Shown piece after piece: positions 1 through 64,000 of a stretch of 64,000 bases of DNA. Location of the stretch: assembly GCF_012726265.1 (NCBI RefSeq), contig NZ_JAASAG010000006.1, positions 248,001 through 312,000 of the forward strand, given 5' to 3'. Positions within the stretch are counted from its first letter, which is position 1, and every line of letters begins with the position of its first letter. Under the pieces are notes generated by a model. That model ran no database searches and had not been told where the DNA came from. It was given only the letters and a program-made list of their open reading frames with translations. The position numbers were made by a program, and so were the translations under genes. The stretch comes from Streptomyces sp. HNM0575. GTDB lineage: Bacteria > Actinomycetota > Actinomycetes > Streptomycetales > Streptomycetaceae.

Positions 1-387
1 ATCGGAGCCGTGCTCGGGCAGTACGAGCCGTCGATCCTCGACACGGTGCTCGCCAAGAGCAAGAGGCTCATCGACACGGCGCAGGACTCGTTGCAGGCGC
101 AGAAGGTGGTCCGCAAGGGCGACGTCGTCGGTTACGTGGACGACCAACTCGGCGGCAAGACGCCCGTGGTGGCCTCGCGGGACGTGTCGGCGGTCGGCTG
201 GTCGGGGCTGAAGGTGAAGCTCGGCCTCACGGACGGCGGCAAGGCGCTGCCGCACGAGGCGAAGGCGGGCGCGCGGGCCGGCACGCTGACCGTCGGCGAC
301 GGGCCGGGCCAGGTGCGGGTGCCGGTGACGCTCAAGGAGGACATGACCGAGCCGGGCTTCGGGGCGAAGTTGACCAGGATCCTGTGA
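1..387 (+). CDS. D-alanyl-D-alanine carboxypeptidase, C-terminal part (5' truncated)
   Basis: The frame is open from base 1 and ends at the stop at 385-387, so this is the last 128 residues of a longer gene. The visible part resembles the tail of actinomycete penicillin-binding-protein-type carboxypeptidases: a segment like KGDVVGYVDDQLGGKTPVV, then a beta-rich region with VPVTL and a FGAKLTRIL ending. Such enzymes trim the terminal D-alanine of peptidoglycan stem peptides outside the membrane. The catalytic SxxK, SxN and KTG motifs would lie upstream of the window and cannot be checked. The call rests on the tail alone and on the following membrane-protein gene. Confidence 0.6.
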   Translation: MGAVLGQYEPSILDTVLAKSKRLIDTAQDSLQAQKVVRKGDVVGYVDDQLGGKTPVVASRDVSAVGWSGLKVKLGLTDGGKALPHEAKAGARAGTLTVGDGPGQVRVPVTLKEDMTEPGFGAKLTRIL

Positions 388-540
388 TCCGGGTGACATG
401 ACCGGAGCAGCCGGCGGGGCCGGTGCGGGGAAGACCCGCCGGAGCCGGTGGTGCCGCCGGGACCGGAAGGTCCTGTCCCGGTGAGAGTGGCCCGCTCAAC
501 CCCGGACGGGGTGGACGGAGTCGTACGGGGGAGAGGCGCA

Positions 541-3072
541 GTGCCGACTGTGCGGGAGCCGCAGATGCCGGAAGGCGACGACACCGGGATAGAAGCCGGG
601 GACAGGCCGGTCCCCGGGCCGGGTGCGTCCTCACGCGCCGCCGCCAGAACCGGTTCGGGGACCGGTTCCGGAACCAATGGCACCACGGGTGCGGGCACCG
701 GGACCGAGACCGGCACCGTGCCCGGACCCCGGCGCGGCACCGATCCGGACTCCCACGAGGACACGGTCTCCGGCGGCACCCGTACGAGGAGCCGTGCGCC
801 GGGGCGTACGAGAGACGGGCGTGGGCCGTCACGCCTCCGCCGCCCGGCCGGGGACCAGCACACCCGCGCCGGTACGGATCCGGGCGTCCAGGACGCACCG
901 GCGGCGCACCCGGAGCAACCCGACGCCGCCCGCCCGGAGTCCGGCACCGGCGACAAGTCCGGCACCGGCAACAAGCCCGGCACCGGCGGCAAATCGGGGA
1001 CCGGGACCGGCAACGGGTCACGTTCCGCATCCGCTTCGGCATCCGGATCCGCATCCGGAGCCCCGGCCCCCACCTCGGAGTCCGCCGCCGCCGGCTCCGC
1101 CGCGACCGCCCCGACCGCCACGGCCACCGCCGCTCCCACCGCCATCCCCGCTCCCGCTCGCACCGCCGAGCGTGCCCCCTCCCGCGTACGCCGCCTCGGC
1201 TCCGCCCTGCTGCGCCATCCCGTGGCCGCGCCCGTACTGCTCGCGACCGTCCTGCATCTGCTGTGGCTGTGGCTGCTGGCGAGCGGCGGCGGCGATCTGG
1301 CGGCGCAGGACGCGTGGGCCGAGTTCGTCGGGGAGCACCCGGACTCGGCGTACAACCTCGCCTGGTACGGGGGCCTGCATCCCTTCTCGTACAGCGTGCT
1401 CTCGCCGTACCTCATGGCCTGGTTCGGGGTCCGCAGCACGCTGATCCTCGCCGGAATCCTCTCCGCCGGTCTGCTGGCGCTGATCCTGCGGCGCGTGCTC
1501 CGCAGGCCGCTGGCCCCCGCCCTCTGGGGCGCCTTCTCCTTCACCTGCAACGCCGCCTCGGGGCGGGTGACCTTCGCGCTCGGGGTGCTCTTCGCGCTCG
1601 CCGCCGTGGCGATGGTGTGGGCCTGGCCGAGGCGCTGGTGGCGCGGCTCCGGCAAGCTGCGGGTGGCGCGCGGCGCGGCCGCCGCGGTGCTGGCGGCGCT
1701 CGCGACGACGGGCAGCCCGGTGGCCGGGCTCTTCCTCGAAGTGGTCGCCGCCGCCCTCTTCCTCGACCGGCGCCGTCAGGCCGCGTACGCGCTGGCCGTC
1801 GCGCCGCCCGTGGTGGTCGCCCTCTGCGCCGTCCTCTTCCCCTTCCAGGGGCTCCAGCCGATTCCGTGGTGGTCGGCGCTCTTCCCGCTCGCGGGCGCGC
1901 TGCCCGCCTTCCTGCTGGTGCCCCGCTCGTGGCGGACCGTGCGCCTGGGCGCGCTGGTCTACGCGGCGGGCGTCGTGCTGACGTGGCTGATCCCGTCGCA
2001 GGTCGGCTCGAACGTGGAGCGGCTGAGCCTGCTGTTCGGCGTCGTGGTGCTGCTGGCGGCGGCGCCGCTCGTGGTGCGGGGGGAGTGGCGGTCCCGGCGG
2101 GGCATGGCGATGGCCGCGGCGCTGGTGATCGCGGCCGGCTGGCAGATCGGCAAGCCGTCGTACGACGTCTTCGCGACCACTCCCGACGACGCGTGGACCC
2201 GTGAACTCGGTCCCCTCGTACAGCAGTTGAAGCGGGTCGACGCCTCGCGAGGCCGGGTGGAGGTGGTGCCTGTGCGCAGTCACCGGGAGGCCTCGGCGCT
2301 CGCCCCGTACGTCAATCTCGCCCGCGGCTGGAACAGGCAGGCGGACACCGACCGCAATCCCGTCTTCTACGAGAACGGCGGTCTGACGGAGAAGAGCTAC
2401 CACCGGTGGCTGCGGCGCTGGGCGGTGCGTTACGTGGTGCTGCCGTCCTCGCCCCCGGACGGCGCCGGCAAGGAGGAGGCCGAGATCGTCCGCCGCGGGC
2501 AGCCGTATCTGAAGGAGGTCTGGAGCGGTGTGCACTGGCGGCTCTACCGGGTCGCGGATCCGCTGCCGATGGCCGAGCCGCCCGCGAGCGTCGAGCACGC
2601 GGGGGCGGGCGAGGTGCGGGTGCGGGTGCGCGAGCGCGGCGCCGTGCTGGTGCGTATCCCGTGGTCGCCGTGGCTGGGTCTGGTGGACCGCGAGGGCCGC
2701 CGCATAGAGGCGCCGCAGCCCGGCAGCCCGAACCTGTACGGATGTGTGCGCAAGGCACGGCCGCAGGTGGACGGTCCGCCGCCGCCCGGCAGGGACGAAC
2801 CGCTGACGGACACCTGGACCCTGCTGGAGGCGCCCCGCCCCGGCACGTACCGGCTGGCCGCGCCCTACCGGCTGCCCCGCGGTACGACGTGTCCCGGCAG
2901 GAGCGCCTCGGTCGGCCCGGCGTCGGGCCCGGCGTCCTCGCCGCCGCCCTCACCCACGCCGGCACCGGCACAGGCACCGGAACAACTGCCGGGAGCGGAC
3001 GCCGGCGGCGAGGCGCCGGAGCATGGCACGCCGCAGCGTGGCGCACAGGAGCGTGACGGCGGCGGGCGCTGA
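541..3072 (+). CDS. Polytopic membrane protein with disordered N-terminus, GT-C-like architecture
   Basis: An 843-residue protein if read from the GTG at 541, which has a GGGGGAG ribosome site at 527-533; an ATG at 565 is the alternative. Residues 1-200 are low-complexity Gly/Thr/Ser/Pro/Ala, coded by GC-rich repeats. Hydrophobic helices start near residue 225 and continue to about 545. The first extracytoplasmic loop carries an acidic stretch (GGDLAAQDAW, near residue 250) followed by a WYGGLHPFSYSVLSPYL segment. A soluble C-terminal domain of about 300 residues follows and ends in a Pro/Ala-rich tail. A loop-1 acidic motif with many helices suggests a GT-C glycosyltransferase fold, but no family is recognised with certainty and no substrate can be named. 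Confidence 0.75.
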   Translation: MPTVREPQMPEGDDTGIEAGDRPVPGPGASSRAAARTGSGTGSGTNGTTGAGTGTETGTVPGPRRGTDPDSHEDTVSGGTRTRSRAPGRTRDGRGPSRLRRPAGDQHTRAGTDPGVQDAPAAHPEQPDAARPESGTGDKSGTGNKPGTGGKSGTGTGNGSRSASASASGSASGAPAPTSESAAAGSAATAPTATATAAPTAIPAPARTAERAPSRVRRLGSALLRHPVAAPVLLATVLHLLWLWLLASGGGDLAAQDAWAEFVGEHPDSAYNLAWYGGLHPFSYSVLSPYLMAWFGVRSTLILAGILSAGLLALILRRVLRRPLAPALWGAFSFTCNAASGRVTFALGVLFALAAVAMVWAWPRRWWRGSGKLRVARGAAAAVLAALATTGSPVAGLFLEVVAAALFLDRRRQAAYALAVAPPVVVALCAVLFPFQGLQPIPWWSALFPLAGALPAFLLVPRSWRTVRLGALVYAAGVVLTWLIPSQVGSNVERLSLLFGVVVLLAAAPLVVRGEWRSRRGMAMAAALVIAAGWQIGKPSYDVFATTPDDAWTRELGPLVQQLKRVDASRGRVEVVPVRSHREASALAPYVNLARGWNRQADTDRNPVFYENGGLTEKSYHRWLRRWAVRYVVLPSSPPDGAGKEEAEIVRRGQPYLKEVWSGVHWRLYRVADPLPMAEPPASVEHAGAGEVRVRVRERGAVLVRIPWSPWLGLVDREGRRIEAPQPGSPNLYGCVRKARPQVDGPPPPGRDEPLTDTWTLLEAPRPGTYRLAAPYRLPRGTTCPGRSASVGPASGPASSPPPSPTPAPAQAPEQLPGADAGGEAPEHGTPQRGAQERDGGGR

Positions 3073-3082
3073 GCCGGAGCGG

Positions 3083-3469
3083 TCAGCTGCCGCTGCCGTA
3101 CGGGCGGGTGATGATCTCCATGAAGTGGCCGTCCGGGTCGGCCCAGTAGACGCCGCGGCCGCCGTCGTTGTGGTTGATCTCGCCGGGGCGCCGCCGTGAG
3201 GGATCCGCGTAGTACGTCAGACCGGCGTCCTCGATGCGCGCGAAGATCGCGTCGAACTCCTCCTCGGAGACGAGGAACGCGTAGTGCTGCGGCGTGATGG
3301 CGCCGTCGCCCGCGTCCGCGAAGTCGAGCGCCACGTCGTTGGCGACGACGACGGGCAGGAACGGGCCGAACTGCGGCTGCACTTCGAGCCCGAGCAGCCC
3401 GGCGAGGAACTCCGCCGAGGCCTTCTTGTCAGTGGCGTGGACGATCGTGTGGTTGAGCTGGACTGCCAT
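3083..3469 (-). CDS. VOC (glyoxalase/bleomycin-resistance fold) family protein
   Basis: A 128-residue protein of typical single-domain VOC length. It shows the paired beta-alpha-beta-beta-beta modules: LNHTIVHATD at the N-terminus supplies the first metal-ligand His, and HYAFLVSEEEFDAIFARI followed by GRGVYWADPDGHFMEIITRPY supplies the second half with the terminal Glu-containing strand. These proteins usually act as metal-dependent lyases, dioxygenases or drug-binding proteins; the substrate cannot be read from sequence. AGGAG sits 6 nt before the ATG at 3469. It converges with the membrane-protein gene, with only 10 nt between the two stops. Confidence 0.88.
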   Translation of the reverse strand: MAVQLNHTIVHATDKKASAEFLAGLLGLEVQPQFGPFLPVVVANDVALDFADAGDGAITPQHYAFLVSEEEFDAIFARIEDAGLTYYADPSRRRPGEINHNDGGRGVYWADPDGHFMEIITRPYGSGS

Positions 3470-3754
3470 CTGCCGCTCCTCATCCGCTCGCTGTGCTCAG
3501 TGCCGTGCTGAATCCTGTGCCCTGAGTCCTGTTGCCCTCCCTTGTGCCAGGCCTTTCACCGTTCTCAACGCACGGCGTGCGCACCGGATTTCGGGATCCG
3601 CTTCGGCCTTCCGTCGTAGTCCGGCGGACCCAGGCCGTGCCGGGACCGGGGACGGGCCCCGGGTCGGGGACCCCCGGGTCAGGGGAGGGGCCGGGCCCGA
3701 GGACGTCCCCGGACCCGGCCCCTGGCCGGTGGCGCGCTGGATCATGAGGGCGCG

Positions 3755-4231
3755 TTACGAGGGCGCGCGCATGCCCGTGCGGGGCAGCAGCGGCACGAGG
3801 GCGTCCCAGCGCCTCATCTCGCAGCCGTTCTCGCGGTTGAAGTGGGCGTCGACGGGCCGCCCCGCCCAGACCCCGCGCACGTGGGCGCTGGCCGGGCCGC
3901 CGTACTGCATCGTGCAGTGCGTGCCGCGCGGCAAGGGGGCGAACGGGTCCTTGCCCCAGGTGGTCAGCTCGTCCAGCCCGTCGCAGGCCGCTTCGGGGCT
4001 GGGGTGGTCGCCTGCCGTGGGGTGGCAGTACAGCTCGTACGTGCCCTCGGCGGCAGCGTCGCCGGACTCCGCGACGGTGACGGTGAGGTGGTCCGTGGGT
4101 GCGTGGTGGGCACGTGCGCGGTCCGTGCGTACGTGGTCCGTGCCTGCGACCGCGTACGGGGCGGCCGTCGTGGCACAGGCGAGCACGGAGGTGAGTGCGG
4201 TCGCGGTGAGAGCGAGACGTCGGATCAGCAT
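3755..4231 (-). CDS. Secreted subtilisin-inhibitor-like protease inhibitor (SSI family)
   Basis: A 158-residue precursor. The ATG at 4231 is chosen because AGGAG lies 7 nt upstream and a Sec signal peptide follows at once (MLIRRLALTATALTS, likely cleaved after Ala-Val-Ala near residue 29). The mature part has the SSI pattern: YELYCHP, then CDGLDELTTW, then the reactive loop around Cys106-Thr-Met-Gln-Tyr, and the closing NGCEM. The four cysteines (69, 83, 106, 137) match the family's two disulfides. By alignment with SSI the P1 residue is Met108, which suits subtilisin-like and metalloendoprotease targets. Such proteins restrain extracellular proteases around aerial growth. The family assignment is secure; the partner protease is unknown. 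Confidence 0.92.
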   Translation of the reverse strand: MLIRRLALTATALTSVLACATTAAPYAVAGTDHVRTDRARAHHAPTDHLTVTVAESGDAAAEGTYELYCHPTAGDHPSPEAACDGLDELTTWGKDPFAPLPRGTHCTMQYGGPASAHVRGVWAGRPVDAHFNRENGCEMRRWDALVPLLPRTGMRAPS

Positions 4232-4557
4232 CGAGGGCTCCTGGACACCGGTACGGGGAACGGAAGGGACTCGGGAACGGAATCGGAACGGGACCGAGGT
4301 GCGGGAAGCGCGGACGGATGGCCGGATCCACGCGGGCGCACGGCGGTCACGGCGTTCCGTGACGGGCCGGTCGTGACCGGGCACCTTTTCGGCCCCCCAA
4401 CGCGCGCCACGGGGTGTGCGTGGCGCCTCGGGCCGCGGGTTGACTCGAACGAGCTATCCACGGGGGCATACGGCCGGAAGCGGACGCGGGCGGGGAGACG
4501 GAACCGGCTACGGAACCGGCTACGGAACCGGCTATGGAACGGGGCACGTCCGGGCGA
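4232..4557. other. Intergenic region with a short 12-bp tandem repeat
   Basis: No gene is supported in these 326 bases. The promoter and leader of the protease-inhibitor gene should lie at the left end (minus strand). Three adjacent copies of GGAACCGGCTAC/T occupy 4500-4535, just beyond the stop of the next minus-strand gene. No convincing hairpin terminator was found. Confidence 0.5.
4500..4535. repeat. 12-bp tandem repeat, three copies
   Basis: Units GGAACCGGCTAC at 4500-4511 and 4512-4523, and GGAACCGGCTAT at 4524-4535. The array is noncoding and lies just after the stop of the 117-residue hypothetical gene. The function is unknown. Confidence 0.85.
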
Positions 4558-4911
4558 TCACTCCGGAACTTCCAGCTCCGCGCCCGTGCCCGTCCTCTCG
4601 TCCCCGTCCGCCCGGTCGTCCCTGCCGTCCCAGTGCGGCCTTTCGGCCCCGTCCGCGTCCGGGCCGGCGAGCTCGGCGGGCCTGCCGGGCACCTCGGCCG
4701 GCAGGGACCCGTCGGGCGGCACCCGCCAGTGCTCGCGCGGCGCTCCGGGCACGGTCCTGCCCTGCCGGTCCCACTCGTTCGCGAGCTTCGCGTAGATGGG
4801 CTCCAGCCAGTAGGCGCCGGTGAGTTCGGCGAACTGGGTGCGCGGCTCTGCGAGTACGTCGCGGACCGCGGCCGGTGCGGTCCGCGAGACGATGAATGAC
4901 GTTTTTCCCAT
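4558..4911 (-). CDS. Hypothetical protein (117 aa)
   Basis: Not a recognised family. The N-terminal 60 residues look like a folded domain (SFIVSRTAPAAVRDVL, then FAELTGAYWLEPIYAKLANEWD). The C-terminal half is Pro/Asp/Arg/Gly-rich and probably disordered. Codon use follows the high third-position G/C of neighbouring genes, which supports a real gene. No clear Shine-Dalgarno precedes the ATG at 4911. It lies 161 nt beyond the end of the transporter gene at 5073, on the same strand, and could be read through from the export operon; no functional link is visible. Confidence 0.55.
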   Translation of the reverse strand: MGKTSFIVSRTAPAAVRDVLAEPRTQFAELTGAYWLEPIYAKLANEWDRQGRTVPGAPREHWRVPPDGSLPAEVPGRPAELAGPDADGAERPHWDGRDDRADGDERTGTGAELEVPE

Positions 4912-5072
4912 GCACGGGGCAACACCGGGCGGTGAGAAGGGGACACCGGGGAGCCGGTCGTTTCACTGCCACGAGAGCCCTCGTTCGATCACGCACCGGT
5001 CACGGACCGTCAAGAACGTGGGTCAATGCCGATTCGGACGCGGGACCGGTGCGGGACCGCCGCGGGGATCGG

Positions 5073-8000
5073 TCAGCGGAGCTGGCGGCGGACCAGTTCG
5101 TGGAACTCCCCGGCGGCGTCCGCCAGCAGCTCCGCCGGCGACCCCTGCTGCACGACCTTCCCGTGCGACATCACCAGCACCCGGTCGGCGTCCATGATCG
5201 TGGAGAGCCGGTGTGCGATCACGATGCGCGTGGCCTGGAGCTTGCGGGTGCTCTCGATGACGGTGCGCTGCGTCTCGTTGTCGAGGGCGCTGGTCGCCTC
5301 GTCGAAGTAGAGGATGCGGGGGCGCCGGATCAGGGCCTGGGCGATCATCAGGCGCTGCCGCTGCCCGCCGGAGACGGCGGCGCCCCCGTCGGAGAGGATC
5401 GTGTGCATGCCCATGGGCATGCGCTTGATGTCCTCGGCGAGACCGGCCATCTCGGCGGCCTCCCATGCCTCCTCGTGCGAGTAGATCTCCGCGCCGCAGA
5501 TCGAGTCGAGTATCGAGCCGACGAACGGCTGCGCGTTCTGGAGCACGACGCCGCACTGCCGGCGCACGGCCGCCTGGTCGAGGGCCGAGAGGTCCTGGCC
5601 GTCGTAGAGGACGCTGCCCGAGACCGGCTTCTCGAAGCCGATGAGCAGCCTCAGCAGCGTGGACTTGCCGCAGCCGCTCGGTCCCACGACCGCCACGAAC
5701 TCGCCGGGATTCACCCGCAGCGAGACGTCGTCGAGCGTCAGCGGTCCGTCGTCGCTGTAGCGGAACGACAGGTGCCGTGCCTCGATCTCCCCGGTCAGCT
5801 CGCCGGGCTGCGTACTGCCGTCGCGTACCTCGGTCGGCTCGTTCAGCACCGGCTTGACCTTCTCGAACATCGGCAGTGCGGCGGCGGCCGAGATCAGCGA
5901 GTTCGTCAGCTGCGTCACCGACGTCAGCATCATCGTGACGGCGGTGTTGAACGTGAGGAAGCCGCTGGAGGAGAGGCTGCCGCGGGCCGGCCCCGCCAGC
6001 AGCATGAACAGCACGAGCGAAGTGAGCGGCAGATACACCGAGTTGAGGACGGTGGTGTAGTTCTTGATCCGGCCGACCCGCTGCTGGAGCTCCCGGCTGC
6101 GGGCGAACTCCCGTGCCCACGCCGCGTACGCGAAGCTCTCCGCCGCGGCCACGCGCAGCTTCGGCAGACCCCGAAGAGTCTGGAACGACATGTTGTTGAG
6201 CTTGTTGTTGAGGTCGACCAGCTTGCTCTGCCAGCGCAGCTGCCAGATCCCCATCGCGATGAACGCGCCCGCGATGAACGCCAGCAACGTCAGTGCCATC
6301 AGCGCCAGTTGGACGCTGTAGAAGAGCAGCAGCACCAGGTTCATCGTGCCGATCGTGCAGGCTTGTACGGCGATGGGCCCCACGCCCGACAGCACTCTCC
6401 GCATGGTGCTGATTCCCATTGCGGCGCTTGCGAGTTCGCCCGTGGAGCGTTCCGCGAAGAACTTCGTCGGCAGCCGCAGCAGCCGGTCCCAGACGGCGGG
6501 TTGCAGCGCCGCCTCGACGCGTCCCTCCATGCGCAGGATCGAGGTGTTCTGGAGCAGCATGAAGACGGCGGAGACGATGCTGCTGACGACGATCGCCATG
6601 GAGACCTGCCTGATGAGGCTGGTCTCGGCGTTCGGCACGTACACGCCGAGCACCTGTCCCGTCGCGATCGGCACCAGCGCGCCCAGGCCGACGGCGACGA
6701 GCCCGCCGAGGGCGAGGTTGCGCACGTCCACGCGGGTGCCGCCCAGGCAGAAGCGCATCAACCCCCAGGCGCTCAGGGGCTGTTCGGGCAGCGGCCGGTA
6801 GAACATCACGGCGCGCGGCTCGAATTCGCCGGCGCGTGACTTGCGGACCCTGGTGCGTGCGCCGTCCGCGTCCACCGCCTCGTACCGTCCGTGCCGCCAC
6901 AGCAGCGCCACCGGTTCGCCGGAGTCGGCCCGGTGACCCACGAGCGGGCCGGTGTTCTCCCGCCACCAGCGGTCGCGCAGCTTCACCACGCGGGTGCGGA
7001 CACGGGAGCTGAGCGCGATCCGTTCCACGGGGTTCGTACGGTCGTTGACGGCGCGGCCCTGCGGTGGCGCCGACAGCTCGATGCCCGCGGCGCGGGCGGC
7101 CATGCGGGAGACGGCGAGCGTCGCGTCGTCGTTCGCGGAGGACGTGCCCGAGGCGCCCTTGCCGGTGGTGTTGATGGAGGCGAGCAGAGCCTGGTCGGCC
7201 TGGGCGCGTACGGTCTCGCCGGCCTCGATGCCCGCGGCGGTACGGTCCTCGTGCGCGCGTTCGAGGTGTTCGATCCAGCGGTCCAGTGCGGAGAGCAGGC
7301 GGAACTGCTGGTCCACCATGCGCTGCCACATCGCACCGTCGACGAGCAGCTGCGACGCCGCCTCCTGGCTGAACTCGGCGCCGTACTGGACACTCCGCGG
7401 ATCGATGTGCATCCACAGGATGTCGTCGTCGTCCTGCCCGTCGCCGCCGCGTCCGGCGCCCGGGTACAGGGCGTCGGGGGTCACCTCGCCGTCGAGCGGC
7501 GCCTCGAAGAGCACGCGCAGGCTGCGGCCGATGCCGAGGGCGAAGGCGTTGTCGAGGTGGGAGTGCGGGAGTGCGGCGATGCCGTCCGCGTTCTGGTGCT
7601 GCTGCTGGTACGGGTCCTGCTGTCCGCCTGCGGCCTGCTGTCCGCCCGGGTCCTGCTGCTGATTCCAGCCGGTGTGGCCGCGGAAGTGGGCGGCGACGTT
7701 GCTGTAGTCGGGCCGTTGCAGCTCGCGCAGCTCGATGCGGCGCACCGCGCACTCGCGCAGCGGCCTGCCGACGAGGGTGTGCAGGGTGCCCTCGATCGGG
7801 CCGAGGAGCAGGGTGCCCGGCTCCAGCCGGCCGAGGAAGTGCCAGTGGCCCTGCTGTACGGCGTCGACGGCGAAGAGGTCCATCGCACCGGCCGTCACCA
7901 GCCACAGCACATGCGGGCCTTCGAGCGGGAGGCTGCGCTTGCCGACGCAGTCGGCTTCGGTGCCGAGCATGCCGAAGGCGGCGGTCACCGGGTCCTGCGG

Positions 8001-8567
8001 CGCCGCGTGGGCGGGCGCCGACGCGGGCGGGGCGGTGGACTCGGGGCCCACGGCGGGGTGTTCACCGGTGTCGTGGGGGGCGTCCCTGTGCGGGACGGCC
8101 GGGTACTGGCCGGTGTCGTAGGGGACGGTGGGCTGCTGGCCGGTGTCGTACTGAGCGGTGCGGTGTTCACCGGTGTCGTACGGGACGGTGGGGTGCTGGC
8201 CGGTGTCGTACTGAGCGGTGCGGTGTTCGCCCGTGTCGTAGGGGACGGCGGGCTGCTGGCCGGTGTCGTACGGGACGGTGGGGTGCTGCCCCGTGTCGTA
8301 CGCGCCGTTCTGCTGCGGGCCCGCGCCCGCACCGGCACCCGCGCCGGCGTCCGCACCCGCACCCGCGTCAGCGCTCCCGGCCGCCGTCGGATACGAGCCG
8401 GTGTCCCACTGACCGGTCTCCCACTGGCCCGTCTGCCACTGACCCGTGTTCCAACGGCCCGTCTCCCACTGGCCGGTGTCCCACTGACCGGTGTCGGTGT
8501 CCCTCTGTCCCGTGTGCTGCCCCCCGTCCGTACGGGGGTCCTCCGCGGAGCCTTCGGCGGATGCCAC
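5073..8567 (-). CDS. NHLM-type bacteriocin export ABC transporter, second subunit (no peptidase)
   Basis: A 1164-residue membrane ABC half-transporter. The GTG at 8567 is preceded by AAGGAG at a 7-nt spacing. Residues 26-57 are pentapeptide repeats of the form TGQWx and residues 90-160 are decapeptide repeats of the form YDTGxxPxxP; both are coded by DNA repeats. A cyclic-nucleotide-binding-like region follows (about 195-290). A type-I exporter transmembrane domain spans roughly 640-900. The ATPase domain has Walker A GPSGCGKST near residue 960, signature VSGGQRQR near 1065, then LYFDEATSAL. In NHLM systems this subunit partners the peptidase-bearing transporter encoded just upstream. The usual family length is nearer 900-1000, so the N-terminal repeats are extra. 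It probably helps export the double-glycine peptide encoded at 12370. Confidence 0.88.
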   Translation of the reverse strand: MASAEGSAEDPRTDGGQHTGQRDTDTGQWDTGQWETGRWNTGQWQTGQWETGQWDTGSYPTAAGSADAGAGADAGAGAGAGAGPQQNGAYDTGQHPTVPYDTGQQPAVPYDTGEHRTAQYDTGQHPTVPYDTGEHRTAQYDTGQQPTVPYDTGQYPAVPHRDAPHDTGEHPAVGPESTAPPASAPAHAAPQDPVTAAFGMLGTEADCVGKRSLPLEGPHVLWLVTAGAMDLFAVDAVQQGHWHFLGRLEPGTLLLGPIEGTLHTLVGRPLRECAVRRIELRELQRPDYSNVAAHFRGHTGWNQQQDPGGQQAAGGQQDPYQQQHQNADGIAALPHSHLDNAFALGIGRSLRVLFEAPLDGEVTPDALYPGAGRGGDGQDDDDILWMHIDPRSVQYGAEFSQEAASQLLVDGAMWQRMVDQQFRLLSALDRWIEHLERAHEDRTAAGIEAGETVRAQADQALLASINTTGKGASGTSSANDDATLAVSRMAARAAGIELSAPPQGRAVNDRTNPVERIALSSRVRTRVVKLRDRWWRENTGPLVGHRADSGEPVALLWRHGRYEAVDADGARTRVRKSRAGEFEPRAVMFYRPLPEQPLSAWGLMRFCLGGTRVDVRNLALGGLVAVGLGALVPIATGQVLGVYVPNAETSLIRQVSMAIVVSSIVSAVFMLLQNTSILRMEGRVEAALQPAVWDRLLRLPTKFFAERSTGELASAAMGISTMRRVLSGVGPIAVQACTIGTMNLVLLLFYSVQLALMALTLLAFIAGAFIAMGIWQLRWQSKLVDLNNKLNNMSFQTLRGLPKLRVAAAESFAYAAWAREFARSRELQQRVGRIKNYTTVLNSVYLPLTSLVLFMLLAGPARGSLSSSGFLTFNTAVTMMLTSVTQLTNSLISAAAALPMFEKVKPVLNEPTEVRDGSTQPGELTGEIEARHLSFRYSDDGPLTLDDVSLRVNPGEFVAVVGPSGCGKSTLLRLLIGFEKPVSGSVLYDGQDLSALDQAAVRRQCGVVLQNAQPFVGSILDSICGAEIYSHEEAWEAAEMAGLAEDIKRMPMGMHTILSDGGAAVSGGQRQRLMIAQALIRRPRILYFDEATSALDNETQRTVIESTRKLQATRIVIAHRLSTIMDADRVLVMSHGKVVQQGSPAELLADAAGEFHELVRRQLR
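8088..8300. repeat. In-frame 30-bp tandem repeat coding for YDTGxxPxxP units
   Basis: Seven 30-bp units inside the second export ABC transporter gene code for decapeptides such as YDTGQHPTVP and YDTGEHRTAQ. All copies keep frame. The order of unit variants (QHPTVP, QQPAVP, EHRTAQ, repeated) points to duplication of multi-unit blocks. A separate 15-bp array coding for TGQWx lies at 8397-8492. Confidence 0.9.
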
Positions 8568-8568
8568 G

Positions 8569-11190
8569 TCAGTGCTCCTTGACCAGGTCTGCGTACGGGC
8601 CGCCGCGGGCCACCAGTTCCTCGTGACGGCCGCGTTCGACGACGCTGCCGTGGTCCAGCATCACGATCTCGTCGCTGTCGCGGACCGTGCTCAGCCGGTG
8701 CGCGATGACCACGCACGCGCAGCCGCGCCGCCGCAGGTTGTCGATGATGACCTGCTCGGTCTGGGCGTCGAGCGCGCTGGTCACCTCGTCCAGTACGAGG
8801 ATGCTCGGCCGCCGCACCAGCGCGCGGGCGATCTCCAGGCGCTGCCGCTGCCCGCCCGAGAGGTTGCGGCCGTCCTGCTCGACGCGGCTGTGTATGCCGC
8901 CGGGCCGCCGTGTGAAGTCGTCGAGCACGGCGGCGTCGCGCAGCGCGGCGGTGACCGCCTCGTCCGGTATCGACGGGTCCCACAGCGCCACGTTGTCCCG
9001 TACGGTCCCCTCGAAGAGGAAGACGTCCTGGTCGACGAAGGAGACCGAGGCGGCCAGCGCGCTGCGGGAGATGTCCTCAAGCCGCTGCCCGTCGATGCGG
9101 ATCACTCCCTCCCACGGGCTGTACAGGCCCGAAATCAGCCTGGACACCGTGGACTTGCCGCTGCCGGAGCCGCCGACGAGCGCGACCTGCCGGCCCGGTC
9201 CGACCGACAGCGAGAAGTCCGTCAGCAGCGGCTTGTCGAGCGGGCTGTAGCCGAACGTGATGCTCTCCAGGGACACATGGCCCTTGAGGCGGCGGGTGTC
9301 CGCGACGGGCTCGCGCCGAGAGTAGAGCGAGTCGACGGGGAAGTTCTCCACGTCCTTCAGCCTGGCCACGTCCGCCGCGAAGTCCTGGATGCGCCCGGCG
9401 ACGCCGTTGAGCCGTGTGATGGGAGCGGTGAAGCGCGTCACGAGCGCCTGGAAGGCCACGAGCAGACCGATCGAGATGTGCCCCTCGACGGCGCGCATGC
9501 CGCCGATCAGCAGGATCATCGCGCTGTTGAGCGTCGCGAGCGTGGGCGCGACCACGGCGAGCCAGGCCGTGGGGACCCCGAGCTTCTGCTGCTCCTCCAG
9601 GGTGGTCGCGTGCTGCCCGGACCAGCGGCGGAAGTAGCCGTTCTCGCCGCCGGTGGCCTTCATCGTCTCGATCAACTGGAGGCCGGTGTAAGAGGTGTTG
9701 GTGAGCCGCGCGGTGTCGGCCCGCAGCTTCTGCGTGCCGGTGGCCCGCAGCCGTATCACCACGCGCATCGCGACGAGGTTGCCCAGCGCGATCAGCACGC
9801 CGATCACGGTCAGCTGCGGGTCGTACGTCCACAGCAGCACCGCGTAGAGGATGACGACGACGGCGTCGACGCCGGCCGCGGCCAGGTCGCGGGAGAGCGT
9901 CTCGGCGACGGTGTCGTTGGACTGGAGCCGCTGCACCAGGTCGGCGGGGCTGCGCTGCGCGAAGAACGTGACGGGCAGGCGCAGCAGATGCCGGAAGAAG
10001 CGGGCGCTGCTGAGCGTCGAGGAGATGATGCGCCCGCGCAGCAGGTTCGCCTGCTGGAGCGCGGTCAGCACGGCCGTGAGCAGGACCATCGCGCCCATCG
10101 AGCCGAACAGCACGCCCAGCAGCGACGTCTGGTCCCCGATCAGGAACATGTCGATGTACGTGCGGCTCAGCGCGGGCACCGCGGCGCCCACGCCCACCAG
10201 CAGCAGGCTGGCGAGCAGCGCGGCCAGCATCGTGCCGGTGGTGCGGCGCAGCCTCGCCGGCATGGCGCTCATGAAGCCGGGGCGCTTGCCGCCGCGGCGG
10301 AAGTCCTCGCCGGGCTCGAAGGTGAGGACGACGCCGGTGAAGCTGGTGTCGAACTCCTCCATGGGCACGAAACGGCGGCCCTTGTCGGGGTCGTTGATGT
10401 GTACGCCGCGACGGCCGAGGCGCCGTCCCATCCCCTCGTAGACGACGTAGTGGTTGAACTCCCAGAACAGGACGGCGGGCGCCGGCACCTCCGCGAGGGC
10501 CGCCGGCTCCATCTGCATGCCCTTGGCGGTCAGGCCGTAACTGCGGGCGGCCTTCAGGAGGTTGCTGGCGCGCGAGCCGTCGCGGGAGACGCCGCAGGCG
10601 ATGCGCAGCTCTTCGAGGGGCACGTGCCGGCCCCAGTGGCCGAGGACCATGGACAGCGCGGCGGCGCCGCACTCGACGGCCTCCATCTGGAGCACGGTGG
10701 GCGTGCGGATGGTCCGGTACTTGGGCTTCGGTATCTGCTGCGGCGGTGTGGGTCCGTCGCCTCCGCCGGTGCGGTGCTTGCCGCTGTTCCTGGGGCCCGC
10801 CTTGGCGGCGGACCTGTCGCCGGACCTGTCGCCTGACTTGTCAGCGGGCTTGTCGCCGGACCTGGCGCCGCCCGGGCGGTGCCGTCTGCGGCCGGGCGGC
10901 GGGAGGCGGTTCCGGCCGTCGCCGTCGCCGTCGGTACCGGCGTCGGGGCGCGTGCCCGCGTCCGGGGTGCGGGGCTCGGGCGCCGGCGCCTTCCGGCCGG
11001 ACTTCGCGGCGGACCTGCCGGACTTCGCGGGCCTGCCGGGCTCGGCCGAACCGGCGGGCTGCTTACGGGACTTGGCGGGGTTGGCGGGCGACTTGGCGGG
11101 CTTCGCGGACCCGGCCGCCCTGCCCGCCCTGCCCTTCCTGGAGGACGGGGCCGCGTCGGCCTGCTTGCCGGGCTTCTGCCGCGGGCTCAC
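8569..11190 (-). CDS. NHLM-type bacteriocin export ABC transporter with C39 peptidase domain
   Basis: An 873-residue peptidase-containing exporter. It starts at GTG 11190, overlapping the adaptor stop as GTGA. Residues 1-150 are a Lys/Pro/Ala/Gly-rich, probably disordered extension. The C39 cysteine protease domain follows with Gln168, catalytic Cys174 (VECGAAALSM), His247 (NHYVVYEG) and Asp267 (NDPDKG). This domain cleaves leader peptides after Gly-Gly during export. A six-helix transmembrane domain comes next, then an ATPase with Walker A GGSGSGKST, signature LSGGQRQRLE and Walker B ILVLDEVTSAL. All catalytic residues are intact. The partner ATPase gene starts 2 nt after its stop. The double-glycine peptide encoded at 12370 is its obvious substrate. 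Confidence 0.92.
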   Translation of the reverse strand: MSPRQKPGKQADAAPSSRKGRAGRAAGSAKPAKSPANPAKSRKQPAGSAEPGRPAKSGRSAAKSGRKAPAPEPRTPDAGTRPDAGTDGDGDGRNRLPPPGRRRHRPGGARSGDKPADKSGDRSGDRSAAKAGPRNSGKHRTGGGDGPTPPQQIPKPKYRTIRTPTVLQMEAVECGAAALSMVLGHWGRHVPLEELRIACGVSRDGSRASNLLKAARSYGLTAKGMQMEPAALAEVPAPAVLFWEFNHYVVYEGMGRRLGRRGVHINDPDKGRRFVPMEEFDTSFTGVVLTFEPGEDFRRGGKRPGFMSAMPARLRRTTGTMLAALLASLLLVGVGAAVPALSRTYIDMFLIGDQTSLLGVLFGSMGAMVLLTAVLTALQQANLLRGRIISSTLSSARFFRHLLRLPVTFFAQRSPADLVQRLQSNDTVAETLSRDLAAAGVDAVVVILYAVLLWTYDPQLTVIGVLIALGNLVAMRVVIRLRATGTQKLRADTARLTNTSYTGLQLIETMKATGGENGYFRRWSGQHATTLEEQQKLGVPTAWLAVVAPTLATLNSAMILLIGGMRAVEGHISIGLLVAFQALVTRFTAPITRLNGVAGRIQDFAADVARLKDVENFPVDSLYSRREPVADTRRLKGHVSLESITFGYSPLDKPLLTDFSLSVGPGRQVALVGGSGSGKSTVSRLISGLYSPWEGVIRIDGQRLEDISRSALAASVSFVDQDVFLFEGTVRDNVALWDPSIPDEAVTAALRDAAVLDDFTRRPGGIHSRVEQDGRNLSGGQRQRLEIARALVRRPSILVLDEVTSALDAQTEQVIIDNLRRRGCACVVIAHRLSTVRDSDEIVMLDHGSVVERGRHEELVARGGPYADLVKEH

Positions 11191-11990
11191 GGGAGCAGCC
11201 AATCGACGGGACGCTGCGGAGGCTGGTGTATCGCGCCGTCGGTGATCGTCAGCGATTCGAGCCGGTACGGTGGGCCCTTCTCGGAGGACCACTTGTAACC
11301 GGACTTCGTCGACGCCGACTTCTCCAGCTCCACCAGGACCGGCACGGGCTGGCCGTCCTTGGTGAACTGCGCCGCCAGCCTGTCGTCGCCGAGGAATCCG
11401 CTGATCTGCTGCCGGGTCTGCGCCCGGCCGACGGCCTTGACCTTGCCGCGCAGCACTCCGTACTCGTCGGTGGGCGCCGACTGCACCGTCAGGTCGACGG
11501 CGGCGCCGGGGGAGACCGTGGAGCCGCCGCTGCCCGAGACGTACAGCATCGCGACGAGCGGCTCGTCGGCACGCTCGATGCGTTCGACCGTCGCCACGTC
11601 CTTGCCCGGTGTGATCACCGAGCCGATCTTCGCCGTCATCGACGTCATGCGGCCCGGGGCGACCGTGCGAACTGCCCTGTATCCGGTGTCGGTTCGCACC
11701 TTCAGCACGGGTGTACGGGGCGGGAGCATGCGGCCCTCCTCGGCCAGCACCTGCACGACCTGGCCCGAGACGGGGCTCTGGAGCACGTAGCTGCCCTTGG
11801 AGTGGGTGAGGACGCCGGGAGCGTCGAGCTTGCCCGAGACCTTGCCGGTGATGGCCCAGTACGCCGCACCGGCCATCACGAGCACGGTGACGAGCAGCAC
11901 GAGCCAGCCCTGCGGGCGCGCGAAGCGCACGGGCAGGTCGAGTTCCTCGGGGGATTGCAGCTTGGAAAACGCCTTCTGCCGGAACTGCAC
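11187..11990 (-). CDS. HlyD-family secretion adaptor of the NHLM-type export system
   Basis: A 267-residue protein with a short cytoplasmic N-terminus (KLQSPEELDLPVRF), one membrane helix at about residues 27-50, and an extracytoplasmic biotinyl-lipoyl-like/HlyD region (GVLTHSKGSYVLQSPVSGQVVQV). The LQSPEELD opening is typical of adaptors that partner NHLM transporters. The GTG at 11990 has GAGGGA about 10 nt upstream. Its TGA overlaps the GTG of the peptidase transporter by 4 nt, so translation is coupled. In a Gram-positive cell it would extend the export path through the wall or steady the two ABC subunits. Confidence 0.87.
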   Translation of the reverse strand: MQFRQKAFSKLQSPEELDLPVRFARPQGWLVLLVTVLVMAGAAYWAITGKVSGKLDAPGVLTHSKGSYVLQSPVSGQVVQVLAEEGRMLPPRTPVLKVRTDTGYRAVRTVAPGRMTSMTAKIGSVITPGKDVATVERIERADEPLVAMLYVSGSGGSTVSPGAAVDLTVQSAPTDEYGVLRGKVKAVGRAQTRQQISGFLGDDRLAAQFTKDGQPVPVLVELEKSASTKSGYKWSSEKGPPYRLESLTITDGAIHQPPQRPVDWLLP

Positions 11991-12369
11991 GGGGCTATTC
12001 CCTCAACTGCGTTCGTCGCTTTCGGGCATGACGCTTCCTTCGGGGCGGCGCATGGACGCCGTCCACTTCACATCGGCTTCATCGGCGGACGGGCGGGCAC
12101 GGGCCGGGGGAACGGCCGGGTATGGCGCCGCCGTACGCAGACGGTAATTCGTGGGCGGTACTCCGGGGAGTGTACTCCGGAGAGTGTGCGGACTTCCGGG
12201 ACAGGTCCTTCACAACGCTTCACAAAAGCGTTTCACGACTGTCCCGTACACATCCGTAAGCCCCGGAACAAGGGGGTTCCGGGGCTCACTTCACCCCACT
12301 GGGATTCGGATGCGCCGGGCGGTGCGGGGTGTGCACTGCTGGCCCCGCCGCCCGGCAGCAGGCATCGCC
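11991..12369 (-). other. Region between precursor gene and exporter operon
   Basis: No gene is supported in 379 bases. On the minus strand this is the 3' side of the precursor gene and the 5' side of the adaptor gene. It contains a hairpin at 12259-12286, and near 12160-12190 two partly repeated copies of a TACTCCGGGGAGTG-like element. A separate promoter for the exporter operon may lie here but cannot be placed with confidence. Confidence 0.5.
12259..12286 (-). terminator. Hairpin between precursor peptide gene and exporter genes
   Basis: Perfect 11-bp inverted repeat AGCCCCGGAAC / GTTCCGGGGCT with a 6-nt loop, about 85 nt beyond the precursor stop. It has no T-run, as is usual in these genomes. 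It probably ends or thins precursor transcripts before the exporter genes. Confidence 0.6.
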
Positions 12370-12573
12370 TCAGAGACCGGCGACACCGGTGATCTGGGAG
12401 GTGTCGACGCCGGTCAGGCCGGAGGCAACGCCGTTCACGGTGTTGGCGGTCTCGGAAACCGGGGCGACGGAGTCCGCGGTGCTCACAGCGGTGCCGACGA
12501 CCGAGCCGAGGACGCCACCCGAAACGTTGTCCAGGTCGTTGTCGGAAATCTCGCGGGTCTCAATGAAGTCCAT
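12370..12573 (-). CDS. Double-glycine leader peptide precursor (bacteriocin-like, 67 aa)
   Basis: The ATG at 12573 has GAAGGGAAG 8 nt upstream. The first 20 residues form a classical export leader: acidic MDFIETREIS, then DNDLDNVSGG, which fits the (E/D)LxxVxGG pattern cut by C39 peptidases. The predicted 47-residue core is rich in Val, Gly, Ala, Ser and Thr. It has no Cys, no aromatic residue and no Lys, Arg or His; its only charged residues are two Asp and one Glu. Without Cys it cannot form lanthionines, and no modifying enzyme is encoded nearby. It lies upstream of the adaptor and two ABC genes on the same strand. Activity is unknown: a bacteriocin, a signal, or a surface-active peptide are all possible. 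Confidence 0.85.
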   Translation of the reverse strand: MDFIETREISDNDLDNVSGGVLGSVVGTAVSTADSVAPVSETANTVNGVASGLTGVDTSQITGVAGL

Positions 12574-13452
12574 GAGTTGAGCTTCCCTTCGCTTGCTCTG
12601 GTGTTCTCAATAGCATCGGCCGGCTCGGGGAAAGCCGTCCGGCCGTACGAGCGGTCGTCTGATGCCCGAGAACGGGAACCATTCGTTCAACTTCCGCGTC
12701 AGGGCCCGATCAAAGCACGTGTACGCGCTGCCGGGCCACTCGTCCGTGTGCTCGTCAGGCGCCGATAAGGGCCCTCGACTTCGCCGAGGTGTAGCCGTGT
12801 GCACGAATTCGTGGCGAAGCCTTCACTTGTCACTCCGGCCGTGTCCGCACTCTGGAACACGGCGGTGCGCCCCAATTGGACAATCCCGCCCCAAGTCCAC
12901 CGCACGGCAAGCACGCCCCCGTACGCCCCGGTGTCCATGTGCCGTCCTTACGGACCAGTTGTGCAGGTTCGCTGAATTCAGTTTCGGTGCAGTGGAGTTG
13001 CTCCCGCCTGCGCGGTCTGACCTGCGGCTGCGGGCTCTGTGAAGGGGCTCTGCACGGACGGTGACTCAAGGTAGCCGGAGAATTCCGCACCGAAGTCCCC
13101 TCGTATCAGAGGCACTTAAGGAAGGGTAAGGGCGAAATGACCCCTTCGAATGCCGGGACGTGAACGGGCGGGGCGATGCGGTCATGGAGGCATGCATCGG
13201 AATTTCGCGGGCTCGGGTGGGTGTGCGGAGGTCCGCTGCGGGCGCTCAACTGCGGTGGAGCCGCGAGCTCGTGAGCCGGTGTCAGCGTGGCTCCCCTCGG
13301 GACCCCTCCGGGCCGGCAGGGCGACCCGCGGCATATATCCCCAACAGCGCACGAAGTCCAGTAAATCGACGGATCGTGCTGAACCGTGACGATCGCAGGG
13401 CGAGTTCGTTGACCCTGTGCAGGCTGGTAGTGGGTTCCCCCACGTTGGCAAT

Positions 13453-13480
13453 CGGGGCCCCGGGTTCGCCCGGGGCCCCG
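13453..13480. terminator. 12-bp perfect hairpin with TTCG tetraloop
   Basis: Arms CGGGGCCCCGGG and CCCGGGGCCCCG enclose TTCG. This is among the most stable hairpins possible, and reads as a terminator-like structure with the stabilising UUCG loop on the plus strand. No plus-strand gene precedes it within the window's geneless stretch, so what it terminates, or what RNA it belongs to, is not clear. Confidence 0.65.
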
Positions 13481-13628
13481 GTCTGTGTGCGGACCCGTCC
13501 CGGTCCGCCCCCACCACGGCTCCGGATGCGACGGACCGCGACCGCACGCGGCGCCGACCGCGTACCACGTCCTCGGCCCCGCCACCGGCGAGTTGAGTCG
13601 ACGGCAGAACTTCTGCGCACGCGGCTAT

Positions 13629-13643
13629 TTGACAAGCGCTTGT
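13629..13643 (+). promoter_or_regulatory. Probable promoter -35 box overlapped by a palindrome (phospholipase A2)
   Basis: TTGACA at 13629-13634 is a consensus -35 box. Possible -10 sequences lie around 13653-13660. ACAAGCGCTTGT at 13632-13643 is a perfect 12-bp palindrome overlapping the -35 box, a layout expected of a repressor site. The ATG of the phospholipase is 84 nt downstream. Confidence 0.5.
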
Positions 13644-13717
13644 TCTGTCATGCTCATGATTCGAAAAGTTCCGCAAGTCCGATGTTCCGGACCACCTCTC
13701 CCCCACGGAGGTACGAA

Positions 13718-14194
13718 ATGCGTCGAAGACTCGCCGCGGGCGTCATCGTCTCGTCCACGGCTCTCCTCGCCGTCCTCGGCACCGCGACAACCGCTGTCGC
13801 GGACCCGGCGGACAAACCCCAGGTGCTCGCGAGCTGGACCCAGACCGACGCGGGAAGCCAGAACGCCTTCCTCGCCGCAAGGGCCGACCAGGGCGCTTGG
13901 GCCGACTACAACTTCGACTGGTCGACCGACGTCTGCTCCTCGTCACCTGACAACCCGTTCGGCTTCCCCTTCGAGAACGGGTGCATACGGCACGACTTCG
14001 GCTACCGCAACTACAAGGCGCAGGGCACCTTCGAGGCCAACAAGGACCGCATCGACAGCGCCTTCTACGAAGACCTCAAGCGCGTGTGCACCCAGTACGA
14101 CGGTGCGACCAAGAAGTCCTGCGACGGCCTCGCATGGACCTACTACCAGGCCGTGGTGATCCTGGGCGTCAAGAAGGGCAGCCCGGTCGGCTGA
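13718..14194 (+). CDS. Secreted phospholipase A2 (Streptomyces type)
   Basis: A 158-residue precursor with a Sec signal (MRRRLAAGVIVSSTALLAVL, likely cut after Ala-Val-Ala near residue 28). The mature protein of about 130 residues has the catalytic signature Cys89-Ile-Arg-His92-Asp93-Phe-Gly-Tyr-Arg-Asn, where the His-Asp pair is catalytic. Four cysteines (73, 89, 124, 135) would form two disulfides, as in the small prokaryotic enzymes. It hydrolyses the sn-2 ester of phospholipids outside the cell with Ca2+. The ATG at 13718 follows ACGGAGGT (13705-13712). It stands alone, with a terminator hairpin downstream. Confidence 0.93.
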   Translation: MRRRLAAGVIVSSTALLAVLGTATTAVADPADKPQVLASWTQTDAGSQNAFLAARADQGAWADYNFDWSTDVCSSSPDNPFGFPFENGCIRHDFGYRNYKAQGTFEANKDRIDSAFYEDLKRVCTQYDGATKKSCDGLAWTYYQAVVILGVKKGSPVG

Positions 14195-14286
14195 CGGCGC
14201 CGCCGGGCGGAGCGCCACGCACACGCGCCCGCTCCGACCCGCACACCGGCGCACATCCACGTACACGCTCTTCGTCCGCACACAGC

Positions 14287-14324
14287 TGCGCGGGACGCCG
14301 CCGGAAGGACGGGCGTCCCGCGCA
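14287..14324 (+). terminator. Hairpin terminator after phospholipase gene
   Basis: 13-bp perfect stem TGCGCGGGACGCC / GGCGTCCCGCGCA with a 12-nt loop, 92 nt past the phospholipase stop. It could also serve the convergent gene ending at 14387. Confidence 0.7.
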
Positions 14325-14386
14325 CTCGTGCCGTCCCGCCGCCGGGGCCCGTACGCGCCGGGCCCGCGCGCGGCGGGGACGGACCG

Positions 14387-14620
14387 TCAGACGTGGTCCG
14401 CGAGTTCCATGCGCCCCTGCATACGGGCGCAGCTCGCGCAGCAGAAGAAGCGGCCCTCGGCCTCGAGGCCGTGACCCAGGATGCGGCAGCCGCAGTTCTC
14501 ACAGATCGGCGCCATCTTCTGCGCGGCACATTCGAAGCTGTCGAAGGTGTGCACCGCGCCTGCCGCCCGTACCTCGAAGGCGGCCTCGTAGTCGTTCCCG
14601 CAGACCTCGCATACGGCCAT
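14387..14620 (-). CDS. Small zinc-ribbon protein (77 aa)
   Basis: A conserved type of small actinomycete protein of unknown role. It has four Cys clusters: CEVC at residues 4-7, FEC near 31, CENC near 40, then FFCCASC near 60. These could bind one or two zinc ions, as in metallothionein-like or zinc-ribbon proteins. GAGGAG lies a few nt before the ATG at 14620. There is no signal peptide, so it acts in the cytoplasm. The function is not known. Confidence 0.8.
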   Translation of the reverse strand: MAVCEVCGNDYEAAFEVRAAGAVHTFDSFECAAQKMAPICENCGCRILGHGLEAEGRFFCCASCARMQGRMELADHV

Positions 14621-14725
14621 CTCAAGCTCCTCGCATGATGTGGATGGGGTGGGCTGGACTCGGTCGGTGGAGAGGACTGACGGGCTGACGGCCGGCCGTA
14701 CGGGGACGGGGAGTCCGGGGACCGG

Positions 14726-14956
14726 TCAGTCGCTGGAGAGGGCCTCGACGAGGTCGCCGGTCCCGGGGTGCGGCATCGACCTGGCGACGTCGGCGACGTC
14801 CCGGTCCGTGACCACGCCCTTGATCTTGCTGTCCGGGCCGCAGACCGGGAGGGCGCCGACACCCGTCCTCGTCATTATTCGGGCGGCGCCGGCGGCCGAC
14901 TGGTCCGTCCGTACGCAGTCGGCACCCGGGCTCACAACTTCTCGTGCAGTGGTCAT
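14726..14956 (-). CDS. Short CBS-domain protein, one CBS motif only (possibly truncated)
   Basis: A 76-residue protein from ATG 14956. The sequence MTTAREVVSPGADCV, then IMTRTGVGALPVCGPDSKIKGVVTDRDV, is the first CBS motif of a common actinomycete two-CBS stress protein of about 135-140 residues. The usual inter-motif helix and second CBS motif are missing. The frame closes with DLVEALSSD, and no second CBS motif is visible in any frame before 14640. Paired CBS motifs normally bind adenine nucleotides, so a lone motif would have to dimerise. It could be a decayed gene or a genuine short form. Confidence 0.65.
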   Translation of the reverse strand: MTTAREVVSPGADCVRTDQSAAGAARIMTRTGVGALPVCGPDSKIKGVVTDRDVADVARSMPHPGTGDLVEALSSD

Positions 14957-15144
14957 GCGACAGGCTCCTCGACGGCTTCTCGGGCGGTGGCACGGCGATC
15001 CGCTCCGGCGCGCCCGGCACGGAGAACCGCGCCGTGGCCGCAGCGGGTAGCACGTTCCCGCCGGCTCAAACCCCGGCAAAGGGGGGCGCAGCGGGCGGCC
15101 GAGCCCCCTCCCGTACGTCGCCGTGCCCCTCCTCCCGGACACAC

Positions 15145-15194
15145 GGCAGCGCCCCGCCCGGCGGGGGTGGGCCCCCACCCGGCAGGGCGCTGCC
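15145..15194. terminator. Hairpin between 5'-nucleotidase and CBS genes
   Basis: Outer perfect 10-bp stem GGCAGCGCCC / GGGCGCTGCC, with a C- and G-rich interior that pairs further. It lies 36 nt past the 5'-nucleotidase stop on the minus strand. Confidence 0.65.
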
Positions 15195-15230
15195 TGTGCG
15201 CACGCGCCGCACGCAGGCGGCCGGTGCGCG

Positions 15231-17063
15231 TTACTTCCCGACGACCTCGATGCGGTCCGCCTTCGGCGGCTTCAGCGGGTCGGACTTCGAGGAGTGCTCC
15301 TTGAAGTACGCCTCCAGCGCCTCCAGATCGGACTTGCCGACGAGCTTGTCCTTGCCGTCCTTGAAGACGGGGAAGCCGTCGCCGCCGCCCGCCAGGAACT
15401 CGTTCATCGCGACCCGGTACGTCTTGTCCGGGTCGAGCGCCTTGCCGTCCAGCTTCACCGAGTCCGCCACGACCCGGTCCTTGCCGGACTTGGACATGTC
15501 GAGCTTGTAGCCGAAGCCGCCGGAGACCTGGAGGATCTTCGGGGACTTCTCGTTCGCCCCGCTGACCTGCTGCTGGAGAGCGGTGATCAGCTGCTTACCG
15601 GTGAGGTCGATCGCCGCCATCATGTTGGTGAACGGCTGCACGTTGAAGCCCTCGCCGTACGTCACTACGCCGTCGCCCTCCTCCTCCGAGGCCTTGTAGA
15701 CGAGGTCGGAGCGGATGCCTCCGGGGTTCATCAGGGCGAGCTGGGCGCCGCCCTTGTCCTCGGGCTTCATGAACTCCAGCTGGGCGTCGCCGATCACGTC
15801 GCCCAGCGGCGACTCGGGGGTCTCGGCGCCGCGGCCGTCGATGTCGTCGGAGATGTAGCCGATCGGCCTGTTGGCCACGGGCTCGGCCAGCTTGCCCCAG
15901 TGCTGGACGAGCGCCGTCATGTCCTTGGCCTTGGTCTGCTTGCGGCTGACGACGTGGTTGGCGCTCTTCACCTTCGTACGGACGATGTCGCCGCTGCGGC
16001 GGTCGTAGGTCAGCGTGGTGTCCGTGTAGAGCTTGCCGAAGGACGAGGCCGAGGTGACGGTGCGCGCGTGGCCCGAGGGGTCCGGGATCGTGCACGCGTA
16101 GGCCTCGTGGGTGTGGCCGGTGACCAGCGCGTCCACCTTGGGGCTGATGCCCTTGGCGATGTCGGTGATCGGGCCGGAGAGGCCGTCGCCGTTGCCGGGG
16201 CTGTCGCAGTCGTAGTTGTACTCGGGCTTCGCGGGCAGGCCGCCCTCGTGGATGAGCGCGACGATGGACTTCACGCCCATCTTGTCGAGCTTCTTGGCGT
16301 ACTTGTCGACGGTCTTGATCTCGTCGTGGAACTTCAGCCCCTTGACGCCCTCTTCGCTCACGATGTCCGGGGTGCCTTCGAGCGTGACGCCGATGAAGCC
16401 GATCTTCACGCCCTTCTTCTTCCAGACCGTGTACGGCTTGAGGATCGGGCGCCCGGTCTTCTCGTCCGTCACGTTCGCGGCGAGGTAGGGGAAGTCGGAG
16501 CCCTTGAAGACCTTGCCGTCCTCGGAGCAGCCGTCCTTGGGGTGACAGCCGCCGTCCTGTAGGCGCTTCAGCTCCTCGCGGCCCTCGTCGAACTCGTGGT
16601 TGCCGACGCCCGCGACGTCCAGGTCCATCTTGTTGAACGCCTCGATGGTGGGCTCGTCGTGGAAGAGCCCGGAGATCAGAGGGCTCGCGCCGACCAGGTC
16701 GCCCGCGGCGGCGGTGACGGTGTACGGGCTCTTCTTACGGGCCTTGCGCAGGGACGTCGCCAGATACTCGGCACCGCCCGCGGCCACCTTCTCCGTGGAG
16801 CCGTCCGGCTTCTGCCGTGACACCTCGCCGGAGGACCCGGCGGGCGGCTCGAGGTTGCCGTGGAAGTCGTTGAAGGACAGCAACTGCACGTCGACCGTGC
16901 GTCCTTGGGCGTGCTGCCCCTTGCCCTGCCCGTCGCGGGCGGCGGCGCCGCTCTCCGCGCCGGCGGGCAGCGCCGCGGCGAGCACGCCGACTGCGGCGGC
17001 CAGCGCGGCGGCGCCGGTGGTCAACCGGCTCAGGCGTCTGCGCCGTTGAGGTTTCACGGTCAT
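15231..17063 (-). CDS. Secreted bifunctional metallophosphatase / 5'-nucleotidase
   Basis: A 610-residue protein from ATG 17063. The signal peptide has an Arg-rich n-region (KPQRRRRLSRLTTG) and an Ala-rich core. The N-terminal calcineurin-like domain shows FNDFHGNLEP, the metal motif GNHEFDEG near residue 155 and GHTHE near 320, which together hold the two-metal site. The C-terminal 5'-nucleotidase domain carries NPGGIRSDL and the substrate-binding YKVAMNEFLAGGGDGF-type segment. It would release nucleosides and phosphate from extracellular nucleotides or UDP-sugars. A 325-nt gap separates it from the divergent methyltransferase gene. No sortase motif is present, so it is probably released or loosely bound. 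Confidence 0.93.
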   Translation of the reverse strand: MTVKPQRRRRLSRLTTGAAALAAAVGVLAAALPAGAESGAAARDGQGKGQHAQGRTVDVQLLSFNDFHGNLEPPAGSSGEVSRQKPDGSTEKVAAGGAEYLATSLRKARKKSPYTVTAAAGDLVGASPLISGLFHDEPTIEAFNKMDLDVAGVGNHEFDEGREELKRLQDGGCHPKDGCSEDGKVFKGSDFPYLAANVTDEKTGRPILKPYTVWKKKGVKIGFIGVTLEGTPDIVSEEGVKGLKFHDEIKTVDKYAKKLDKMGVKSIVALIHEGGLPAKPEYNYDCDSPGNGDGLSGPITDIAKGISPKVDALVTGHTHEAYACTIPDPSGHARTVTSASSFGKLYTDTTLTYDRRSGDIVRTKVKSANHVVSRKQTKAKDMTALVQHWGKLAEPVANRPIGYISDDIDGRGAETPESPLGDVIGDAQLEFMKPEDKGGAQLALMNPGGIRSDLVYKASEEEGDGVVTYGEGFNVQPFTNMMAAIDLTGKQLITALQQQVSGANEKSPKILQVSGGFGYKLDMSKSGKDRVVADSVKLDGKALDPDKTYRVAMNEFLAGGGDGFPVFKDGKDKLVGKSDLEALEAYFKEHSSKSDPLKPPKADRIEVVGK

Positions 17064-17388
17064 CGAGGGTCCCCTTCCTGGACTGCGCGAGCGCTGGCAG
17101 CCTACGGTCAACGCGCGTAGTGCGTCAGGAGTGCTGCGGTAACGACAGGGTTGCGGGCAGTGGAGCGGCCGGTGGCGCACGTCCTTTGCGGCGCTCCCGT
17201 GCCGCCCGGCCCTGATTCCCCGACTCCCTTGTGCCGCTTGCGACTTGGGGCTCACCCGGCCATCGCAGTCCGCGGTTCGGAGCGGCTAATGTCGGCGTAC
17301 ATCCGCGCGCACGGCGTGAGGCGGTGCCCGCCGGGGGCGCGGCCCGCGCCGTCCGTCCGGCAGGGCAGCGGCAGGGCAGGGGGTCACA
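17064..17388. other. Divergent promoter region
   Basis: These 325 bases lie between the minus-strand 5'-nucleotidase and the plus-strand methyltransferase and should hold both promoters. No palindrome, consensus promoter or small gene could be defended. Confidence 0.5.
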
Positions 17389-18210
17389 GTGAGCATCGAC
17401 GGACCGGAGCGCCGTACGGCCGAGGACGTACAGCAGAGGATCGACACGTCCGTCCCGCACACCGCGCGGGTGTGGAACTACTGGCTGGGCGGCAGGGACA
17501 ACTACGAGGTCGACCGGAGAACCGGCGACCAGATCCGCCGACTTCACCCGGGCATCGGCGAATACGCCCGCGCCGACCGGCGGTTCCTCGGACACGCGGT
17601 CGCGCACATGGCGGGCGAGCTCGGCGTGCGGCAGTTCCTCGACATCGGCACGGGCCTGCCGACCGCCGACAACACGCACGAAGTGGCCCAGCGGGCGGCG
17701 CCCGGGAGCCGCATCGTGTACGTGGACAACGACCCGATCGTGCTCGTACACGCGCAGGCGCTGCTCACCAGCACACCCGAGGGCAGGACCGCCTATCTCG
17801 ACTGCGACCTGCGCGATCCCGGCCGCATCCTCGAACGGGCCGCGGAGACCCTCGACTTCAGCCGTCCCGTGGCGCTGATCCTGCTCGGCGTGGTCATCTT
17901 CATCGAGGACGACGAGGACTCGTACGGACTGGTGCGCCGGCTCATGGACGGCCTGCCCTCCGGCAGCCTCCTCGCCCTCTCCCACACCGTCACCTCCCCC
18001 GCGATGCCCGACGTGGACAAGGCCGTCGCCTTCTGGAACGCCAACGGGACGCCGAAGCTCACCCAGCGCACCCCCGCGCAGGTCGAGCGCTACTTCGACG
18101 GGCTGGAGCTGCTGGAGCCCGGGGTGGTGCCGTGCTCGCGCTGGCTGCCGGGTGAGCTGCTGGACGCGCCGGAGGTGGCGATGTACGGGGGCGTCGGCCG
18201 CAAGAGGTAG
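17389..18210 (+). CDS. S-adenosylmethionine-dependent methyltransferase, DUF574 type
   Basis: A 273-residue protein typical of the large actinomycete family PF04672. The N-terminal signature SVPHTARVWNYWLGGRDNYEVDR is diagnostic. The SAM site follows as FLDIGTGLP, then VYVDNDPIV and LLGVVIFIED. These proteins have a Rossmann methyltransferase fold; natural substrates are largely unknown. The start is the GTG at 17389. It stands alone, divergent from the 5'-nucleotidase gene. Confidence 0.92.
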   Translation: MSIDGPERRTAEDVQQRIDTSVPHTARVWNYWLGGRDNYEVDRRTGDQIRRLHPGIGEYARADRRFLGHAVAHMAGELGVRQFLDIGTGLPTADNTHEVAQRAAPGSRIVYVDNDPIVLVHAQALLTSTPEGRTAYLDCDLRDPGRILERAAETLDFSRPVALILLGVVIFIEDDEDSYGLVRRLMDGLPSGSLLALSHTVTSPAMPDVDKAVAFWNANGTPKLTQRTPAQVERYFDGLELLEPGVVPCSRWLPGELLDAPEVAMYGGVGRKR

Positions 18211-18556
18211 GGCGCTCGCGCGCCCGCTCCCCCGCCGCAACCGCCGCGGTGCTCCCGGCTGCCCCGGCCTCCGGTCCCGCGCCGCGCCCGCGGCCTCCGG
18301 TCCCGCGCCGCGCCCGCGGCCTCCGGTCCCGCGCCGCGCCCGCGGCTTCCGGCTCCGTGCCGTGCCCGGTCCCGGGTGAATCTCCGGGACTCGTGGATCT
18401 CCGTATGTCCGTCGGCCCCGTCCCCGGCCGGGCAGGCCGCCGCGAGGGCCGGGCGGGCGGACGGGCTGGGCCGTATGGACGTGACATCGCGCGACGTGCG
18501 GTGATGCCCCATATATCTGGGTTTGTCGACTTTCCCTGAGAAAGCGAGAGCCCACC
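18211..18556. other. Intergenic region with 26-bp tandem repeats
   Basis: These 346 bases separate the methyltransferase and CapA genes, both plus-strand. A 26-bp tandem array occupies 18268-18345. The stretch after 18490 becomes less GC-rich and likely holds the CapA promoter. No gene is supported. Confidence 0.5.
18268..18345. repeat. 26-bp tandem repeat, three exact copies plus a decayed fourth
   Basis: The unit begins CCTCCGGTCCCGCGCC and ends CGCCCGCGG. Copies lie at 18268-18293, 18294-18319 and 18320-18345, and a degenerate copy continues to about 18365. The exact identity of the copies suggests a recent duplication. Confidence 0.9.
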
Positions 18557-19810
18557 ATGAGCACGTACATACGTCAGGCCGCCGTCGTCGCCGCCACGAC
18601 GCTGCTGCTGGGGACCGTCGCAGGCTGCGGCGGCCGGTACGTACACGGGCAGCGCGACGAGCGCCGCGACGACGCCGCTGCGAAGAGCGAGGCGTCCGCG
18701 GCGTCCGCACAGCGGCCGTTCACCCTGGTCGCCACGGGCGACGTCCTCTCCCACGACTCGGTGATACGCCAGGCCCGCACCGACGCGGCCGGCTCCGGCT
18801 ACGACTTCCGCAAGATGCTCGCCGGCGCCAAGTCCCTCGCGTCCGGCGCCGACTTGGCGATATGCCACATGGAGACCGTCTACGGCCGCTCCGGCGGCCC
18901 CTTCACCGGATACCCGGCCTTCAAGACGCCCCCGGACGTCGCCTCGGCCCTCAAGGACACCGGCTACGAGAGCTGTTCGTCCGCCTCGAACCACTCCATG
19001 GACGACGGCGTCGACGGCGTACGCCGCACCATCACCGCCATGGACCGCGCGGGGCTCAAGCACGCCGGGTCCGCCGCCTCCGCCCGCGCACACGGCCGTA
19101 CGACGATGATGAAGGCCGGCGGCGCGAAGGTCGCCCAACTCGCCTACACCTACGGCACGAACGGCATACCCGTGCCGAAGAACAAGCGCTGGGCGGTCAA
19201 CCTCATGGACCCGGACCGGATCATCGCGGACGCGCGCGCGGCGCGGCGTGCCGGTGCCGACATCGTGGTGACCAGCATGCACTGGGGCACCGAGTGGCAA
19301 CAGACGCCCGACAGCAGGCAGAAGAAGCTGGCGAAGAAGCTCACCGGCTCCCGCGACCGCAGCGGGCGCAAGGACATCGACCTCATCATCGGCACGCACG
19401 CGCACGTGCCGCAGCCGTACGAGAAGGTCAACGGCACATGGGTCGTCTACGGGATGGGCGACCAGCTCGCCGGGAAGATGGACGACCCGCGCGGCTCGAT
19501 GAGTTCGGCGGCCCGGTTCACCTTCGTGCCGCCCGAGGGCGGAAAGCCGGCGGCGGCCGGGACCGCGGCGCACCGCGACGCGAAGTCCGGCAAGCGCGCG
19601 GGGAACCGCGGACGGCAGGGCGAATGGACCGTGAAGAAGGCGGAGTTCGTTCCGTTCTTCGTCCAGACCTCGCCGCGCATCAGCGTCGTCGACCTCAGCC
19701 AGGAGAACGCCCGTGACGCGGGCGCCGGACGGGCCGAGGCGTTCCGCACCATCCGCGAGTCGGTCCTCAGCAGGGGCGCCGCGAAGCAGGGCCTGCGCAT
19801 GGGGCGTTGA
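18557..19810 (+). CDS. CapA-family metallophosphatase-fold lipoprotein
   Basis: A 417-residue protein. The N-terminus is a lipoprotein signal (VAATTLLLGTVAGC) with the lipobox Cys at residue 24. The CapA/PgsA fold shows VATGDVLSHDS, then ICHMETVYG, ASNHSMDDGVDGVRRT, VVTSMHWGTE and IIGTHAHVPQPYEKVNG, all in the expected order. The family is named for poly-gamma-glutamate capsule proteins, but lone actinomycete members have no proven role. It would sit on the outer face of the membrane. A weak GAGA element precedes the ATG, and a hairpin follows the stop. No polyglutamate synthase genes are nearby. Confidence 0.9.
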   Translation: MSTYIRQAAVVAATTLLLGTVAGCGGRYVHGQRDERRDDAAAKSEASAASAQRPFTLVATGDVLSHDSVIRQARTDAAGSGYDFRKMLAGAKSLASGADLAICHMETVYGRSGGPFTGYPAFKTPPDVASALKDTGYESCSSASNHSMDDGVDGVRRTITAMDRAGLKHAGSAASARAHGRTTMMKAGGAKVAQLAYTYGTNGIPVPKNKRWAVNLMDPDRIIADARAARRAGADIVVTSMHWGTEWQQTPDSRQKKLAKKLTGSRDRSGRKDIDLIIGTHAHVPQPYEKVNGTWVVYGMGDQLAGKMDDPRGSMSSAARFTFVPPEGGKPAAAGTAAHRDAKSGKRAGNRGRQGEWTVKKAEFVPFFVQTSPRISVVDLSQENARDAGAGRAEAFRTIRESVLSRGAAKQGLRMGR

Positions 19811-20564
19811 GACGCAGCACCACGGCGTGCGCCCGGCGGACCGCATGAGCCGCCGGGCGCCGTCATGAGGACTGCCCGGGCTTCCGCCCCCCGCGGGCGG
19901 TGCGCCCGCCTCCGGAGCCGGGGGTGTCAAGCGGAGCAGGGGCCTGTCCCGCACCTTCGACGGAGGCCGAATCAGCCGCCGCGGCAGCGGAGTTGGAGAA
20001 CCCCCGGGTCGTCAGGTCGTCAGGCCACCTTCCGGAGTCTTCCGTCCGGATCCTGTTATGACTGATCTGACCTGAACGAAGTGTGTTCCGGGCTAATCCG
20101 AGGTTTCCGCTGTTTCTGTCTTTCCTCTTGTTTCTCTCGGTGGTCCGCTGTCGGCGGGGTGGGGAGAATTGTTCCTTTTGGGGCGCGGATTCCTGCGGGC
20201 AAAGTCGCTGGGATAAGCCGTGCCCGGTGCGTTCGCGGCCAATGCCGGGCATCACTGTTCCTTCCGCTCACCAGCGGCGAAGGGGAATGCGAAGACTTCG
20301 TACGAGACCGGAAGATGTTCCCGGGAGGCGCGCGTGCGGGCCGTCGGCCATTGATGCGTCAACGAAATGGCGTGATGCGTGCGGCGCGGAGAAAGCCCAG
20401 GTCAGTGCCGTTCGGAAAGAGTACGGACGGACTGCTTGCCGATACTTGTCGCAGGCCTTCAGGTTCCTTCTTCTTCGGCTTCCCACGCAGGGTGACTGCA
20501 TCTACACTGACGCGTCGTCAACCGGCTCCACTTCTCATCGATATGTGAAAGCTGCGGTCAACTA
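19811..20564. other. Intergenic region before the conservon
   Basis: No frame in these 754 bases has convincing codon bias. A terminator hairpin for CapA lies at 19829-19860. From about 20050 the DNA is noticeably less GC-rich, which fits a promoter region with a long leader for cvnA. No operator-like palindrome was found. Confidence 0.5.
19829..19860 (+). terminator. Hairpin terminator after CapA-like gene
   Basis: 11-bp perfect stem GCGCCCGGCGG / CCGCCGGGCGC with a 10-nt loop, 18 nt after the CapA stop. Confidence 0.75.
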
Positions 20565-22205
20565 TTGAGTACCGAATCATTAAGCGGACGGTCGGGGTTC
20601 AGACGCCAGACGGTGTGGCCCGCCGCCCTTTTACTCGCCGCTGTGGCGGTCATCGCGCAGATGGTCAGCTGGTGGACCCGGTCCCCCGCCGTGATGGCGA
20701 GCGGATCCGTCGCGGCCGTGGGGCTGCTGGCCTGCCTGCCCCACCTGTGGCGGATGCACCGTGAGGACATAGACAACGCCGCCCGCAGTGAGGAGCGGGC
20801 CGAGCAGACCAAGCGCGCCGCCGACGCCCAGGTGTCCTCGGAGAGGGCGCGCCTGACGGAACAGTGGCAGCAGTGGTCGCAGTCGCAGTTCGAGGCCTTC
20901 CATGACTCCGTCGAGGCCTGGGCCCGCGATCTGCGGACCCTGCTCACGGAGCGGCGCAGGCCCGACTCCTCCTTCCCCAGCCTGAGTCCGCAGACGGCGA
21001 AGGTGCTCACCAGCGCGCTCGACGAGGTGGACGAAGAGCTCATCGACGTCCAGGACGCCTGTGAGCACGCGATCGTCTTCCTCGCACAGCGGCTCCAGAC
21101 GGGCGGTCTCCAGATCCAGGAGAAGGCCGGCGGCCTCACCGAGCGCCCCGAGCCCGGACTGCCCGAACTCGGCATCGAGATCGACCACTTGGCGACGACC
21201 TTCGCCCACCACGCCCAGAGCCTGCGCATCCTCGGCGGCTCGTGGACCGGCCAGCAGTGGCAGGACACGGTTCCCCTCACGGACATCGTCCGTGCGGCGG
21301 GCGGTCAGATCACCGACTACCAGCGCGTGGTGATCGGCGGCGAACCCGACCTGGGCGTCAAGGACTTCGCGGCCGAATGGCTCATCCACCTCGTCGCCGA
21401 GCTCCTCGGCAACGCGACGACCTACAGCCCCAGGAGCAAGGAGGTCACAGCGCAGCTTGAGGCCGTGCCGTCGGGGGCGGTCATCCAGATCGACGACCGC
21501 GGAACGGGCATGACCGAGGCCCGTCTCCAGAAGGCCCTCGAACTGGTCGCGGGCCCGCGCGACACCAGCATCCGCGATCTTCAGACCCCGCAGATCGGGC
21601 TGGCGGTCGTCGGGAACATCGCACGCCGGCTCAACATCAGGGTGAGCCTGGGACGTTCGCCGTACGGGGGCATCCGGGCCGTCGTGCTCGTGCCCATGGA
21701 CCTCCTCGAAGCGATCGACCCGGTGTACACGATGCCCGTACCGGAAGGCACCGCCGGGCCGGCGGCCGAAGAAGAGCGGCCCCTGCGAGCGGAACGCGAC
21801 GAGAGCCCCCTCGCCGCACCGTCCCGGGTGGCGCCGGAGTCCCTGCCGTCCCGGAAGCCCGCCGCCGCGCAGTCCTCCGCGTCCGCGCCGTCCTCCGCGT
21901 CCTCCGATCCGGCGCCTGCCGCGGACCCCGCGTCCGTGCTCGCGTCCGAGCCGTCCGGGGCGTCCGAGCCGTCCGAGTCCGCGACGTCCCCCTCGGACCA
22001 GCCGTCCCCGGCCGTGGGGCTGCCCAGGCGCCGTTCGCCGCGGCACACCGCCTCCGCGGCTCCCGTCGAAGCGCAGCAGACCGGCGCGGACAGCGAAGAA
22101 GACCCGGAAGCCGCCGCTTCCTTCATGAGCTCCTTCGTGCTGGGGGGCCGGACCTCTTCGCCCGATGATGAAACCGATTCGCCCCAGGGGGACGACGACC
22201 GATGA
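20565..22205 (+). CDS. cvnA: Conservon sensor-kinase-like ATPase (CvnA)
   Basis: A 546-residue protein. Two membrane helices lie within residues 17-62 (WPAALLLAAVAVIAQMVSW, then a second), followed by a charged coiled region. The HATPase_c domain spans about 270-390, with N box ELLGNATTYS, G1 box IDDRGTGM and a later GLAVVGNIARRL. There is no canonical phospho-accepting H box. A long Ser/Pro/Ala-rich tail follows. The start is a TTG at 20565 with no clear Shine-Dalgarno; a GTG at 20613 is the alternative. CvnA proteins sense signals at the membrane and work with the CvnB-D proteins as a G-protein-coupled-like module. The stop overlaps cvnB as ATGA. Confidence 0.88.
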   Translation: MSTESLSGRSGFRRQTVWPAALLLAAVAVIAQMVSWWTRSPAVMASGSVAAVGLLACLPHLWRMHREDIDNAARSEERAEQTKRAADAQVSSERARLTEQWQQWSQSQFEAFHDSVEAWARDLRTLLTERRRPDSSFPSLSPQTAKVLTSALDEVDEELIDVQDACEHAIVFLAQRLQTGGLQIQEKAGGLTERPEPGLPELGIEIDHLATTFAHHAQSLRILGGSWTGQQWQDTVPLTDIVRAAGGQITDYQRVVIGGEPDLGVKDFAAEWLIHLVAELLGNATTYSPRSKEVTAQLEAVPSGAVIQIDDRGTGMTEARLQKALELVAGPRDTSIRDLQTPQIGLAVVGNIARRLNIRVSLGRSPYGGIRAVVLVPMDLLEAIDPVYTMPVPEGTAGPAAEEERPLRAERDESPLAAPSRVAPESLPSRKPAAAQSSASAPSSASSDPAPAADPASVLASEPSGASEPSESATSPSDQPSPAVGLPRRRSPRHTASAAPVEAQQTGADSEEDPEAAASFMSSFVLGGRTSSPDDETDSPQGDDDR

Positions 22206-22606
22206 GTCACGAAGCAGCCGCGTACGACCAGTCCTGGATGCTCAGTGACGTAGCTGATGTCCCCGGCGTCCAGCACGCGGTGGTACTCAGCGCCGACGGT
22301 CTGGTCCGCGCCCGTACCCGCGATCTCGGCGTCGACGAGGCCGACACGCTCGCCGCGGCGGCGGCCGGGCTCCAGTCGCTGGGCACCAGCCTGGCGGGGC
22401 GCTTCGGCGAGGGCGGGCTGAAGCAGCACATGGTCGAGTGGAAGGGCGGTTTCCTCTTCCTGCGGGGCGCGGGGGACGGATCCAGGCTCGCGGTGATCAC
22501 CAGCAACAAGGTCGATCCGGGTGTCATCGCCTCTCAGATGGTGCTCCAGGTCCAGCGGTTCGGCGACTACCAGTCCAGTCCGCCGAGGAGGCGCTCGGTA
22601 ACGTGA
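22202..22606 (+). CDS. cvnB: Roadblock/LC7-domain protein (CvnB)
   Basis: A 134-residue protein, typical CvnB length. The roadblock fold is seen in WMLSDVADVPGVQHAVVLSADGLVRA, then AAAAAGLQSLG and LAVITSNKVDPGVIASQM. These proteins act as GTPase-activating or scaffold partners for the Ras-like CvnD. The gene is coupled by 4-nt overlaps to cvnA upstream and cvnC downstream. Confidence 0.93.
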   Translation: MSHEAAAYDQSWMLSDVADVPGVQHAVVLSADGLVRARTRDLGVDEADTLAAAAAGLQSLGTSLAGRFGEGGLKQHMVEWKGGFLFLRGAGDGSRLAVITSNKVDPGVIASQMVLQVQRFGDYQSSPPRRRSVT

Positions 22607-22971
22607 CCGGACCGAGAGGACCGAGAAGGGGACCTGTACGCCCCTACGTGCTGACCCGCGGGCGTGCCCGGCCTCGTCAACGGCTGGCCGTGGAGACGCT
22701 GCTCGAAACCGTCGACCCCGAAGGCAGTGGTCTCCCGGTGACCGCGAGCCGGCAGGAACGGATGCTGTGGCGGATGTGCCGCCACAGACTCTCGGTGGCG
22801 GAGTCCGCCGCGCACCTGGGCCTGTCGGTCAGCGTCGTCACGATCCTCGCCTGCGACCTGATCGAAGCCGGATACCTGACCACACGTTCCCAGGTGCCGA
22901 AGGCGCAGCTTCCCGACGTGCACATACTCCAAGAGGTACTTGATGGACTCCGCAGACAACTCAGCGCCTGA
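22603..22971 (+). CDS. cvnC: DUF742 protein (CvnC)
   Basis: A 122-residue DUF742 protein. The GTG at 22603 overlaps the cvnB stop as GTGA. The sequence VRPYVLTRGRARP near the N-terminus and a winged-helix-like core (HRLSVAESAAHLGLSVSVVTILACDLIEAGYL) are typical. The role is unproven; it belongs to the conservon complex. The cvnD ATG lies within its 3' end, a 29-nt overlap. Confidence 0.92.
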   Translation: MTGPRGPRRGPVRPYVLTRGRARPRQRLAVETLLETVDPEGSGLPVTASRQERMLWRMCRHRLSVAESAAHLGLSVSVVTILACDLIEAGYLTTRSQVPKAQLPDVHILQEVLDGLRRQLSA

Positions 22972-23551
22972 AGGGCGCTATCTGGCCCCGACCGTCGACC
23001 AGGCACTGAAGATCCTCGTCGTCGGCGCGTTCGGGGTCGGCAAGACCACGCTGGTGGGAAGCGTCAGCGAGATAGACCCGCTGCGCACGGAGGAGACCAT
23101 CACCCAGGCCAGTACGGGGGTCGACGACCTCTCCGGTCTCTCGGGGAAGTCGGCCACGACCGTGGCCATGGACTTCGGGCGTATCACCCTCAACTCCCGA
23201 ATGGTCCTCTACCTCTTCGGCACGCCGGGGCAGCGGCGCTTCTGGGACCTGTGGGAGGGTCTGGTCATCGGCTCGATCGGCCTGCTGGTCGTCATCGACA
23301 CCCGCAGGATCGAGGACAGCTTCGAGATCCTCGACCAACTCGACCTGCGCAGCCTTCCGTTCGCCGTCGCGATCAACCAGTTCCCGGACTCGGCCCGCTA
23401 CGAGGACGACGAGCTGCGGGACGCCCTCGATCTGCTCCCGGAGACGCCGCTCATCCATCTCGACGCCCGCAACCGCCATTCGTCGACGGAGGCACTGATC
23501 ACCCTCGTCGAGTACGCCGCCCGTATCAAGGCCCAGGAGAAGGTCGCGTGA
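22943..23551 (+). CDS. cvnD: Conservon Ras-like GTPase (CvnD)
   Basis: A 202-residue small GTPase. Walker A is GAFGVGKTT (near residue 28), the G3 motif is FGTPGQRRFW, and the G4 position reads NQF instead of NKxD, the usual change in CvnD-type proteins. The G3 element has Thr-Pro-Gly in place of the classical DxxG. AGAGG precedes the ATG at 22943. It would switch between GTP and GDP forms and connect the CvnA sensor to downstream effectors. The stop overlaps the P450 start. Confidence 0.93.
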   Translation: MDSADNSAPEGRYLAPTVDQALKILVVGAFGVGKTTLVGSVSEIDPLRTEETITQASTGVDDLSGLSGKSATTVAMDFGRITLNSRMVLYLFGTPGQRRFWDLWEGLVIGSIGLLVVIDTRRIEDSFEILDQLDLRSLPFAVAINQFPDSARYEDDELRDALDLLPETPLIHLDARNRHSSTEALITLVEYAARIKAQEKVA

Positions 23552-24822
23552 CCACACCCGCACCCCCGCGCACATACGGCTCAGAAAAGCTCGTATCGCT
23601 CACGGAGATCACCCAGTCCAGAGACCCGCACCGCATCTACCACCAACTCCGCCTCCAGCACGGCCCGGTGGCGCCCGTCGAGCTGGAGCCCGGCGTGCCC
23701 GGCTGGCTGGTGATGGGCGTCGACCAGCTGCGCATCATCACCGAACGCGAGGCCCTCTTCTCCCGCGACGCCCGCAACTGGCGGGACCTCAACGACGGCA
23801 TCGTCTCGCCGGACTCCGGGCTGCTGCCGATGATGGCCTACCGGCCCAACGTCATCGGCGCCGACCAGCAGGAGCACAGGCGCCTGCGGCAGCCCCTGGA
23901 CGACGGCGTCGGACGCATCAACCACCGTGCGCTCCGCCGCCAGGTGCAGCGGATCTGTGGCGAACTCATCGGCCACTTCTCCCAGTCGGGCCGCGCGGAC
24001 CTCGTCGCCGACTACGCGGCCTACGTCCCCATGCTGGCCGTCGCGAGCCTCTTCGGCCTCGACACCCGCCAGGGCCACGAGCTGCGTGCCGCGCTGATCG
24101 CGCTGTTCAGCAGCCAGACGGACTCGCAGGTCGGCAACCGCAGCTTCGAGCAGATCCTCTTCGACACCCTGCGGGAGCGGCAGGCGAACCCCACGGACGA
24201 TCTGACGACCGCCCTGATGAACCACCCCAACCTCCAGGACGATCCCGAAGTCCTCCAGTCCATGGTGGTGATGATCTCCGCGGGGAACGAGACGACCACC
24301 TGCTGGATCGCCCACACGCTCTACCGGATGATCACGGACACCTCCTTCGACGACCGGCTGCGCAGCGGCCAGCTCGGCGTGGACGACGCCCTCGACGAGG
24401 TGCTGTGGCGCGAACCGCCGATGACGCACATGCCCGCGCGGTACGCGCTGCGCGACATCGAGCTCGGCGGCCAGGCCATCCGCCACGGCGACGTCCTCAT
24501 CCTCGGGCTCTCCGCGGCCAATTCGGACCCGGCCCTCGCGCCCGAGGGCACCCGCCCCCACAACAACCGCGCGCACATGGCCTATTCGGCCGGGCCGCAC
24601 ATGTGCCCGGCGCAGGACACCTCGCGCGTGATCACCCGTACCGCCGTGGACACCGCGCTGCATCTGCTGCCCGGTCTGCGGCTCACCGTCACACCCGGCG
24701 AGATCAGCTGGAACCCCAGCCCGTGGACCCGCTGCCCGACGCAGCTGCCCGTCGCATTCGCCGTACCGCACGAAATCCGCACCACGCCCGCAGCCGCCCG
24801 CCCGACTGGAGAATCCGCATGA
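23548..24822 (+). CDS. Cytochrome P450, CYP157-like, K-helix ExxR lost (CvnE-type)
   Basis: A 424-residue P450-fold protein starting at GTG 23548, overlapping cvnD as GTGA. The I-helix AGNETT (245-250) is present. The heme-ligand loop is atypical but keeps Cys353 (SAGPHMCPAQ). The K-helix reads Glu284-Val-Leu-Trp287, so the Arg of the normally invariant ExxR is Trp. Loss of ExxR is the hallmark of the CYP157 family, members of which sit in conservons next to CYP154 enzymes. It may act as a P450 with unusual heme-pocket stability or as a non-catalytic partner. The substrate is unknown. Confidence 0.85.
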   Translation: MTTPAPPRTYGSEKLVSLTEITQSRDPHRIYHQLRLQHGPVAPVELEPGVPGWLVMGVDQLRIITEREALFSRDARNWRDLNDGIVSPDSGLLPMMAYRPNVIGADQQEHRRLRQPLDDGVGRINHRALRRQVQRICGELIGHFSQSGRADLVADYAAYVPMLAVASLFGLDTRQGHELRAALIALFSSQTDSQVGNRSFEQILFDTLRERQANPTDDLTTALMNHPNLQDDPEVLQSMVVMISAGNETTTCWIAHTLYRMITDTSFDDRLRSGQLGVDDALDEVLWREPPMTHMPARYALRDIELGGQAIRHGDVLILGLSAANSDPALAPEGTRPHNNRAHMAYSAGPHMCPAQDTSRVITRTAVDTALHLLPGLRLTVTPGEISWNPSPWTRCPTQLPVAFAVPHEIRTTPAAARPTGESA

Positions 24823-26075
24823 CGGCAGAACAAGCACCGTCCACATCCGGCGTACCGACGCTCGCGCTCGACCCGTACGGCCGCGACCACCAGGGAGAGG
24901 CCGCGACACTGCGCGGGCTGGGACCGGTGGTCCGGGTGCAGCTGCCGGGCGACGTCGAGGCGTGGAGCGTCACGCGCCACGACCTGCTCAACCAGCTCGT
25001 GATGGACCCGCGCATCTCCAAGGACTGGCACAACTGGGGTGCCATGGAGCGCGGTGAGATCCCCGACGACTGGCCGCTGATCGGCATGGTCAAGGTCACC
25101 AACATGGTCACCGCGGACGGCGCGGAGCACCGCCGGCTGCGCAAGCTCGTCAGCCAGACCTTCACGGCACGCCGTGTGGAGGACCTGCGTCCCGGCACGG
25201 AGGAGATCGTCGCGAACCTCCTGGACGCGCTGCCCTCGCACGCCGACCAGGACGGCACCGTCGACCTGCGCAAGCACTTCGCCTACCCCGTGCCGATGCA
25301 GGTGATCAGCGACCTCTTCGGCATCCCGGACCACGAGCGTCCCGAACTGCGCGAAGCGGTGGACAAGATCTTCCGCAGCGACCTCTCGCCCGAGGTCGTC
25401 GGCGCCAACCAGATCGCCGTCTACCAGCTGCTCGCCCGGGTCGTCGAACTCCGCGGCAAGGAACGCGGCGACGACCTCACCAGCGCCCTGATCTCCGCCC
25501 GCGAGGCCGAGCCGGACGCGCTCACGCAGGAAGAACTCGTGGGCACGCTCCTCGTGATGCTCTCCGCCGGGCACGAGACCACCCTCAGCCTCATCGTCAA
25601 CGCCGTACGGGCCCTGCTCACGCACCCCGACCAACTCGCCCTCACCAGGGGCGAGGAGGACATGTGGCCCGCGGTCGTCGAGGAGACCCTGCGGTGGGAG
25701 GCGCCCATCGGCAACTTCCCCTTCCGCTATCCGACGGAGGACATCGAGGTCGCCGGCATCACCATCCCCAAGGGCGACCCGATCATGGCCCCGTACAGCG
25801 CGGTCGGCAGGGACGCACAGCAGCACGGCCCGGACGCGGGCAGCTTCGACATCGCCCGCGAGCAGGCACGCCACCTCGCCTTCGGGCACGGCGCGCACGC
25901 GTGCCTCGGAGCGCCGCTGGCCCGCCTGGAGGGCACCATCGCGCTCCGTGAACTCTTCGCGCGCTACCCGGACATGATCCTGGGGGCCGTACCGGGCACC
26001 CTTGAGCCGGTGCCGTCGATGTTCTCCAACAGCGTCACCACGCTGCCGGTACGCCTGGGGCGGCCGGCGAGCTGA
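24819..26075 (+). CDS. Cytochrome P450, CYP154-like
   Basis: A 418-residue P450 starting at ATG 24819, overlapping the previous P450 as ATGA. All hallmarks are intact: I-helix AGHETT (250-255), Glu289-x-x-Arg292, and heme loop FGHGAHACLG with Cys362. Its position after a CYP157-like gene matches the known CYP157/CYP154 pairing in conservons. It needs an external ferredoxin and reductase, none encoded in the operon. Given the downstream prenyl synthase and UbiA-like genes, oxidation of a terpene product is the simplest role, which is inference. Confidence 0.88.
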   Translation: MTAEQAPSTSGVPTLALDPYGRDHQGEAATLRGLGPVVRVQLPGDVEAWSVTRHDLLNQLVMDPRISKDWHNWGAMERGEIPDDWPLIGMVKVTNMVTADGAEHRRLRKLVSQTFTARRVEDLRPGTEEIVANLLDALPSHADQDGTVDLRKHFAYPVPMQVISDLFGIPDHERPELREAVDKIFRSDLSPEVVGANQIAVYQLLARVVELRGKERGDDLTSALISAREAEPDALTQEELVGTLLVMLSAGHETTLSLIVNAVRALLTHPDQLALTRGEEDMWPAVVEETLRWEAPIGNFPFRYPTEDIEVAGITIPKGDPIMAPYSAVGRDAQQHGPDAGSFDIAREQARHLAFGHGAHACLGAPLARLEGTIALRELFARYPDMILGAVPGTLEPVPSMFSNSVTTLPVRLGRPAS

Positions 26076-26299
26076 CGTGACCGAGGGGGAGCGGCGCGGG
26101 CGGTGGGCGGAAAGCCGCACCGCCGTCCGCGTCCGGCCGCCGCCGTAGCCGGCCGGAACCGTACGGGGAGGGGAGCAGGGGCCCGGACGCGCAGTGCCGC
26201 GCGCCAGGCCCCGGTACGGATCGCCGCAACGTTGCACATCCACACGTAGCAGCTGCCAGGAGCACCACCCCCGAGGTTCTTCAGGAAGGCGCGACGACC

Positions 26300-27544
26300 A
26301 TGCTCGACGAAGGACAGGACACCCCGGACATACCGCCGCCGACCGGGCATTGCGGCGAATCCGGCCGCACCCGGCGGCCGGAGACCCCGGCCGGGCCACC
26401 CGGCTCCGGCTCCGGCACCGGCTCCCGAAGTGGGACCGGGCCGCGCGACGCCGCGCGGAGAAGCCTTGAGGAGTGGCTGGATCCGCGCCACGGCGACCCG
26501 CTGCACGAACAGCACGGCTGGGCCCTGCTGCCGCCCGGCAAGCTGCTGCGGCCCGTGCTGGTGCTGGAGTCGGCGGCGGCCGTCGGCGGGCGGCCCGAGC
26601 AAGTCGAGCCCGTGGCCGCGGGGTTCGAGCTGATGCACGCCGGCAGCCTCGTGCACGACGACATCATCGACGGTGACGAGGTGCGGCGCGGGCGCGCGGC
26701 GACGCACTGCCGCTACGGCGTCGAGCGGGCGATCGTCGGCGCCGACGCCCTCTTCTTCGCGGTGTTCGAGACGCTGGGGGAGTGCCGTCTGCGCGGCGTC
26801 CCCGACCGGCTGATCGCCGACGCGACCGCCGTCATCGCCGAGGCCGGGCTGGCCATCACCCGCGGCGCCACACTGGAGCTGGACCTGAGCGGCAGGCTCC
26901 ACGACGACACCGAGGCGTATCTGGAGATGGCCCGGCTGAAGACGGCGGCACTGCTGCGTGCGGCATGCCGCACGGGGGCCGTACTGGCCGGCGGAACCGC
27001 CGAACAGACCGACGCGCTCACGGAGTTCGGGGAGACGCTCGGCATCGCCTTCCAGATACAGGACGATCTGCTGCCGTACGCGGAGCCCGCCGGGTCGGGT
27101 CCTGCACCGTCCGCCGGGCCTGCCCGGTCCGCCGAGCCCGCCGGGTCGGCACCGTACGCCGGGCCCGCTGAGCCCGCCGGGTCCGCCGGGCCGGCCCCGT
27201 CCCGCCCGGCCGCCCGTTCCGTCACCGCGGGCAAGTCCCGCACCAGCGACCTGCGCAACGGCCGCCCCGTGCTGCCGCTGCTCCTCGCCCACCGGCACGG
27301 CAGCGACGCCGACCGCGCCCTGCTCGCCCGGCTGCTCGACGGCGGTGCGGACGAGGAGCTGCGCCAGGAGCGCCTGCACGAACTCCTCGAATCCACCGGC
27401 GCGTTGACGGCCGCACGGCACACGGCGGACACCTATCTGGACCGCTGCCGCAAGGCCCTCGAAGTGCTGCCGCCCAGCCCGCACCGGCGACGGCTGGCCG
27501 CGCTGGCCGACCAGTTCGACGGCCCGGGGGTGGACGCCCGATGA
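26300..27544 (+). CDS. Polyprenyl (likely geranylgeranyl-range) diphosphate synthase
   Basis: A 414-residue trans-isoprenyl diphosphate synthase. GKLLRP (80-85) binds isopentenyl diphosphate. The first Asp-rich motif is Asp120-Asp121-Ile-Ile-Asp124. The second is reduced to Asp255-Asp256-Leu-Leu-Pro. Positions -5 and -4 before the first motif are Gly and Ser, not aromatic, so a product longer than C15 is expected. Directly after the second motif, residues 262-308 are a repetitive Gly/Pro/Ala/Ser insertion before the conserved GKSRTSDLRNG loop. Residues 1-50 are also disordered. AGGAAGG precedes the ATG. Its stop overlaps the UbiA-like gene as ATGA, so the two probably act in sequence. Confidence 0.9.
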   Translation: MLDEGQDTPDIPPPTGHCGESGRTRRPETPAGPPGSGSGTGSRSGTGPRDAARRSLEEWLDPRHGDPLHEQHGWALLPPGKLLRPVLVLESAAAVGGRPEQVEPVAAGFELMHAGSLVHDDIIDGDEVRRGRAATHCRYGVERAIVGADALFFAVFETLGECRLRGVPDRLIADATAVIAEAGLAITRGATLELDLSGRLHDDTEAYLEMARLKTAALLRAACRTGAVLAGGTAEQTDALTEFGETLGIAFQIQDDLLPYAEPAGSGPAPSAGPARSAEPAGSAPYAGPAEPAGSAGPAPSRPAARSVTAGKSRTSDLRNGRPVLPLLLAHRHGSDADRALLARLLDGGADEELRQERLHELLESTGALTAARHTADTYLDRCRKALEVLPPSPHRRRLAALADQFDGPGVDAR

Positions 27545-28506
27545 CGACGACCACCACCGATGCCAAGGAGGCGGCGAGACCCGGGGCGGGCGGTGCGGGG
27601 AGCGGGGGCCGTGCGGCGGCCGCCGTCCGCACCGCACGCCGGCTGCCCCGCCTGCTGTGGCGCGAGATCTTCATCAGCTACCGCTTCAACAGCAACGACC
27701 TGTGGTCGACCGTCGTACCCGCCTCCTGCTTCGTCACCGCAGCCCTCGTGCACGCACGGCCCGCCCCGTACGAGACTGCGTTATCGCTCGCCGGTGCCGT
27801 CGTCTACTTCTGGCTCTTCATCTACGGCTCCAGCCTCATCAACCAGATCACCGGCGTGGAGGAGGACCGCCTCAACAAGCCCTTCCGGCCGCTCGTCACC
27901 GGCGACAGCAGCCTGCGCGGTGCGAAGCGCCGTCTCGCCGCCGTCCACGTCCTCTTCCCCGCGGCCGGACTCCTGCTGGGGGTCGTGGAGTGGGCGCTGC
28001 TGTGGCAGCTGCTGTTCATGCTCCACTACGCGTGGGGAGGGCACCGTCACTGGCTGGCCAAGAACCTCCTCATAGCGCTGGGCGTCGTCTCCCAACTCGC
28101 CCCCGCCTGGCAGATGGTCACGCCCGTCACCACCGCCGTGTGGCACTGGATACTCACCATGTCCGCGATGACGTTCCTGATCATCGGCGTACAGGATCTA
28201 CGGGACGTCGAGGGCGACCGGGCGCTGGACCGGCGCACCATGCCGATCGTCCTCGGCGACCTTCCGTCCCGTGTCTACTTCGCCGTCACCTTCGTCGCGC
28301 TGCTGCCGGTGACGCACTACGTGATGGTGGCGCCGGCCGGATTCCACTGGTGGACCGTGGCCATAGACGGCGTACTGGCGTCGCTGAGCCTGCTGTTGGC
28401 CGCCCGCGTGCTGCTGCTGCGCACGCCCGCGCAGGACCACGGCACGCAGCGGGTGGTGGAGTGGTGGTACACGTTCGTGCTCGCCACGGCCGTCGTGCTG
28501 CTGTGA
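27541..28506 (+). CDS. UbiA-fold membrane protein, probable UbiA-type terpene cyclase
   Basis: A 321-residue protein with about eight hydrophobic helices. The first Asp-rich element reads Asn101-Gln-Ile-Thr-Gly105-Val-Glu-Glu-Asp109. Canonical prenyltransferases have NDxxDxxxD here, so the first two Asp are replaced. The form Nxxx(G/A)xxxD is the one described for UbiA-type terpene cyclases such as EriG. The second motif is intact as Asp219-Leu-Arg-Asp222-Val-Glu-Gly-Asp226. Translational overlap with the prenyl diphosphate synthase suggests that it uses that enzyme's product directly in the membrane. An aromatic prenyltransferase is the alternative. Confidence 0.82.
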   Translation: MTTTTTDAKEAARPGAGGAGSGGRAAAAVRTARRLPRLLWREIFISYRFNSNDLWSTVVPASCFVTAALVHARPAPYETALSLAGAVVYFWLFIYGSSLINQITGVEEDRLNKPFRPLVTGDSSLRGAKRRLAAVHVLFPAAGLLLGVVEWALLWQLLFMLHYAWGGHRHWLAKNLLIALGVVSQLAPAWQMVTPVTTAVWHWILTMSAMTFLIIGVQDLRDVEGDRALDRRTMPIVLGDLPSRVYFAVTFVALLPVTHYVMVAPAGFHWWTVAIDGVLASLSLLLAARVLLLRTPAQDHGTQRVVEWWYTFVLATAVVLL

Positions 28507-28701
28507 GGGCGCGGCGGGAAGGCGGGCGGAACGTGCGCGGTGCGCGGCATGCCCGCGGGTGCCTGAGCGGCGCCCCGCCGGGTACGCGCCTGCCCGGGTG
28601 TCGGCGGGCTTCCGGGTGCGCGTCACGCGGGTACGCAACACCCGTAACGTACGGGCCCCGTCGTCCGCGGGACCCGTGCGTGATCCGTCGCGTACGACCG
28701 C

Positions 28702-28743
28702 GGCAGCAGGCAGCAGGCAGCAGGCAGCAGGCAGCAGGCAGCA
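28702..28743. repeat. Heptanucleotide repeat (GGCAGCA)x6
   Basis: Six perfect copies of GGCAGCA, ending 30 nt before the ATG at 28774 and about 16 nt before its GAGGAGAG ribosome site. The unit length is not a multiple of three and the tract is noncoding, so copy-number slippage would change promoter or leader spacing without altering a protein. Confidence 0.95.
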
Positions 28744-28773
28744 GCAAGCGATACACGGCGAGGAGAGCCACGT

Positions 28774-29193
28774 ATGTCGAAACCCCCGCTTCCCGGCGAC
28801 GCAGTGGAGATGCTGAAGAAGGCCAACCCGGCCGTCGTCACGACCTTGCGGCGGGACGGCCAGCCCGTGTCCACCGCGACCTGGTACCTGTGGGACGAGG
28901 ACCGCGTCCTGGTCAACATGGACGACGGCCGCAAGCGGCTGGAGCACATGCGCAACGACCCGCGCGTCACGCTCACCGTGCTCGACGAGGAGAACTGGTA
29001 CACGCACATCAGCCTCATCGGGCGGGTCGTCGAACTCCGCGCCGACGAGGGCCTGTCCGACATCGACCGGCTCGCCCGGCACTATCTGGGCAAGCAGTAT
29101 CCGCAGCGGGACCGCAGCCGGACCAGCGCCTGGATCGAGGTCGAGCGCTGGCACGGCTGGGGAGCGCTGAAGGACAGCAGCCAGTCGGGCTGA
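28774..29193 (+). CDS. PPOX-class (FMN/F420-binding split-barrel) oxidoreductase
   Basis: A 139-residue split-barrel protein of the size of actinomycete F420-dependent reductases. The typical opening is NPAVVTTLRRDGQPVSTATWYLWDEDRVLVNM, followed by KRLEHMRNDPRVTLTVLDEENWYTHISLIGRVVEL. GAGGAGAG precedes the ATG. Members reduce F420- or flavin-linked substrates or act on biliverdin or heme; the substrate is not predictable. It lies downstream of the UbiA-like gene but after a 267-nt gap that holds a heptanucleotide repeat, so it is likely a separate unit. A shared terminator follows. Confidence 0.88.
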   Translation: MSKPPLPGDAVEMLKKANPAVVTTLRRDGQPVSTATWYLWDEDRVLVNMDDGRKRLEHMRNDPRVTLTVLDEENWYTHISLIGRVVELRADEGLSDIDRLARHYLGKQYPQRDRSRTSAWIEVERWHGWGALKDSSQSG

Positions 29194-29254
29194 CCCGGCA
29201 CCCGGGCCGACGGCGGTACGGGCGGCCGTCGGCCCGGCCGGGCGGCCGGGCGCA

Positions 29255-29296
29255 CGCCAAGGGCACGCCGCGCACTGCCGCGGCGTGCCCTTGGCG
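29255..29296. terminator. Bidirectional terminator hairpin
   Basis: 18-bp perfect stem CGCCAAGGGCACGCCGCG / CGCGGCGTGCCCTTGGCG with a 6-nt loop, placed between two convergent genes (stops at 29193 and 29303). Confidence 0.92.
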
Positions 29297-29302
29297 TCCC
29301 GC

Positions 29303-29500
29303 TCACTCCTCCGTGAGCGAGAGCGCCTGGCTGGGGCAGACGTCCACGGCCTCCCGCACGCCCGTCAGTTCGGGCTCTCCGGGCTGCTCGGACAGTACGA
29401 CGACGGTGCCCTCCACCTCGTCCTGGTCGAAGACCGCGGGCTCGCTGAGCACGCACTGGCCGGCTCCGACACAGCGAGTGGTGTCCGCGACGATGCGCAT
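29303..29500 (-). CDS. [3Fe-4S]-type ferredoxin
   Basis: A 65-residue ferredoxin. The Cys ligands are in CVGAGQC (residues 10-16) and VCPSQAL (near 55), with the second Cys of the usual CxxCxxC replaced by Ala or Gly, as in [3Fe-4S] P450 redox partners. GAGGAGAGGGA precedes the ATG at 29500. It lies 89 nt after the CYP105-like gene on the same strand and most likely passes electrons to it. No reductase gene is adjacent. Confidence 0.93.
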   Translation of the reverse strand: MRIVADTTRCVGAGQCVLSEPAVFDQDEVEGTVVVLSEQPGEPELTGVREAVDVCPSQALSLTEE

Positions 29501-29589
29501 CCGTCCCTCTCCTCCCCGTTCTCCTGCTTCTGCCTCCGCCGCCGGCCGGTCTGCCGTTGCGGGGTCTGCGTGGTCTGCGTGTGTCCCCG

Positions 29590-30795
29590 TCACCAGGTGA
29601 CCGGCAGCTCGTACAGCCCGTAGATGTTGCTGTCGTCCTTGAAGGGCAGCTCTTCCGCGGGCGTGGCGAGACGGAGGTCCGGAATCCTGCGGAAGAGCGT
29701 CCCGAAGACCATCTGGAGCTCCATGCGGGCCAGGTTCTGGCCGAGACACTGATGTGCACCGTATCCGAACGCGACGTGGTGCCGGTCGCCGCGGGTGAGA
29801 TCGAGCTCGTCGGGCCGTGGATAGACGCCGGGGTCGTGGTTGGCGGAGTTGCCGAGGCCGAGCACCCCCTCGCCCTCGCGTATCAGAACCCCGCCGATCT
29901 CCACGTCCGCGGTCGCCACCCGGGCGGTGACGAGGTCGACGATGCTGAAGTAGCGCAGCAGCTCCTCGACGGCGACCGGAATCGACTCCGGCTGCTCGTC
30001 GAGCCTGGCCCGCTCGCCGGGGTGTTCGAGGAGCGCGAGCGTGCCGAGCGAGATCATGTTCGCCGTCGTCTCGTGGCCGGCGATGAGCAGCAGCACCGCG
30101 AGGCTCACCAGGTCCGTGTGGTCGCCGAGGCCCGTCTCGCGCTGCTTGAGCACCTGCCTGCCCAGCAGGTCGTCCGTCGGGTCCTGCTCCTTCGCGGTGA
30201 CCAACTCGTCGAGGTACGCGCGGAGTTCGTCGCGCGCCTGCTCCCGCCTGGGCACCGGCTCCGTACGGCGCAGCAGCAGCGACGAACGCGCCTGGAAGAA
30301 CTCGTGATCGGCGTACGGAACGCCCAGCAGCTCGCAGATGACCAGCGACGGCACCGGCAGCGACAGCGCCCGCACGAGGTCGGCGGGGCGCGGCCCGGCC
30401 AGCATGGCGTCCACGTGCTCGTCCACGATCTCCTGGATGCGCGGCCGCAGCGCCTCCATCCTCCGCACGGTGAACTCGCCGACGACCATGCGTCGTGCGG
30501 GCCCGTGCTCCGGCGGGTCCATCGAGATCAGCGTCTTGCGGAAACGCGCCGCCAGCTGCTGCTGGCCCTCGGTGAACGCCGGGAACCCCGGGTTCGTACG
30601 GTCGGAGCTGAAGCGCGGATCGGCGAGCATCGCGCGGACGTCCTCGTGCCGGGTCAGCGCCCAGGCGGTGCCGCCGCCGGGCATGGTGACGCGGGAGACG
30701 GGCGCTTCCTCGCGCATCCGCTCGTACTCCGCCGGTGGAGAGAAGGGGCAGGTGCGCTGTGCGGGGAGTGTCACCGTGGGCCGACCGCTCGTCAT
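29590..30795 (-). CDS. Cytochrome P450, CYP105-like
   Basis: A 401-residue class I P450. Hallmarks: I-helix AGHETT (239-244), Glu278-Leu-Leu-Arg281, and heme loop FGYGAHQCLGQNLAR with Cys350. The ending LPFKDDSNIYGLYELPVTW is characteristic of CYP105 enzymes, which oxidise many xenobiotics and natural products. GGAG precedes the ATG at 30795. It is paired with the downstream ferredoxin gene and transcribed away from a TetR gene; a palindrome in the intervening region probably controls both. Confidence 0.92.
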   Translation of the reverse strand: MTSGRPTVTLPAQRTCPFSPPAEYERMREEAPVSRVTMPGGGTAWALTRHEDVRAMLADPRFSSDRTNPGFPAFTEGQQQLAARFRKTLISMDPPEHGPARRMVVGEFTVRRMEALRPRIQEIVDEHVDAMLAGPRPADLVRALSLPVPSLVICELLGVPYADHEFFQARSSLLLRRTEPVPRREQARDELRAYLDELVTAKEQDPTDDLLGRQVLKQRETGLGDHTDLVSLAVLLLIAGHETTANMISLGTLALLEHPGERARLDEQPESIPVAVEELLRYFSIVDLVTARVATADVEIGGVLIREGEGVLGLGNSANHDPGVYPRPDELDLTRGDRHHVAFGYGAHQCLGQNLARMELQMVFGTLFRRIPDLRLATPAEELPFKDDSNIYGLYELPVTW

Positions 30796-30863
30796 GGGAC
30801 TCCGATCCGTGGCGTTGGTTCCGGTGGTGGATCTTCAACGACGCGTCTCTCACCGTAGGTTAA

Positions 30864-30882
30864 GTGGATGAAATTCGTCCAC
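30864..30882. promoter_or_regulatory. Palindrome between P450 and TetR genes (probable TetR operator)
   Basis: GTGGATGAAATTCGTCCAC is an inverted repeat of 9-nt arms around one base, with a single mismatch. It lies 69 nt from the P450 start and 48 nt from the TetR start in a 134-nt divergent region, the usual place for an autoregulatory TetR site. Confidence 0.7.
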
Positions 30883-30929
30883 ATCGCCAGGGTGAAAGAA
30901 TCGGCCAACTTCCTTTGAAAGGCGGGGAC

Positions 30930-31931
30930 ATGAGCGGGGAGACGGAAGCAGACGCCGGCGGCGTGCGTACCGGTACGGCGACCGGTACGGCCTCCGGTTC
31001 GGCCTCCGGTTCGGCGACCCGTGCCGCGTCCGGCAAGGGCGCGGTGCCCGGCAGGGGCGCCGCGTCCGCGGAGGCGCCGCTGCGGGCCGACGCGCTCCGC
31101 AACCGCCGGAAGATCCTCGCCGCCGCCAAGGAGACCTTCGCCGCCCGCGGGCCGCACATACCGATGGAGGACGTGGCCCGGCGGGCGGGGGTCGGGGTCG
31201 CCACGCTCTACCGCCGCTTCCCCGACCGGGAGTCGCTGATCCGCGCCGTCGCCCAGGACACGTTCGCGCGGGTGCTGGAGGAGTCGCGTGCGGCCGTCGC
31301 CGAGGAGCCCGGAGCGTGGCAGGCGCTCGTACGGATGCTGCGCAGCTCCCGGGAGTTGCAGCTGAGCGTGCAGCTGGCCGTCGAGTCGAGTCTCGCCCGG
31401 GGCGTCATCAAGAACGACCCGGGGACGGGACGCTTCCGCGACGAACTGCTCGACGTGCTCGACCAGGTCGTACGGGCCGCCCAGGACGAGGGGACCCTGC
31501 GCCCGGACGTCGAGGGCGGCGACGTCGCCGCGCTGCTCTCGCTCTTGCTGCGCCGCCGGGTGGTACCGGCGGAGGACGCGGGCGGTCAGGCGGACGAGGA
31601 CGCGGGTGGTCGGGCCGGGCAGGACGGCGGTGGTTCCGGTGGCGGTCCGGGAGGCGGTTCCGGCGGTGGTTCCGGTGGCGGTTCCGGCGGCGGTGAGGAC
31701 TGCGGCCCGTCCGGCGACGCCGCGGACGTCGTCTCGGAGCGCGCGCTCGGCCTGATGCTCGACGGCCTGCGTGCACGTCCCGGGAACACGCCCCTGCCCG
31801 GAGAGCCGCTGTCCGTAAGCGACTTCGAGGCGCGGACCGCCCGCGCCTCCGACGGCCTGGAACGCCGTACGTCGGCGGAGCGCCGGGCCGCCAAGGAGCG
31901 TTCCGGCCAGTCCGGGCCGCGCACGGGTTGA
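30930..31931 (+). CDS. TetR-family transcriptional regulator with Gly-rich insert
   Basis: A 333-residue protein from ATG 30930 (AAGGCGGGG upstream). The HTH domain starts near residue 58 (NRRKILAAAKETFAARG), with recognition segment VARRAGVGVATLYRRFPDRESL. The N-terminal 45 residues are Gly/Thr/Ser/Ala-rich. The ligand domain is interrupted by a Gly-Ser repeat of about 25 residues (GGGSGGG units, DNA about 31620-31695). The usual family length is about 200, so the extra mass comes from the low-complexity parts. Divergence from a CYP105-like P450 suggests that it represses that gene and responds to the P450 substrate. Confidence 0.9.
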   Translation: MSGETEADAGGVRTGTATGTASGSASGSATRAASGKGAVPGRGAASAEAPLRADALRNRRKILAAAKETFAARGPHIPMEDVARRAGVGVATLYRRFPDRESLIRAVAQDTFARVLEESRAAVAEEPGAWQALVRMLRSSRELQLSVQLAVESSLARGVIKNDPGTGRFRDELLDVLDQVVRAAQDEGTLRPDVEGGDVAALLSLLLRRRVVPAEDAGGQADEDAGGRAGQDGGGSGGGPGGGSGGGSGGGSGGGEDCGPSGDAADVVSERALGLMLDGLRARPGNTPLPGEPLSVSDFEARTARASDGLERRTSAERRAAKERSGQSGPRTG

Positions 31932-31941
31932 CCCGGGCCGC

Positions 31942-32739
31942 TCACGGCATGATCTTCGAGGCCCGGTCGACGGTGGTGCGCAGCAGTTCCCCTATGCGCT
32001 TGACGTCGGTGCGGCTGACCCTCCCCAGCGGGACCGCGGTGTTGAACGCCAGTGGCATGGACGGCACTTCGCCGGGGAAGGCCACCGCCACGGACGAGAC
32101 GCCCTCCTCGCTCTCCTCGGAACTCGTCGCGTACCCGCGGCGCCGGATCACCGCGATCTCCTTCTCCAGATCGCTGCGGCTGCGCACCGAGTGCTCGGTG
32201 AGGCCCGGGAGTTCCTCTTCCGGGTAGAGCAGGTGGAGCTGTGCGGTGGAGAGCGTCGTGAGCATGGCCTTGCCCGTCGACGTGCAGTGGGCCGGCATCG
32301 AGCGGCCCAGGCGCGAGGCGACGCGCACGGCACGCGGACTCTCGACGGCGTCGATGAAGCGCACGGTCGCACCGTCCAGCACCCCGAGGTGAACGGTCTC
32401 GCCCGTCTCCTGGTTGAGCTCTTCCAGGAACGGCCGCAACTGCTGCCGTACGTCGAAGCGCTGGAGGATCGAGAAGGCGACGCCCGTGAGCGCCGAACCC
32501 GGCACATAGGCCTTCGAGCGGGCGTCCTGCCGGATGAAGCCGCGGTACTGGAGCATCGCGAGCAGCCGGTGCGCCGTCGACGAGGCGACCCCCAGGTACT
32601 TCGCCACCTCCGTGAGCCGCAGCTCGCTGCGCTCGCCCAGGAGCAGCAGGATCTGCATGGCGTTGTCGACCGACTCGATGGGGTACTGCGGCCGGGATCT
32701 CGAGGGGGACCCGGGATCCGGAGCCGGAGATTTCTTCAT
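31942..32739 (-). CDS. IclR-family transcriptional regulator of the aromatic-acid cluster
   Basis: A 265-residue protein of family length. The N-terminal winged helix (about 20-80) reads SVDNAMQILLLLGERSELRLTEVAKYLGVASSTAHRLLAML, and the C-terminal effector domain has HLGVLDGATVRFIDAV, MPAHCTSTGKAML and SSVAVAF. IclR proteins commonly control aromatic catabolism, for example phthalate and protocatechuate genes. A TTCTTCATAGCAGAA palindrome overlaps its own start codon. The same palindrome lies before the carrier, dioxygenase and aldehyde dehydrogenase genes, so it likely controls all four units and itself. Confidence 0.92.
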   Translation of the reverse strand: MKKSPAPDPGSPSRSRPQYPIESVDNAMQILLLLGERSELRLTEVAKYLGVASSTAHRLLAMLQYRGFIRQDARSKAYVPGSALTGVAFSILQRFDVRQQLRPFLEELNQETGETVHLGVLDGATVRFIDAVESPRAVRVASRLGRSMPAHCTSTGKAMLTTLSTAQLHLLYPEEELPGLTEHSVRSRSDLEKEIAVIRRRGYATSSEESEEGVSSVAVAFPGEVPSMPLAFNTAVPLGRVSRTDVKRIGELLRTTVDRASKIMP

Positions 32740-32746
32740 AGCAGAA
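32732..32746. promoter_or_regulatory. IclR-type box A (over the iclR start codon)
   Basis: TTCTTCATAGCAGAA, one mismatch from TTCTGC-N3-GCAGAA. It covers the start codon at 32737-32739, consistent with autoregulation. Confidence 0.7.
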
Positions 32747-32787
32747 ACCCTAATCGACGGGGTTCGGGGGCCGCGGAGGGGCGATCG

Positions 32788-33777
32788 TCAGACCACCACC
32801 TCCGCCAGCGTCTCGGGGGCGAACAGCTCCTCGGCGTCGTAGCGGCGTGCGGCCAGCCCCTGTTCGTACGAGTAGCGCAGGAAGGTCTCCAGGGTCGTGC
32901 GGTTCGGCTCGAATCCGTAGGGCCACCAGTCGTCGCCCAGTGCCGCGCGGGTCCGCTCGGCCTCGGCCCACAGCCAGGGCAGCGCGTAGCGCAGCGCCGC
33001 GGTCTCGCCGATGCCGGCCAGGCCCTCGTCCTTGGCGCGGCCGCAGGCCTTGACCAGTTCGCGTGCCAGCCACCTGTGCTGCTCGTATACGTCGCGGCGG
33101 ATCACCAGCGTGTGCATGATCGGGAAGATGCCGGTGCGCTCGTGGTAGCGGCGCTCGACGCCCTCCGGGTCGGGGAAGAGACGGCGGATGCCGCCGTGCC
33201 CCGGCTCGTTGAAGGGGCCGGGGTTGCGTGCGCTGTGCACGGCGTCGAGCGAGCCGTCCAGCAGCATCCGCGACAGGGTCTCCTCGGGGCCTATGGGCAG
33301 CACCTCCACGTCGGGCGGCAGGCGCAGTCCGAGCTTCTCGACGCGGCCGGGGGCGTCGAGGCCGCCGGTGCGGTAGCGCACCGACGTGACGCCGAGGCCG
33401 TGGTGCTCGGCGAGGATTCCGCGCACCCAGACCGCCGCGGTGATCTGGTACTCGGGCACGCCGACGGTGCCGCCCGCGAGCTGCGCCGGGTCGGTCACGG
33501 GCGAGTCCTCGCGTACGTACACCGCGCTGTGCCGGAAGGCGCGGGACGGGAAGACGGGCACGGCGACGAAGGGCGAGCCCTCCGCCAGGGTCAGCACATA
33601 CGTCGACAGGGACATCTCCGCGATGTCGAACTCGCGGAACTTGAGCATCCTGAAGAACGTCTCCTCGACCGGCAGATCGAGGAAGTTCAGCTCCGCGCCG
33701 CCGACGGTCACCCTGCCCGAACGCAGCGGCTCCATACGGTCGTACGACTGGCAGGCCATGGTGAAGACAGGTGCCAC
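32788..33777 (-). CDS. 4,5-dihydroxyphthalate decarboxylase-like protein
   Basis: A 329-residue protein. The GTG at 33777 has GAGGGGGG 5 nt upstream; an ATG at 33759 is possible. The sequence MACQSYDRMEPLRSGRV, then LPVEETFFRMLKFREFDIAEMSLSTYV, VGVPEYQITAAVWVRGIL, GIFPIMHTLVIRRDVYE and DDWWPYGFEPNR is that of the 4,5-dihydroxyphthalate decarboxylase family. These proteins have the fold of periplasmic binding proteins but no signal peptide, as here. The family member from phthalate pathways converts 4,5-dihydroxyphthalate to protocatechuate. Here the true substrate is uncertain; it follows an aldolase-fold gene by 11 nt, so they are co-transcribed. Confidence 0.85.
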   Translation of the reverse strand: MAPVFTMACQSYDRMEPLRSGRVTVGGAELNFLDLPVEETFFRMLKFREFDIAEMSLSTYVLTLAEGSPFVAVPVFPSRAFRHSAVYVREDSPVTDPAQLAGGTVGVPEYQITAAVWVRGILAEHHGLGVTSVRYRTGGLDAPGRVEKLGLRLPPDVEVLPIGPEETLSRMLLDGSLDAVHSARNPGPFNEPGHGGIRRLFPDPEGVERRYHERTGIFPIMHTLVIRRDVYEQHRWLARELVKACGRAKDEGLAGIGETAALRYALPWLWAEAERTRAALGDDWWPYGFEPNRTTLETFLRYSYEQGLAARRYDAEELFAPETLAEVVV

Positions 33778-33788
33778 GCCGCCCCCCC

Positions 33789-34490
33789 TCAGCGCTCGCC
33801 GGCGCCCGGCAGGCGCCGCACCAGGTGGTCCCAGACGGCCGAGACCGCCCGGTCGTGGTAGATGTGCTCGCGCTTCGACAGCGACTCCTCCGGCGGCGAC
33901 CACGACGGTTCTCCTCCCGCCGCGGCGGTCAACAGCTGCTGTGCGCAGGCCCGTTCGAGCAGTACGGCGGCGACGGTCGCCTGCTGGAGCGTCGGGCCGA
34001 CGGCGACGATGCCGTGGTTGACGAGGAAGACCGCACGCGCGTCGCCGAGGGTGCGCGCGACGGAGCGCCCGAGGGCGGGCGTGAGCACGAGGTCGGCGGT
34101 CTCCGTGAAGGCCGGGACCTCCGGCGGCACGAAGTAGTTGGCGGCGTGGCTGACCGGCCGCAGCGGCTGCCCGGCGGCGGCGAGCGCGACGGCGTGCGGC
34201 GGATGCGTGTGCACGACGCCGCCGACGTCCGGCCGCGCCGCCATGATCTCGGTGTGGATGGGGTATTCGCTGTGCGCGACGCCGCTGCCGTCGAGCACCT
34301 TCCCCTCGGGGGAGACGAGGTGCACGCGCTCGGCGGTGACCTCGTCCAGGCCCCACTCCGCGGACTTGATCCACACACCGCGCCCGCCCGGGTCCCGCGC
34401 CGAGGAGTGGCCCCAGATGAGGTCGTCGTGGCCCGCCTGCGCGAGGATGCGCGAGGAGGCGGCGACGAGTTCGCGGACGTCGTTGCTCAT
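33789..34490 (-). CDS. Class II aldolase/adducin-fold protein, possible dihydroxy-aromatic decarboxylase
   Basis: A 233-residue protein. The metal-binding motif HTHPPHAVAL (near residue 94) and a later LVNHGIVAVG give the His ligands of the class II aldolase fold, and DDLIWGHSSARDP is the usual N-terminal motif. Members act as sugar-phosphate aldolases or, in actinobacterial phthalate pathways (PhtC-like), as decarboxylases of dihydroxyphthalate. The setting next to a dihydroxyphthalate decarboxylase-like gene favours the second role. The ATG at 34490 lies downstream of two palindromes at 34520-34551. Confidence 0.82.
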   Translation of the reverse strand: MSNDVRELVAASSRILAQAGHDDLIWGHSSARDPGGRGVWIKSAEWGLDEVTAERVHLVSPEGKVLDGSGVAHSEYPIHTEIMAARPDVGGVVHTHPPHAVALAAAGQPLRPVSHAANYFVPPEVPAFTETADLVLTPALGRSVARTLGDARAVFLVNHGIVAVGPTLQQATVAAVLLERACAQQLLTAAAGGEPSWSPPEESLSKREHIYHDRAVSAVWDHLVRRLPGAGER

Positions 34491-34519
34491 ACGGGGGTCC
34501 TTCCGGCGGATCGCGGATT

Positions 34520-34551
34520 CGCGGTGACCGCGGGGGTTCGCGGTGACCGCG
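34520..34551. promoter_or_regulatory. Two identical palindromes before the aldolase-fold gene
   Basis: CGCGGTGACCGCG occurs at 34520-34532 and at 34539-34551, a 19-bp centre-to-centre spacing. Each is a perfect 6-1-6 palindrome. They lie 30 nt above the ATG at 34490 and could be a repressor site or an RNA hairpin pair in the leader. Confidence 0.5.
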
Positions 34552-34587
34552 GTGTTCTCGGGGGCGCGATCATCGTGGCGCGTTCGC

Positions 34588-36144
34588 TCAATGCGCGCTC
34601 GGCAGCGTGAAGAGGAGCCAGGTGAGCGGCGGTGCGGTGACCGCCATGGCCAGGCCCCAGACGAGCATCACGCGGAAGAGCTGGGGCCGTTCGTGCTCGG
34701 GCGCGTTGGCGAGGGTGAGCGCCCCGACGGACGAGAAGGGCGTGGAGTCCACGACGGTCGCGGATATCGCCAGCGCGGTGATCACGGCCGTGACGCCGAT
34801 TTCGCCCTGTACGAGGAACGGCACGGCGAGCGGTATCAGCACGCCGAGCAGCCCCGCGCTGGAGGCGAACGCGGAGGTGACCGCCGCGACCAGGCAGAGC
34901 AGCAGCGCCGTCAGCAGCGGGGCGCCCAGATCCGCGATGCCCTTGCCGATCACCTCGACCGTGCCGTAACGCTGAAGAGCCTCGACGAGCGTGACGACGC
35001 CGCAGATCAGCAGCACGACGGACCAGACGATGCGCTTGTCGGCCTGCTCGAACCGGCCGGGGAAGACCACGTGCAGCAACACCGCGGCCACGAGGGCGAG
35101 GAAGCCGATCTCGACGTCGAACACCAGGGCGCCGACGGCCACTCCCACGACGGCGACGAGGGTGATCACCTGGTCCGCACGCAGGGCCGTGGCGGATGGG
35201 GCCGGTGCGTGAGGCGGCGTGGCCGCGGACGGCGGCGCGGTCGCGGCTGTGGGTGTCGCTGTGGCCGGGGCCGTGGCGGTGCCCGGCGCGGTCCCCGCCG
35301 GCGGGGGCGGAGACGCGTCCGGGGTCGTGGCGCCGGCGATGTCGCCGGTGGCGGCCGTGACGTCCGCGCTCCTCCCGGCCGCGTGTGTGCCCGCATCCGC
35401 ACCCGCACCCATACCGGCACCCGCACCCGCACTCGTACCCGCGCCCGCGCCCGCGAGCGCCGCGCCCTCGGGCACCGGCGCGGAGACCGCGCTGCCGCCG
35501 TCCGCCGCCGCGACCGTGACCGCACCCTTGCGGTGCGTACGCCACAGGGGCCGGCCGCCGAAGCAGAGGTAGATGATGACGGCGAGGCCGATGTTGTAGG
35601 CGGCGTTGCCGAAGAAGAGCTCGCCGCCCGAGAGCCGGAGCCCGTTGGCCTCGGCGGCCTTGCGGACGATGATGGTGAGCCCGTTGAGGGGCGAGAAGTT
35701 GCCCAGGCACGAGCCGTGCATCACCATCAGCGCGGACATCCGCCTGTCGATGCCGTACCGCGCTCCGAGCCGCAGGCACAGCGGCGCGAGCATGGCCACC
35801 CCGGCGGGACCCAGCGCACCGGCCGTTGTCGGTACGGCGGAGAAGACGAAGATCAGCCAGGGCACGAGCAGCGGCCGGTCGCCCAGCAGCCGTACGGCCC
35901 GGTCGATGAGCCACTCGATCGTGCCGTTGGCGGAGGCGAGCCCGAAGAGATAGGTCACGCCCACGAGCAGTACGAACAGATCGGGCGGGAAGCCGGAGAG
36001 GATCTTGTCCAGGCTCTCGTGCACCGCCAGCGTTCCGATGAGGAACGTGGCGACGAGCGCCAGCGCGCCGATGTTGACCGGACGCAGCGTGCCGACGATG
36101 AAGACGATCGCGAGCGTCGCGACTCCGATGACGTGGATGGACAT
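34588..36144 (-). CDS. MatC/SLC13-like dicarboxylate or aromatic-acid carrier
   Basis: A 518-residue membrane protein with two hydrophobic halves of about five helices each. The opening VIGVATLAIVFIVGTLRPVNIGALALVATFLIGTL is typical of MatC-like carriers of the ion transporter superfamily. The central cytoplasmic loop (about residues 215-325) is an unusually long Ala/Gly/Thr/Pro stretch coded by GC-rich repeats. GGAGGAAG precedes the ATG at 36144. An IclR-type box lies in its upstream region. It likely imports the acid that the dioxygenase operon degrades. Confidence 0.85.
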   Translation of the reverse strand: MSIHVIGVATLAIVFIVGTLRPVNIGALALVATFLIGTLAVHESLDKILSGFPPDLFVLLVGVTYLFGLASANGTIEWLIDRAVRLLGDRPLLVPWLIFVFSAVPTTAGALGPAGVAMLAPLCLRLGARYGIDRRMSALMVMHGSCLGNFSPLNGLTIIVRKAAEANGLRLSGGELFFGNAAYNIGLAVIIYLCFGGRPLWRTHRKGAVTVAAADGGSAVSAPVPEGAALAGAGAGTSAGAGAGMGAGADAGTHAAGRSADVTAATGDIAGATTPDASPPPPAGTAPGTATAPATATPTAATAPPSAATPPHAPAPSATALRADQVITLVAVVGVAVGALVFDVEIGFLALVAAVLLHVVFPGRFEQADKRIVWSVVLLICGVVTLVEALQRYGTVEVIGKGIADLGAPLLTALLLCLVAAVTSAFASSAGLLGVLIPLAVPFLVQGEIGVTAVITALAISATVVDSTPFSSVGALTLANAPEHERPQLFRVMLVWGLAMAVTAPPLTWLLFTLPSAH

Positions 36145-36270
36145 GCCGCTTCCTCCGGCCTCGTGCTGGGCCGCCGGCGTGGTGCCCGTCCGGACGGAGT
36201 GCCCGTACGGGCGGACGCGAGCCGGGCCATGTCATTGCTGTGTCATTGCCGTCTCAGTGAGGGGACCACC

Positions 36271-36334
36271 GAGGGGACTCGTTGAGAAGACTCATCGAGA
36301 AGACTCATCGAGCGGGCTCATCGAGCGGACTCAC
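36271..36334. repeat. 13-bp tandem repeat upstream of the carrier gene
   Basis: Five units of the form GAG-N3-(A/G)CTCATC at 36271, 36284, 36297, 36310 and 36323; the second and third are identical (GAGAAGACTCATC). They lie between the carrier start and IclR box B. Confidence 0.8.
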
Positions 36335-36366
36335 GGGGCGTTCAACGAGCGGACTGGATCTGACTT

Positions 36367-36381
36367 TTCTGCATCGCAGAA
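36367..36381. promoter_or_regulatory. IclR-type box B (upstream of the carrier gene)
   Basis: TTCTGCATCGCAGAA, a perfect 6-3-6 palindrome in the 298-nt gap above the carrier gene. Confidence 0.75.
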
Positions 36382-36442
36382 GCACCCTCTTCACTGCGCT
36401 CGTGCCATGTCAAGCCCCGTGCAGCCGCCGGACCGGAATCAT

Positions 36443-37258
36443 TCATTCCGCCAGTCGTGCAAGCTCGTGCCGCCATGCCGTAGCGGTGTTGAACGCCCCG
36501 CCCAGATCCGGCAGTTCGGCCATGTCGCGCTCCGGGAGATCGCGCAGCACGCCGCCCGCGCCCACGACGCGGAGAGAGAGCCGTGCGATGCGGTCGACGC
36601 TGACCGCCTGGAGAACGGCCTCCTCCACGCTCGCCGCCGCGCTGGTCAGTCCGTGTGCGCGCAGCAGCACGACGGGACGGTCCCCCATGGCCGAGACCAT
36701 CTCCGCGGCCAGGCTCCGGTCCCGTATCAGCACTCCCCGGGGATATACGGGCACCCCGCCCGCGGCGAGACGCGCCCCCGGGATGTCGAAGGCGCCTACG
36801 ACGGGACGGATGGCGATGCCGGCGAGGTCGGCCGCGACGACCTCGGGCGGATGGGCGTGGCAGACGGCGACGGCATCGGGCCGGGTGCGCAACACCTCGG
36901 TGTGCAGGGGCAGTTCGTTCGGCGGGCGGTAGCCTCCCGCCAGCTCCTGCGGCGTTCCCGGCCGCCCGTCGAGGTCGACGAGCCGGATGTCGGCGGCGGT
37001 CGTGTACGCGAGGCCTCTCTCCTCCGGGCCGCGGCACCGCAGCAGCAGGCGGCGTTCGTCGACGCGGAGAGCGATGTGCCCGAGGATCCCGTCCGCCAGG
37101 CCGCGCGCGGCCAGTACGCGGCAGGCTCCGGCCACCGTGGAGCGCAGCGGGGAGAGTTCACGGCTCGGCGGCGGCGCGGTGGACGGCGGCGACTCCGCCT
37201 CGGGCGCCTCCTCCTGTGGACTCCGCGGGGGCCGCTCGGGCGGCAGCGCTGCGCTCAC
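36443..37258 (-). CDS. Class II aldolase-fold protein, PhtC-like decarboxylase candidate
   Basis: A 271-residue protein from GTG 37258, overlapping the dehydrogenase stop as GTGA. The metal motif CHAHPPEVVAADLAG and the second His in LLRAHGLTSAAASVEEAV are present, with RGLADGILGHIALRVD at the N-terminal end. The first 35 residues are Pro/Ala/Glu-rich. In phthalate 3,4-dioxygenase operons of actinobacteria the gene after the dihydrodiol dehydrogenase encodes such a decarboxylase. It is the last of five overlapping genes. It differs clearly in sequence from the other aldolase-fold protein encoded at 33789. Confidence 0.85.
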   Translation of the reverse strand: MSAALPPERPPRSPQEEAPEAESPPSTAPPPSRELSPLRSTVAGACRVLAARGLADGILGHIALRVDERRLLLRCRGPEERGLAYTTAADIRLVDLDGRPGTPQELAGGYRPPNELPLHTEVLRTRPDAVAVCHAHPPEVVAADLAGIAIRPVVGAFDIPGARLAAGGVPVYPRGVLIRDRSLAAEMVSAMGDRPVVLLRAHGLTSAAASVEEAVLQAVSVDRIARLSLRVVGAGGVLRDLPERDMAELPDLGGAFNTATAWRHELARLAE

Positions 37259-38121
37259 GCCTTCACCCCGGCTCCGCCGTCGCTGTGCACCACGCCCCCG
37301 GTGATCCCGCGGGAGCGGTCGGAGGCGAGGAACACATAGCCCCACGCGTGGTCCTCGCCCGACAGCGCCACCCGCAGCGGCACCCTGTCCGCGATCTCCG
37401 CGGCACGGCCGGGGGCGTCGCCCAGGCTGTGGGCGCCCAGCCCGAGACTGTCGAGCCCGCGCAGATCGGTGCCGACGGTGCCGCCCGGTGCGACGCCGTT
37501 CACCCTTACGTCCGGGGCGAGTTCGTGCGCGAGGGAGGTCACCAGCCCGCGTACGGCGAACTTGGACGACACGTACAGCAGCCCGCCGCGCCCGGGACGG
37601 TACGAGGAGGCCGACTCGGTCAGCACCACCGCGCCCGGCGCGGGGCCCTCGCGCAACGCCGGCAGCGCGGCCTTCACCGAGTGGATGTGGGACTTGACGT
37701 TGACCGCGAACATCTCGTCGAAGGCGTCGTCGACGCTCCCTGCGTCCAGGTCCGCCAGCCCCCGGTAGAAGTCGAAGACGCCCACGCAGTTGACCAGGAC
37801 GTCCAGGCCGCCGAAGGCGGACACGGCCGCAGCGACCGCCTCCTCGTTCGCCTCCCGCGTCGTGGCGTCCGCGGTGACCACCGGCAGCCCCGGGATGCGG
37901 TCGGTGAGCCGCGCGCACTTCTCCGCGTCCCGCTCCAGCACGGCCACCCGCGCGCCCTCGCCGTGGAACGCGTCGAGCACGGCGCGGCCGATGCCGGAGC
38001 CCGCGCCGACGACGAGCGCGCGCTTTCCGGCCAGCCATCCGGTGCCCGCGGGCGCGCCTGTGTCCGGGGCCGTGTCCGGAGCCGTGTCCGGAGCTGTGTC
38101 CGGGGCGCCCGTGCCCGTCAT
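37255..38121 (-). CDS. Short-chain dehydrogenase, probable cis-dihydrodiol dehydrogenase
   Basis: A 288-residue SDR. The NAD-binding motif GAGSGIGR lies at 39-46, NCVGVF replaces the usual NNAG, and the catalytic Ser-Tyr-Lys is seen in TESASSYR and YVSSK. The N-terminus carries four PDTA repeats. The protein resembles dehydrogenases that rearomatise cis-dihydrodiols formed by Rieske dioxygenases (BphB and PhtB types), which suits its place in the operon. Start ATG 38121 overlaps the upstream stop, and its own stop overlaps the aldolase-fold gene. Confidence 0.9.
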   Translation of the reverse strand: MTGTGAPDTAPDTAPDTAPDTGAPAGTGWLAGKRALVVGAGSGIGRAVLDAFHGEGARVAVLERDAEKCARLTDRIPGLPVVTADATTREANEEAVAAAVSAFGGLDVLVNCVGVFDFYRGLADLDAGSVDDAFDEMFAVNVKSHIHSVKAALPALREGPAPGAVVLTESASSYRPGRGGLLYVSSKFAVRGLVTSLAHELAPDVRVNGVAPGGTVGTDLRGLDSLGLGAHSLGDAPGRAAEIADRVPLRVALSGEDHAWGYVFLASDRSRGITGGVVHSDGGAGVKA

Positions 38122-38483
38122 GTCTCTCCTTCCGGGGCCCGGCGGCCGTCGTCATGCGTGCCGACCGTGCCGTCCGTACCGACCGTGCCGTCCGTATGGC
38201 CGACGCCGCCCGCGTCGTCGACGCCGTCCGTATCGTCGGTGCCGTCCCCGTCGTACGGGAAGAGCGGTGCCGAGGGATTCCCGAGCATCCGCGAGAACGT
38301 CTCCGCGTTCTGCCAGGTCAGCGCCTCGACTTCTAGCGGGCACAGGGTGATCCGATGGCCCGACTTGGGCGATTCGACCAGCAGCCGCGAGCCGTTGCGG
38401 GTCTCGATGCGGCAGACGCGGACCTCGGCGAACTCGTTGCCGAGCACGATCGGTTCGCCCCGCTCCTCCGGCCGCGCCGTCAC
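38118..38483 (-). CDS. Small conserved protein of Rieske dioxygenase operons
   Basis: A 121-residue protein from GTG 38483, overlapping both neighbours by 4 nt. The conserved part is residues 10-80: PIVLGNEFAEVRVCRIETRNG, then LLVESPKSGHRITLCPLEVEALTWQ and ETFSRMLGNP. The rest is Gly/Asp/Thr repeat. Similar short proteins occur between the dioxygenase and dehydrogenase genes in related operons and are sometimes labelled dihydrodiol dehydrogenase, without a nucleotide-binding motif to justify it. The function is unknown. Confidence 0.75.
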   Translation of the reverse strand: MTARPEERGEPIVLGNEFAEVRVCRIETRNGSRLLVESPKSGHRITLCPLEVEALTWQNAETFSRMLGNPSAPLFPYDGDGTDDTDGVDDAGGVGHTDGTVGTDGTVGTHDDGRRAPEGET

Positions 38484-39193
38484 AGGAAGACCGCCAGATT
38501 CTGGGTGCGCAGCACCGAGTCGTCGGCCAGGACCGTGCGCCGGGCCAGCAGCCACCCCTCGCCGCCGGGCGCGCGGCGCAGCAGGTCCTCGCGTCCCGCG
38601 GAGATCACCGCGGGCTCCCGTACGTCGCCGCGGCTGCGGTAGAGCAACAGGGCTGAGTCGACGACGAGATGGGCGGGATCGGCGGTCGCGAAAGTACGGA
38701 CGTTGCCGACGTGGTGCCGCAGCCGGGACGGCGGATCCTCGGTCCACGCGTGCTCGGTGGCGAACCGGGCCACCCGCCGCGACAGCGAGTACTTGTTCTC
38801 GTCGAAGTGGGCCATGCCGGGCGAGGAGTCGTAGCCCGCGCCGCGGGCCGTGGTGACGCGCACCGGCATGATGTAGTGCACGTCCTCGGTCAGCAGCGCC
38901 AGCCAGTCCTCGTAGCGCTGGGCGTCGAGCGTGTACGCCTCCTCGACGAGCCAGTGGTGGGCCTGGAGGTGGCGTTCGTCGGAGAACGGCAGGGACCGCC
39001 CGGTCCGCTGGAGCGTGGAGGCGTGGCCGCCGAGCGGCGAATCGGCGCTGTACGAGCGGCAGTTGCGGCCGTCGCTGCCCTCGGTGCCGGTGCCGCCGTC
39101 GCCGCCATTGCTCTCCGTGCCCGGGCCCGGGCCTGGGTCCGGGCCGGAACCGGTGCCCGAGCGCGTGCCGTCGTGCGTGTCCCGTGCCGTCAT
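38480..39193 (-). CDS. Aromatic-ring-hydroxylating dioxygenase, beta subunit
   Basis: A 237-residue protein from ATG 39193, overlapping the alpha-subunit stop as ATGA. The NTF2-like fold typical of beta subunits is seen in HHWLVEEAYTLDAQRYEDWLALLTEDVHYIMPVR, then RLRHHVGNVRTF and SRGDVREPAVISAGREDLLRR. It has structural rather than catalytic function in the alpha3beta3 oxygenase. Residues 1-45 are a Gly/Thr/Ser-rich extension not usual for the family. Confidence 0.92.
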   Translation of the reverse strand: MTARDTHDGTRSGTGSGPDPGPGPGTESNGGDGGTGTEGSDGRNCRSYSADSPLGGHASTLQRTGRSLPFSDERHLQAHHWLVEEAYTLDAQRYEDWLALLTEDVHYIMPVRVTTARGAGYDSSPGMAHFDENKYSLSRRVARFATEHAWTEDPPSRLRHHVGNVRTFATADPAHLVVDSALLLYRSRGDVREPAVISAGREDLLRRAPGGEGWLLARRTVLADDSVLRTQNLAVFL

Positions 39194-40578
39194 CGGGCCA
39201 CCGCCTCGCCTCCGGCGGGGTGGCTGACCTGGACCTGGCGCACCGGCACGGGCGGCGTCTCCAGGTGGTCGGCCCAGCGGTCGAGCAGATGGCGCTGGTT
39301 GTACTCGCCGTACCCCACATACGCCTCGCCCGGCCCGGAGAACTGCTCCGCCGTCAGCGGCGGCACCACGTGGCCGCCGTCCTCCAGCAGCCCCATCCGG
39401 CTGTTGAGCAGCAGCCGCCTGGCCATGGAGCCCGCGGCGGTGCTGGTCAGCGAGACCCAGTTCTCCACGTCGTCCTGCTCGAACATCCCGGTGCTGCCGA
39501 AGCACATCAGATACGCCTTGTACGACAGCGCCTTGTACTCCTCCGGCGCCTCCGCGTCGACGGCGAACCACGACAGCACCTCGGTCTCGTCCGGCCCCAC
39601 GGGCTGCCAGGTGCGCAGCGAGATGAACGGCAGCACGTCCTCGGAGTCCTCCACCCGCGGCCAGTTGTGCACGAGGCTCAGGTTGGGGAAGACGGAGGCC
39701 GCGGAGATCAGGAAGCCGTCGCGGCCGATCAGACCGAGCTGCTCGTCCGACCAGCTGCGCTTCATCCGCTCGATCATGGCGTCGGGATAGCCGACGTAGC
39801 GCAGCCTCTCCTCGAGCGTGCCGGGCGGCAGCTTGTACGTGGTGCCGCCGCCGTTGCCCGCCCAGTACGTGCAGCCGTCCTTGCGCTTCTCCGCCTTGGG
39901 CTCGCGGAAGAGCCCGATCTCGACCACGCTCGTATGGGTGTGCGGCGTGTGGTACATGTCGCCGGCGAAGTTCTCCGCGCCGATCTTCCAGTTGGCCTTG
40001 ATCCGCCAGCGCTGGGGGCCGCGGAGCTCGATGCCGCTCTCCGACTGCCGCGTGTAGTAGTCCAGATAGAAGGCGAAGTCGCCCAAGTGGTCCCGGAGCG
40101 GCGGTGCTTCGGGATCGAGGCTGATGAAGACCAGGCCGTTGTACGTGCCGAGGGACGGGGCCGGGAGCAGCGTCTGTCCCTTCTTGCGGAAGCCGGCCTC
40201 GCCGCCGTAGGCGTCCCGGTGGAAGGGCAGGCCCACGAGCCGTCCGTCGTTGCGGTACGACCAGCCGTGGTAAGGGCAGCGGAAGTGCGTGGCGTTGCCC
40301 ATCTCGGCCCGGCACACCTGCATGCCGCGGTGCAGGCACATGTTGAACAGCGCCCGCACCGTGCCGTCCTCGCCGCGCGAGACGATGAACGAGTCGTCCA
40401 TCACGCGGCGCACCACGTAGTCGCCGGGGTGCGGGATCTCCGACTCGTGCGCGACGAACACCCAGGCACGGCTGAAGAGCCGCTGCCGTTCGAGCCGGTG
40501 GATCTCCTCGTCGTTGTAGATGTGCGCCGGGATCATTCCCCGCCGTACGTCCGCGAAGAGGGTGGCCAGGTCGGTCAT
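39190..40578 (-). CDS. Rieske aromatic-ring-hydroxylating dioxygenase, alpha subunit (phthalate-dioxygenase-like)
   Basis: A 462-residue catalytic subunit. The Rieske [2Fe-2S] ligands are Cys81, His83, Cys101 and His104 (CLHRGMQVC, then CPYHGW). The mononuclear iron ligands are His210, His215 and a later Asp, with the bridging Asp207 in GDMYHTPHTH. It would add O2 to an aromatic ring to form a cis-dihydrodiol. Gene order (alpha, beta, small protein, dihydrodiol dehydrogenase, aldolase-fold decarboxylase) resembles actinobacterial phthalate 3,4-dioxygenase operons, but no ferredoxin or reductase gene is present. The ATG at 40578 is chosen by homology of MTDLATLF; the Shine-Dalgarno is weak. 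IclR box C lies 45 nt upstream. Confidence 0.92.
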   Translation of the reverse strand: MTDLATLFADVRRGMIPAHIYNDEEIHRLERQRLFSRAWVFVAHESEIPHPGDYVVRRVMDDSFIVSRGEDGTVRALFNMCLHRGMQVCRAEMGNATHFRCPYHGWSYRNDGRLVGLPFHRDAYGGEAGFRKKGQTLLPAPSLGTYNGLVFISLDPEAPPLRDHLGDFAFYLDYYTRQSESGIELRGPQRWRIKANWKIGAENFAGDMYHTPHTHTSVVEIGLFREPKAEKRKDGCTYWAGNGGGTTYKLPPGTLEERLRYVGYPDAMIERMKRSWSDEQLGLIGRDGFLISAASVFPNLSLVHNWPRVEDSEDVLPFISLRTWQPVGPDETEVLSWFAVDAEAPEEYKALSYKAYLMCFGSTGMFEQDDVENWVSLTSTAAGSMARRLLLNSRMGLLEDGGHVVPPLTAEQFSGPGEAYVGYGEYNQRHLLDRWADHLETPPVPVRQVQVSHPAGGEAVAR

Positions 40579-40622
40579 GGTGGCTTCACGCTCCAACCGC
40601 CGCGGAATGCCGCCGCTGCTGT

Positions 40623-40637
40623 CTCTGCTTTGCAGAA
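40623..40637. promoter_or_regulatory. IclR-type box C (upstream of dioxygenase operon)
   Basis: CTCTGCTTTGCAGAA, one mismatch from TTCTGC-N3-GCAGAA, 45 nt above the dioxygenase alpha start. Confidence 0.75.
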
Positions 40638-40725
40638 TCGCTCTCCGAAAAGGAGAATCTCCGCCGCCGTGCGGGACTGTCAACCCCGACGGTCCCGTTG
40701 ACCCCCTTCGATGCCCGGAGCTAGT

Positions 40726-40740
40726 TTCTGCTGATCAGAA
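40726..40740. promoter_or_regulatory. IclR-type box D (upstream of aldehyde dehydrogenase)
   Basis: TTCTGCTGATCAGAA, a palindrome one mismatch from the shared box, ending 12 nt before the GGAGGAGG ribosome site of the divergent aldehyde dehydrogenase gene. Confidence 0.75.
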
Positions 40741-40764
40741 TGAGCTTCCGTGGAGGAGGCGGTC

Positions 40765-42300
40765 TTGTCAGCTTCAGAGCAGCGGGAAGAGCCGGAGGGG
40801 CCGGAGGGGCCGGAGCACGCCGAACGGTCCGTGGAGGCCGCGGCCGCCGCCGTCGCCGACCGGGAGTGGCGGCTCGTGGTGGGCGGGCGCCCACGGGCCG
40901 CGAGCGGCGGACGCACCTATGACGTCGAGTGCCCGGCCACCGAGACGGTGATCGCCGCCGCGCCCGACGCCACGGAGGACGACGCCGACGCCGTCGTACG
41001 CGCCGCGGAGGAGGCCGGCCCCGGCTGGCGCGCCCTCGACGTGCGCGAGCGCGGACGGAGACTGCGTGCGTTCGCGGAGGCGGTGCGCGCACACGCGGAC
41101 GAGCTGGCACTGCTCGACGCGCTCGACTCCGGCAACCCCGTAACCGCGATGCGCACCGATGTGTCCTGGGGCGCCGAACTCCTGGATCTCTTCGCCGACT
41201 TCGCCTCGCACCTCGGCGGCGACACGATCCCCGCCACGCCGGAGAACCTGCACTTCACCAGGCGGCGTCCCTTCGGCGTCGTCGCCCGGATCGTGCCGTT
41301 CAACCATCCGGCCATGTTCGCCGCGGGCAAGGTGGCGGCGCCGCTGATGGCGGGCAACACCGTGGTGCTCAAGCCCTCCGAGATCACCCCGCTGTCCGCG
41401 CTGCGGCTGGCCGAGATCGCCGGAGAGGTACTGCCGCCGGGCGTCGTCTCCGTGGTCACCGGGGGCGGACCGGCCGCGTCCAGGGCGCTCGTGCGCCATC
41501 CGCTGGTGCGGCGCATCGGATTCATCGGCAGCGAACCCGTCGGCAGGATGATCCAGCGCGACGCCGCCGACTCCGGTGTGAAGGAGGTGAGCCTCGAACT
41601 CGGCGGGAAGAACGCGCTGATCGTCCTCCCCGACGCCGATCTGGAGGCGGCCGCCGCCGGCATCGTCGGCGGAATGAACTTCGCCTGGTCCGGTGGCCAG
41701 TCCTGCGGGTCCACGTCCCGCGTGCTGCTGCACGCCTCCGTCGCGGACGAGGTGCTGGGGATGGTGCGCGATCGGATCGCGGCCATCAGGATCGGCTCGC
41801 CCGTCGCCGCCGCCACGCAGATGGGACCGCTGGCCTCCAGGGCGCAGTACGAGAAGTCCCGCCGCTACACGGCGATCGCACTCGAGGAAGGCGCCACGCT
41901 CTTCCTCGGCGGAGACCGGCCGCGCGGCCCGGAGTTCGAGCGCGGGCACTATCTCCAACCGACGGTCTTCACGGGTGTGCGGCCCGGGATGCGCATCGCG
42001 CAGGAGGAGGTGTTCGGCCCGGTGATGTCCGTACTGACCTACACCGACACCGACGAAGCCGTGGAGATCGCCAACGGCGTCGACTACGGGCTGACCGCGA
42101 GCATCTGGACCCGCGACGTCTCCGCCGCGCTGTCCCTCGCCGAGCGCGTAGAGGCCGGCTACGTGTGGATCAACGGCTCCTCGCGGCACTTCTGGGGCGT
42201 CCCCTTCGGCGGTACGAAGGCCTCCGGCGTCGGCCGCGAGGAGAGCGTCGAGGAACTGCTCTCCTACACCGAGCTGAAGGCGGTGAACGTCTTTGTCTGA
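40765..42300 (+). CDS. Aldehyde dehydrogenase (NAD(P)-dependent)
   Basis: A 511-residue enzyme. TTG 40765 is chosen because GGAGGAGG (40752-40759) sits 5 nt upstream; GTG 40750 is possible but would contain that site. Catalytic Glu278 (LELGGKNA) and nucleophile Cys314 (GGQSCGSTSR) are present, with the cofactor loop IGSEPVGR and the ending EEVFGPVMSVLTY, PFGGTKASGVGRE. It oxidises an aldehyde to the acid. It is divergent from the dioxygenase operon, shares the IclR boxes and overlaps the next ThDP-enzyme gene. It may take the aldehyde formed by a decarboxylase in this region. Confidence 0.92.
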   Translation: MSASEQREEPEGPEGPEHAERSVEAAAAAVADREWRLVVGGRPRAASGGRTYDVECPATETVIAAAPDATEDDADAVVRAAEEAGPGWRALDVRERGRRLRAFAEAVRAHADELALLDALDSGNPVTAMRTDVSWGAELLDLFADFASHLGGDTIPATPENLHFTRRRPFGVVARIVPFNHPAMFAAGKVAAPLMAGNTVVLKPSEITPLSALRLAEIAGEVLPPGVVSVVTGGGPAASRALVRHPLVRRIGFIGSEPVGRMIQRDAADSGVKEVSLELGGKNALIVLPDADLEAAAAGIVGGMNFAWSGGQSCGSTSRVLLHASVADEVLGMVRDRIAAIRIGSPVAAATQMGPLASRAQYEKSRRYTAIALEEGATLFLGGDRPRGPEFERGHYLQPTVFTGVRPGMRIAQEEVFGPVMSVLTYTDTDEAVEIANGVDYGLTASIWTRDVSAALSLAERVEAGYVWINGSSRHFWGVPFGGTKASGVGREESVEELLSYTELKAVNVFV

Positions 42301-44146
42301 AGCGGGACTTGAGACGGAGGGCACCGGGCCGCGCCGTGGCGCGGACGTCGTCGTGGAGTGCCTCGCCGCGGAGGGGATCGGCCATGTCTTCGGGCTGCCC
42401 GGCACGACGGTGATGGACCTGATCGACGCGCTGGCCCGGCAGGACGCCGTGCGTTATCTCTCCACGCGGCACGAGCAGGTCGCCGGATTCATGGCGGACG
42501 GGTACTCGCGCGCCTCGCGGATCCCCGGCACTCCGGGTGCCCCGGGCACGGGTGCCGGCGGCGACGGGGGCGGGGGCGGCCTGGGCGTCTGCCTCGCCTC
42601 CCGCGGTCCGGGAGCGGCCAATCTCTCCATCGCCGTGCAGAACGCGCACGACGAGTCGGTGCCGGTGCTCGTACTCATCGGGCAGGTCCCCGGATCGGTG
42701 CGCGAGCGCCGTTCGTTCGAGGAGATGGACGTCGTCTCCGCCTTCCGCCCGTTCTGCAAGTGGGCCGTGGAGATCCACGACGGCGAGCGGATACCGGAGC
42801 TGCTCCAGCGGGCCGTACGCACGGCGTTGGGCGGCAGGCCGGGCCCGGTCGTGGTCTCGCTGCCGCTCGACGTTCTCCAGGCCCAGGTGTCGGCGCGGCC
42901 GGGCCCGCGAGTGCGCATCCGTCCGCCCGCACCCGACCCGGACGGCGTCGAGGAGGCGGCCCGGCTGCTGGCCGGGGCCGAACGCCCGGTGATCGTCGTC
43001 GGGGGCGGGGCGACGGGCGCCCCCGAGGCCCATCTCGCGCTCGCCGACGCCGCCGGGGCACCGCTGGTCACCACATGGCTGCGGAAGAACGCGGTGCCCA
43101 ACTCCAGTCCGGCGTTCCTCGGGGCGCTCGGCTACGGCGCCCACGACGTGACGGACCGGCTCGTGCGCGAGGCGGACGTGGTGGTGGCTCTGGGCTGCCG
43201 CTTCTCCGAGTTCACCACCAAGCGGTGGACCCTGGTGCCGAGCGGGGCGGCGCTCGTGCACGCCGACATCGACCCGGAAGAGCTCGGCCGCGTCCATCCG
43301 CCGCGCGTGGGTCTCGTCTCCGACGCGGCCGCGGCGTCCCGTGCGCTCGCCGCCGCCGTCGGCGTGCTCGCCCAAGCATCCGGCGCCGCGGGCGACTTGG
43401 CGGCCCGGCGGGCGCAGCGCCGTGCGGACCTGCGCGAGGAGTTCGAGAAGGCGGCGGAACCGGCCGGGCTGCTCGGCGGGAGCGGCGGCCCGGCCGCCGA
43501 CGGGGACGGCGGGCCCGTGGGCACCCGCGGCGAAGGTGAAGGCAAGGGCGAAGGCGATGGCGCCGCAGACGGCGGCACCGTGACGTCCCTCGCCCTGACC
43601 CGCGCCGTGCGGGGGCTCGCGGAACGCGAGGGCGTGGTCCTCGTCCAGGACGTGCACACCTTCGGGCCCTGGGTGCAGCGCCATGTGTCCTTCGACCGTC
43701 CGCACAGCTACTACGGCTCGGCGGGCGGCGCGATGGCATGGGGCTTCCCGGCGGCGATGGGCATGGCGACGGCGCGTCCCGGCGTACGGGTCGTGGCGCT
43801 GAGCGGCGACGGCAGCTTCTGGATGGTCGCCCAGGACTTCGAGACGTGCGTACGCGAGGACATCCCCGTGGTGAACGTCGTCGTCAACAACTTCTCCTAC
43901 GGCAACACCCGCGACCGGCAGCGGTTCGCACACGGCGGCCGCTACTCCGGCGTCTTCCTCGGCAATCCCGACTTCGCCGCGTACGCACGGCTGCTGGGCG
44001 GCCACGGCGTGCGCGTCACCTCCGACGACGAGGTGCTGCCCGCGATCGAGGAGGCGCTGGCGCAGCCGGGGCCCGCGATCGTCGACATCGTGCAGAGCGA
44101 GACGGAGGGCCTGCCCGAAGGGCTGGAACCGCCCAAGGCCCGCTGA
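42293..44146 (+). CDS. Thiamine-diphosphate-dependent enzyme, acetolactate-synthase-like
   Basis: A 617-residue ThDP enzyme starting at TTG 42293, 8 nt inside the dehydrogenase gene. Catalytic Glu61 (STRHEQVAGFMADGYSR), SRGPGAANLSIAVQNAHDESVPVLVLIGQV, and the ThDP/Mg motif GDGSFWM near residue 505 with the closing Asn-Asn are present. Two low-complexity loops are inserted: a Gly-rich one near residue 85 and a Gly/Glu/Lys one near residue 410, both at domain edges. The sequence is nearest to acetolactate-synthase-like and 2-oxoacid decarboxylase enzymes. Its link with an aldehyde dehydrogenase suggests that it makes an aldehyde or acyl product, which is inference. Confidence 0.85.
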   Translation: MSEAGLETEGTGPRRGADVVVECLAAEGIGHVFGLPGTTVMDLIDALARQDAVRYLSTRHEQVAGFMADGYSRASRIPGTPGAPGTGAGGDGGGGGLGVCLASRGPGAANLSIAVQNAHDESVPVLVLIGQVPGSVRERRSFEEMDVVSAFRPFCKWAVEIHDGERIPELLQRAVRTALGGRPGPVVVSLPLDVLQAQVSARPGPRVRIRPPAPDPDGVEEAARLLAGAERPVIVVGGGATGAPEAHLALADAAGAPLVTTWLRKNAVPNSSPAFLGALGYGAHDVTDRLVREADVVVALGCRFSEFTTKRWTLVPSGAALVHADIDPEELGRVHPPRVGLVSDAAAASRALAAAVGVLAQASGAAGDLAARRAQRRADLREEFEKAAEPAGLLGGSGGPAADGDGGPVGTRGEGEGKGEGDGAADGGTVTSLALTRAVRGLAEREGVVLVQDVHTFGPWVQRHVSFDRPHSYYGSAGGAMAWGFPAAMGMATARPGVRVVALSGDGSFWMVAQDFETCVREDIPVVNVVVNNFSYGNTRDRQRFAHGGRYSGVFLGNPDFAAYARLLGGHGVRVTSDDEVLPAIEEALAQPGPAIVDIVQSETEGLPEGLEPPKAR

Positions 44147-44175
44147 ACAGGCGTCACTTCCGGACTCGACAGAAC

Positions 44176-44197
44176 GACTTGAGCGAGTGCTCAAGTC
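44176..44197. promoter_or_regulatory. TetR-type operator 1
   Basis: GACTTGAGC-N4-GCTCAAGTC, a perfect 9-bp inverted repeat around a 4-nt centre, 68 nt before the ATG at 44265. A possible -10 box (TACGGT) lies between this site and operator 2. Confidence 0.85.
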
Positions 44198-44220
44198 GCG
44201 TGTACGGTCCTGTCCCACTG

Positions 44221-44242
44221 GATTTGAGCGGTCGCTCAAATC
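44221..44242. promoter_or_regulatory. TetR-type operator 2
   Basis: GATTTGAGC-N4-GCTCAAATC, a perfect 9-bp inverted repeat 45 bp (about four helical turns) from operator 1. Both sites share the TTGAGC-N4-GCTCAA core. Confidence 0.85.
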
Positions 44243-44264
44243 CGCCCGGGAAGGGGGACCTCTC

Positions 44265-45302
44265 ATGGGGCGGCTGTACATCGAGACACACATCCGCGCC
44301 CGCGTCGGCACCGTCTGGGACCGCAGCCAGCAGCCGGACCAACACCGGCGCTGGGACCTGCGGTTCAGCGAGATCGACTATCTGCCGCGCGGGGACGGCG
44401 AGCCACAGCGCTTCCGGTACGCCACCCGCGTACTGCCGCTGGTGACGGTCCACGGCACCGGCGTCTCCGCCGGCGAGCGGCAACGCCCCGACGGCAGCGG
44501 CGTCTCGGCCCTGCGCTTCGCCTCCGCGCATCCCCTGTCGCTCATCGCCGAGGGCAGCGGTCACTGGCGCTACGTCCCGGACGGCGACGGGCTGCGCTTC
44601 CTCACCGGGTACGACTACCGGCCGCGCTGGGGCCTGTTCGGCCGGGCCGCCGACCGGCTGGTCTTCCGGCCGCTCATGGGCTGGGCGACGGCCTGGTCCT
44701 TCGACCGGCTGCGGCTGTGGTGCGAGCGGGACATCGCCCCCGAGCGGGCGCTGCGGCGCGCGGTCGCCGAGTCGTGCGTGCGGGCGAGTGCGGCGCTGGC
44801 CGCCGTGCTCGCCGCGGCACTCGTGGCCGCGGAGGGTCCCTCCCGCTTCGCCGGTGCGCCGGCGTTCGTGCATCCGGCCGCCGTGGGGCTCGCGTTCGTG
44901 ACGGCGCTCGCCGTCGCGGTCGCCGCGGTGCTCGTGCCGCCGCGGGCCAACACGCCCGCCGCGCGCCGCTGTCTGCGACGGCCGCCCGAGCGTGCGTACG
45001 GCGGCGCGGCCGGTGCGTACGGCGGCGCGGCCGGTGCGCACGGCCCGGACCCCGCCGACCATGGGGGCGGCGCCCCGAACGACCGGCAGGGCCGGACGGA
45101 GCGGGATGACCGGCACGGCCGGGACTCTGCGGACCGCCGGGGCGGCGGCTGTGAGCGCTCGGACTCCGCCGACCATGGGGGCGGCGCCCCGAACGACCGG
45201 CAGGGCCGGACCGAGCGGGACGACCGGCACGCCCAGGACGACCGGACCGAGCGGGACGACCTGGACGTTCCCGCCCTACTCAGCACCCTGGAGCAGCCAT
45301 GA
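44265..45302 (+). CDS. SRPBCC/polyketide-cyclase-like membrane-associated protein
   Basis: A 345-residue protein (AAGGGGGA before the ATG). Residues 1-165 look like the SRPBCC lipid-binding fold: MGRLYIETHIRARVGTVWDRSQQPDQHRRWDLRFSEIDY, then FLTGYDYRPRWGLFGR. Two hydrophobic helices follow (about 175-225). The C-terminal 120 residues are a repetitive, charged tail that includes a 38-residue duplication coded by a 70-bp direct repeat. It heads a TetR-regulated three-gene operon with a DUF4166 gene. The function is unknown; the lipid-binding fold and fatty-acid-like operator type hint at lipid or envelope chemistry. Confidence 0.8.
   Translation: MGRLYIETHIRARVGTVWDRSQQPDQHRRWDLRFSEIDYLPRGDGEPQRFRYATRVLPLVTVHGTGVSAGERQRPDGSGVSALRFASAHPLSLIAEGSGHWRYVPDGDGLRFLTGYDYRPRWGLFGRAADRLVFRPLMGWATAWSFDRLRLWCERDIAPERALRRAVAESCVRASAALAAVLAAALVAAEGPSRFAGAPAFVHPAAVGLAFVTALAVAVAAVLVPPRANTPAARRCLRRPPERAYGGAAGAYGGAAGAHGPDPADHGGGAPNDRQGRTERDDRHGRDSADRRGGGCERSDSADHGGGAPNDRQGRTERDDRHAQDDRTERDDLDVPALLSTLEQP
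45048..45231. repeat. 70-bp direct repeat inside the SRPBCC gene
   Basis: Copies at 45048-45117 and 45162-45231 differ at a few bases and are offset by 114 bp (38 codons), so frame is kept. Just upstream a 21-bp unit (TGCGTACGGCGGCGCGGCCGG type) is also duplicated, near 44994-45037. Confidence 0.85.
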
Positions 45303-46048
45303 CAGCCACGGCCTCGATCTTCCAGCAGGCGCTCGGCCCCGACTTCGGCCGGCTCCATCCGCAGATCCGCCGCCGCTTCTCGGTCGGTCTCGCGAGCGGC
45401 GAGGCGTGCACCGGCAGCGGCACGATGAGCCGTATCTGGCACGGCCGCGGCTTCGTACGGCCGTTCCTCGCGCTCGGCGGCAGCCGCCACATCCTCGTGC
45501 CGCAGGCCGGCCGCGACATCCCCTTCACCATCGAGAACTTCCCGTACACCGACACGTACGGGCGGGAGACGGTCACCTTCGTGCGGACCTTCGCCTTTCC
45601 CCGGCGTACGCGATCCGGCCGTACGCGATCCCGGCGTACGCGATCCCGCCCTGCGAGTCCCCGCCGTACGCGCCGTTTCGACGCCACCATGGTCTTCAGC
45701 CGCGAGCGCGGCTGCATCGTCGACTACCTCGGCACGCACCAACACCTCGCCACCGACCTGCACTTGACGGCCGACGACGACGGCGCCCTCGTCATCCGCT
45801 CCGGCGAGCACCGCTTCCGGGAGGGTCCGGTCGACGTCAGGGTGCCGGAGCTGATCGGAGGAGACGCGGAGGTGCGCGAGTCCTACGACGACGCCGCGGG
45901 CCTCTTCCGCATCCAAGTCACCGTGCGGAACCGGAGGTTCGGTCCGCTCTTCGGCTACGAGGGCACCTTCTCGGCGGAGTTCTCCCCCGTGCGGGGGCGC
46001 GACGTGCCCACGGACCTGCGGCCGGTGCGCGAGGAGTCCAGGGCGTGA
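45299..46048 (+). CDS. DUF4166-domain protein
   Basis: A 249-residue protein from ATG 45299, overlapping the previous stop. The DUF4166 pattern is clear: IFQQALGPDFGRLHPQIRRRFS, then GEACTGSGTMSRIW, FVRPFLALGGSRHILVP and ENFPYTDTYGRETVTFVRTF. An Arg/Ser/Thr insertion of about 25 residues (RRTRSGRTRSRRTRS type) coded by repeats of CGTACGCGATCC interrupts the domain near residue 100-125. The function of the family is not established. It is coupled with the TetR gene that follows. Confidence 0.88.
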   Translation: MTATASIFQQALGPDFGRLHPQIRRRFSVGLASGEACTGSGTMSRIWHGRGFVRPFLALGGSRHILVPQAGRDIPFTIENFPYTDTYGRETVTFVRTFAFPRRTRSGRTRSRRTRSRPASPRRTRRFDATMVFSRERGCIVDYLGTHQHLATDLHLTADDDGALVIRSGEHRFREGPVDVRVPELIGGDAEVRESYDDAAGLFRIQVTVRNRRFGPLFGYEGTFSAEFSPVRGRDVPTDLRPVREESRA

Positions 46049-46737
46049 GCGCCGGCACCGCCACCAGGACGAAGCTGCTGGAGGCCGCCCTGCGCACGGT
46101 CACCGAGCAGGGTTACGCCAAGACCTCGGCGCGTGCCGTCGCGGCCGAGGCCGGGGTCAACCAGGCCCTGGTCTTCTACCACTTCGGCACCGTCGACGAA
46201 CTCCTCTCCGCCGCCTGCCGGTTCGGCGCGGAGCAGTTGCTCGCGCGCTACCGCGAACGGCTCGCCCGCGTCGAGGACCTCCCCCGACTGCTGGAACTGG
46301 GCCGGGAGTTGCACAGCGAGCAACGCGCCGACGGCCAGGTCGCCGTACTCGCCCAGCTCCTCTCCGGCGCGCAGCGGCAACCGCGGCTCGCCCCCGCCAC
46401 CGCCGCCGGACTCGGCCTGTGGATCCGGGAGATCGAGCAGGTGCTGGCGCGGGTGCTCGACGGGTCGCCGGTCGCCGAGTTCGTCGACGGCCCGGGTCTG
46501 GCACGGGCGGTCGCGGCCGGGTTCGTCGGCCTGGAGCTCTACGAGGGCGTCGACGAGGAGGGCGCGGGCCGCGCCCTCGACGCCCTGGAGCAGCTGGCCG
46601 GACTGGCGGGCGTGCTGGAGGAGCTGGGCCCGGTCGCCCAGCGGGCCGTACGGGCCAGGCTGCGCCGGGGCGCGGCCCGCCGGGACGAGCCGGAACGGCG
46701 CGCACGCCGGCCCCGCCCGGGAGGTGGCGGCGGGTAG
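46045..46737 (+). CDS. TetR-family regulator, probable autorepressor of this operon
   Basis: A 230-residue protein from GTG 46045, overlapping the DUF4166 stop as GTGA. The HTH reads TRTKLLEAALRTVTEQGYAKTSARAVAAEAGVNQALVFYHFGTVDELL (residues 7-55). As the last gene of a three-gene operon with two matching palindromes at its head, it most likely represses its own operon. The palindrome type (TTGAGC-N4-GCTCAA) is common for TetR proteins that sense acyl compounds. The C-terminus is Arg-rich. Confidence 0.92.
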   Translation: MSAGTATRTKLLEAALRTVTEQGYAKTSARAVAAEAGVNQALVFYHFGTVDELLSAACRFGAEQLLARYRERLARVEDLPRLLELGRELHSEQRADGQVAVLAQLLSGAQRQPRLAPATAAGLGLWIREIEQVLARVLDGSPVAEFVDGPGLARAVAAGFVGLELYEGVDEEGAGRALDALEQLAGLAGVLEELGPVAQRAVRARLRRGAARRDEPERRARRPRPGGGGG

Positions 46738-46815
46738 GCGGACCGGCGCCGGGTACCCGTCGGCCTCCGGCACCGGTACCGATGCAACCGGCGCACAGCA
46801 GGAGGGAGCCCGGCC

Positions 46816-48912
46816 ATGGCCAGCGCGGACGAAGAGGCGGTCACGACGGTCACGGGACGGGGGGCCCGGGGGACCGTGACGCAGCGTCTCATCCACGACC
46901 ACTTGGTCGAGGGCGAGCCCGTGCCCGGCCGCGAGATCGGTCTGCGCGTCGACCAGACGCTGACTCAGGACGCCACCGGCACGCTGGTGATGCAGGAGCT
47001 GGAGGCGCTGGGCCTGGACCGGGTCCGCACGGAGGTCAGCGTCCAGTACGTCGACCACAACATCCTCCAGGCCGACGAGCGCAACGCCGAGGACCACGCT
47101 TTCCTGCGCTCCGCCGCCCGGCGCTTCGGCCTGTGGTACTCCAAGCCCGGCAACGGCGTCTCGCACCCCACGCACATGCAGCGCTTCGGCATCCCCGGCA
47201 GGACCCTCGCGGGCTCCGACTCCCATACGTGCGCGGCCGGTTCGCTGGGGATGCTCGCCATCGGCGTCGGCGGTCTGGAGGTGGCCCTGGCCATGGCGGG
47301 ACGGCCGCTGTACGTGCGGACTCCGCAGATCTGGGGCGTACGCCTGACGGGCGAGCTGCCGCCGTGGGTCAGCGCGAAGGACGTCATCCTGGAGCTGCTG
47401 CGCCGACACGGCGTCAAGGGCGCCGTGGACCGCGTACTCGAATACCACGGGCCGGGCCTCGCCTCGCTGACGGCGATGGACCGTCATGTGATCGCCAACA
47501 TGGGGGCGGAGCTGGGGGCCACCACGAGCGTCTTCCCGTCCGACGAGGCCGTGCGCGCGTTCCTTCGCTCGGAGGGACGGGAGGAGGACTTCGTGCCGCT
47601 CGCCGCCGAGCCCGGCGCCGTCTACGACCTGGACGAGGAGATCGACCTCTCCTCCCTCGAACCGCTCATCGCGCGGCCGTCGTCCCCCGGGAACGTCGTG
47701 CCCGTACGGGAGGTCGCCGGGCGCCCCGTGGACCAGTGCGTCATCGGCTCGTCGGCCAACCCCGGGCTGCGGGACTTCGCGGTGGCCGCCGCGATGGTCG
47801 CGGGACGGCGCACGGCCGACGGCGTCAGCCTCGACGTCAACCCGACGTCACGCGAGATCCTCCAGGACCTCACCCGCACGGGAGGCACCTTCGACCTTGT
47901 CGCCGCCGGGGCCCGGCTCCACCAGAGCGGCTGCCTGGGCTGCATCGGCATGGGGCAGGCGCCCGCGGTGGGACGCAACTCGCTGCGCACGTTCCCCCGC
48001 AACTTCCCCGGGCGTTCCGGCACGGAGGAGGACTCCGTGTGGCTCTGCTCCCCGGAGACCGCCGTCGCCTCCGCGCTCGCGGGCGTCATCACCGATCCCC
48101 GCGACTGGGCGGCCGACGCCGGCGCCGGGTTCCCGGCGCTGGAGCTTCCGGAGCTCGCGAGCGTCAACAGGGCGATGCTGGAGGCGCCGCTGCCCGCCGA
48201 GGAGGCGGCCGAAGTGAAGCTGGAGCGCGGGCCCAACGTCTCGGAGCTGCCCGTACTCGATCCGCTGCCGGACACGCTGGAGGGACCGGTGCTGCTGAAG
48301 GCCGGCGACGACGTGTCCACGGACGAGATCTCACCGGCGGGCGCCCGCGCCCTTCCGTACCGTTCGAACATCCCGAAGCTCGCCGAGTTCACCTTCACCC
48401 GCATCGACCCGGACTATCCGCGGCGCGCGGCGGAGGCGGCACGCGCGGACACGGGCAACGGGCACTTCGTCGTGGGCGGCGACAACTACGGGCAGGGCTC
48501 CTCGCGTGAGCACGCGGCGATCACGCCGCGCCATCTGGGGCTGCGGGCCGTCGTCGCCAGGTCGTTCGCCCGCATCCACTGGCAGAACCTCGTCAACTTC
48601 GGTGTCCTGCCTGTGGAGTTCGAGGACGGCGGCGACGCGGAGCGCATCCGCACGGGCGACGTGCTGCGGCTCGACGGACTGCACACGGCCCTCGGCACGG
48701 ACGGGGACGAGGGCGCGGGCGGGGGCAACGGCGGGGGCAACGGCGGGGGCGCGGGCGCACGTATGCCCGGCGCGGGCCTGCGGTTGCGGAACGTCACACG
48801 CGACGAGGAGTACGCCGTGCGCCACCGGCTCTCCGCCCGGCAGCGGGCGATGGTGCTGGCGGGCGGGATCATCCCATCCCTGGCGACGGCGGGCGCGGGC
48901 ACGGGCCGGTAG
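46816..48912 (+). CDS. Aconitate hydratase-family protein
   Basis: A 698-residue aconitase-fold protein. The three [4Fe-4S] ligands are Cys308 (QCVIGSSANPG), Cys373 and Cys376 (GCLGCIGMGQ). The swivel domain has DDVSTDEISPAG and GGDNYGQGSSREHAA. It is smaller than the usual 900-residue AcnA and resembles the shorter mitochondrial-type form. A Gly/Asn repeat (GGGNGGGNGGG) is inserted near residue 640. GGAGGGAG precedes the ATG. It could isomerise citrate or a related tricarboxylate. It follows the TetR gene by 78 nt and may be read from the same promoter; a second housekeeping aconitase elsewhere is likely. Confidence 0.87.
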   Translation: MASADEEAVTTVTGRGARGTVTQRLIHDHLVEGEPVPGREIGLRVDQTLTQDATGTLVMQELEALGLDRVRTEVSVQYVDHNILQADERNAEDHAFLRSAARRFGLWYSKPGNGVSHPTHMQRFGIPGRTLAGSDSHTCAAGSLGMLAIGVGGLEVALAMAGRPLYVRTPQIWGVRLTGELPPWVSAKDVILELLRRHGVKGAVDRVLEYHGPGLASLTAMDRHVIANMGAELGATTSVFPSDEAVRAFLRSEGREEDFVPLAAEPGAVYDLDEEIDLSSLEPLIARPSSPGNVVPVREVAGRPVDQCVIGSSANPGLRDFAVAAAMVAGRRTADGVSLDVNPTSREILQDLTRTGGTFDLVAAGARLHQSGCLGCIGMGQAPAVGRNSLRTFPRNFPGRSGTEEDSVWLCSPETAVASALAGVITDPRDWAADAGAGFPALELPELASVNRAMLEAPLPAEEAAEVKLERGPNVSELPVLDPLPDTLEGPVLLKAGDDVSTDEISPAGARALPYRSNIPKLAEFTFTRIDPDYPRRAAEAARADTGNGHFVVGGDNYGQGSSREHAAITPRHLGLRAVVARSFARIHWQNLVNFGVLPVEFEDGGDAERIRTGDVLRLDGLHTALGTDGDEGAGGGNGGGNGGGAGARMPGAGLRLRNVTRDEEYAVRHRLSARQRAMVLAGGIIPSLATAGAGTGR

Positions 48913-49060
48913 CGGGGGCCGGGCGCGCGGTCGGCTCGCGCGCGGTCGGCGGGCCCGCGGTCGGGCGCCCGGACGTTCCGGAGGGCGGACGCTCCGGAGG
49001 GCGGACGCACAAGCCGCCCGGAGCGGCGCTACGGGCAGGAGCCGGCGGGCCGTTGGCGTC

Positions 49061-50311
49061 TCAGTGGGCGCCCTCGCGCCGCCTCCGCGCCCTGCTCGGC
49101 ACCGGAAGGTGCGCCCGTACGCTCCCCACGAGCTGAGCCAGCCGCCGGCCGTGCTCCGACGGCTCGCGCGTATAGCGGTCCAGCTCCTCCGCGAGCCGCG
49201 CCGAGCGCCGTTCCACGTCCAGCTCGTCCAGCATCCGGTCGACCTCGGCGAGCAGCGCGCCGTGCAGCTGCCACTGGCGCGGGTACCGCCGTACGCCCGC
49301 GAGCAGCAGCTCCGCCACGTGGTCCCGCGCCTCGCGGGCGGCGGCCAGCTCCTCCACCAGCCGTGCCTCCGCGGTGTCCGCGTCGGCGGTGACGTCGCTC
49401 GTGACGAGCACGGCGAACGCCTTGACCGCACCGGCCAGATGCTGGAAGAGCTCCTCCAGCGCGGCGGCCTCCCCCGGCGGGAAGAGCGGCTCGTTCTCCC
49501 GGCTCCTGGCGAGATCCGTCATCGTGCGTGCGGCGACGCGCAGCACCACCACGCAGATCTCCAGGGTGTCCAGGCCGGTGCGCAGCACGATGCGGGAGAG
49601 CAGCGCCTCCTTGACCCTCGGGTTGAGCTTCAGGCTCTCCTCCGCCTGCACCAGCGACGCGTCGACCTGCACGATGTCGTGGTCCAGGCGCCGGGCCTCC
49701 GCCAGCCGTGCCGCCGCGTCCTCGACGGGGGTGTGGCGGCCCAGTTCCTCGCCCACGCGCCGGATCAGGCTGCGCAGGCGGCCCGCGAGATCGTCGATGG
49801 CCTCGCTCGCGGAGCGGGTCCACACCGGCGGTACGAAGACCACGTTGAACAGCAGGCCCACCACCGCGCCGATGAGGGTCTCCAGTACGCGGTCCAGTGC
49901 GGTCTCGGCGACACGGGTCACGCTCACGCCCAGCACCAGCATCGCGCTGATCGCGACCTCCGGCACGAACTCCTTCACACGTACGAGATGACCGGCCGTC
50001 AGCGAGGCGAGGATCAGCACCCCCAGCGACCACCAGCTCAGGCCGACCAGGTTGCTGAAGCCGACGGCGACGAGCACCCCGGCCACCACGGCGTTCACGC
50101 GCCGGATGCCCCGGGTGAGCGTGGCGTAGAGGGTGACCTGGACGGTGAGGAGGGTGGTCAGCGGGGCGAGCAGCGGGACCTGGGCGTTGCTCAGCCACAG
50201 CGCGGCCAGGTAGCTGAGCACCGCTGCCGCCGTGGACCGGAGGGTCTGGGCGACCGCGGGCTCGTCGCGGCGCCGGGCGAGTTCGGCGAGGGGTTCGGGA
50301 ACGGCCGGCAC
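49061..50311 (-). CDS. Aromatic acid exporter family (FUSC-like) membrane protein
   Basis: A 416-residue protein from GTG 50311. Residues 20-170 hold about six helices with the exporter pattern LRSTAAAVLSYLAALWLSNAQVPLLAPLTTLLTVQVTLYATLTRGIRR and GVLVAVGFSNLVG. The remaining half is a helical cytoplasmic domain with charged coiled segments. Homologues of the aromatic acid exporter (AaeB-like) family relieve weak-acid stress. The location beside a carboxylic acid reductase and benzoylformate decarboxylase fits export of aromatic acids. Confidence 0.85.
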   Translation of the reverse strand: MPAVPEPLAELARRRDEPAVAQTLRSTAAAVLSYLAALWLSNAQVPLLAPLTTLLTVQVTLYATLTRGIRRVNAVVAGVLVAVGFSNLVGLSWWSLGVLILASLTAGHLVRVKEFVPEVAISAMLVLGVSVTRVAETALDRVLETLIGAVVGLLFNVVFVPPVWTRSASEAIDDLAGRLRSLIRRVGEELGRHTPVEDAAARLAEARRLDHDIVQVDASLVQAEESLKLNPRVKEALLSRIVLRTGLDTLEICVVVLRVAARTMTDLARSRENEPLFPPGEAAALEELFQHLAGAVKAFAVLVTSDVTADADTAEARLVEELAAAREARDHVAELLLAGVRRYPRQWQLHGALLAEVDRMLDELDVERRSARLAEELDRYTREPSEHGRRLAQLVGSVRAHLPVPSRARRRREGAH

Positions 50312-50547
50312 GCGCTGCCTTTTCCCGCTGCGGAACGGAAGCGGGCGCGACCGGGGCGTGTGCCACCCGTTCGGGACGGCGGCGGCAGCCGGACGAGGGT
50401 GCCGCCGCGCGCGGGCCCGCGCATCGGGCGCCCCGGGTGCGCGCCTCGCGTCCGCGTATGGGTCTCCCGCGCGGGATCCGCGCCCGGGCTGCCCGCCGCC
50501 CGGGCGCGGATCCGCTCATGCGGCGTGGCCGCTCGCCCTCCGCCGGG

Positions 50548-53500
50548 TCATATGAGCCCGAGGTGCCGCAGATCGGAGGCGTACTTGGCGACGAGCGACG
50601 GCCGGAGCCGGGGAACGGCACCGCCGTCGCCCACCTTCGCGTCCCGCACCGCGGCGGTGAAGCGCCCGGCCGGGACGCCCGCTCCGGCGACGGGCCGCAT
50701 CGGCTCGCGGAAGGCGTCGAGCAGCGGCAGCAGGGAGCGCCGGCGCTGCTCCTCGGGCAGGCCGCGCAGCGCGGTCCCGAAACGCGAGAGCCATTCGCCG
50801 TAGTCGTCGATGTGCTGGACGGTCCGGCCGCCGTTCTCGGGCAGCTCGGGCAGCTCGGAGAGCCAGTCGGTGAGGACGTCGAGGGAGACGCCGTCGTCGT
50901 GCGGATTGACGACGTTGTACGTGTGGAAGCCGCCGTCCGTGAGCCGCTCGGCGAGCGCGGCGACGGCCTCGGCGGTGAAGTCCGCGGGCAGCCCGTCGAA
51001 GTGGGCACGCGGCCGCCCGTCACCGCCACCAACAGCGCCGCCGCCCTGGCTTCGGCCCTCGCCCCGGTAGAAGGAGCGGGGCGCGATCCCCGTCACGGCG
51101 AGGCTGAGCATCAGGCGGGTGAAGAGGTCGTCCACGTTCAGCTGCCCGCGGTAGCGGCTGTGCGCGAGGATCATGTCCGAGCGGAAGACGGCGCAGGGCA
51201 GCCCGTACCTCTCGTGCGCCTCCCGCAGCAGCACCTCGCCCGCCCATTTGCTCGTGCCGTAACCGCCGGCGTACGAGGCGTCGAGGGGGCGTGCGGGCAC
51301 GGCCGTGCGGATGTCGGCATCCTCCGTGAGGGGAGCCGGCAGCCCCGTGCCGGCGGCCAGGCTGGAGAGGAAGACGAAGGGCTTGATCCGGGCGGTGAGC
51401 GCGAGCCGGATCAGCTCGGCGGTGCCGGCCACATTGGGGCCGAAGAGCTGGCCGTACGGCAGCACATGGTTGACGAGGGCCGCCGGGTGCACGACGAGGT
51501 CGACGTCGGCGGCGAGCCGTCCCCAAGTCGCCCCGCTCAGGCCCAGACCGGGCTCGGCGATGTCGCCCGCCAGCACCTCCATGCGTCCGGCGGCGGTCAA
51601 CTGCCGGTAGTGCGCGAGCAGTTCGGGGTCACCGCTGTCGAACGCCGCGTCCAGCCGACGGTGTGCGGCCTCGTCGCTGCCGCCGCGCACGACGCAGATC
51701 AGCGTGCCGTCCCGCTCCGTCAGCCGTTGCAGCCATTCCAGGCAGAGGAACCTGCCGAGGTAGCCGTTGGCGCCGGTCAGCAGAACCGTGCGTACGGAAC
51801 CGTCCGGCGGGGCGTGCCGCAGCGCACGGGCCTCGCCGAGCACCCGGGCGTCCATGAACTTCTCCAACGAGAGGTCCCCGGCGCGCACTTCACGTATCTC
51901 TCCGGCGTCCGCCGACCGCTCCCCGTCGGCTGTCGCGGCGTCCGCGCCGTGCACGGCGGTGAAGTCGGCACGGTCGGGGCCGGAGGCGGCGAGCCGCGAC
52001 TCGACGTACTCCGCGAGCCCGCGCAGATCGGTCGCGGGCCCGGTGACGACGCCGACCGGCACCTCCACCCCGTAGATCCGGTGCAGCAGCCGGGAGAGGG
52101 CCAGCGCGGAGAGCGAGTCGCCGCCGAGGCCGGTGAACCGGGCCCGCAGGTCCACTTCGGTGTACGGGCAGCCCAGCAGGCTCCCCACCGCACGGGCGAC
52201 GGTCTCCGGCACGGGCCGGTCGCGGCCGTCGCGGTGCAGGGCGCTCAGCTCCTCCGACTGCCGGGCGGCGATCTCCGCGTACAGCTGCTCCAGGCGTGGC
52301 CCGTAGCGTGCCTCGGCGACGGGCCGCGCCAGCTTGCCGGCCTCGGTGAGCAGTCCGCTGCCGATGCCGAAGGGCTCGGTCTCGACGATGAAGTCACGTG
52401 GGATCTCATAGGAGTTGAGGCCCGCCTCCCCGGCGGTCCGCCGGATCTCCGCGCCGAGCGAGGACTTGAGCGCGTCCGGGTCGTTCCCCGCCCGCCCGGT
52501 CGCGTCGGGCGTGGGCACGACCACGGCCAGCAGATGGGAGCGCTCACTGCTTCCGTGGACGAAGACCTGCCGTATCAGCGGGCTGCCCGCGAAGACCGTC
52601 TCCAGCCTGGAGAGCGCCACCAACTCGCCCTGGGACAGCTTCAGTACGTTCTTCGTGCGGTCCACGTAGACGAACTCGCCGGGCCCCGTCCGCGCCATGA
52701 TGTCGCCGGTCCTGTAGAAGCCGTCCTCGTCGAAGGCCGCAGCGGTCGCCTCCGGCCGCTTGTAGTAGCCGGCCATGATCATCTCGGTCTTGATGCGCAA
52801 CTCGCCCCGCGGATAAGGGGAGTCGGTGCTGAAGTAGCCCAACTCCGGTACGTCCGCGAGCTTGTGGGCGACGACCGGGGGAGCCAGCCGGTGCCCGGTG
52901 GTGATCATCCCGGCCTCCGTGGCGCCGTAGCCGTCCAGCGGCTTCAGCTCAAGACACTCCTCCAGGAACGCCGCCGTCTCCGCGTCCAGCGGGGCGCTGC
53001 CGCACATGACGCGCACGATCCGGCCGCCGAGCACCTTCTCCCGCCACTCGGTGCGCACCTCCGCGGCGACTGCCGCGGGCGTGCCGGCGCCGTCGGCCAC
53101 GCGGCGGTCGACCTCCGACCGGTACTGCTGGAAGACCATCTCGGAGACGCGGGGCACCAGCATCAGATCGGTGGGGCGTGCCAGCGCCATGTCCTCGAAG
53201 AGGGCCGACAGGTCGCTGCGGGCGGTGAAGTGGACCGTGCCGCCCGCGCTGAGCGTGCTGAACAGCATGTAGCGGCCCGCGAGATGGCTCATGGGCAGGT
53301 AGTCGAGCGTGATGACGGGGGTGTCGGCCGTACGCCACGAGGCGCCCCACAGATAGGTGGCCAGCCGCTGGGTGTACATCGCGCCCTTGGGCGCGCCGGT
53401 GCTTCCCGAGGTGTAGAGCAGCGAGGTCAGCGAGCCCTCGCCGGCGGTGGTGCACAGCGGTGCGGGCGGCAGCGAACGACCGTGTTCCAGCACGGAGTTC

Positions 53501-54345
53501 AGCGTGTCGAGTGCGATGTGGGAGCCGGCCGCGGCAAGGCGCCGCGCCGCGGCCTCGTACCGTTCGCGGTGCTCGTCCACGCCCGGCTCGCAGTCGAAGA
53601 CGACGATCCGGCGCAGCGGCCCGCCGGCACCGTCCCCGTGACCATCGTCCCCGTGACCACCGGCCCCGTGCTCGTCCCCGTGACCACCGTCCCCTTGAGC
53701 ACCGTCCGTCTCGCCGAGCGCCAACTCCACTGCGGTGTCGAGGAGTTCGAGACTCGTCGCGAGGACGCGCGGAGCCGTCTCCGCGACGATCGGTGCGAGG
53801 ACGGCGACTCCGGCGCCCGCGTGCAACGGTACGGAGACCAGACCGAGGTGGACGCAAGCGAGGTCGACGGTCGCGTAGTCGCCGCTGGTGAAGCCGAGCG
53901 TGCAGACGAAGTCCCCGGCCGAGACCGGGGATTCGGGGTGGGAGGCCAACTCGTTCGCGAGCGCCTGTATGCGGGCGCGCACCTGGCGGTAGGTGACGGT
54001 ACGGAACTCCGGCAGCAGCGTGAGGACCGTGCGGCCGGTGCGCGGGTCCGTCACCGGCCTTCTCGCACGTTCGGCGAACGCGGGACGGTCGGCGTAGCCC
54101 TCCAGCACCGTCTCCATGATCCGTCGAAGCCCGATGCCCGGCTTCCGTATCGCGTCGGTGACCTCGTCCAGCGGCCGGGCGTCCCTGAACTGCCGGTCGG
54201 TTGCGTACAGTTCGGCGGTCCGGCGCTGCGCCGCCGAGGGGGCCGTGGGCGTGGGCGTGGGCGAATCGTGCGGGGTGCCGCCGCCCCCGCCCTCACCGCC
54301 CTCTCCGCCGCCGTCCTCGCTTCCGGATCGCGCGTTCACTGCCAT
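50548..54345 (-). CDS. car: Carboxylic acid reductase (adenylation - carrier - thioester reductase)
   Basis: A 1265-residue three-domain enzyme. The adenylation domain (about 50-690) has LLYTSGSTGAPKGAMYT near residue 311, YGATEAG and YRTGD. The carrier domain holds the phosphopantetheine serine Ser744 (GLGGDSLSALAL). The reductase domain begins LLTGANGYLGRFLCLEWL (near 855) and has the YGTSKWAGE catalytic motif near 1028. It reduces aryl or alkyl acids to aldehydes with ATP and NADPH. Length matches the family apart from an Asp/Gly/His repeat insert near 215-245. AGGAGACGCA precedes the ATG. It is divergent from the ABC importer operon; no phosphopantetheinyl transferase is in the window. 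Confidence 0.94.
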   Translation of the reverse strand: MAVNARSGSEDGGGEGGEGGGGGTPHDSPTPTPTAPSAAQRRTAELYATDRQFRDARPLDEVTDAIRKPGIGLRRIMETVLEGYADRPAFAERARRPVTDPRTGRTVLTLLPEFRTVTYRQVRARIQALANELASHPESPVSAGDFVCTLGFTSGDYATVDLACVHLGLVSVPLHAGAGVAVLAPIVAETAPRVLATSLELLDTAVELALGETDGAQGDGGHGDEHGAGGHGDDGHGDGAGGPLRRIVVFDCEPGVDEHRERYEAAARRLAAAGSHIALDTLNSVLEHGRSLPPAPLCTTAGEGSLTSLLYTSGSTGAPKGAMYTQRLATYLWGASWRTADTPVITLDYLPMSHLAGRYMLFSTLSAGGTVHFTARSDLSALFEDMALARPTDLMLVPRVSEMVFQQYRSEVDRRVADGAGTPAAVAAEVRTEWREKVLGGRIVRVMCGSAPLDAETAAFLEECLELKPLDGYGATEAGMITTGHRLAPPVVAHKLADVPELGYFSTDSPYPRGELRIKTEMIMAGYYKRPEATAAAFDEDGFYRTGDIMARTGPGEFVYVDRTKNVLKLSQGELVALSRLETVFAGSPLIRQVFVHGSSERSHLLAVVVPTPDATGRAGNDPDALKSSLGAEIRRTAGEAGLNSYEIPRDFIVETEPFGIGSGLLTEAGKLARPVAEARYGPRLEQLYAEIAARQSEELSALHRDGRDRPVPETVARAVGSLLGCPYTEVDLRARFTGLGGDSLSALALSRLLHRIYGVEVPVGVVTGPATDLRGLAEYVESRLAASGPDRADFTAVHGADAATADGERSADAGEIREVRAGDLSLEKFMDARVLGEARALRHAPPDGSVRTVLLTGANGYLGRFLCLEWLQRLTERDGTLICVVRGGSDEAAHRRLDAAFDSGDPELLAHYRQLTAAGRMEVLAGDIAEPGLGLSGATWGRLAADVDLVVHPAALVNHVLPYGQLFGPNVAGTAELIRLALTARIKPFVFLSSLAAGTGLPAPLTEDADIRTAVPARPLDASYAGGYGTSKWAGEVLLREAHERYGLPCAVFRSDMILAHSRYRGQLNVDDLFTRLMLSLAVTGIAPRSFYRGEGRSQGGGAVGGGDGRPRAHFDGLPADFTAEAVAALAERLTDGGFHTYNVVNPHDDGVSLDVLTDWLSELPELPENGGRTVQHIDDYGEWLSRFGTALRGLPEEQRRRSLLPLLDAFREPMRPVAGAGVPAGRFTAAVRDAKVGDGGAVPRLRPSLVAKYASDLRHLGLI

Positions 54346-54663
54346 TGCGTCTCCTGTTCGCTCCGACTGCGGAGTGCCGTTCGGAAGCGCGAACCCTACG
54401 CACGGGGGCCTATGGAGTGGCCTGCGCAGTCAAAGGGGTGCGCACCGGGTTGCGTGCCCTCACCAAACACCGGTGCACACCCGCGCCGTAGAGCGGTTCC
54501 CTCCCAGCACCTGACGGCGTCCACGTTCGGTCTCGCTCAGCCGCATGCCCGGCTCGGTCGTCACCCCCGGCGGTCGGGGGCACGGGTCCGCCCCGACGCC
54601 CCCGACCGCGCGCCCCGCAGACGCTGTTCCATGCCGCGCCCGCCGTGCAGTAGCTTGCTGATT
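54346..54663. other. Divergent promoter region between car and the ABC operon
   Basis: These 318 bases should hold promoters for the car gene (minus) and importer operon (plus). No TTCTGC-N3-GCAGAA or TTGAGC-type site is present, so this unit is not obviously under the IclR or TetR of the neighbouring clusters. Confidence 0.5.
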
Positions 54664-55674
54664 ATGCGTATAAGCCTGCAACTCCCGTATGTCACAGGCA
54701 AATCGGTCGCATGCACATTGGTCGCGTTATCACTGGTCGGGGCGGTCACGGGCTGCGGGGGCCAGTCGTCCTCCTCGTCCGGCGACAAGAACGGGCCGGA
54801 GAAGCAGACGATCACCGTCGCCGGGCTCCCGCTGGCCGACGTCGCGGGTCTGCATATCGCCCAGCAGCGCAAGCTCTTCGCCGAGGAGGGCCTGACGGTC
54901 CGCATCCAGCCCGTGCAGCAGAGCATCCAGGCACTGCCCGCGCTCGCCAAGGGCCAGGTCGACGTCGTCGCGGGCGCCAACTACGTGACGCTGCTCCAGG
55001 CCCAGGAGAAGGGCACCCTGAGTCCGGTCGCCCTCGCCGACGGAGCGACGCTCTCGCGGCGGATGATGGGCGTACTGGCGATGCCCGGCTCCGGCATCGA
55101 CAAGGCGGAGGACCTGAGAGGCAAGAAGGTCGCCGTCAACATCCTCCACAACATCCAGTCCCTCACGCTGGACACCGTCGTCACCGACCGCACCGGGGAC
55201 GAGCGCAGCGGCATCGCGTACCGGCAGATCCCCTTCCCGCAGATGGGCGTCGCGCTGGAGAAGGGGCAGGTCGACGCCGCACATGTCGCGGAGCCGTTCC
55301 TGACCGACATCAAGCGGAAGCTCGGCGCGCGGCTCGTGACCGACGGCGGCGGGGGACAGGTGGCCGGGCTGCCGATCAGCGGCTATGTGACGACGCGGAA
55401 GTTCGCGGACAAGTACCCGCGCACGTCCGCCGCCTTCCAGCGGGCCGTCGCCAAGGGCCAGAAGATCGCGGCTGCGGACCGCGCCGACGTCGAGAAGGTC
55501 CTGCCCGGTTACGCACGCATCGACGCGAAGACCGCCTCGCGCATCGGACTGCCCGGATATCCCGTCGCCAACAGCGAGAAGCGGATCGGCCGCCTGTCCG
55601 CCCTGATGAAGGACGCGGGACTGCTGAAGAAGGAGCCCCGCACCGGCGGGTTCTTCTTCACGGGGAAGTCGTGA
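54664..55674 (+). CDS. ABC transporter substrate-binding lipoprotein (nitrate/sulfonate/taurine-type)
   Basis: A 336-residue lipoprotein with lipobox VTGC (Cys31). The binding-protein pattern is ITVAGLPLADVAGLHIAQQRKLFAEEGLTVRI, then ALAKGQVDVVAGANYVTLL and DLRGKKVAVNI, typical of NMT1/SsuA-like proteins. It delivers small organic ligands to the two permeases encoded next. The Shine-Dalgarno is weak. Setting with benzoylformate decarboxylase and car suggests that it binds an aromatic acid or 2-oxoacid. Confidence 0.92.
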   Translation: MRISLQLPYVTGKSVACTLVALSLVGAVTGCGGQSSSSSGDKNGPEKQTITVAGLPLADVAGLHIAQQRKLFAEEGLTVRIQPVQQSIQALPALAKGQVDVVAGANYVTLLQAQEKGTLSPVALADGATLSRRMMGVLAMPGSGIDKAEDLRGKKVAVNILHNIQSLTLDTVVTDRTGDERSGIAYRQIPFPQMGVALEKGQVDAAHVAEPFLTDIKRKLGARLVTDGGGGQVAGLPISGYVTTRKFADKYPRTSAAFQRAVAKGQKIAAADRADVEKVLPGYARIDAKTASRIGLPGYPVANSEKRIGRLSALMKDAGLLKKEPRTGGFFFTGKS

Positions 55675-55677
55675 CGC

Positions 55678-56595
55678 GTGACGCGTCCCAGCGAGGAAGC
55701 CGTGCCGCGCCGTGATCCACGCCTCCCGCGCGCGGCCCGCCTGCTTCGCCATGAGCGTCTGCTTCGCCATGAGCGCCTGCCTCGCAGTGAGCGTCCGCCT
55801 CGCCGTGCGCGTCTGCCGCGTCCGCCGGCGGGACTGCTGCCGGGCGCCGCGGGCATCGCCGCCGTCGTGCTCGTCTTCGAGGTGCTCGGACGGGCCGGAA
55901 TCGTCAACCGGGCCTATCTGCCGCCGGCTTCGTCGGTGCTGGTCCGGTCGGCGGCGCTGGCCGGCGACCCGGTGTTCCTCCAGGGCCTGCTGGCGACGCT
56001 CGTGGCATGGGGCGCGGGGCTCGGCATCGCGTGCGCCGTCGCCGTACCGCTCGGGCTGCTGCTCGGCAGCGTGCCGCTGGTCGACACCGCGGTACGGGCC
56101 GTCGTGGAGTTCCTCCGCCCGATCCCGTCCGTCGCGCTGATACCGCTCGTATCGCTGCTGCTGGGCACCGGCACGGAGATGAAGGTCGTGCTGATCGCCT
56201 ACGCGTGCGTGTGGCCGGTGCTCTTCAACACCGTCTACGGACTCGGCGAGACGGACCCCGTCGCCGAAGAGACCCTGCGCGCCTACGGCTTCGGCAGGCT
56301 GCAAGTGCTGCTGCGGGTCGGGCTGCCGTCCACGGCTCCGTTCGTCGCGGCCGGGATACGGATCGCGGCAGCCGTCGCGTTCATCCTCGCCGTGGCCACG
56401 GAGATCATCGCGGGCTTCGGCGACGGACTGGGCATCTTCATCGCGCAGGCCGCCACCGCCACCGACGGCGTACGTGACGTGCTCGCCGGGGTCGTGTGGG
56501 CGGGCGCGCTGGGGCTCGCGGTCAACCAGGCGCTCGTCGCGGCCGAGCGCCGGCTCTTCCCCTGGGCTCCTGAGCACCGCGGGCGCACGCGATGA
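55678..56595 (+). CDS. ABC transporter permease 1
   Basis: A 305-residue permease from GTG 55678. The first 50 residues are an Arg/Leu/Pro-rich repeat (RLLRHE units); six helices follow. The EAA-type loop is seen in EETLRAYGFGRLQVLLRVGLPSTAPFV. It belongs to the SsuC/TauC-like permeases. A later start is possible because of the odd N-terminus. Its stop overlaps permease 2. Confidence 0.9.
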   Translation: MTRPSEEAVPRRDPRLPRAARLLRHERLLRHERLPRSERPPRRARLPRPPAGLLPGAAGIAAVVLVFEVLGRAGIVNRAYLPPASSVLVRSAALAGDPVFLQGLLATLVAWGAGLGIACAVAVPLGLLLGSVPLVDTAVRAVVEFLRPIPSVALIPLVSLLLGTGTEMKVVLIAYACVWPVLFNTVYGLGETDPVAEETLRAYGFGRLQVLLRVGLPSTAPFVAAGIRIAAAVAFILAVATEIIAGFGDGLGIFIAQAATATDGVRDVLAGVVWAGALGLAVNQALVAAERRLFPWAPEHRGRTR

Positions 56596-57416
56596 GCGGC
56601 GCCGGCGGCAGCGCGCGCGACCCGCTGCGCGGACTCCTGCTGCACTGGGGCGTGTTCGCCGCCGCGGTCGCGCTCTGGCAGTGGGCCGCGCAGGCACACG
56701 CCAGTGTCTACTTCCCCCCTCCGACGCGGATCGCGGCACACGTGCACCAGCTGTGGTTCTCCGGACCTCCCGCCCGGCTCTTCCTCACGGGCGAGGCGCT
56801 GACTGGGATCCTCCCGAGCCTGGGCCGGCTGGCCGCGGGCTTCGCCGTCGCCTCCGTCTGCGGGATCGTGCTCGGTCTCGCGCTGGGGCGGTCCGCACGG
56901 GTCTACGCCGTGCTCGACCCGGTGCTCCAGTTCGCCAGGGCCGTGCCGCCGCCCGCCCTCGTCCCCGTCTTCGTCGTCCTCTTCGACTTCGGGACGCCCA
57001 TGCAGCTCGCGTCGATCGTCTTCAGCGCCGTATGGCCCGTGCTCATCAACACGGCGCAGGGCGTACGCGACGTGGAGCCGCTGCACTTGGACACGGCACG
57101 GGTGCTCGGACTGGGCCCGGCCGACAGGGTGTCGCTGCTGCTCCTGCCGGCCGCGGCTCCGAAGATCTTCGCGGGCCTGCGGCTCAGCCTGTCGCTCTCC
57201 CTGATCCTCACGGTCTTCTCCGAGCTGCTGCCGGGCACCGAGAACGGCATCGGATTCCAGCTCACGGAGGCGCAGACCCGGTTCGACCTGCTGACCGTCT
57301 GGGCGGTCGTCGCACTCCTCGGGCTGCTGGGCAATCTCCTCAACGCGGGCCTGCTGGCCGCCGAGCGGCGCCTGCTGGCGTGGCACCGCGCAACACGCGG
57401 GGCGGCCCGGCCATGA
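56592..57416 (+). CDS. ABC transporter permease 2
   Basis: A 274-residue SsuC/TauC-like permease from ATG 56592, overlapping permease 1 by 4 nt. Six helices; the EAA-type loop is LDTARVLGLGPADRVSLLLLPAAAPKIFAGLRL. Two different permease genes suggest a heterodimeric channel. Confidence 0.9.
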   Translation: MSGAGGSARDPLRGLLLHWGVFAAAVALWQWAAQAHASVYFPPPTRIAAHVHQLWFSGPPARLFLTGEALTGILPSLGRLAAGFAVASVCGIVLGLALGRSARVYAVLDPVLQFARAVPPPALVPVFVVLFDFGTPMQLASIVFSAVWPVLINTAQGVRDVEPLHLDTARVLGLGPADRVSLLLLPAAAPKIFAGLRLSLSLSLILTVFSELLPGTENGIGFQLTEAQTRFDLLTVWAVVALLGLLGNLLNAGLLAAERRLLAWHRATRGAARP

Positions 57417-57540
57417 CCGCGACCGACCCCGACCGACCCCGTGGGCCCCGGCCTCCCCGCGGCCCCCAGCCCCTGACCGCCACGACCCCGAACTCCCGCT
57501 CCTGGCCCGCCGAACCACGACCTTGCGGAGGTGCCCGACG

Positions 57541-59331
57541 ATGACCGACAGCGAAACGCAGGCACGCACACGGCCCGGGAAGCCCGCCGAGGCCGCCCAA
57601 CCCGCCGAGCCCGCCGAGCCCGCCCAACCCGTCCAACCCGACGGGCCCGCCGGGCCCGAGGCCCCCGGCGTGACGGTCCGCGAGGCCGTGTTCGAGCTGT
57701 GCCGCCGCACCGGCATGACGACCGTCTTCGGCAACCCGGGCTCGACCGAGCTGCGCATGTTCCGCGACTGGCCGCGCGACTTCCGCTACGTCCTCGGGCT
57801 ACAGGAGTCGACCGCCGTCGCCATGGCCGCCGGGCACGCCCTCGGCACCGGCAGTGCGGCGCTCGTGTCGCTGCACTCCGCGGGCGGCGTGGGCCACTCG
57901 CTGGGCGCCGTCTTCAACGCCTACCGGGACCGGGTGCCCGTCGTGATCGTCGCCGGACAGCAGTCCCGCGCCCTTCTCCCCACCCACCCGTTCCTCGGCG
58001 CCGACGAGCCCGCCATGTTCCCCCGCCCGTACGTCAAATGGAGCCGCCAGCCCGAGCGCGCCGAGGACGTGCCCGCCGCCCTGGCCGAGGCCCACCGGGT
58101 CGCCATGACCCATCCCCGCGGTCCCGTCTTCCTCTCCGTGCCGGAGGACGACTGGGACGCCGGGCCCGTGCCGTACGTCGCCCCGAGACAGTTGCGGGAC
58201 GGCTTCGTCGCCGAGCCGTCCGCGCTCGCCGAGCTCGCCGCGCGCCTCGACACCGCGACCGCGCCCGCGCTCGTGATCGGCCCCGGCGTGGAGGACGACT
58301 GCGCCCTCGAAGAGGTCGTCGCCCTCGCCGAACGGCTGCGTGCCGCCGCGTGGATCTCCCCGCTCTCCGGACGCTCCGGCTTCCCCGAGACCCATCCGCT
58401 CTTCCAGGGCTTCCTGCCGCCCGTACCGGAGCAGCTCGCCGCCAGGCTCGGCGCGTACGACGTGGTGATCGCGATCGGCGCCCCGCTGTTCACGTACCAC
58501 GTCCAGGGCCCCGGCCCTCATCTGCCGGACGGGACCGAGCTGTTCCACCTGGACTGCGATCCGGAGCAGGCCGCCTGGCTGCCCGTCGGCACCAGCGTGC
58601 TCACGACGGTACGAGCCGGAGTACGCGCCCTCACCGGGCTCGTCGCCCGCTCCGACCGCGAGCCGCCGCCCGTGCGCAGCTCCCCGCCGCCGGCCCCCGC
58701 CGGGAACCCGATCGCGCCCGCACTCGTCATGGACCTGCTGCGGCGCACGCTGCCGGACGGCACCGTGATCGTCGAGGAGACGCCCAGCCACCGGGCGACC
58801 CTCCACGAGCGGCTGCCGGTGACCCGCGCGGGAGGCTTTCTGACCACCGGCAGCGGGGCGCTCGGCTGGGGCCTGCCGCTGGCCGTGGGCCGCGCCCTCG
58901 CCGACACCGAGAAGGAGCCCCCGGGCGACGAGGGCACGAGGGGCGGCAGCCGCGCGGACGGACCGGAGCGGGTCGTGTGCGTCGTCGGTGACGGCTCCGC
59001 CCTCTACTCCGTACAGGCCCTGTGGACGGCCGCCCGCCACCACGCCCCGGTGACCTATGTGCTGCTGGACAACCGCGGCTACGAGGCGGTCAGATCGCTC
59101 GGCCGCCGCATCGGCATCGACGCAGTCCCCGGCACCGGCATCGAGGGCATCGACTTCGCCGCGCTGGCCTCGTCGCTCGGCTGTCCCGCCGACCGCGTCG
59201 AGACCGCCGACGCGCTCCCCGCGGCCCTCGCGCACGCTCTCGCCCCGGAAGGCGGCGGGCCCGCCCTCCTCGAAGTACGCGTGGGCGACGAGGAGTCGGC
59301 GCTTTACGGCCCCGAGCCGTGGGCGCGGTGA
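57541..59331 (+). CDS. mdlC: Benzoylformate decarboxylase-like ThDP enzyme
   Basis: A 596-residue enzyme with GGAGGT 9 nt before the ATG. Active-site residues of benzoylformate decarboxylase are all present: Ser68 (GNPGSTE), Glu89 (LQESTAV), His112 (LHSAGGVGHSLG) and His320 (APLFTYHVQGPG). The ThDP motif GDGSALYS with the closing LLDNRGY lies near 485-515. It converts aryl 2-oxoacids to aldehydes and CO2. The first 42 residues are an Ala/Glu/Pro repeat. It sits between permease and ATPase genes of an importer, so uptake and decarboxylation are probably linked. Confidence 0.9.
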   Translation: MTDSETQARTRPGKPAEAAQPAEPAEPAQPVQPDGPAGPEAPGVTVREAVFELCRRTGMTTVFGNPGSTELRMFRDWPRDFRYVLGLQESTAVAMAAGHALGTGSAALVSLHSAGGVGHSLGAVFNAYRDRVPVVIVAGQQSRALLPTHPFLGADEPAMFPRPYVKWSRQPERAEDVPAALAEAHRVAMTHPRGPVFLSVPEDDWDAGPVPYVAPRQLRDGFVAEPSALAELAARLDTATAPALVIGPGVEDDCALEEVVALAERLRAAAWISPLSGRSGFPETHPLFQGFLPPVPEQLAARLGAYDVVIAIGAPLFTYHVQGPGPHLPDGTELFHLDCDPEQAAWLPVGTSVLTTVRAGVRALTGLVARSDREPPPVRSSPPPAPAGNPIAPALVMDLLRRTLPDGTVIVEETPSHRATLHERLPVTRAGGFLTTGSGALGWGLPLAVGRALADTEKEPPGDEGTRGGSRADGPERVVCVVGDGSALYSVQALWTAARHHAPVTYVLLDNRGYEAVRSLGRRIGIDAVPGTGIEGIDFAALASSLGCPADRVETADALPAALAHALAPEGGGPALLEVRVGDEESALYGPEPWAR

Positions 59332-59334
59332 CCC

Positions 59335-60108
59335 GTGCTCGTCATCGAGGACCTCAGCCACTCCTACGGCGGCCACCCGGCCCTCCGGGACGTCGGACTC
59401 ACCGTCCCCGACGGCCAGTTGCTCTCCATCGTCGGGCCGTCGGGCTGCGGCAAGTCGACGCTGCTGCGCTGCGTCGCCGGGCTGACACGGGCGGAGTCGG
59501 GCCGCATCACGGTCGACGGCACGATCGTCGACGGCGTACCGGACGGCCTCGCCGTGGTCTTCCAGGACTACAGCCGCTCGCTGCTGCCCTGGCTGTCCGC
59601 CGCGCAGAACGTCGCCCTGCCGCTCCGCCGAAGCGTGGCCTCCCGCAAGGAGCGCAGGGAGACGGCGGCCCGGATGCTCGAACTCGTCGGCCTCCCCGAC
59701 GCGGCACGCAGACACCCCTGGCAGCTCTCCGGCGGAATGCAGCAACGCGTCGCCATCGCAAGGGCGTTGGCGTGCGGTCCTTCGCTGCTGCTGATGGACG
59801 AGCCGTTCGGATCGGTGGACGCGCAGACCCGTGAGGAGCTGGAGGACCTGCTGCTGGCCGTGCGCGACGCGGAGGGCGCGACGATCCTCGTGGTCACCCA
59901 CGACGTCGACGAGAGCGTCTACATCGGCGACCGAGTCGTCGTACTGTCACCGCGCCCCGGTACCGTACGCTCCGACCTCCCCGTGGACCTGCCCCGCAGC
60001 CGCGACCAGATCGCCACGCGACGGCTCCCCGAGTTCGTCGAACTCCGCACGGAGGTCAGCCGCCAGGTCCGCCGCCCCGCGGCCGCACCAGCGAAGGACC
60101 CGCCATGA
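59335..60108 (+). CDS. ABC transporter ATP-binding protein (SsuB/TauB-like)
   Basis: A 257-residue ATPase from GTG 59335. Walker A GPSGCGKST, signature LSGGMQQRVAIARAL, Walker B LLLMDEPFGSVD and the switch His in VVTHDVDE are all present. It powers the importer made by the two permeases upstream. It is separated from them by the decarboxylase gene, 3 nt after that stop. Its own stop overlaps the GNAT gene. Confidence 0.93.
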   Translation: MLVIEDLSHSYGGHPALRDVGLTVPDGQLLSIVGPSGCGKSTLLRCVAGLTRAESGRITVDGTIVDGVPDGLAVVFQDYSRSLLPWLSAAQNVALPLRRSVASRKERRETAARMLELVGLPDAARRHPWQLSGGMQQRVAIARALACGPSLLLMDEPFGSVDAQTREELEDLLLAVRDAEGATILVVTHDVDESVYIGDRVVVLSPRPGTVRSDLPVDLPRSRDQIATRRLPEFVELRTEVSRQVRRPAAAPAKDPP

Positions 60109-60626
60109 CAGACGTCTCCGTACGCCCGGTGCGGGCCGCAGACCATCCCACGGTCGAGCGGCTGTGGCTGATGTTCCGGCACGACATGTCGGAGTTCCAG
60201 GGCGGGCTGCCCGCCCCGGACGGCACCTTCCGCAGCGACCGGCTCCTTGCGGCGCTCACCGACGGCGCCGACTGGGCTCCGTACCTGCTGACGAGTGGCG
60301 AGCATCCGGTCGGCATCGCGTTCGTACGTGCCCTCACCGCGCCGGTACGGGTGCTGAACACCTTCTTCGTGGTGCGCGCCGCACGCCGAACGGGCATGGG
60401 ACTGCGGGCCGTCCGGCAGGTCGTGTCCCGGCACCCGGGACCGTGGGAGGTCGCCTTCCAGGACGCGAACCCGGCCGCGGTCCGCTTCTGGCGCCGCGCC
60501 GTGACGGAGATCGCCGGCGACGACTGGTCCGAGGAACGCAGACCGGTCCCGGGCCGCCCCGATCTGCCGCCCGACGTCTGGATCTCCTTCGACGCGGGTG
60601 GGACACGGGACGGGAACGGCCGTTGA
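60105..60626 (+). CDS. GNAT-family N-acetyltransferase
   Basis: A 173-residue GNAT protein from ATG 60105, overlapping the ATPase stop as ATGA. The fold is seen in SVRPVRAADHPTVERLW, then HPVGIAFVRAL and the acetyl-CoA region RRTGMGLRAVRQVVSRHPGPWEVAFQDANPAAVRFWRR. The substrate is unknown. As the last gene of the importer operon it may modify the imported compound or its product. Confidence 0.88.
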   Translation: MTDVSVRPVRAADHPTVERLWLMFRHDMSEFQGGLPAPDGTFRSDRLLAALTDGADWAPYLLTSGEHPVGIAFVRALTAPVRVLNTFFVVRAARRTGMGLRAVRQVVSRHPGPWEVAFQDANPAAVRFWRRAVTEIAGDDWSEERRPVPGRPDLPPDVWISFDAGGTRDGNGR

Positions 60627-60678
60627 CGGCACGGGCGGCGGCGGACGCCGCCCCGCACGGGGACGGGAGCCGGACTCG

Positions 60679-61407
60679 TCAGCTTCCGTAGCCGAGGGCC
60701 GGATACCAGTCGCCACGGCCCGCGCGGGTGAGGTCGAGGACGTGCCACACAGGGCTCAGCAGGTCGATGCCGCGCTCCGCGATGTCGTCGGACATCCGCG
60801 GGTGCACCGAGTAGACGTGACGCACCGGTCCTTCGCCCGCGCCTTCGGCGGGAGATCCGGAGCCGTCGCGCGTGGAGGCGTCACGCGTGAAGACCGACAC
60901 CGTCGAGTCCTGGCCGCCCTCCGCGTCCTCGCTGCCCAGGTCGTACTTGAAGGTGCTCTCACCGGCGCTCAGCAGACGCAGATTCGCCCACCCCCGGTCA
61001 CGGGCGTGCGCGCGGAGCTCGGGCAGTCCGGCCGCGGCGACGACCGCGAAGTCGACGTTCTGCGCGATGTGCCGGGCCACGCCGTTGAAGCCGTCCACCC
61101 ACATCGTGCACATCGGGCACGGCTCGGTCTGCGCCTTGCCGTACATCAAGTGGTAGACGACCAGTTCACGTCCGGGCCCGGTGAACAGCCCACTCAGGCG
61201 CACGGTCCGCGCGGGCGAGTCGCCCTCGTCCAGATCGGCCGGGCCCTCCTCCAACTCGTAGTCCTCGACGAGGGGTCCGGGCGGCAGCCGGCGACGCCGC
61301 TCGGCGACGCGTTCGCCCTGCCGCATCAGCTCGATCTCGGCCTGCCGCAGCTCCTCGCGGGCGGCGGCGTGCTCGGGCGACTCTCCGGTGAGATTGGTCT
61401 GACGCAT
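60679..61407 (-). CDS. DUF899 (thioredoxin-fold) protein
   Basis: A 242-residue protein of the DUF899 family. Typical elements: AAREELRQAEIELMRQGERVAERRRRLPPG, LFTGPGRELVVYHLMYG, EPCPMCTMWVDGFNG with the paired Cys, and a closing VWHVLDLTRAGRGDWYP. Members have a thioredoxin-like fold; the role is not established. The start is ATG 61407. It converges with the GNAT gene. Confidence 0.92.
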   Translation of the reverse strand: MRQTNLTGESPEHAAAREELRQAEIELMRQGERVAERRRRLPPGPLVEDYELEEGPADLDEGDSPARTVRLSGLFTGPGRELVVYHLMYGKAQTEPCPMCTMWVDGFNGVARHIAQNVDFAVVAAAGLPELRAHARDRGWANLRLLSAGESTFKYDLGSEDAEGGQDSTVSVFTRDASTRDGSGSPAEGAGEGPVRHVYSVHPRMSDDIAERGIDLLSPVWHVLDLTRAGRGDWYPALGYGS

Positions 61408-61646
61408 CGCTGTCCCCGCTTCCCGGCTCGTCTGCCGCCCGGTGGCCGCAGTCTGCTACGGCCCACACCGTACGTCCGCGTGCGGCGCCCGCCCTGCACC
61501 GAAACGACCCGGAAGATCCGGAGGCCAAGTGCCGCGAGCCCTGCGGCAGTTCGGCCCCTGTGCCCGTGACGCCCCACTCCGGCGACCGGCTCCGGCAACC
61601 GACTCCCGCGCCCCGGCTCTCGCACCCGGGCGCCCGGCGTCGGACG

Positions 61647-63482
61647 TCAGCTGCGGCAGGGGCGCGGTCCTCCTGCGAGCGGCACGCCCGTGCGGCGGGC
61701 CTGGGCGACGGACGCGGCGGAGTCCTCGCTGCGCGCCGCCTCGGTCGGGATCTCGGGGTCGGCCGGGTCCGTGGGGCGGTCCGCGGGCGGCGTGTACCCC
61801 TCCAGGCGTGCGGTGCCCCAGACGTACGGATCGGCCTGCGCGCTGCCGAACGGCGACCAAGCGAGCCGCGTCTGACCGGTCTTGTCGTCGGTGTCGGAGT
61901 CGTAGACGAGGACGTTCACCGCGAACCGCTCGGGATCCGCGGCGGCCGGCAGCTCCCCGAGCGGGATCCTCGCCTCGACCGTGTAGCCCCGGTACGGGTC
62001 GCCCACCTTCGCCGCGACGCGCATTCCGGGCGCGGTCTTCGCGGCGGGCCCCTGGCGGTTGTCGGCGTCCCGCTCGGCGGCCGGGCCGCCGTCGCCGGCC
62101 GTGAACGGGAAGATGCCGGTCTTGAACGTGGTGGAGGTGTCGTCCCCGTCACCGCGCGGATCGAGCGCGATCTCGACGGAGTCGGTGCGCCAGTGCCTCT
62201 TCGCGTCGTCCTGCCCGAGGGCGGTCCCAGCCCGGTCGTCCACGACCGTGACCAGCACGAACAGGTCGTCACCGTGCCGGGACAGCTTCGCAGTCGCCGA
62301 GCAGTCGGCGTCCGGCACCTCGTCGCCCTCCCAGTGCCGCAGTCGCAACTCCGGCCCCGGGTACTCGCCTTCGCCCTCGACGCCGTTCAGCACGGGCGCG
62401 ACGGCGACCTCGGGGACGGTCGTGGACGGCGCGGCCGGGTAGTCGGGCTGCGCGGCGTTGGCCAGCCACGGCAGGCCCACCTTCCGCGTCCACGCGCTGA
62501 ACTCGGCGTACAGCGGCCGCAGTTCCTCCTGCTCGCGCACCCGCGCCCGTACGATCTCGCCCCGCTCCACCAGCACGCTGAACCAGTCCGAGTCCAGCTT
62601 CTCGGGGTCCGTGGGCACCTCGGGCGGCTGCGCGGCCCATCCCTGGGTGCGGTACATGCGCGACGCGTCCCGCTCGACCTGCGCCCAGGTCTTGCCGTGC
62701 CGCCGCGAGACGTGACCCGACCAGAAGCCGAGTACGGGCAGGCCGGTGTCGGGGTCGGTGCGGTGCTTCTCGGGCGCGTCCGGGCCGAGGAGATCCGAGA
62801 AGCTGTCGTTCTGGGAGAGCAGCCGGCGAGGCCGCCACGGCCTCAGACCCTCGCACGTCAACTGGTCCGGGAACGCCGTCACATCACCGGCCAGGAAGAA
62901 CGCCTCGATCGCCAGCCGCGCCGACATCTGGTGCCCGCCGTGCTGGTTGAACGGGCGCGGATCCATCGTCACGACGGTGTGCGGCGTGATCATGCGGAAC
63001 AGCCGGACGATGCGCTCCAGCGTGTCCTGCTCGTGCCAGATCCGCTCGGTCAGCGGTGCGGACAGCGTGTACCAGAAGTCCGGCTTGTCGAGGTAGAAGA
63101 TGTTCTCGATGCCCGCGAGCGCGGTCGCGGAACGCTCCTCGTCCTCGCGCAGCATGCCCAGCGGCGCGCCCTCCTCGGGGCCGACCGCGTTGCCGCCGCC
63201 CTCACCCCGGGTGATGGTGACGACTCCCGTACGCACCCCGCGGCGCTCGTGCCACAGGCCGAACGTCGACAGACTGCCCGCCTCGTCGTCGGGGTGCGCG
63301 CTCACGAACAGCACGTCGTGGTGGGCGGGTCCGTGGCGGCCGCCGGGCTTGCGCCGCTCGTCCGCTCGCGCGGCCGGTGTGCCCGCCGCGTACGCCGCGC
63401 CCACCAGGCCGGAGGCCATGGCGGCCGTCACGCGCCGCCGGGAGGGCCCCGCCGCGCCGGATTTCCCGCTCGATTCGACCAC
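61647..63482 (-). CDS. Secreted PIG-L deacetylase with C-terminal sugar-binding-like domain
   Basis: A 611-residue protein from GTG 63482. A twin-Arg-like signal (SRRRVTAAMASGLVGAAYA) leads to the LmbE/PIG-L domain: FVSAHPDDEAGSLS (zinc site), the later HGGHQMSARLAIEAF and a DPRPFNQH segment. The C-terminal half (about 340-570) resembles the CBM9-like domain used for carbohydrate binding. The enzyme would de-N-acetylate a sugar outside the cell. It is transcribed alone. Confidence 0.87.
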   Translation of the reverse strand: MVESSGKSGAAGPSRRRVTAAMASGLVGAAYAAGTPAARADERRKPGGRHGPAHHDVLFVSAHPDDEAGSLSTFGLWHERRGVRTGVVTITRGEGGGNAVGPEEGAPLGMLREDEERSATALAGIENIFYLDKPDFWYTLSAPLTERIWHEQDTLERIVRLFRMITPHTVVTMDPRPFNQHGGHQMSARLAIEAFFLAGDVTAFPDQLTCEGLRPWRPRRLLSQNDSFSDLLGPDAPEKHRTDPDTGLPVLGFWSGHVSRRHGKTWAQVERDASRMYRTQGWAAQPPEVPTDPEKLDSDWFSVLVERGEIVRARVREQEELRPLYAEFSAWTRKVGLPWLANAAQPDYPAAPSTTVPEVAVAPVLNGVEGEGEYPGPELRLRHWEGDEVPDADCSATAKLSRHGDDLFVLVTVVDDRAGTALGQDDAKRHWRTDSVEIALDPRGDGDDTSTTFKTGIFPFTAGDGGPAAERDADNRQGPAAKTAPGMRVAAKVGDPYRGYTVEARIPLGELPAAADPERFAVNVLVYDSDTDDKTGQTRLAWSPFGSAQADPYVWGTARLEGYTPPADRPTDPADPEIPTEAARSEDSAASVAQARRTGVPLAGGPRPCRS

Positions 63483-63612
63483 GATGCAAACCGCCCTTTC
63501 CCGCCCACGGGCCTGAGACCTGCCGACCGTAACTCTTCGTCAACTCCCGCCCGCGGACAAGCCCTTTACGGGCCGAGGGGCCGTGCCGCCGCCGGCGGGC
63601 TAGCGTGAGGGC

Positions 63613-64000
63613 GTGACGCCGTTCATCTCTCCCGAGGGGCCGGGCTTCGCCGAGCTGGTCCGGCAGGCCCTGTCGTCCACGGAGCGCGGCTACGACCTGC
63701 TCGCGCCGAAATTCGACGGCAGCCCGTTCCGTACGCCGGACAACGTGCTGGACGCCACCGCTGAAGCGCTGCGCCGGACCGGTCCGTACGAGACGGGGCT
63801 CGATCTCTGCTGCGGCACGGGCGCCGGTGTGGACCGGGTGCTGCGGCGGGTGTGCGGCGGCACCGTCACGGGAGTCGACTTCAGCGGGGGCATGCTCGCC
63901 GAGGCCCGCCGTGCGGTGCCCGACGCGGAGTGGGTGCGCGCCGACGTCCGTGCGCTGCCGGCCCGCGAGGCCTTCGATCTGGCCGTCAGCTTCGGCGCGT
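63613..64000 (+). CDS. Class I SAM-dependent methyltransferase (3' truncated by window)
   Basis: From GTG 63613 the frame stays open to the window edge (129 codons). The SAM-binding motif LDLCCGTGAGVDRVLRRV is followed by VTGVDFSGGMLAEARRAVPDAEWVRADVRALP, motifs I to III of this fold. A TAGCGT element about 10 nt upstream could be a -10 box for a transcript with a very short leader. The substrate is not predictable. Confidence 0.85.
   Translation, partial: MTPFISPEGPGFAELVRQALSSTERGYDLLAPKFDGSPFRTPDNVLDATAEALRRTGPYETGLDLCCGTGAGVDRVLRRVCGGTVTGVDFSGGMLAEARRAVPDAEWVRADVRALPAREAFDLAVSFGA

Follow-up and report, generated by a model that had tools for sequence, protein, structure and literature searches.

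A candidate multi-cargo, modification-free peptide export system of Streptomycetaceae

Introduction

What does an NHLM-type export locus of Streptomyces sp. HNM0575 carry out of the cell, and does it serve one peptide or several? The locus lies in a stretch of 64,000 nucleotides (contig NZ_JAASAG010000006.1, positions 248,001 to 312,000), here called the window, and its smallest gene encodes a double-glycine precursor. Roughly three in four of the genus genomes sampled carry this precursor family, which has been predicted to be a lanthipeptide despite lacking cysteine and is without known product or activity; no isolated product was found in our search of the literature. We propose, with a probability of roughly 0.6, that the locus belongs to a multi-cargo, modification-free peptide export system, or regulon, of Streptomycetaceae.

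Results

Export genes of the locus

In the window, the genes for the precursor, an HlyD protein, a C39-ABC transporter (ABC1) and a second ABC transporter (ABC2) follow one another at the places and in the order that an earlier note made from the sequence had given, all on the minus strand. The precursor gene (12370..12573) encodes 67 residues, comprising a leader (12514-12573) and a core of 47 residues. The note had also assigned the export genes to the NHLM type, and this was borne out: ABC1 (8569..11292; PF03412, 121.3 bits) matched TIGR03796 with 1006 bits vs a cut-off of 853.3, and ABC2 (5073..8567), which has no peptidase, matched TIGR03797 with 875.7 bits vs 709.4. The short HlyD-type adaptor of 267 residues (11187..11990; PF13437, 38.2 bits) came close to the TIGR03794 cut-off (152.9 vs 156.2 bits), its best stretch being profile positions 255-417 of 421; judged by eye, it has a single N-terminal membrane segment.

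The C39 residues that the note had regarded as intact were found as Cys208, His281 and Asp301 of ABC1. The Cys, His and Walker A patterns occurred in 80/80 ABC1 relatives, the Walker B pattern in 77/80 and the Asp pattern in 62/80. The annotated GTG start of ABC1 (11292) falls within hlyD and in several relatives the match starts only at about residues 183-194; translation is thus likely to begin at a site further downstream. The N-terminal region of ABC2 was predicted to form a CRP/cNMP-like barrel, and its extreme N-terminus is repeat-rich.

Conservation of the gene set

The precursor was found upstream of the transporter genes in all 75 usable loci of the 80 examined; the other five (L042, L054, L063, L100 and L107) were excluded from this count because their contigs end too early. 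Together with the detection of the precursor in 202/295 genomes of the genus (single-sequence search, E 0.01), this indicates that the pairing of precursor and transporter is not due to chance. HlyD was present in 76/76 loci and ABC2 in 79/80, the contig ending in the remaining one, and each of the 98 main loci with a match had a single leader peptide. Beyond the four genes, no gene family occurred in more than 19/80 loci, as judged with a rough gene caller, which detected HlyD in no more than 52/80; for this reason the phospholipase A2 and subtilisin-inhibitor genes that neighbour the locus were not counted as its parts.

Leader and core of the precursor

The leader of the window precursor has 20 residues, ends in DLDNVSGG and gave no match to the nitrile-hydratase and Nif11 type leaders (TIGR03793 and TIGR03798) at E 0.1, consistent with its earlier description as short. 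Likewise, the 47-residue core proved to be free of Cys, aromatic residues, Lys, Arg and His, as had been claimed for Cys, aromatic and basic residues. For the family as a whole we counted distinct sequences rather than loci, because some loci come from the same genomes. Cys, Met, Trp and Lys were absent from the core, and its charge was between -1 and -4, in all 93 distinct precursors. The core of the locus-linked cargo is 44-58 residues long and consists mainly of G, V, T, L, A and S.

The core consensus contained eight GxxxG motifs vs 2.8 expected (p 0.0002), and a helical period was evident at 100 degrees (p 0.003), with p 0.0075 when the best angle between 95 and 115 degrees was taken. For this pattern we relied on the single-consensus test, since z-scores from shuffling are inflated by shared ancestry. 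In the window's own core the helical period lay at 105-110 degrees (p 0.004, 0.035) and was not clear at 100 (p 0.095). By its sequence, the core follows an amphipathic helix pattern with glycine zippers, in two putative helices on either side of a D-S-I-A-P break that is conserved in most cases. A beta or amyloid pattern was also considered for the main core and is not favoured, as no periodicity appears at 160-180 degrees. The structure model of the precursor was poor (pLDDT 58) and in weak agreement with two helices; the best solved-structure relative of the precursor profile had E 0.12, and the few linked and unlinked precursors compared with PHROGs and NCBIfam gave weak matches, those to NCBIfam being under the cut-off. 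The dN/dS ratio was about 1.0 for the core vs 0.45 for the leader, both values being rough owing to codon bias, and the value for the core also fits weak constraint or diversification.

These properties recall a class II-like bacteriocin, that is, a glycine-zipper peptide, perhaps with an unlinked partner peptide, that inserts into the membranes of competitors and kills them. The GxxxG enrichment and the amphipathic pattern resemble those of class IIb bacteriocins, the core dN/dS near 1 would fit, the precursor marginally matched TIGR01847 bacteriocin_sig (16.1 bits vs a cut-off of 15.7, E 0.013), and one unlinked precursor (L224) weakly matched TIGR03949 class IIb (16.6 bits, below the cut-off of 21.5). 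However, bacteriocins of the class II kind are usually cationic, in contrast to the net negative charge of every one of the 93 cores; since no further gene is recurrent next to the operon, neither is an immunity gene; and the leader matched in 218/295 genomes of the genus, or about three quarters, which is unusual for a narrow weapon. We regard a bacteriocin as unlikely, if the strongest of the alternatives.

Modification of the core

The earlier note had seen no modifying enzyme nearby and had taken the core to be an unmodified, anionic, hydrophobic peptide. No modifying enzyme recurred beside the precursor loci, within the reach of the same gene caller (HlyD found in only 52/80), and no RiPP enzyme was among the 25 commonest Pfam families either of 132 neighbours of the main loci or of 114 neighbours of the unlinked precursors described below. 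For LanM, too, nothing recurred beside the main loci among the 25 commonest families, where single cases are possible. A few general methyl- and acetyltransferases were seen among the 114 neighbours of the unlinked precursors. The reading as an unmodified, anionic and hydrophobic peptide gained support from the composition and net negative charge of the 93 distinct cores and from the lack of a recurring adjacent enzyme.

Lanthipeptide identity was rejected, as Cys occurred in 0/93 distinct cores and no lanthionine can therefore be formed. A RiPP modified by an enzyme encoded elsewhere would be in keeping with the content of Thr and Ser (about 22% of core residues), with the frequent link of NHLM-type transporters to modified peptides in the excerpts of PMC2887384, with a 'type A2 lantipeptide' of Streptomyces (PMC13047742, likened by name alone) and with the earlier lanthipeptide prediction for S. 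coelicolor SCO0753, cited in the excerpts of PMC6629963. Set against the absent Cys and the neighbour counts above, this explanation appears improbable, and slightly more so than the signal discussed further on.

Precursors away from the transporter

In the 21 fetched loci we read 23 further precursors, none of which had an NHLM transporter beside it. They carry the same leader, whereas their cores are unrelated by eye; in L226 and L228 the precursor profile matches, yet the motif finds no precursor. The co-occurrence of precursor and transporter that the earlier note had in view was found across the 295 genomes of the genus: leader and TIGR03796 were both present in 214, the leader only in four, TIGR03796 only in four and neither in 73 (kinship ignored). 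Of the 214, 99 had 2-5 leader matches, the unlinked status of the further matches having been checked in the fetched loci. Among the four genomes with the leader only, a contig end truncates G119, G001 has a completeness of 79%, and the reading frame of ABC1 is apparently disrupted in G180 and G278.

These broken frames, the 77/295 genomes without TIGR03796 over the cut-off and the core dN/dS of about 1 could be taken to mean that the cassette is a relic, kept by linkage or drift, with a non-functional peptide. We consider this very improbable, because conservation extends to composition, charge, the spacing of the helical pattern, leader, promoter and hairpin, and because genomes gain or lose leader and transporter jointly.

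Promoter and hairpin

A conserved promoter region (12697..12830, minus strand) lies upstream of the precursor. Its elements, all on the minus strand, are GTGAAG (12821-12826), GAGTGG (12736-12741; GATTGG in most relatives) and TGCTTTGATC with CTTTGATC at 12708-12715. A spacing of 109-111 nt was kept in 56 of the 60 upstream regions having both elements. The promoter model was trained on transporter-linked genes only, all 37 training promoters being beside hlyD (36 loci and the window); its match in the window (R1, G000:C29:260704-260828) had E 3.2e-14, the window being among the 37 training rows.

In their promoter scores, 15 of the 23 unlinked precursors exceeded all 134 control genes. We also searched 16 genomes with the trained model, drawn from 20 picked for at least three leader matches. 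There the confident targets (E <0.01) were all leader-bearing peptides, with 31/31 matches just upstream of such genes, 15 of them unlinked; at E 0.01-0.1 only 2/13 matches preceded a precursor. The 22 leader-free genomes gave a single match at E <0.01 (0.0075). These 16 genomes had 51 precursor matches, of which 18, among them both unlinked precursors of the window's own genome, lacked a promoter match even at E 0.1.

Between the precursor and hlyD, a hairpin with a 14-bp stem (12256..12289, minus strand) resembles a terminator or attenuator, with no clear T-run. The 151-nt stretch with the hairpin had a z of -3.6, and a perfect stem of at least 9 bp was present in the precursor-hlyD gap of 56/75 loci.

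Discussion

In the proposed export system, the C39 domain of ABC1 would recognise leaders of the E-I-S-D-x-D-L-D-N-V-S-G-G type and cleave after Gly-Gly, while, going by their families, ABC1 and ABC2 would make up the pump and the short HlyD protein would be its extracellular adaptor. The hairpin probably allows more peptide than transporter to be made. The exported core most likely associates with itself on the hyphal surface or within a membrane, as a surface-active or coat-like peptide, because the spacing of its glycines and hydrophobic residues suits two amphipathic glycine-zipper helices. The same exporter would also serve the unlinked precursors with that leader. Because these share the leader and many also the promoter, the leader could provide the address and the promoter the switch of a regulon; a shared leader does not by itself prove that a single transporter handles every cargo. 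The stronger form of this idea, a secreted-peptide regulon in which one leader address, one exporter and one promoter serve interchangeable, structurally unrelated and unmodified cores that act jointly beyond the hypha, for instance to construct the colony surface or matrix, has in our estimate slightly less than an even chance.

Alternatively, the processed peptides may be pheromones that coordinate mycelial behaviour. Double-glycine peptides with C39 exporters are signals in Streptococcus. Expression of the S. coelicolor peptide is linked to the two-component system SCO5282/5283 (excerpts of PMC6629963). However, the neighbourhood of the operon has no recurring receptor or kinase, a specific receptor would be a poor fit for long cores of low complexity that differ from species to species, and strong expression of peptide over transporter suggests a bulk product, which makes a signal rather improbable.

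What appears new is the existence of transporter-distant precursors that share the leader and, in many cases, the promoter; no published account of either was found in the open-access literature that we searched. With the leader and promoter, candidate cargo can be listed for any Streptomyces genome, and deletion of one exporter would address the role of the exported peptides in the hyphal surface and dispersed growth.

Class IIb bacteriocins have a double-glycine leader, a C39-ABC transporter with an accessory protein and a GxxxG helix. Our locus shares these features by sequence. In place of the two adjacent peptide genes and the immunity gene of that class, however, each main locus encodes a single peptide, which is anionic, and an immunity gene does not recur. 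SapB, likewise small, hydrophobic and from Streptomyces, has a link to morphology; it is a lanthipeptide, whereas the cores described here lack Cys. A comparison with SapB is made in the excerpts of PMC6629963.

By gene order and description, SCO0753-0756 of S. coelicolor is very probably the published counterpart of our locus, so that the locus itself is not new. The excerpts of PMC6629963 and PMC5733086 give the same order of peptide, HlyD, ABC and ABC and a hydrophobic, Cys-free peptide, of 77 residues as against 67 here, and hold nothing on unlinked precursors, the promoter or a glycine zipper. The adjacent SCO0757 is described as an exopolyphosphatase, and a Ppx/GppA gene follows ABC2 in two of our loci. 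In the account of PMC6629963, as far as excerpted, SCO0753 is the most overexpressed gene in a dispersed-growth mutant, with a log2 value of 6.3 vs 4.25-4.4 for SCO0754-0756.

The NHLP/Nif11 export systems share the TIGR03794/03796/03797 families and several precursors per genome (excerpts of PMC2887384), but our precursors have a short leader with no nitrile-hydratase or Nif11 leader match and no adjacent TOMM or LanM enzyme; in NHLM/NHLP systems an adjacent modifying enzyme is often present, not universal, and none recurs here. Another likeness is with EbfG1-4/PteB of Synechococcus elongatus, where, in the excerpts of PMC4997328 and PMC9981879, several small double-glycine proteins depend on one C39 peptidase transporter, with regulated transcription and a role at the cell surface or in the matrix. 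By sequence, the Streptomyces genomes likewise have several double-glycine peptides per C39 exporter and no linked modifying enzyme. The resemblance is one of description: EbfG/PteB is cyanobacterial, the ebfG genes stand in one operon, and EbfG1-3 form amyloid, whereas the cores described here show a helical pattern.

Precursor and core

The earlier note had proposed a leader of the (D/E)LxxVxGG kind and a 47-residue core devoid of Cys, aromatic and basic residues; the leader of the window precursor indeed terminates in DLDNVSGG, and the composition holds for its core. We compared loci L009-L118, some of which come from the same genomes; five of the 110 are truncated, and the remaining 105 yielded 93 distinct precursors, including that of the window. 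Cys, Met, Trp and Lys were absent from every core, and a few cores had His (7), Tyr (2), Phe (1) or Arg (1); each of the 93 carried a net charge of -1 to -4. Gly and Val (20% each), Thr (16%), Leu (12%) and Ala (11%) made up most of the residues. The leader ended in AG instead of GG in 3 of 92 distinct start-trimmed precursors. We also noticed AAG in place of SGG or AGG at the leader end in loci L034, L086, L087 and L101, and for this reason Ala may be tolerated at the first Gly of the cleavage site.

The core consensus showed a hydrophobicity period of 100-110 degrees (p 0.003-0.005; p 0.0075 for the best angle of 95-115), with no beta-type period at 160-180 degrees. GxxxG was found 8 times in the consensus against 2.8 expected (p 0.0002), and glycines in its second half were spaced 3-4-4-3-4-4-4-4. 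The signal was weaker in the window core itself (p 0.004 at 105, 0.035 at 110 and 0.095 at 100 degrees). By a rough estimate, dN/dS was 1.0 in the core against 0.45 in the leader: the core keeps its pattern while individual letters change. The AlphaFold2 model of the precursor consisted of two helices, at low confidence.

The export cassette and its surroundings

The precursor, HlyD adaptor, C39-peptidase ABC transporter (ABC1) and second ABC transporter (ABC2) were all confirmed on one strand, the minus strand, as was their assignment to NHLM-type export: ABC1 and ABC2 exceeded the NCBIfam cut-offs of TIGR03796 and TIGR03797, respectively, and HlyD scored slightly below that of TIGR03794. The catalytic Cys, His and Asp expected in ABC1 were all found. 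Its annotated GTG start falls within hlyD, and the matches of several relatives start near residues 183-194. The closest ABC1 found among named loci was that of Streptomyces albidus (L039, 94% identity). Among the 80 best ABC1 relatives from named genomes, ABC2 was present in 79, the remaining one lying at a contig end, HlyD in 76 of 76 sufficiently long loci, and the precursor in 75 of 75 (74 by tblastn and L093 by motif). Any other gene family was limited to 19 loci or fewer out of 80; these counts come from a crude gene caller that recovered HlyD itself in only 52 of 80, and they may be underestimates. The four genes look like a free-standing cassette.

In the window, the operon is flanked by a phospholipase A2 gene (PF09056; 13160-14194, plus strand) on one side and a subtilisin-inhibitor-like gene (PF00720; 3755-4384, minus strand) on the other. 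A row at 20565-28506 (plus strand) consecutively encodes a histidine-kinase-like ATPase, Roadblock, a small ATP-binding protein, a P450, a polyprenyl synthetase and UbiA, which we take to be a conservon-like set followed by terpenoid genes. Residues 190-480 of ABC2 (7128-8000, minus strand) were predicted to form a beta-barrel and a long helix. Their best Foldseek matches were mostly CRP/FNR-type and cAMP-kinase regulatory domains (E 5.7e-4 at best, low TM), and ABC2 may carry a cNMP-like regulatory domain, as judged from the model. The ABC2 N-terminus has DTGQ-type repeats encoded by tandem repeats at 8091-8302 (30/60-nt units) and 8397-8495 (15/30-nt units).

The reading that no modifying enzyme is nearby was supported: no RiPP enzyme was among the 25 commonest Pfam families of 132 immediate main-locus neighbours and 114 unlinked-precursor neighbours, and no Pfam family occurred in more than 8 of the former or 4 of the latter; rare neighbouring or distantly encoded modifying enzymes would be compatible with these scans. 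The earlier suggestion of an unmodified, hydrophobic, anionic secreted peptide was strengthened, short of proof, by anionic, Cys-free cores in 93 of 93 precursors and by the lack of a recurrent neighbouring enzyme.

Unlinked precursors and co-occurrence

The genome of Streptomyces sp. HNM0575 (G000, 7.38 Mb) contains two more precursors with a near-identical leader, neighbouring each other on a different contig with no adjoining NHLM transporter (locus L152, G000:C4:95728-95961 and 96361-96600); neither matched the shared promoter model described below. From 21 fetched loci, 23 transporter-unlinked precursors with shared leaders were read, with several core types that are unrelated by eye; in two fetched loci, no precursor was found by motif.

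The earlier note proposed to check co-occurrence of the precursor family with TIGR03796/TIGR03797-type transporters, and the leader was compared with TIGR03796. A 23-residue leader profile matched 218 of 295 genus genomes (E <=0.01) and TIGR03796 exceeded its cut-off in 218, with both in 214, the leader only in 4, the transporter only in 4 and neither in 73. Of the leader-only genomes, G180 and G278 have an apparently broken ABC1 frame (loci L263 and L264, where precursor, HlyD and ABC2 matches are still present and sequencing error is possible), G119 is affected by a contig end and G001 is 79% complete. The transporter-only genomes G028, G038, G120 and G188 perhaps carry other NHLM-type systems. 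Two to five leader matches occurred in 99 of the 214 genomes (335 in all; locations were checked for fetched genomes only). As for other actinomycetes, a full-length precursor profile matched 282 of 391 genomes across the order (4 of 10 genera), and across the class the leader profile matched 26 of 345 genomes, all from the window's own genus (1 of 126 genera).

A probable shared promoter of linked and many unlinked precursors

Two elements precede the precursor of transporter-linked loci: TGTGAAGAA...CATG.AC...CTGCACG in 63 of 83 non-redundant upstream regions and GATTGG...CGTGCTTTGATCC in 71 of 83, spaced by 109-111 nt in 56 of the 60 regions having both; hlyD lay beside the precursor in all 105 loci used. 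With a weight matrix built from 59 transporter-linked promoters, 15 of 23 unlinked precursors scored higher than any of 134 control genes taken from these loci. A sequence-only covariance model of 37 transporter-linked promoters was run on 16 of 20 genomes picked for having three or more precursor matches each. All of its 31 matches with E <0.01 were followed by a precursor match 36-140 nt downstream, the precursor being transporter-linked in 16 cases and unlinked in 15. For all 16 linked matches hlyD was within the fetched stretch; of the unlinked ones, ten were in stretches of ~3.1 kb without hlyD, four in stretches of 12 kb that contain no NHLM transporter, and the fifteenth, in genome G347, was ~4 Mb away from the linked precursor. 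At E 0.01-0.1, only 2 of 13 additional matches were upstream of a precursor. Overall, 33 of 51 precursor matches in these genomes had a promoter match at E <=0.1, and 18, among them both unlinked ones of G000, had none. In 22 leader-free genomes we found one match below 0.01 (E 0.0075), and matches up to E 0.1 in 13.

A hairpin lies between the precursor and hlyD in the window, and a perfect stem of at least 9 bp was present in this gap in 56 of 75 relatives (median 12 bp, versus a shuffled mean of 5).

Proposed mechanism and comparison with known systems

The sequences show the peptidase, pumps and adaptor, the leader and core pattern, the promoter and hairpin, and the co-occurrence. The C39 domain would cleave after GG, the precursor core would then be exported, a single exporter could serve all cargo, linked and unlinked, and the cores might self-associate at the surface or in the membrane.

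The locus is already known as a putative bacteriocin or lanthipeptide-like cluster, and its published counterpart is very probably SCO0753-0756 of S. coelicolor; a Ppx/GppA phosphatase gene follows ABC2 in two of our loci, likewise SCO0757, an exopolyphosphatase gene, in S. coelicolor. SCO0753 was reported as upregulated in an aor1 mutant (PMC5733086) and as responding more strongly than SCO0754-0756 (PMC6629963), which the hairpin between precursor and hlyD would fit. In the literature searched we found no published account of cargo encoded away from the transporter, or of a leader and promoter that such cargo shares with the linked precursor, and these features appear to be what is new over the known locus. 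The nearest working analogue found is EbfG1-4/PteB of Synechococcus elongatus, in which several GG proteins rely on one C39 peptidase and take part in biofilm development (PMC4997328, PMC9981879).
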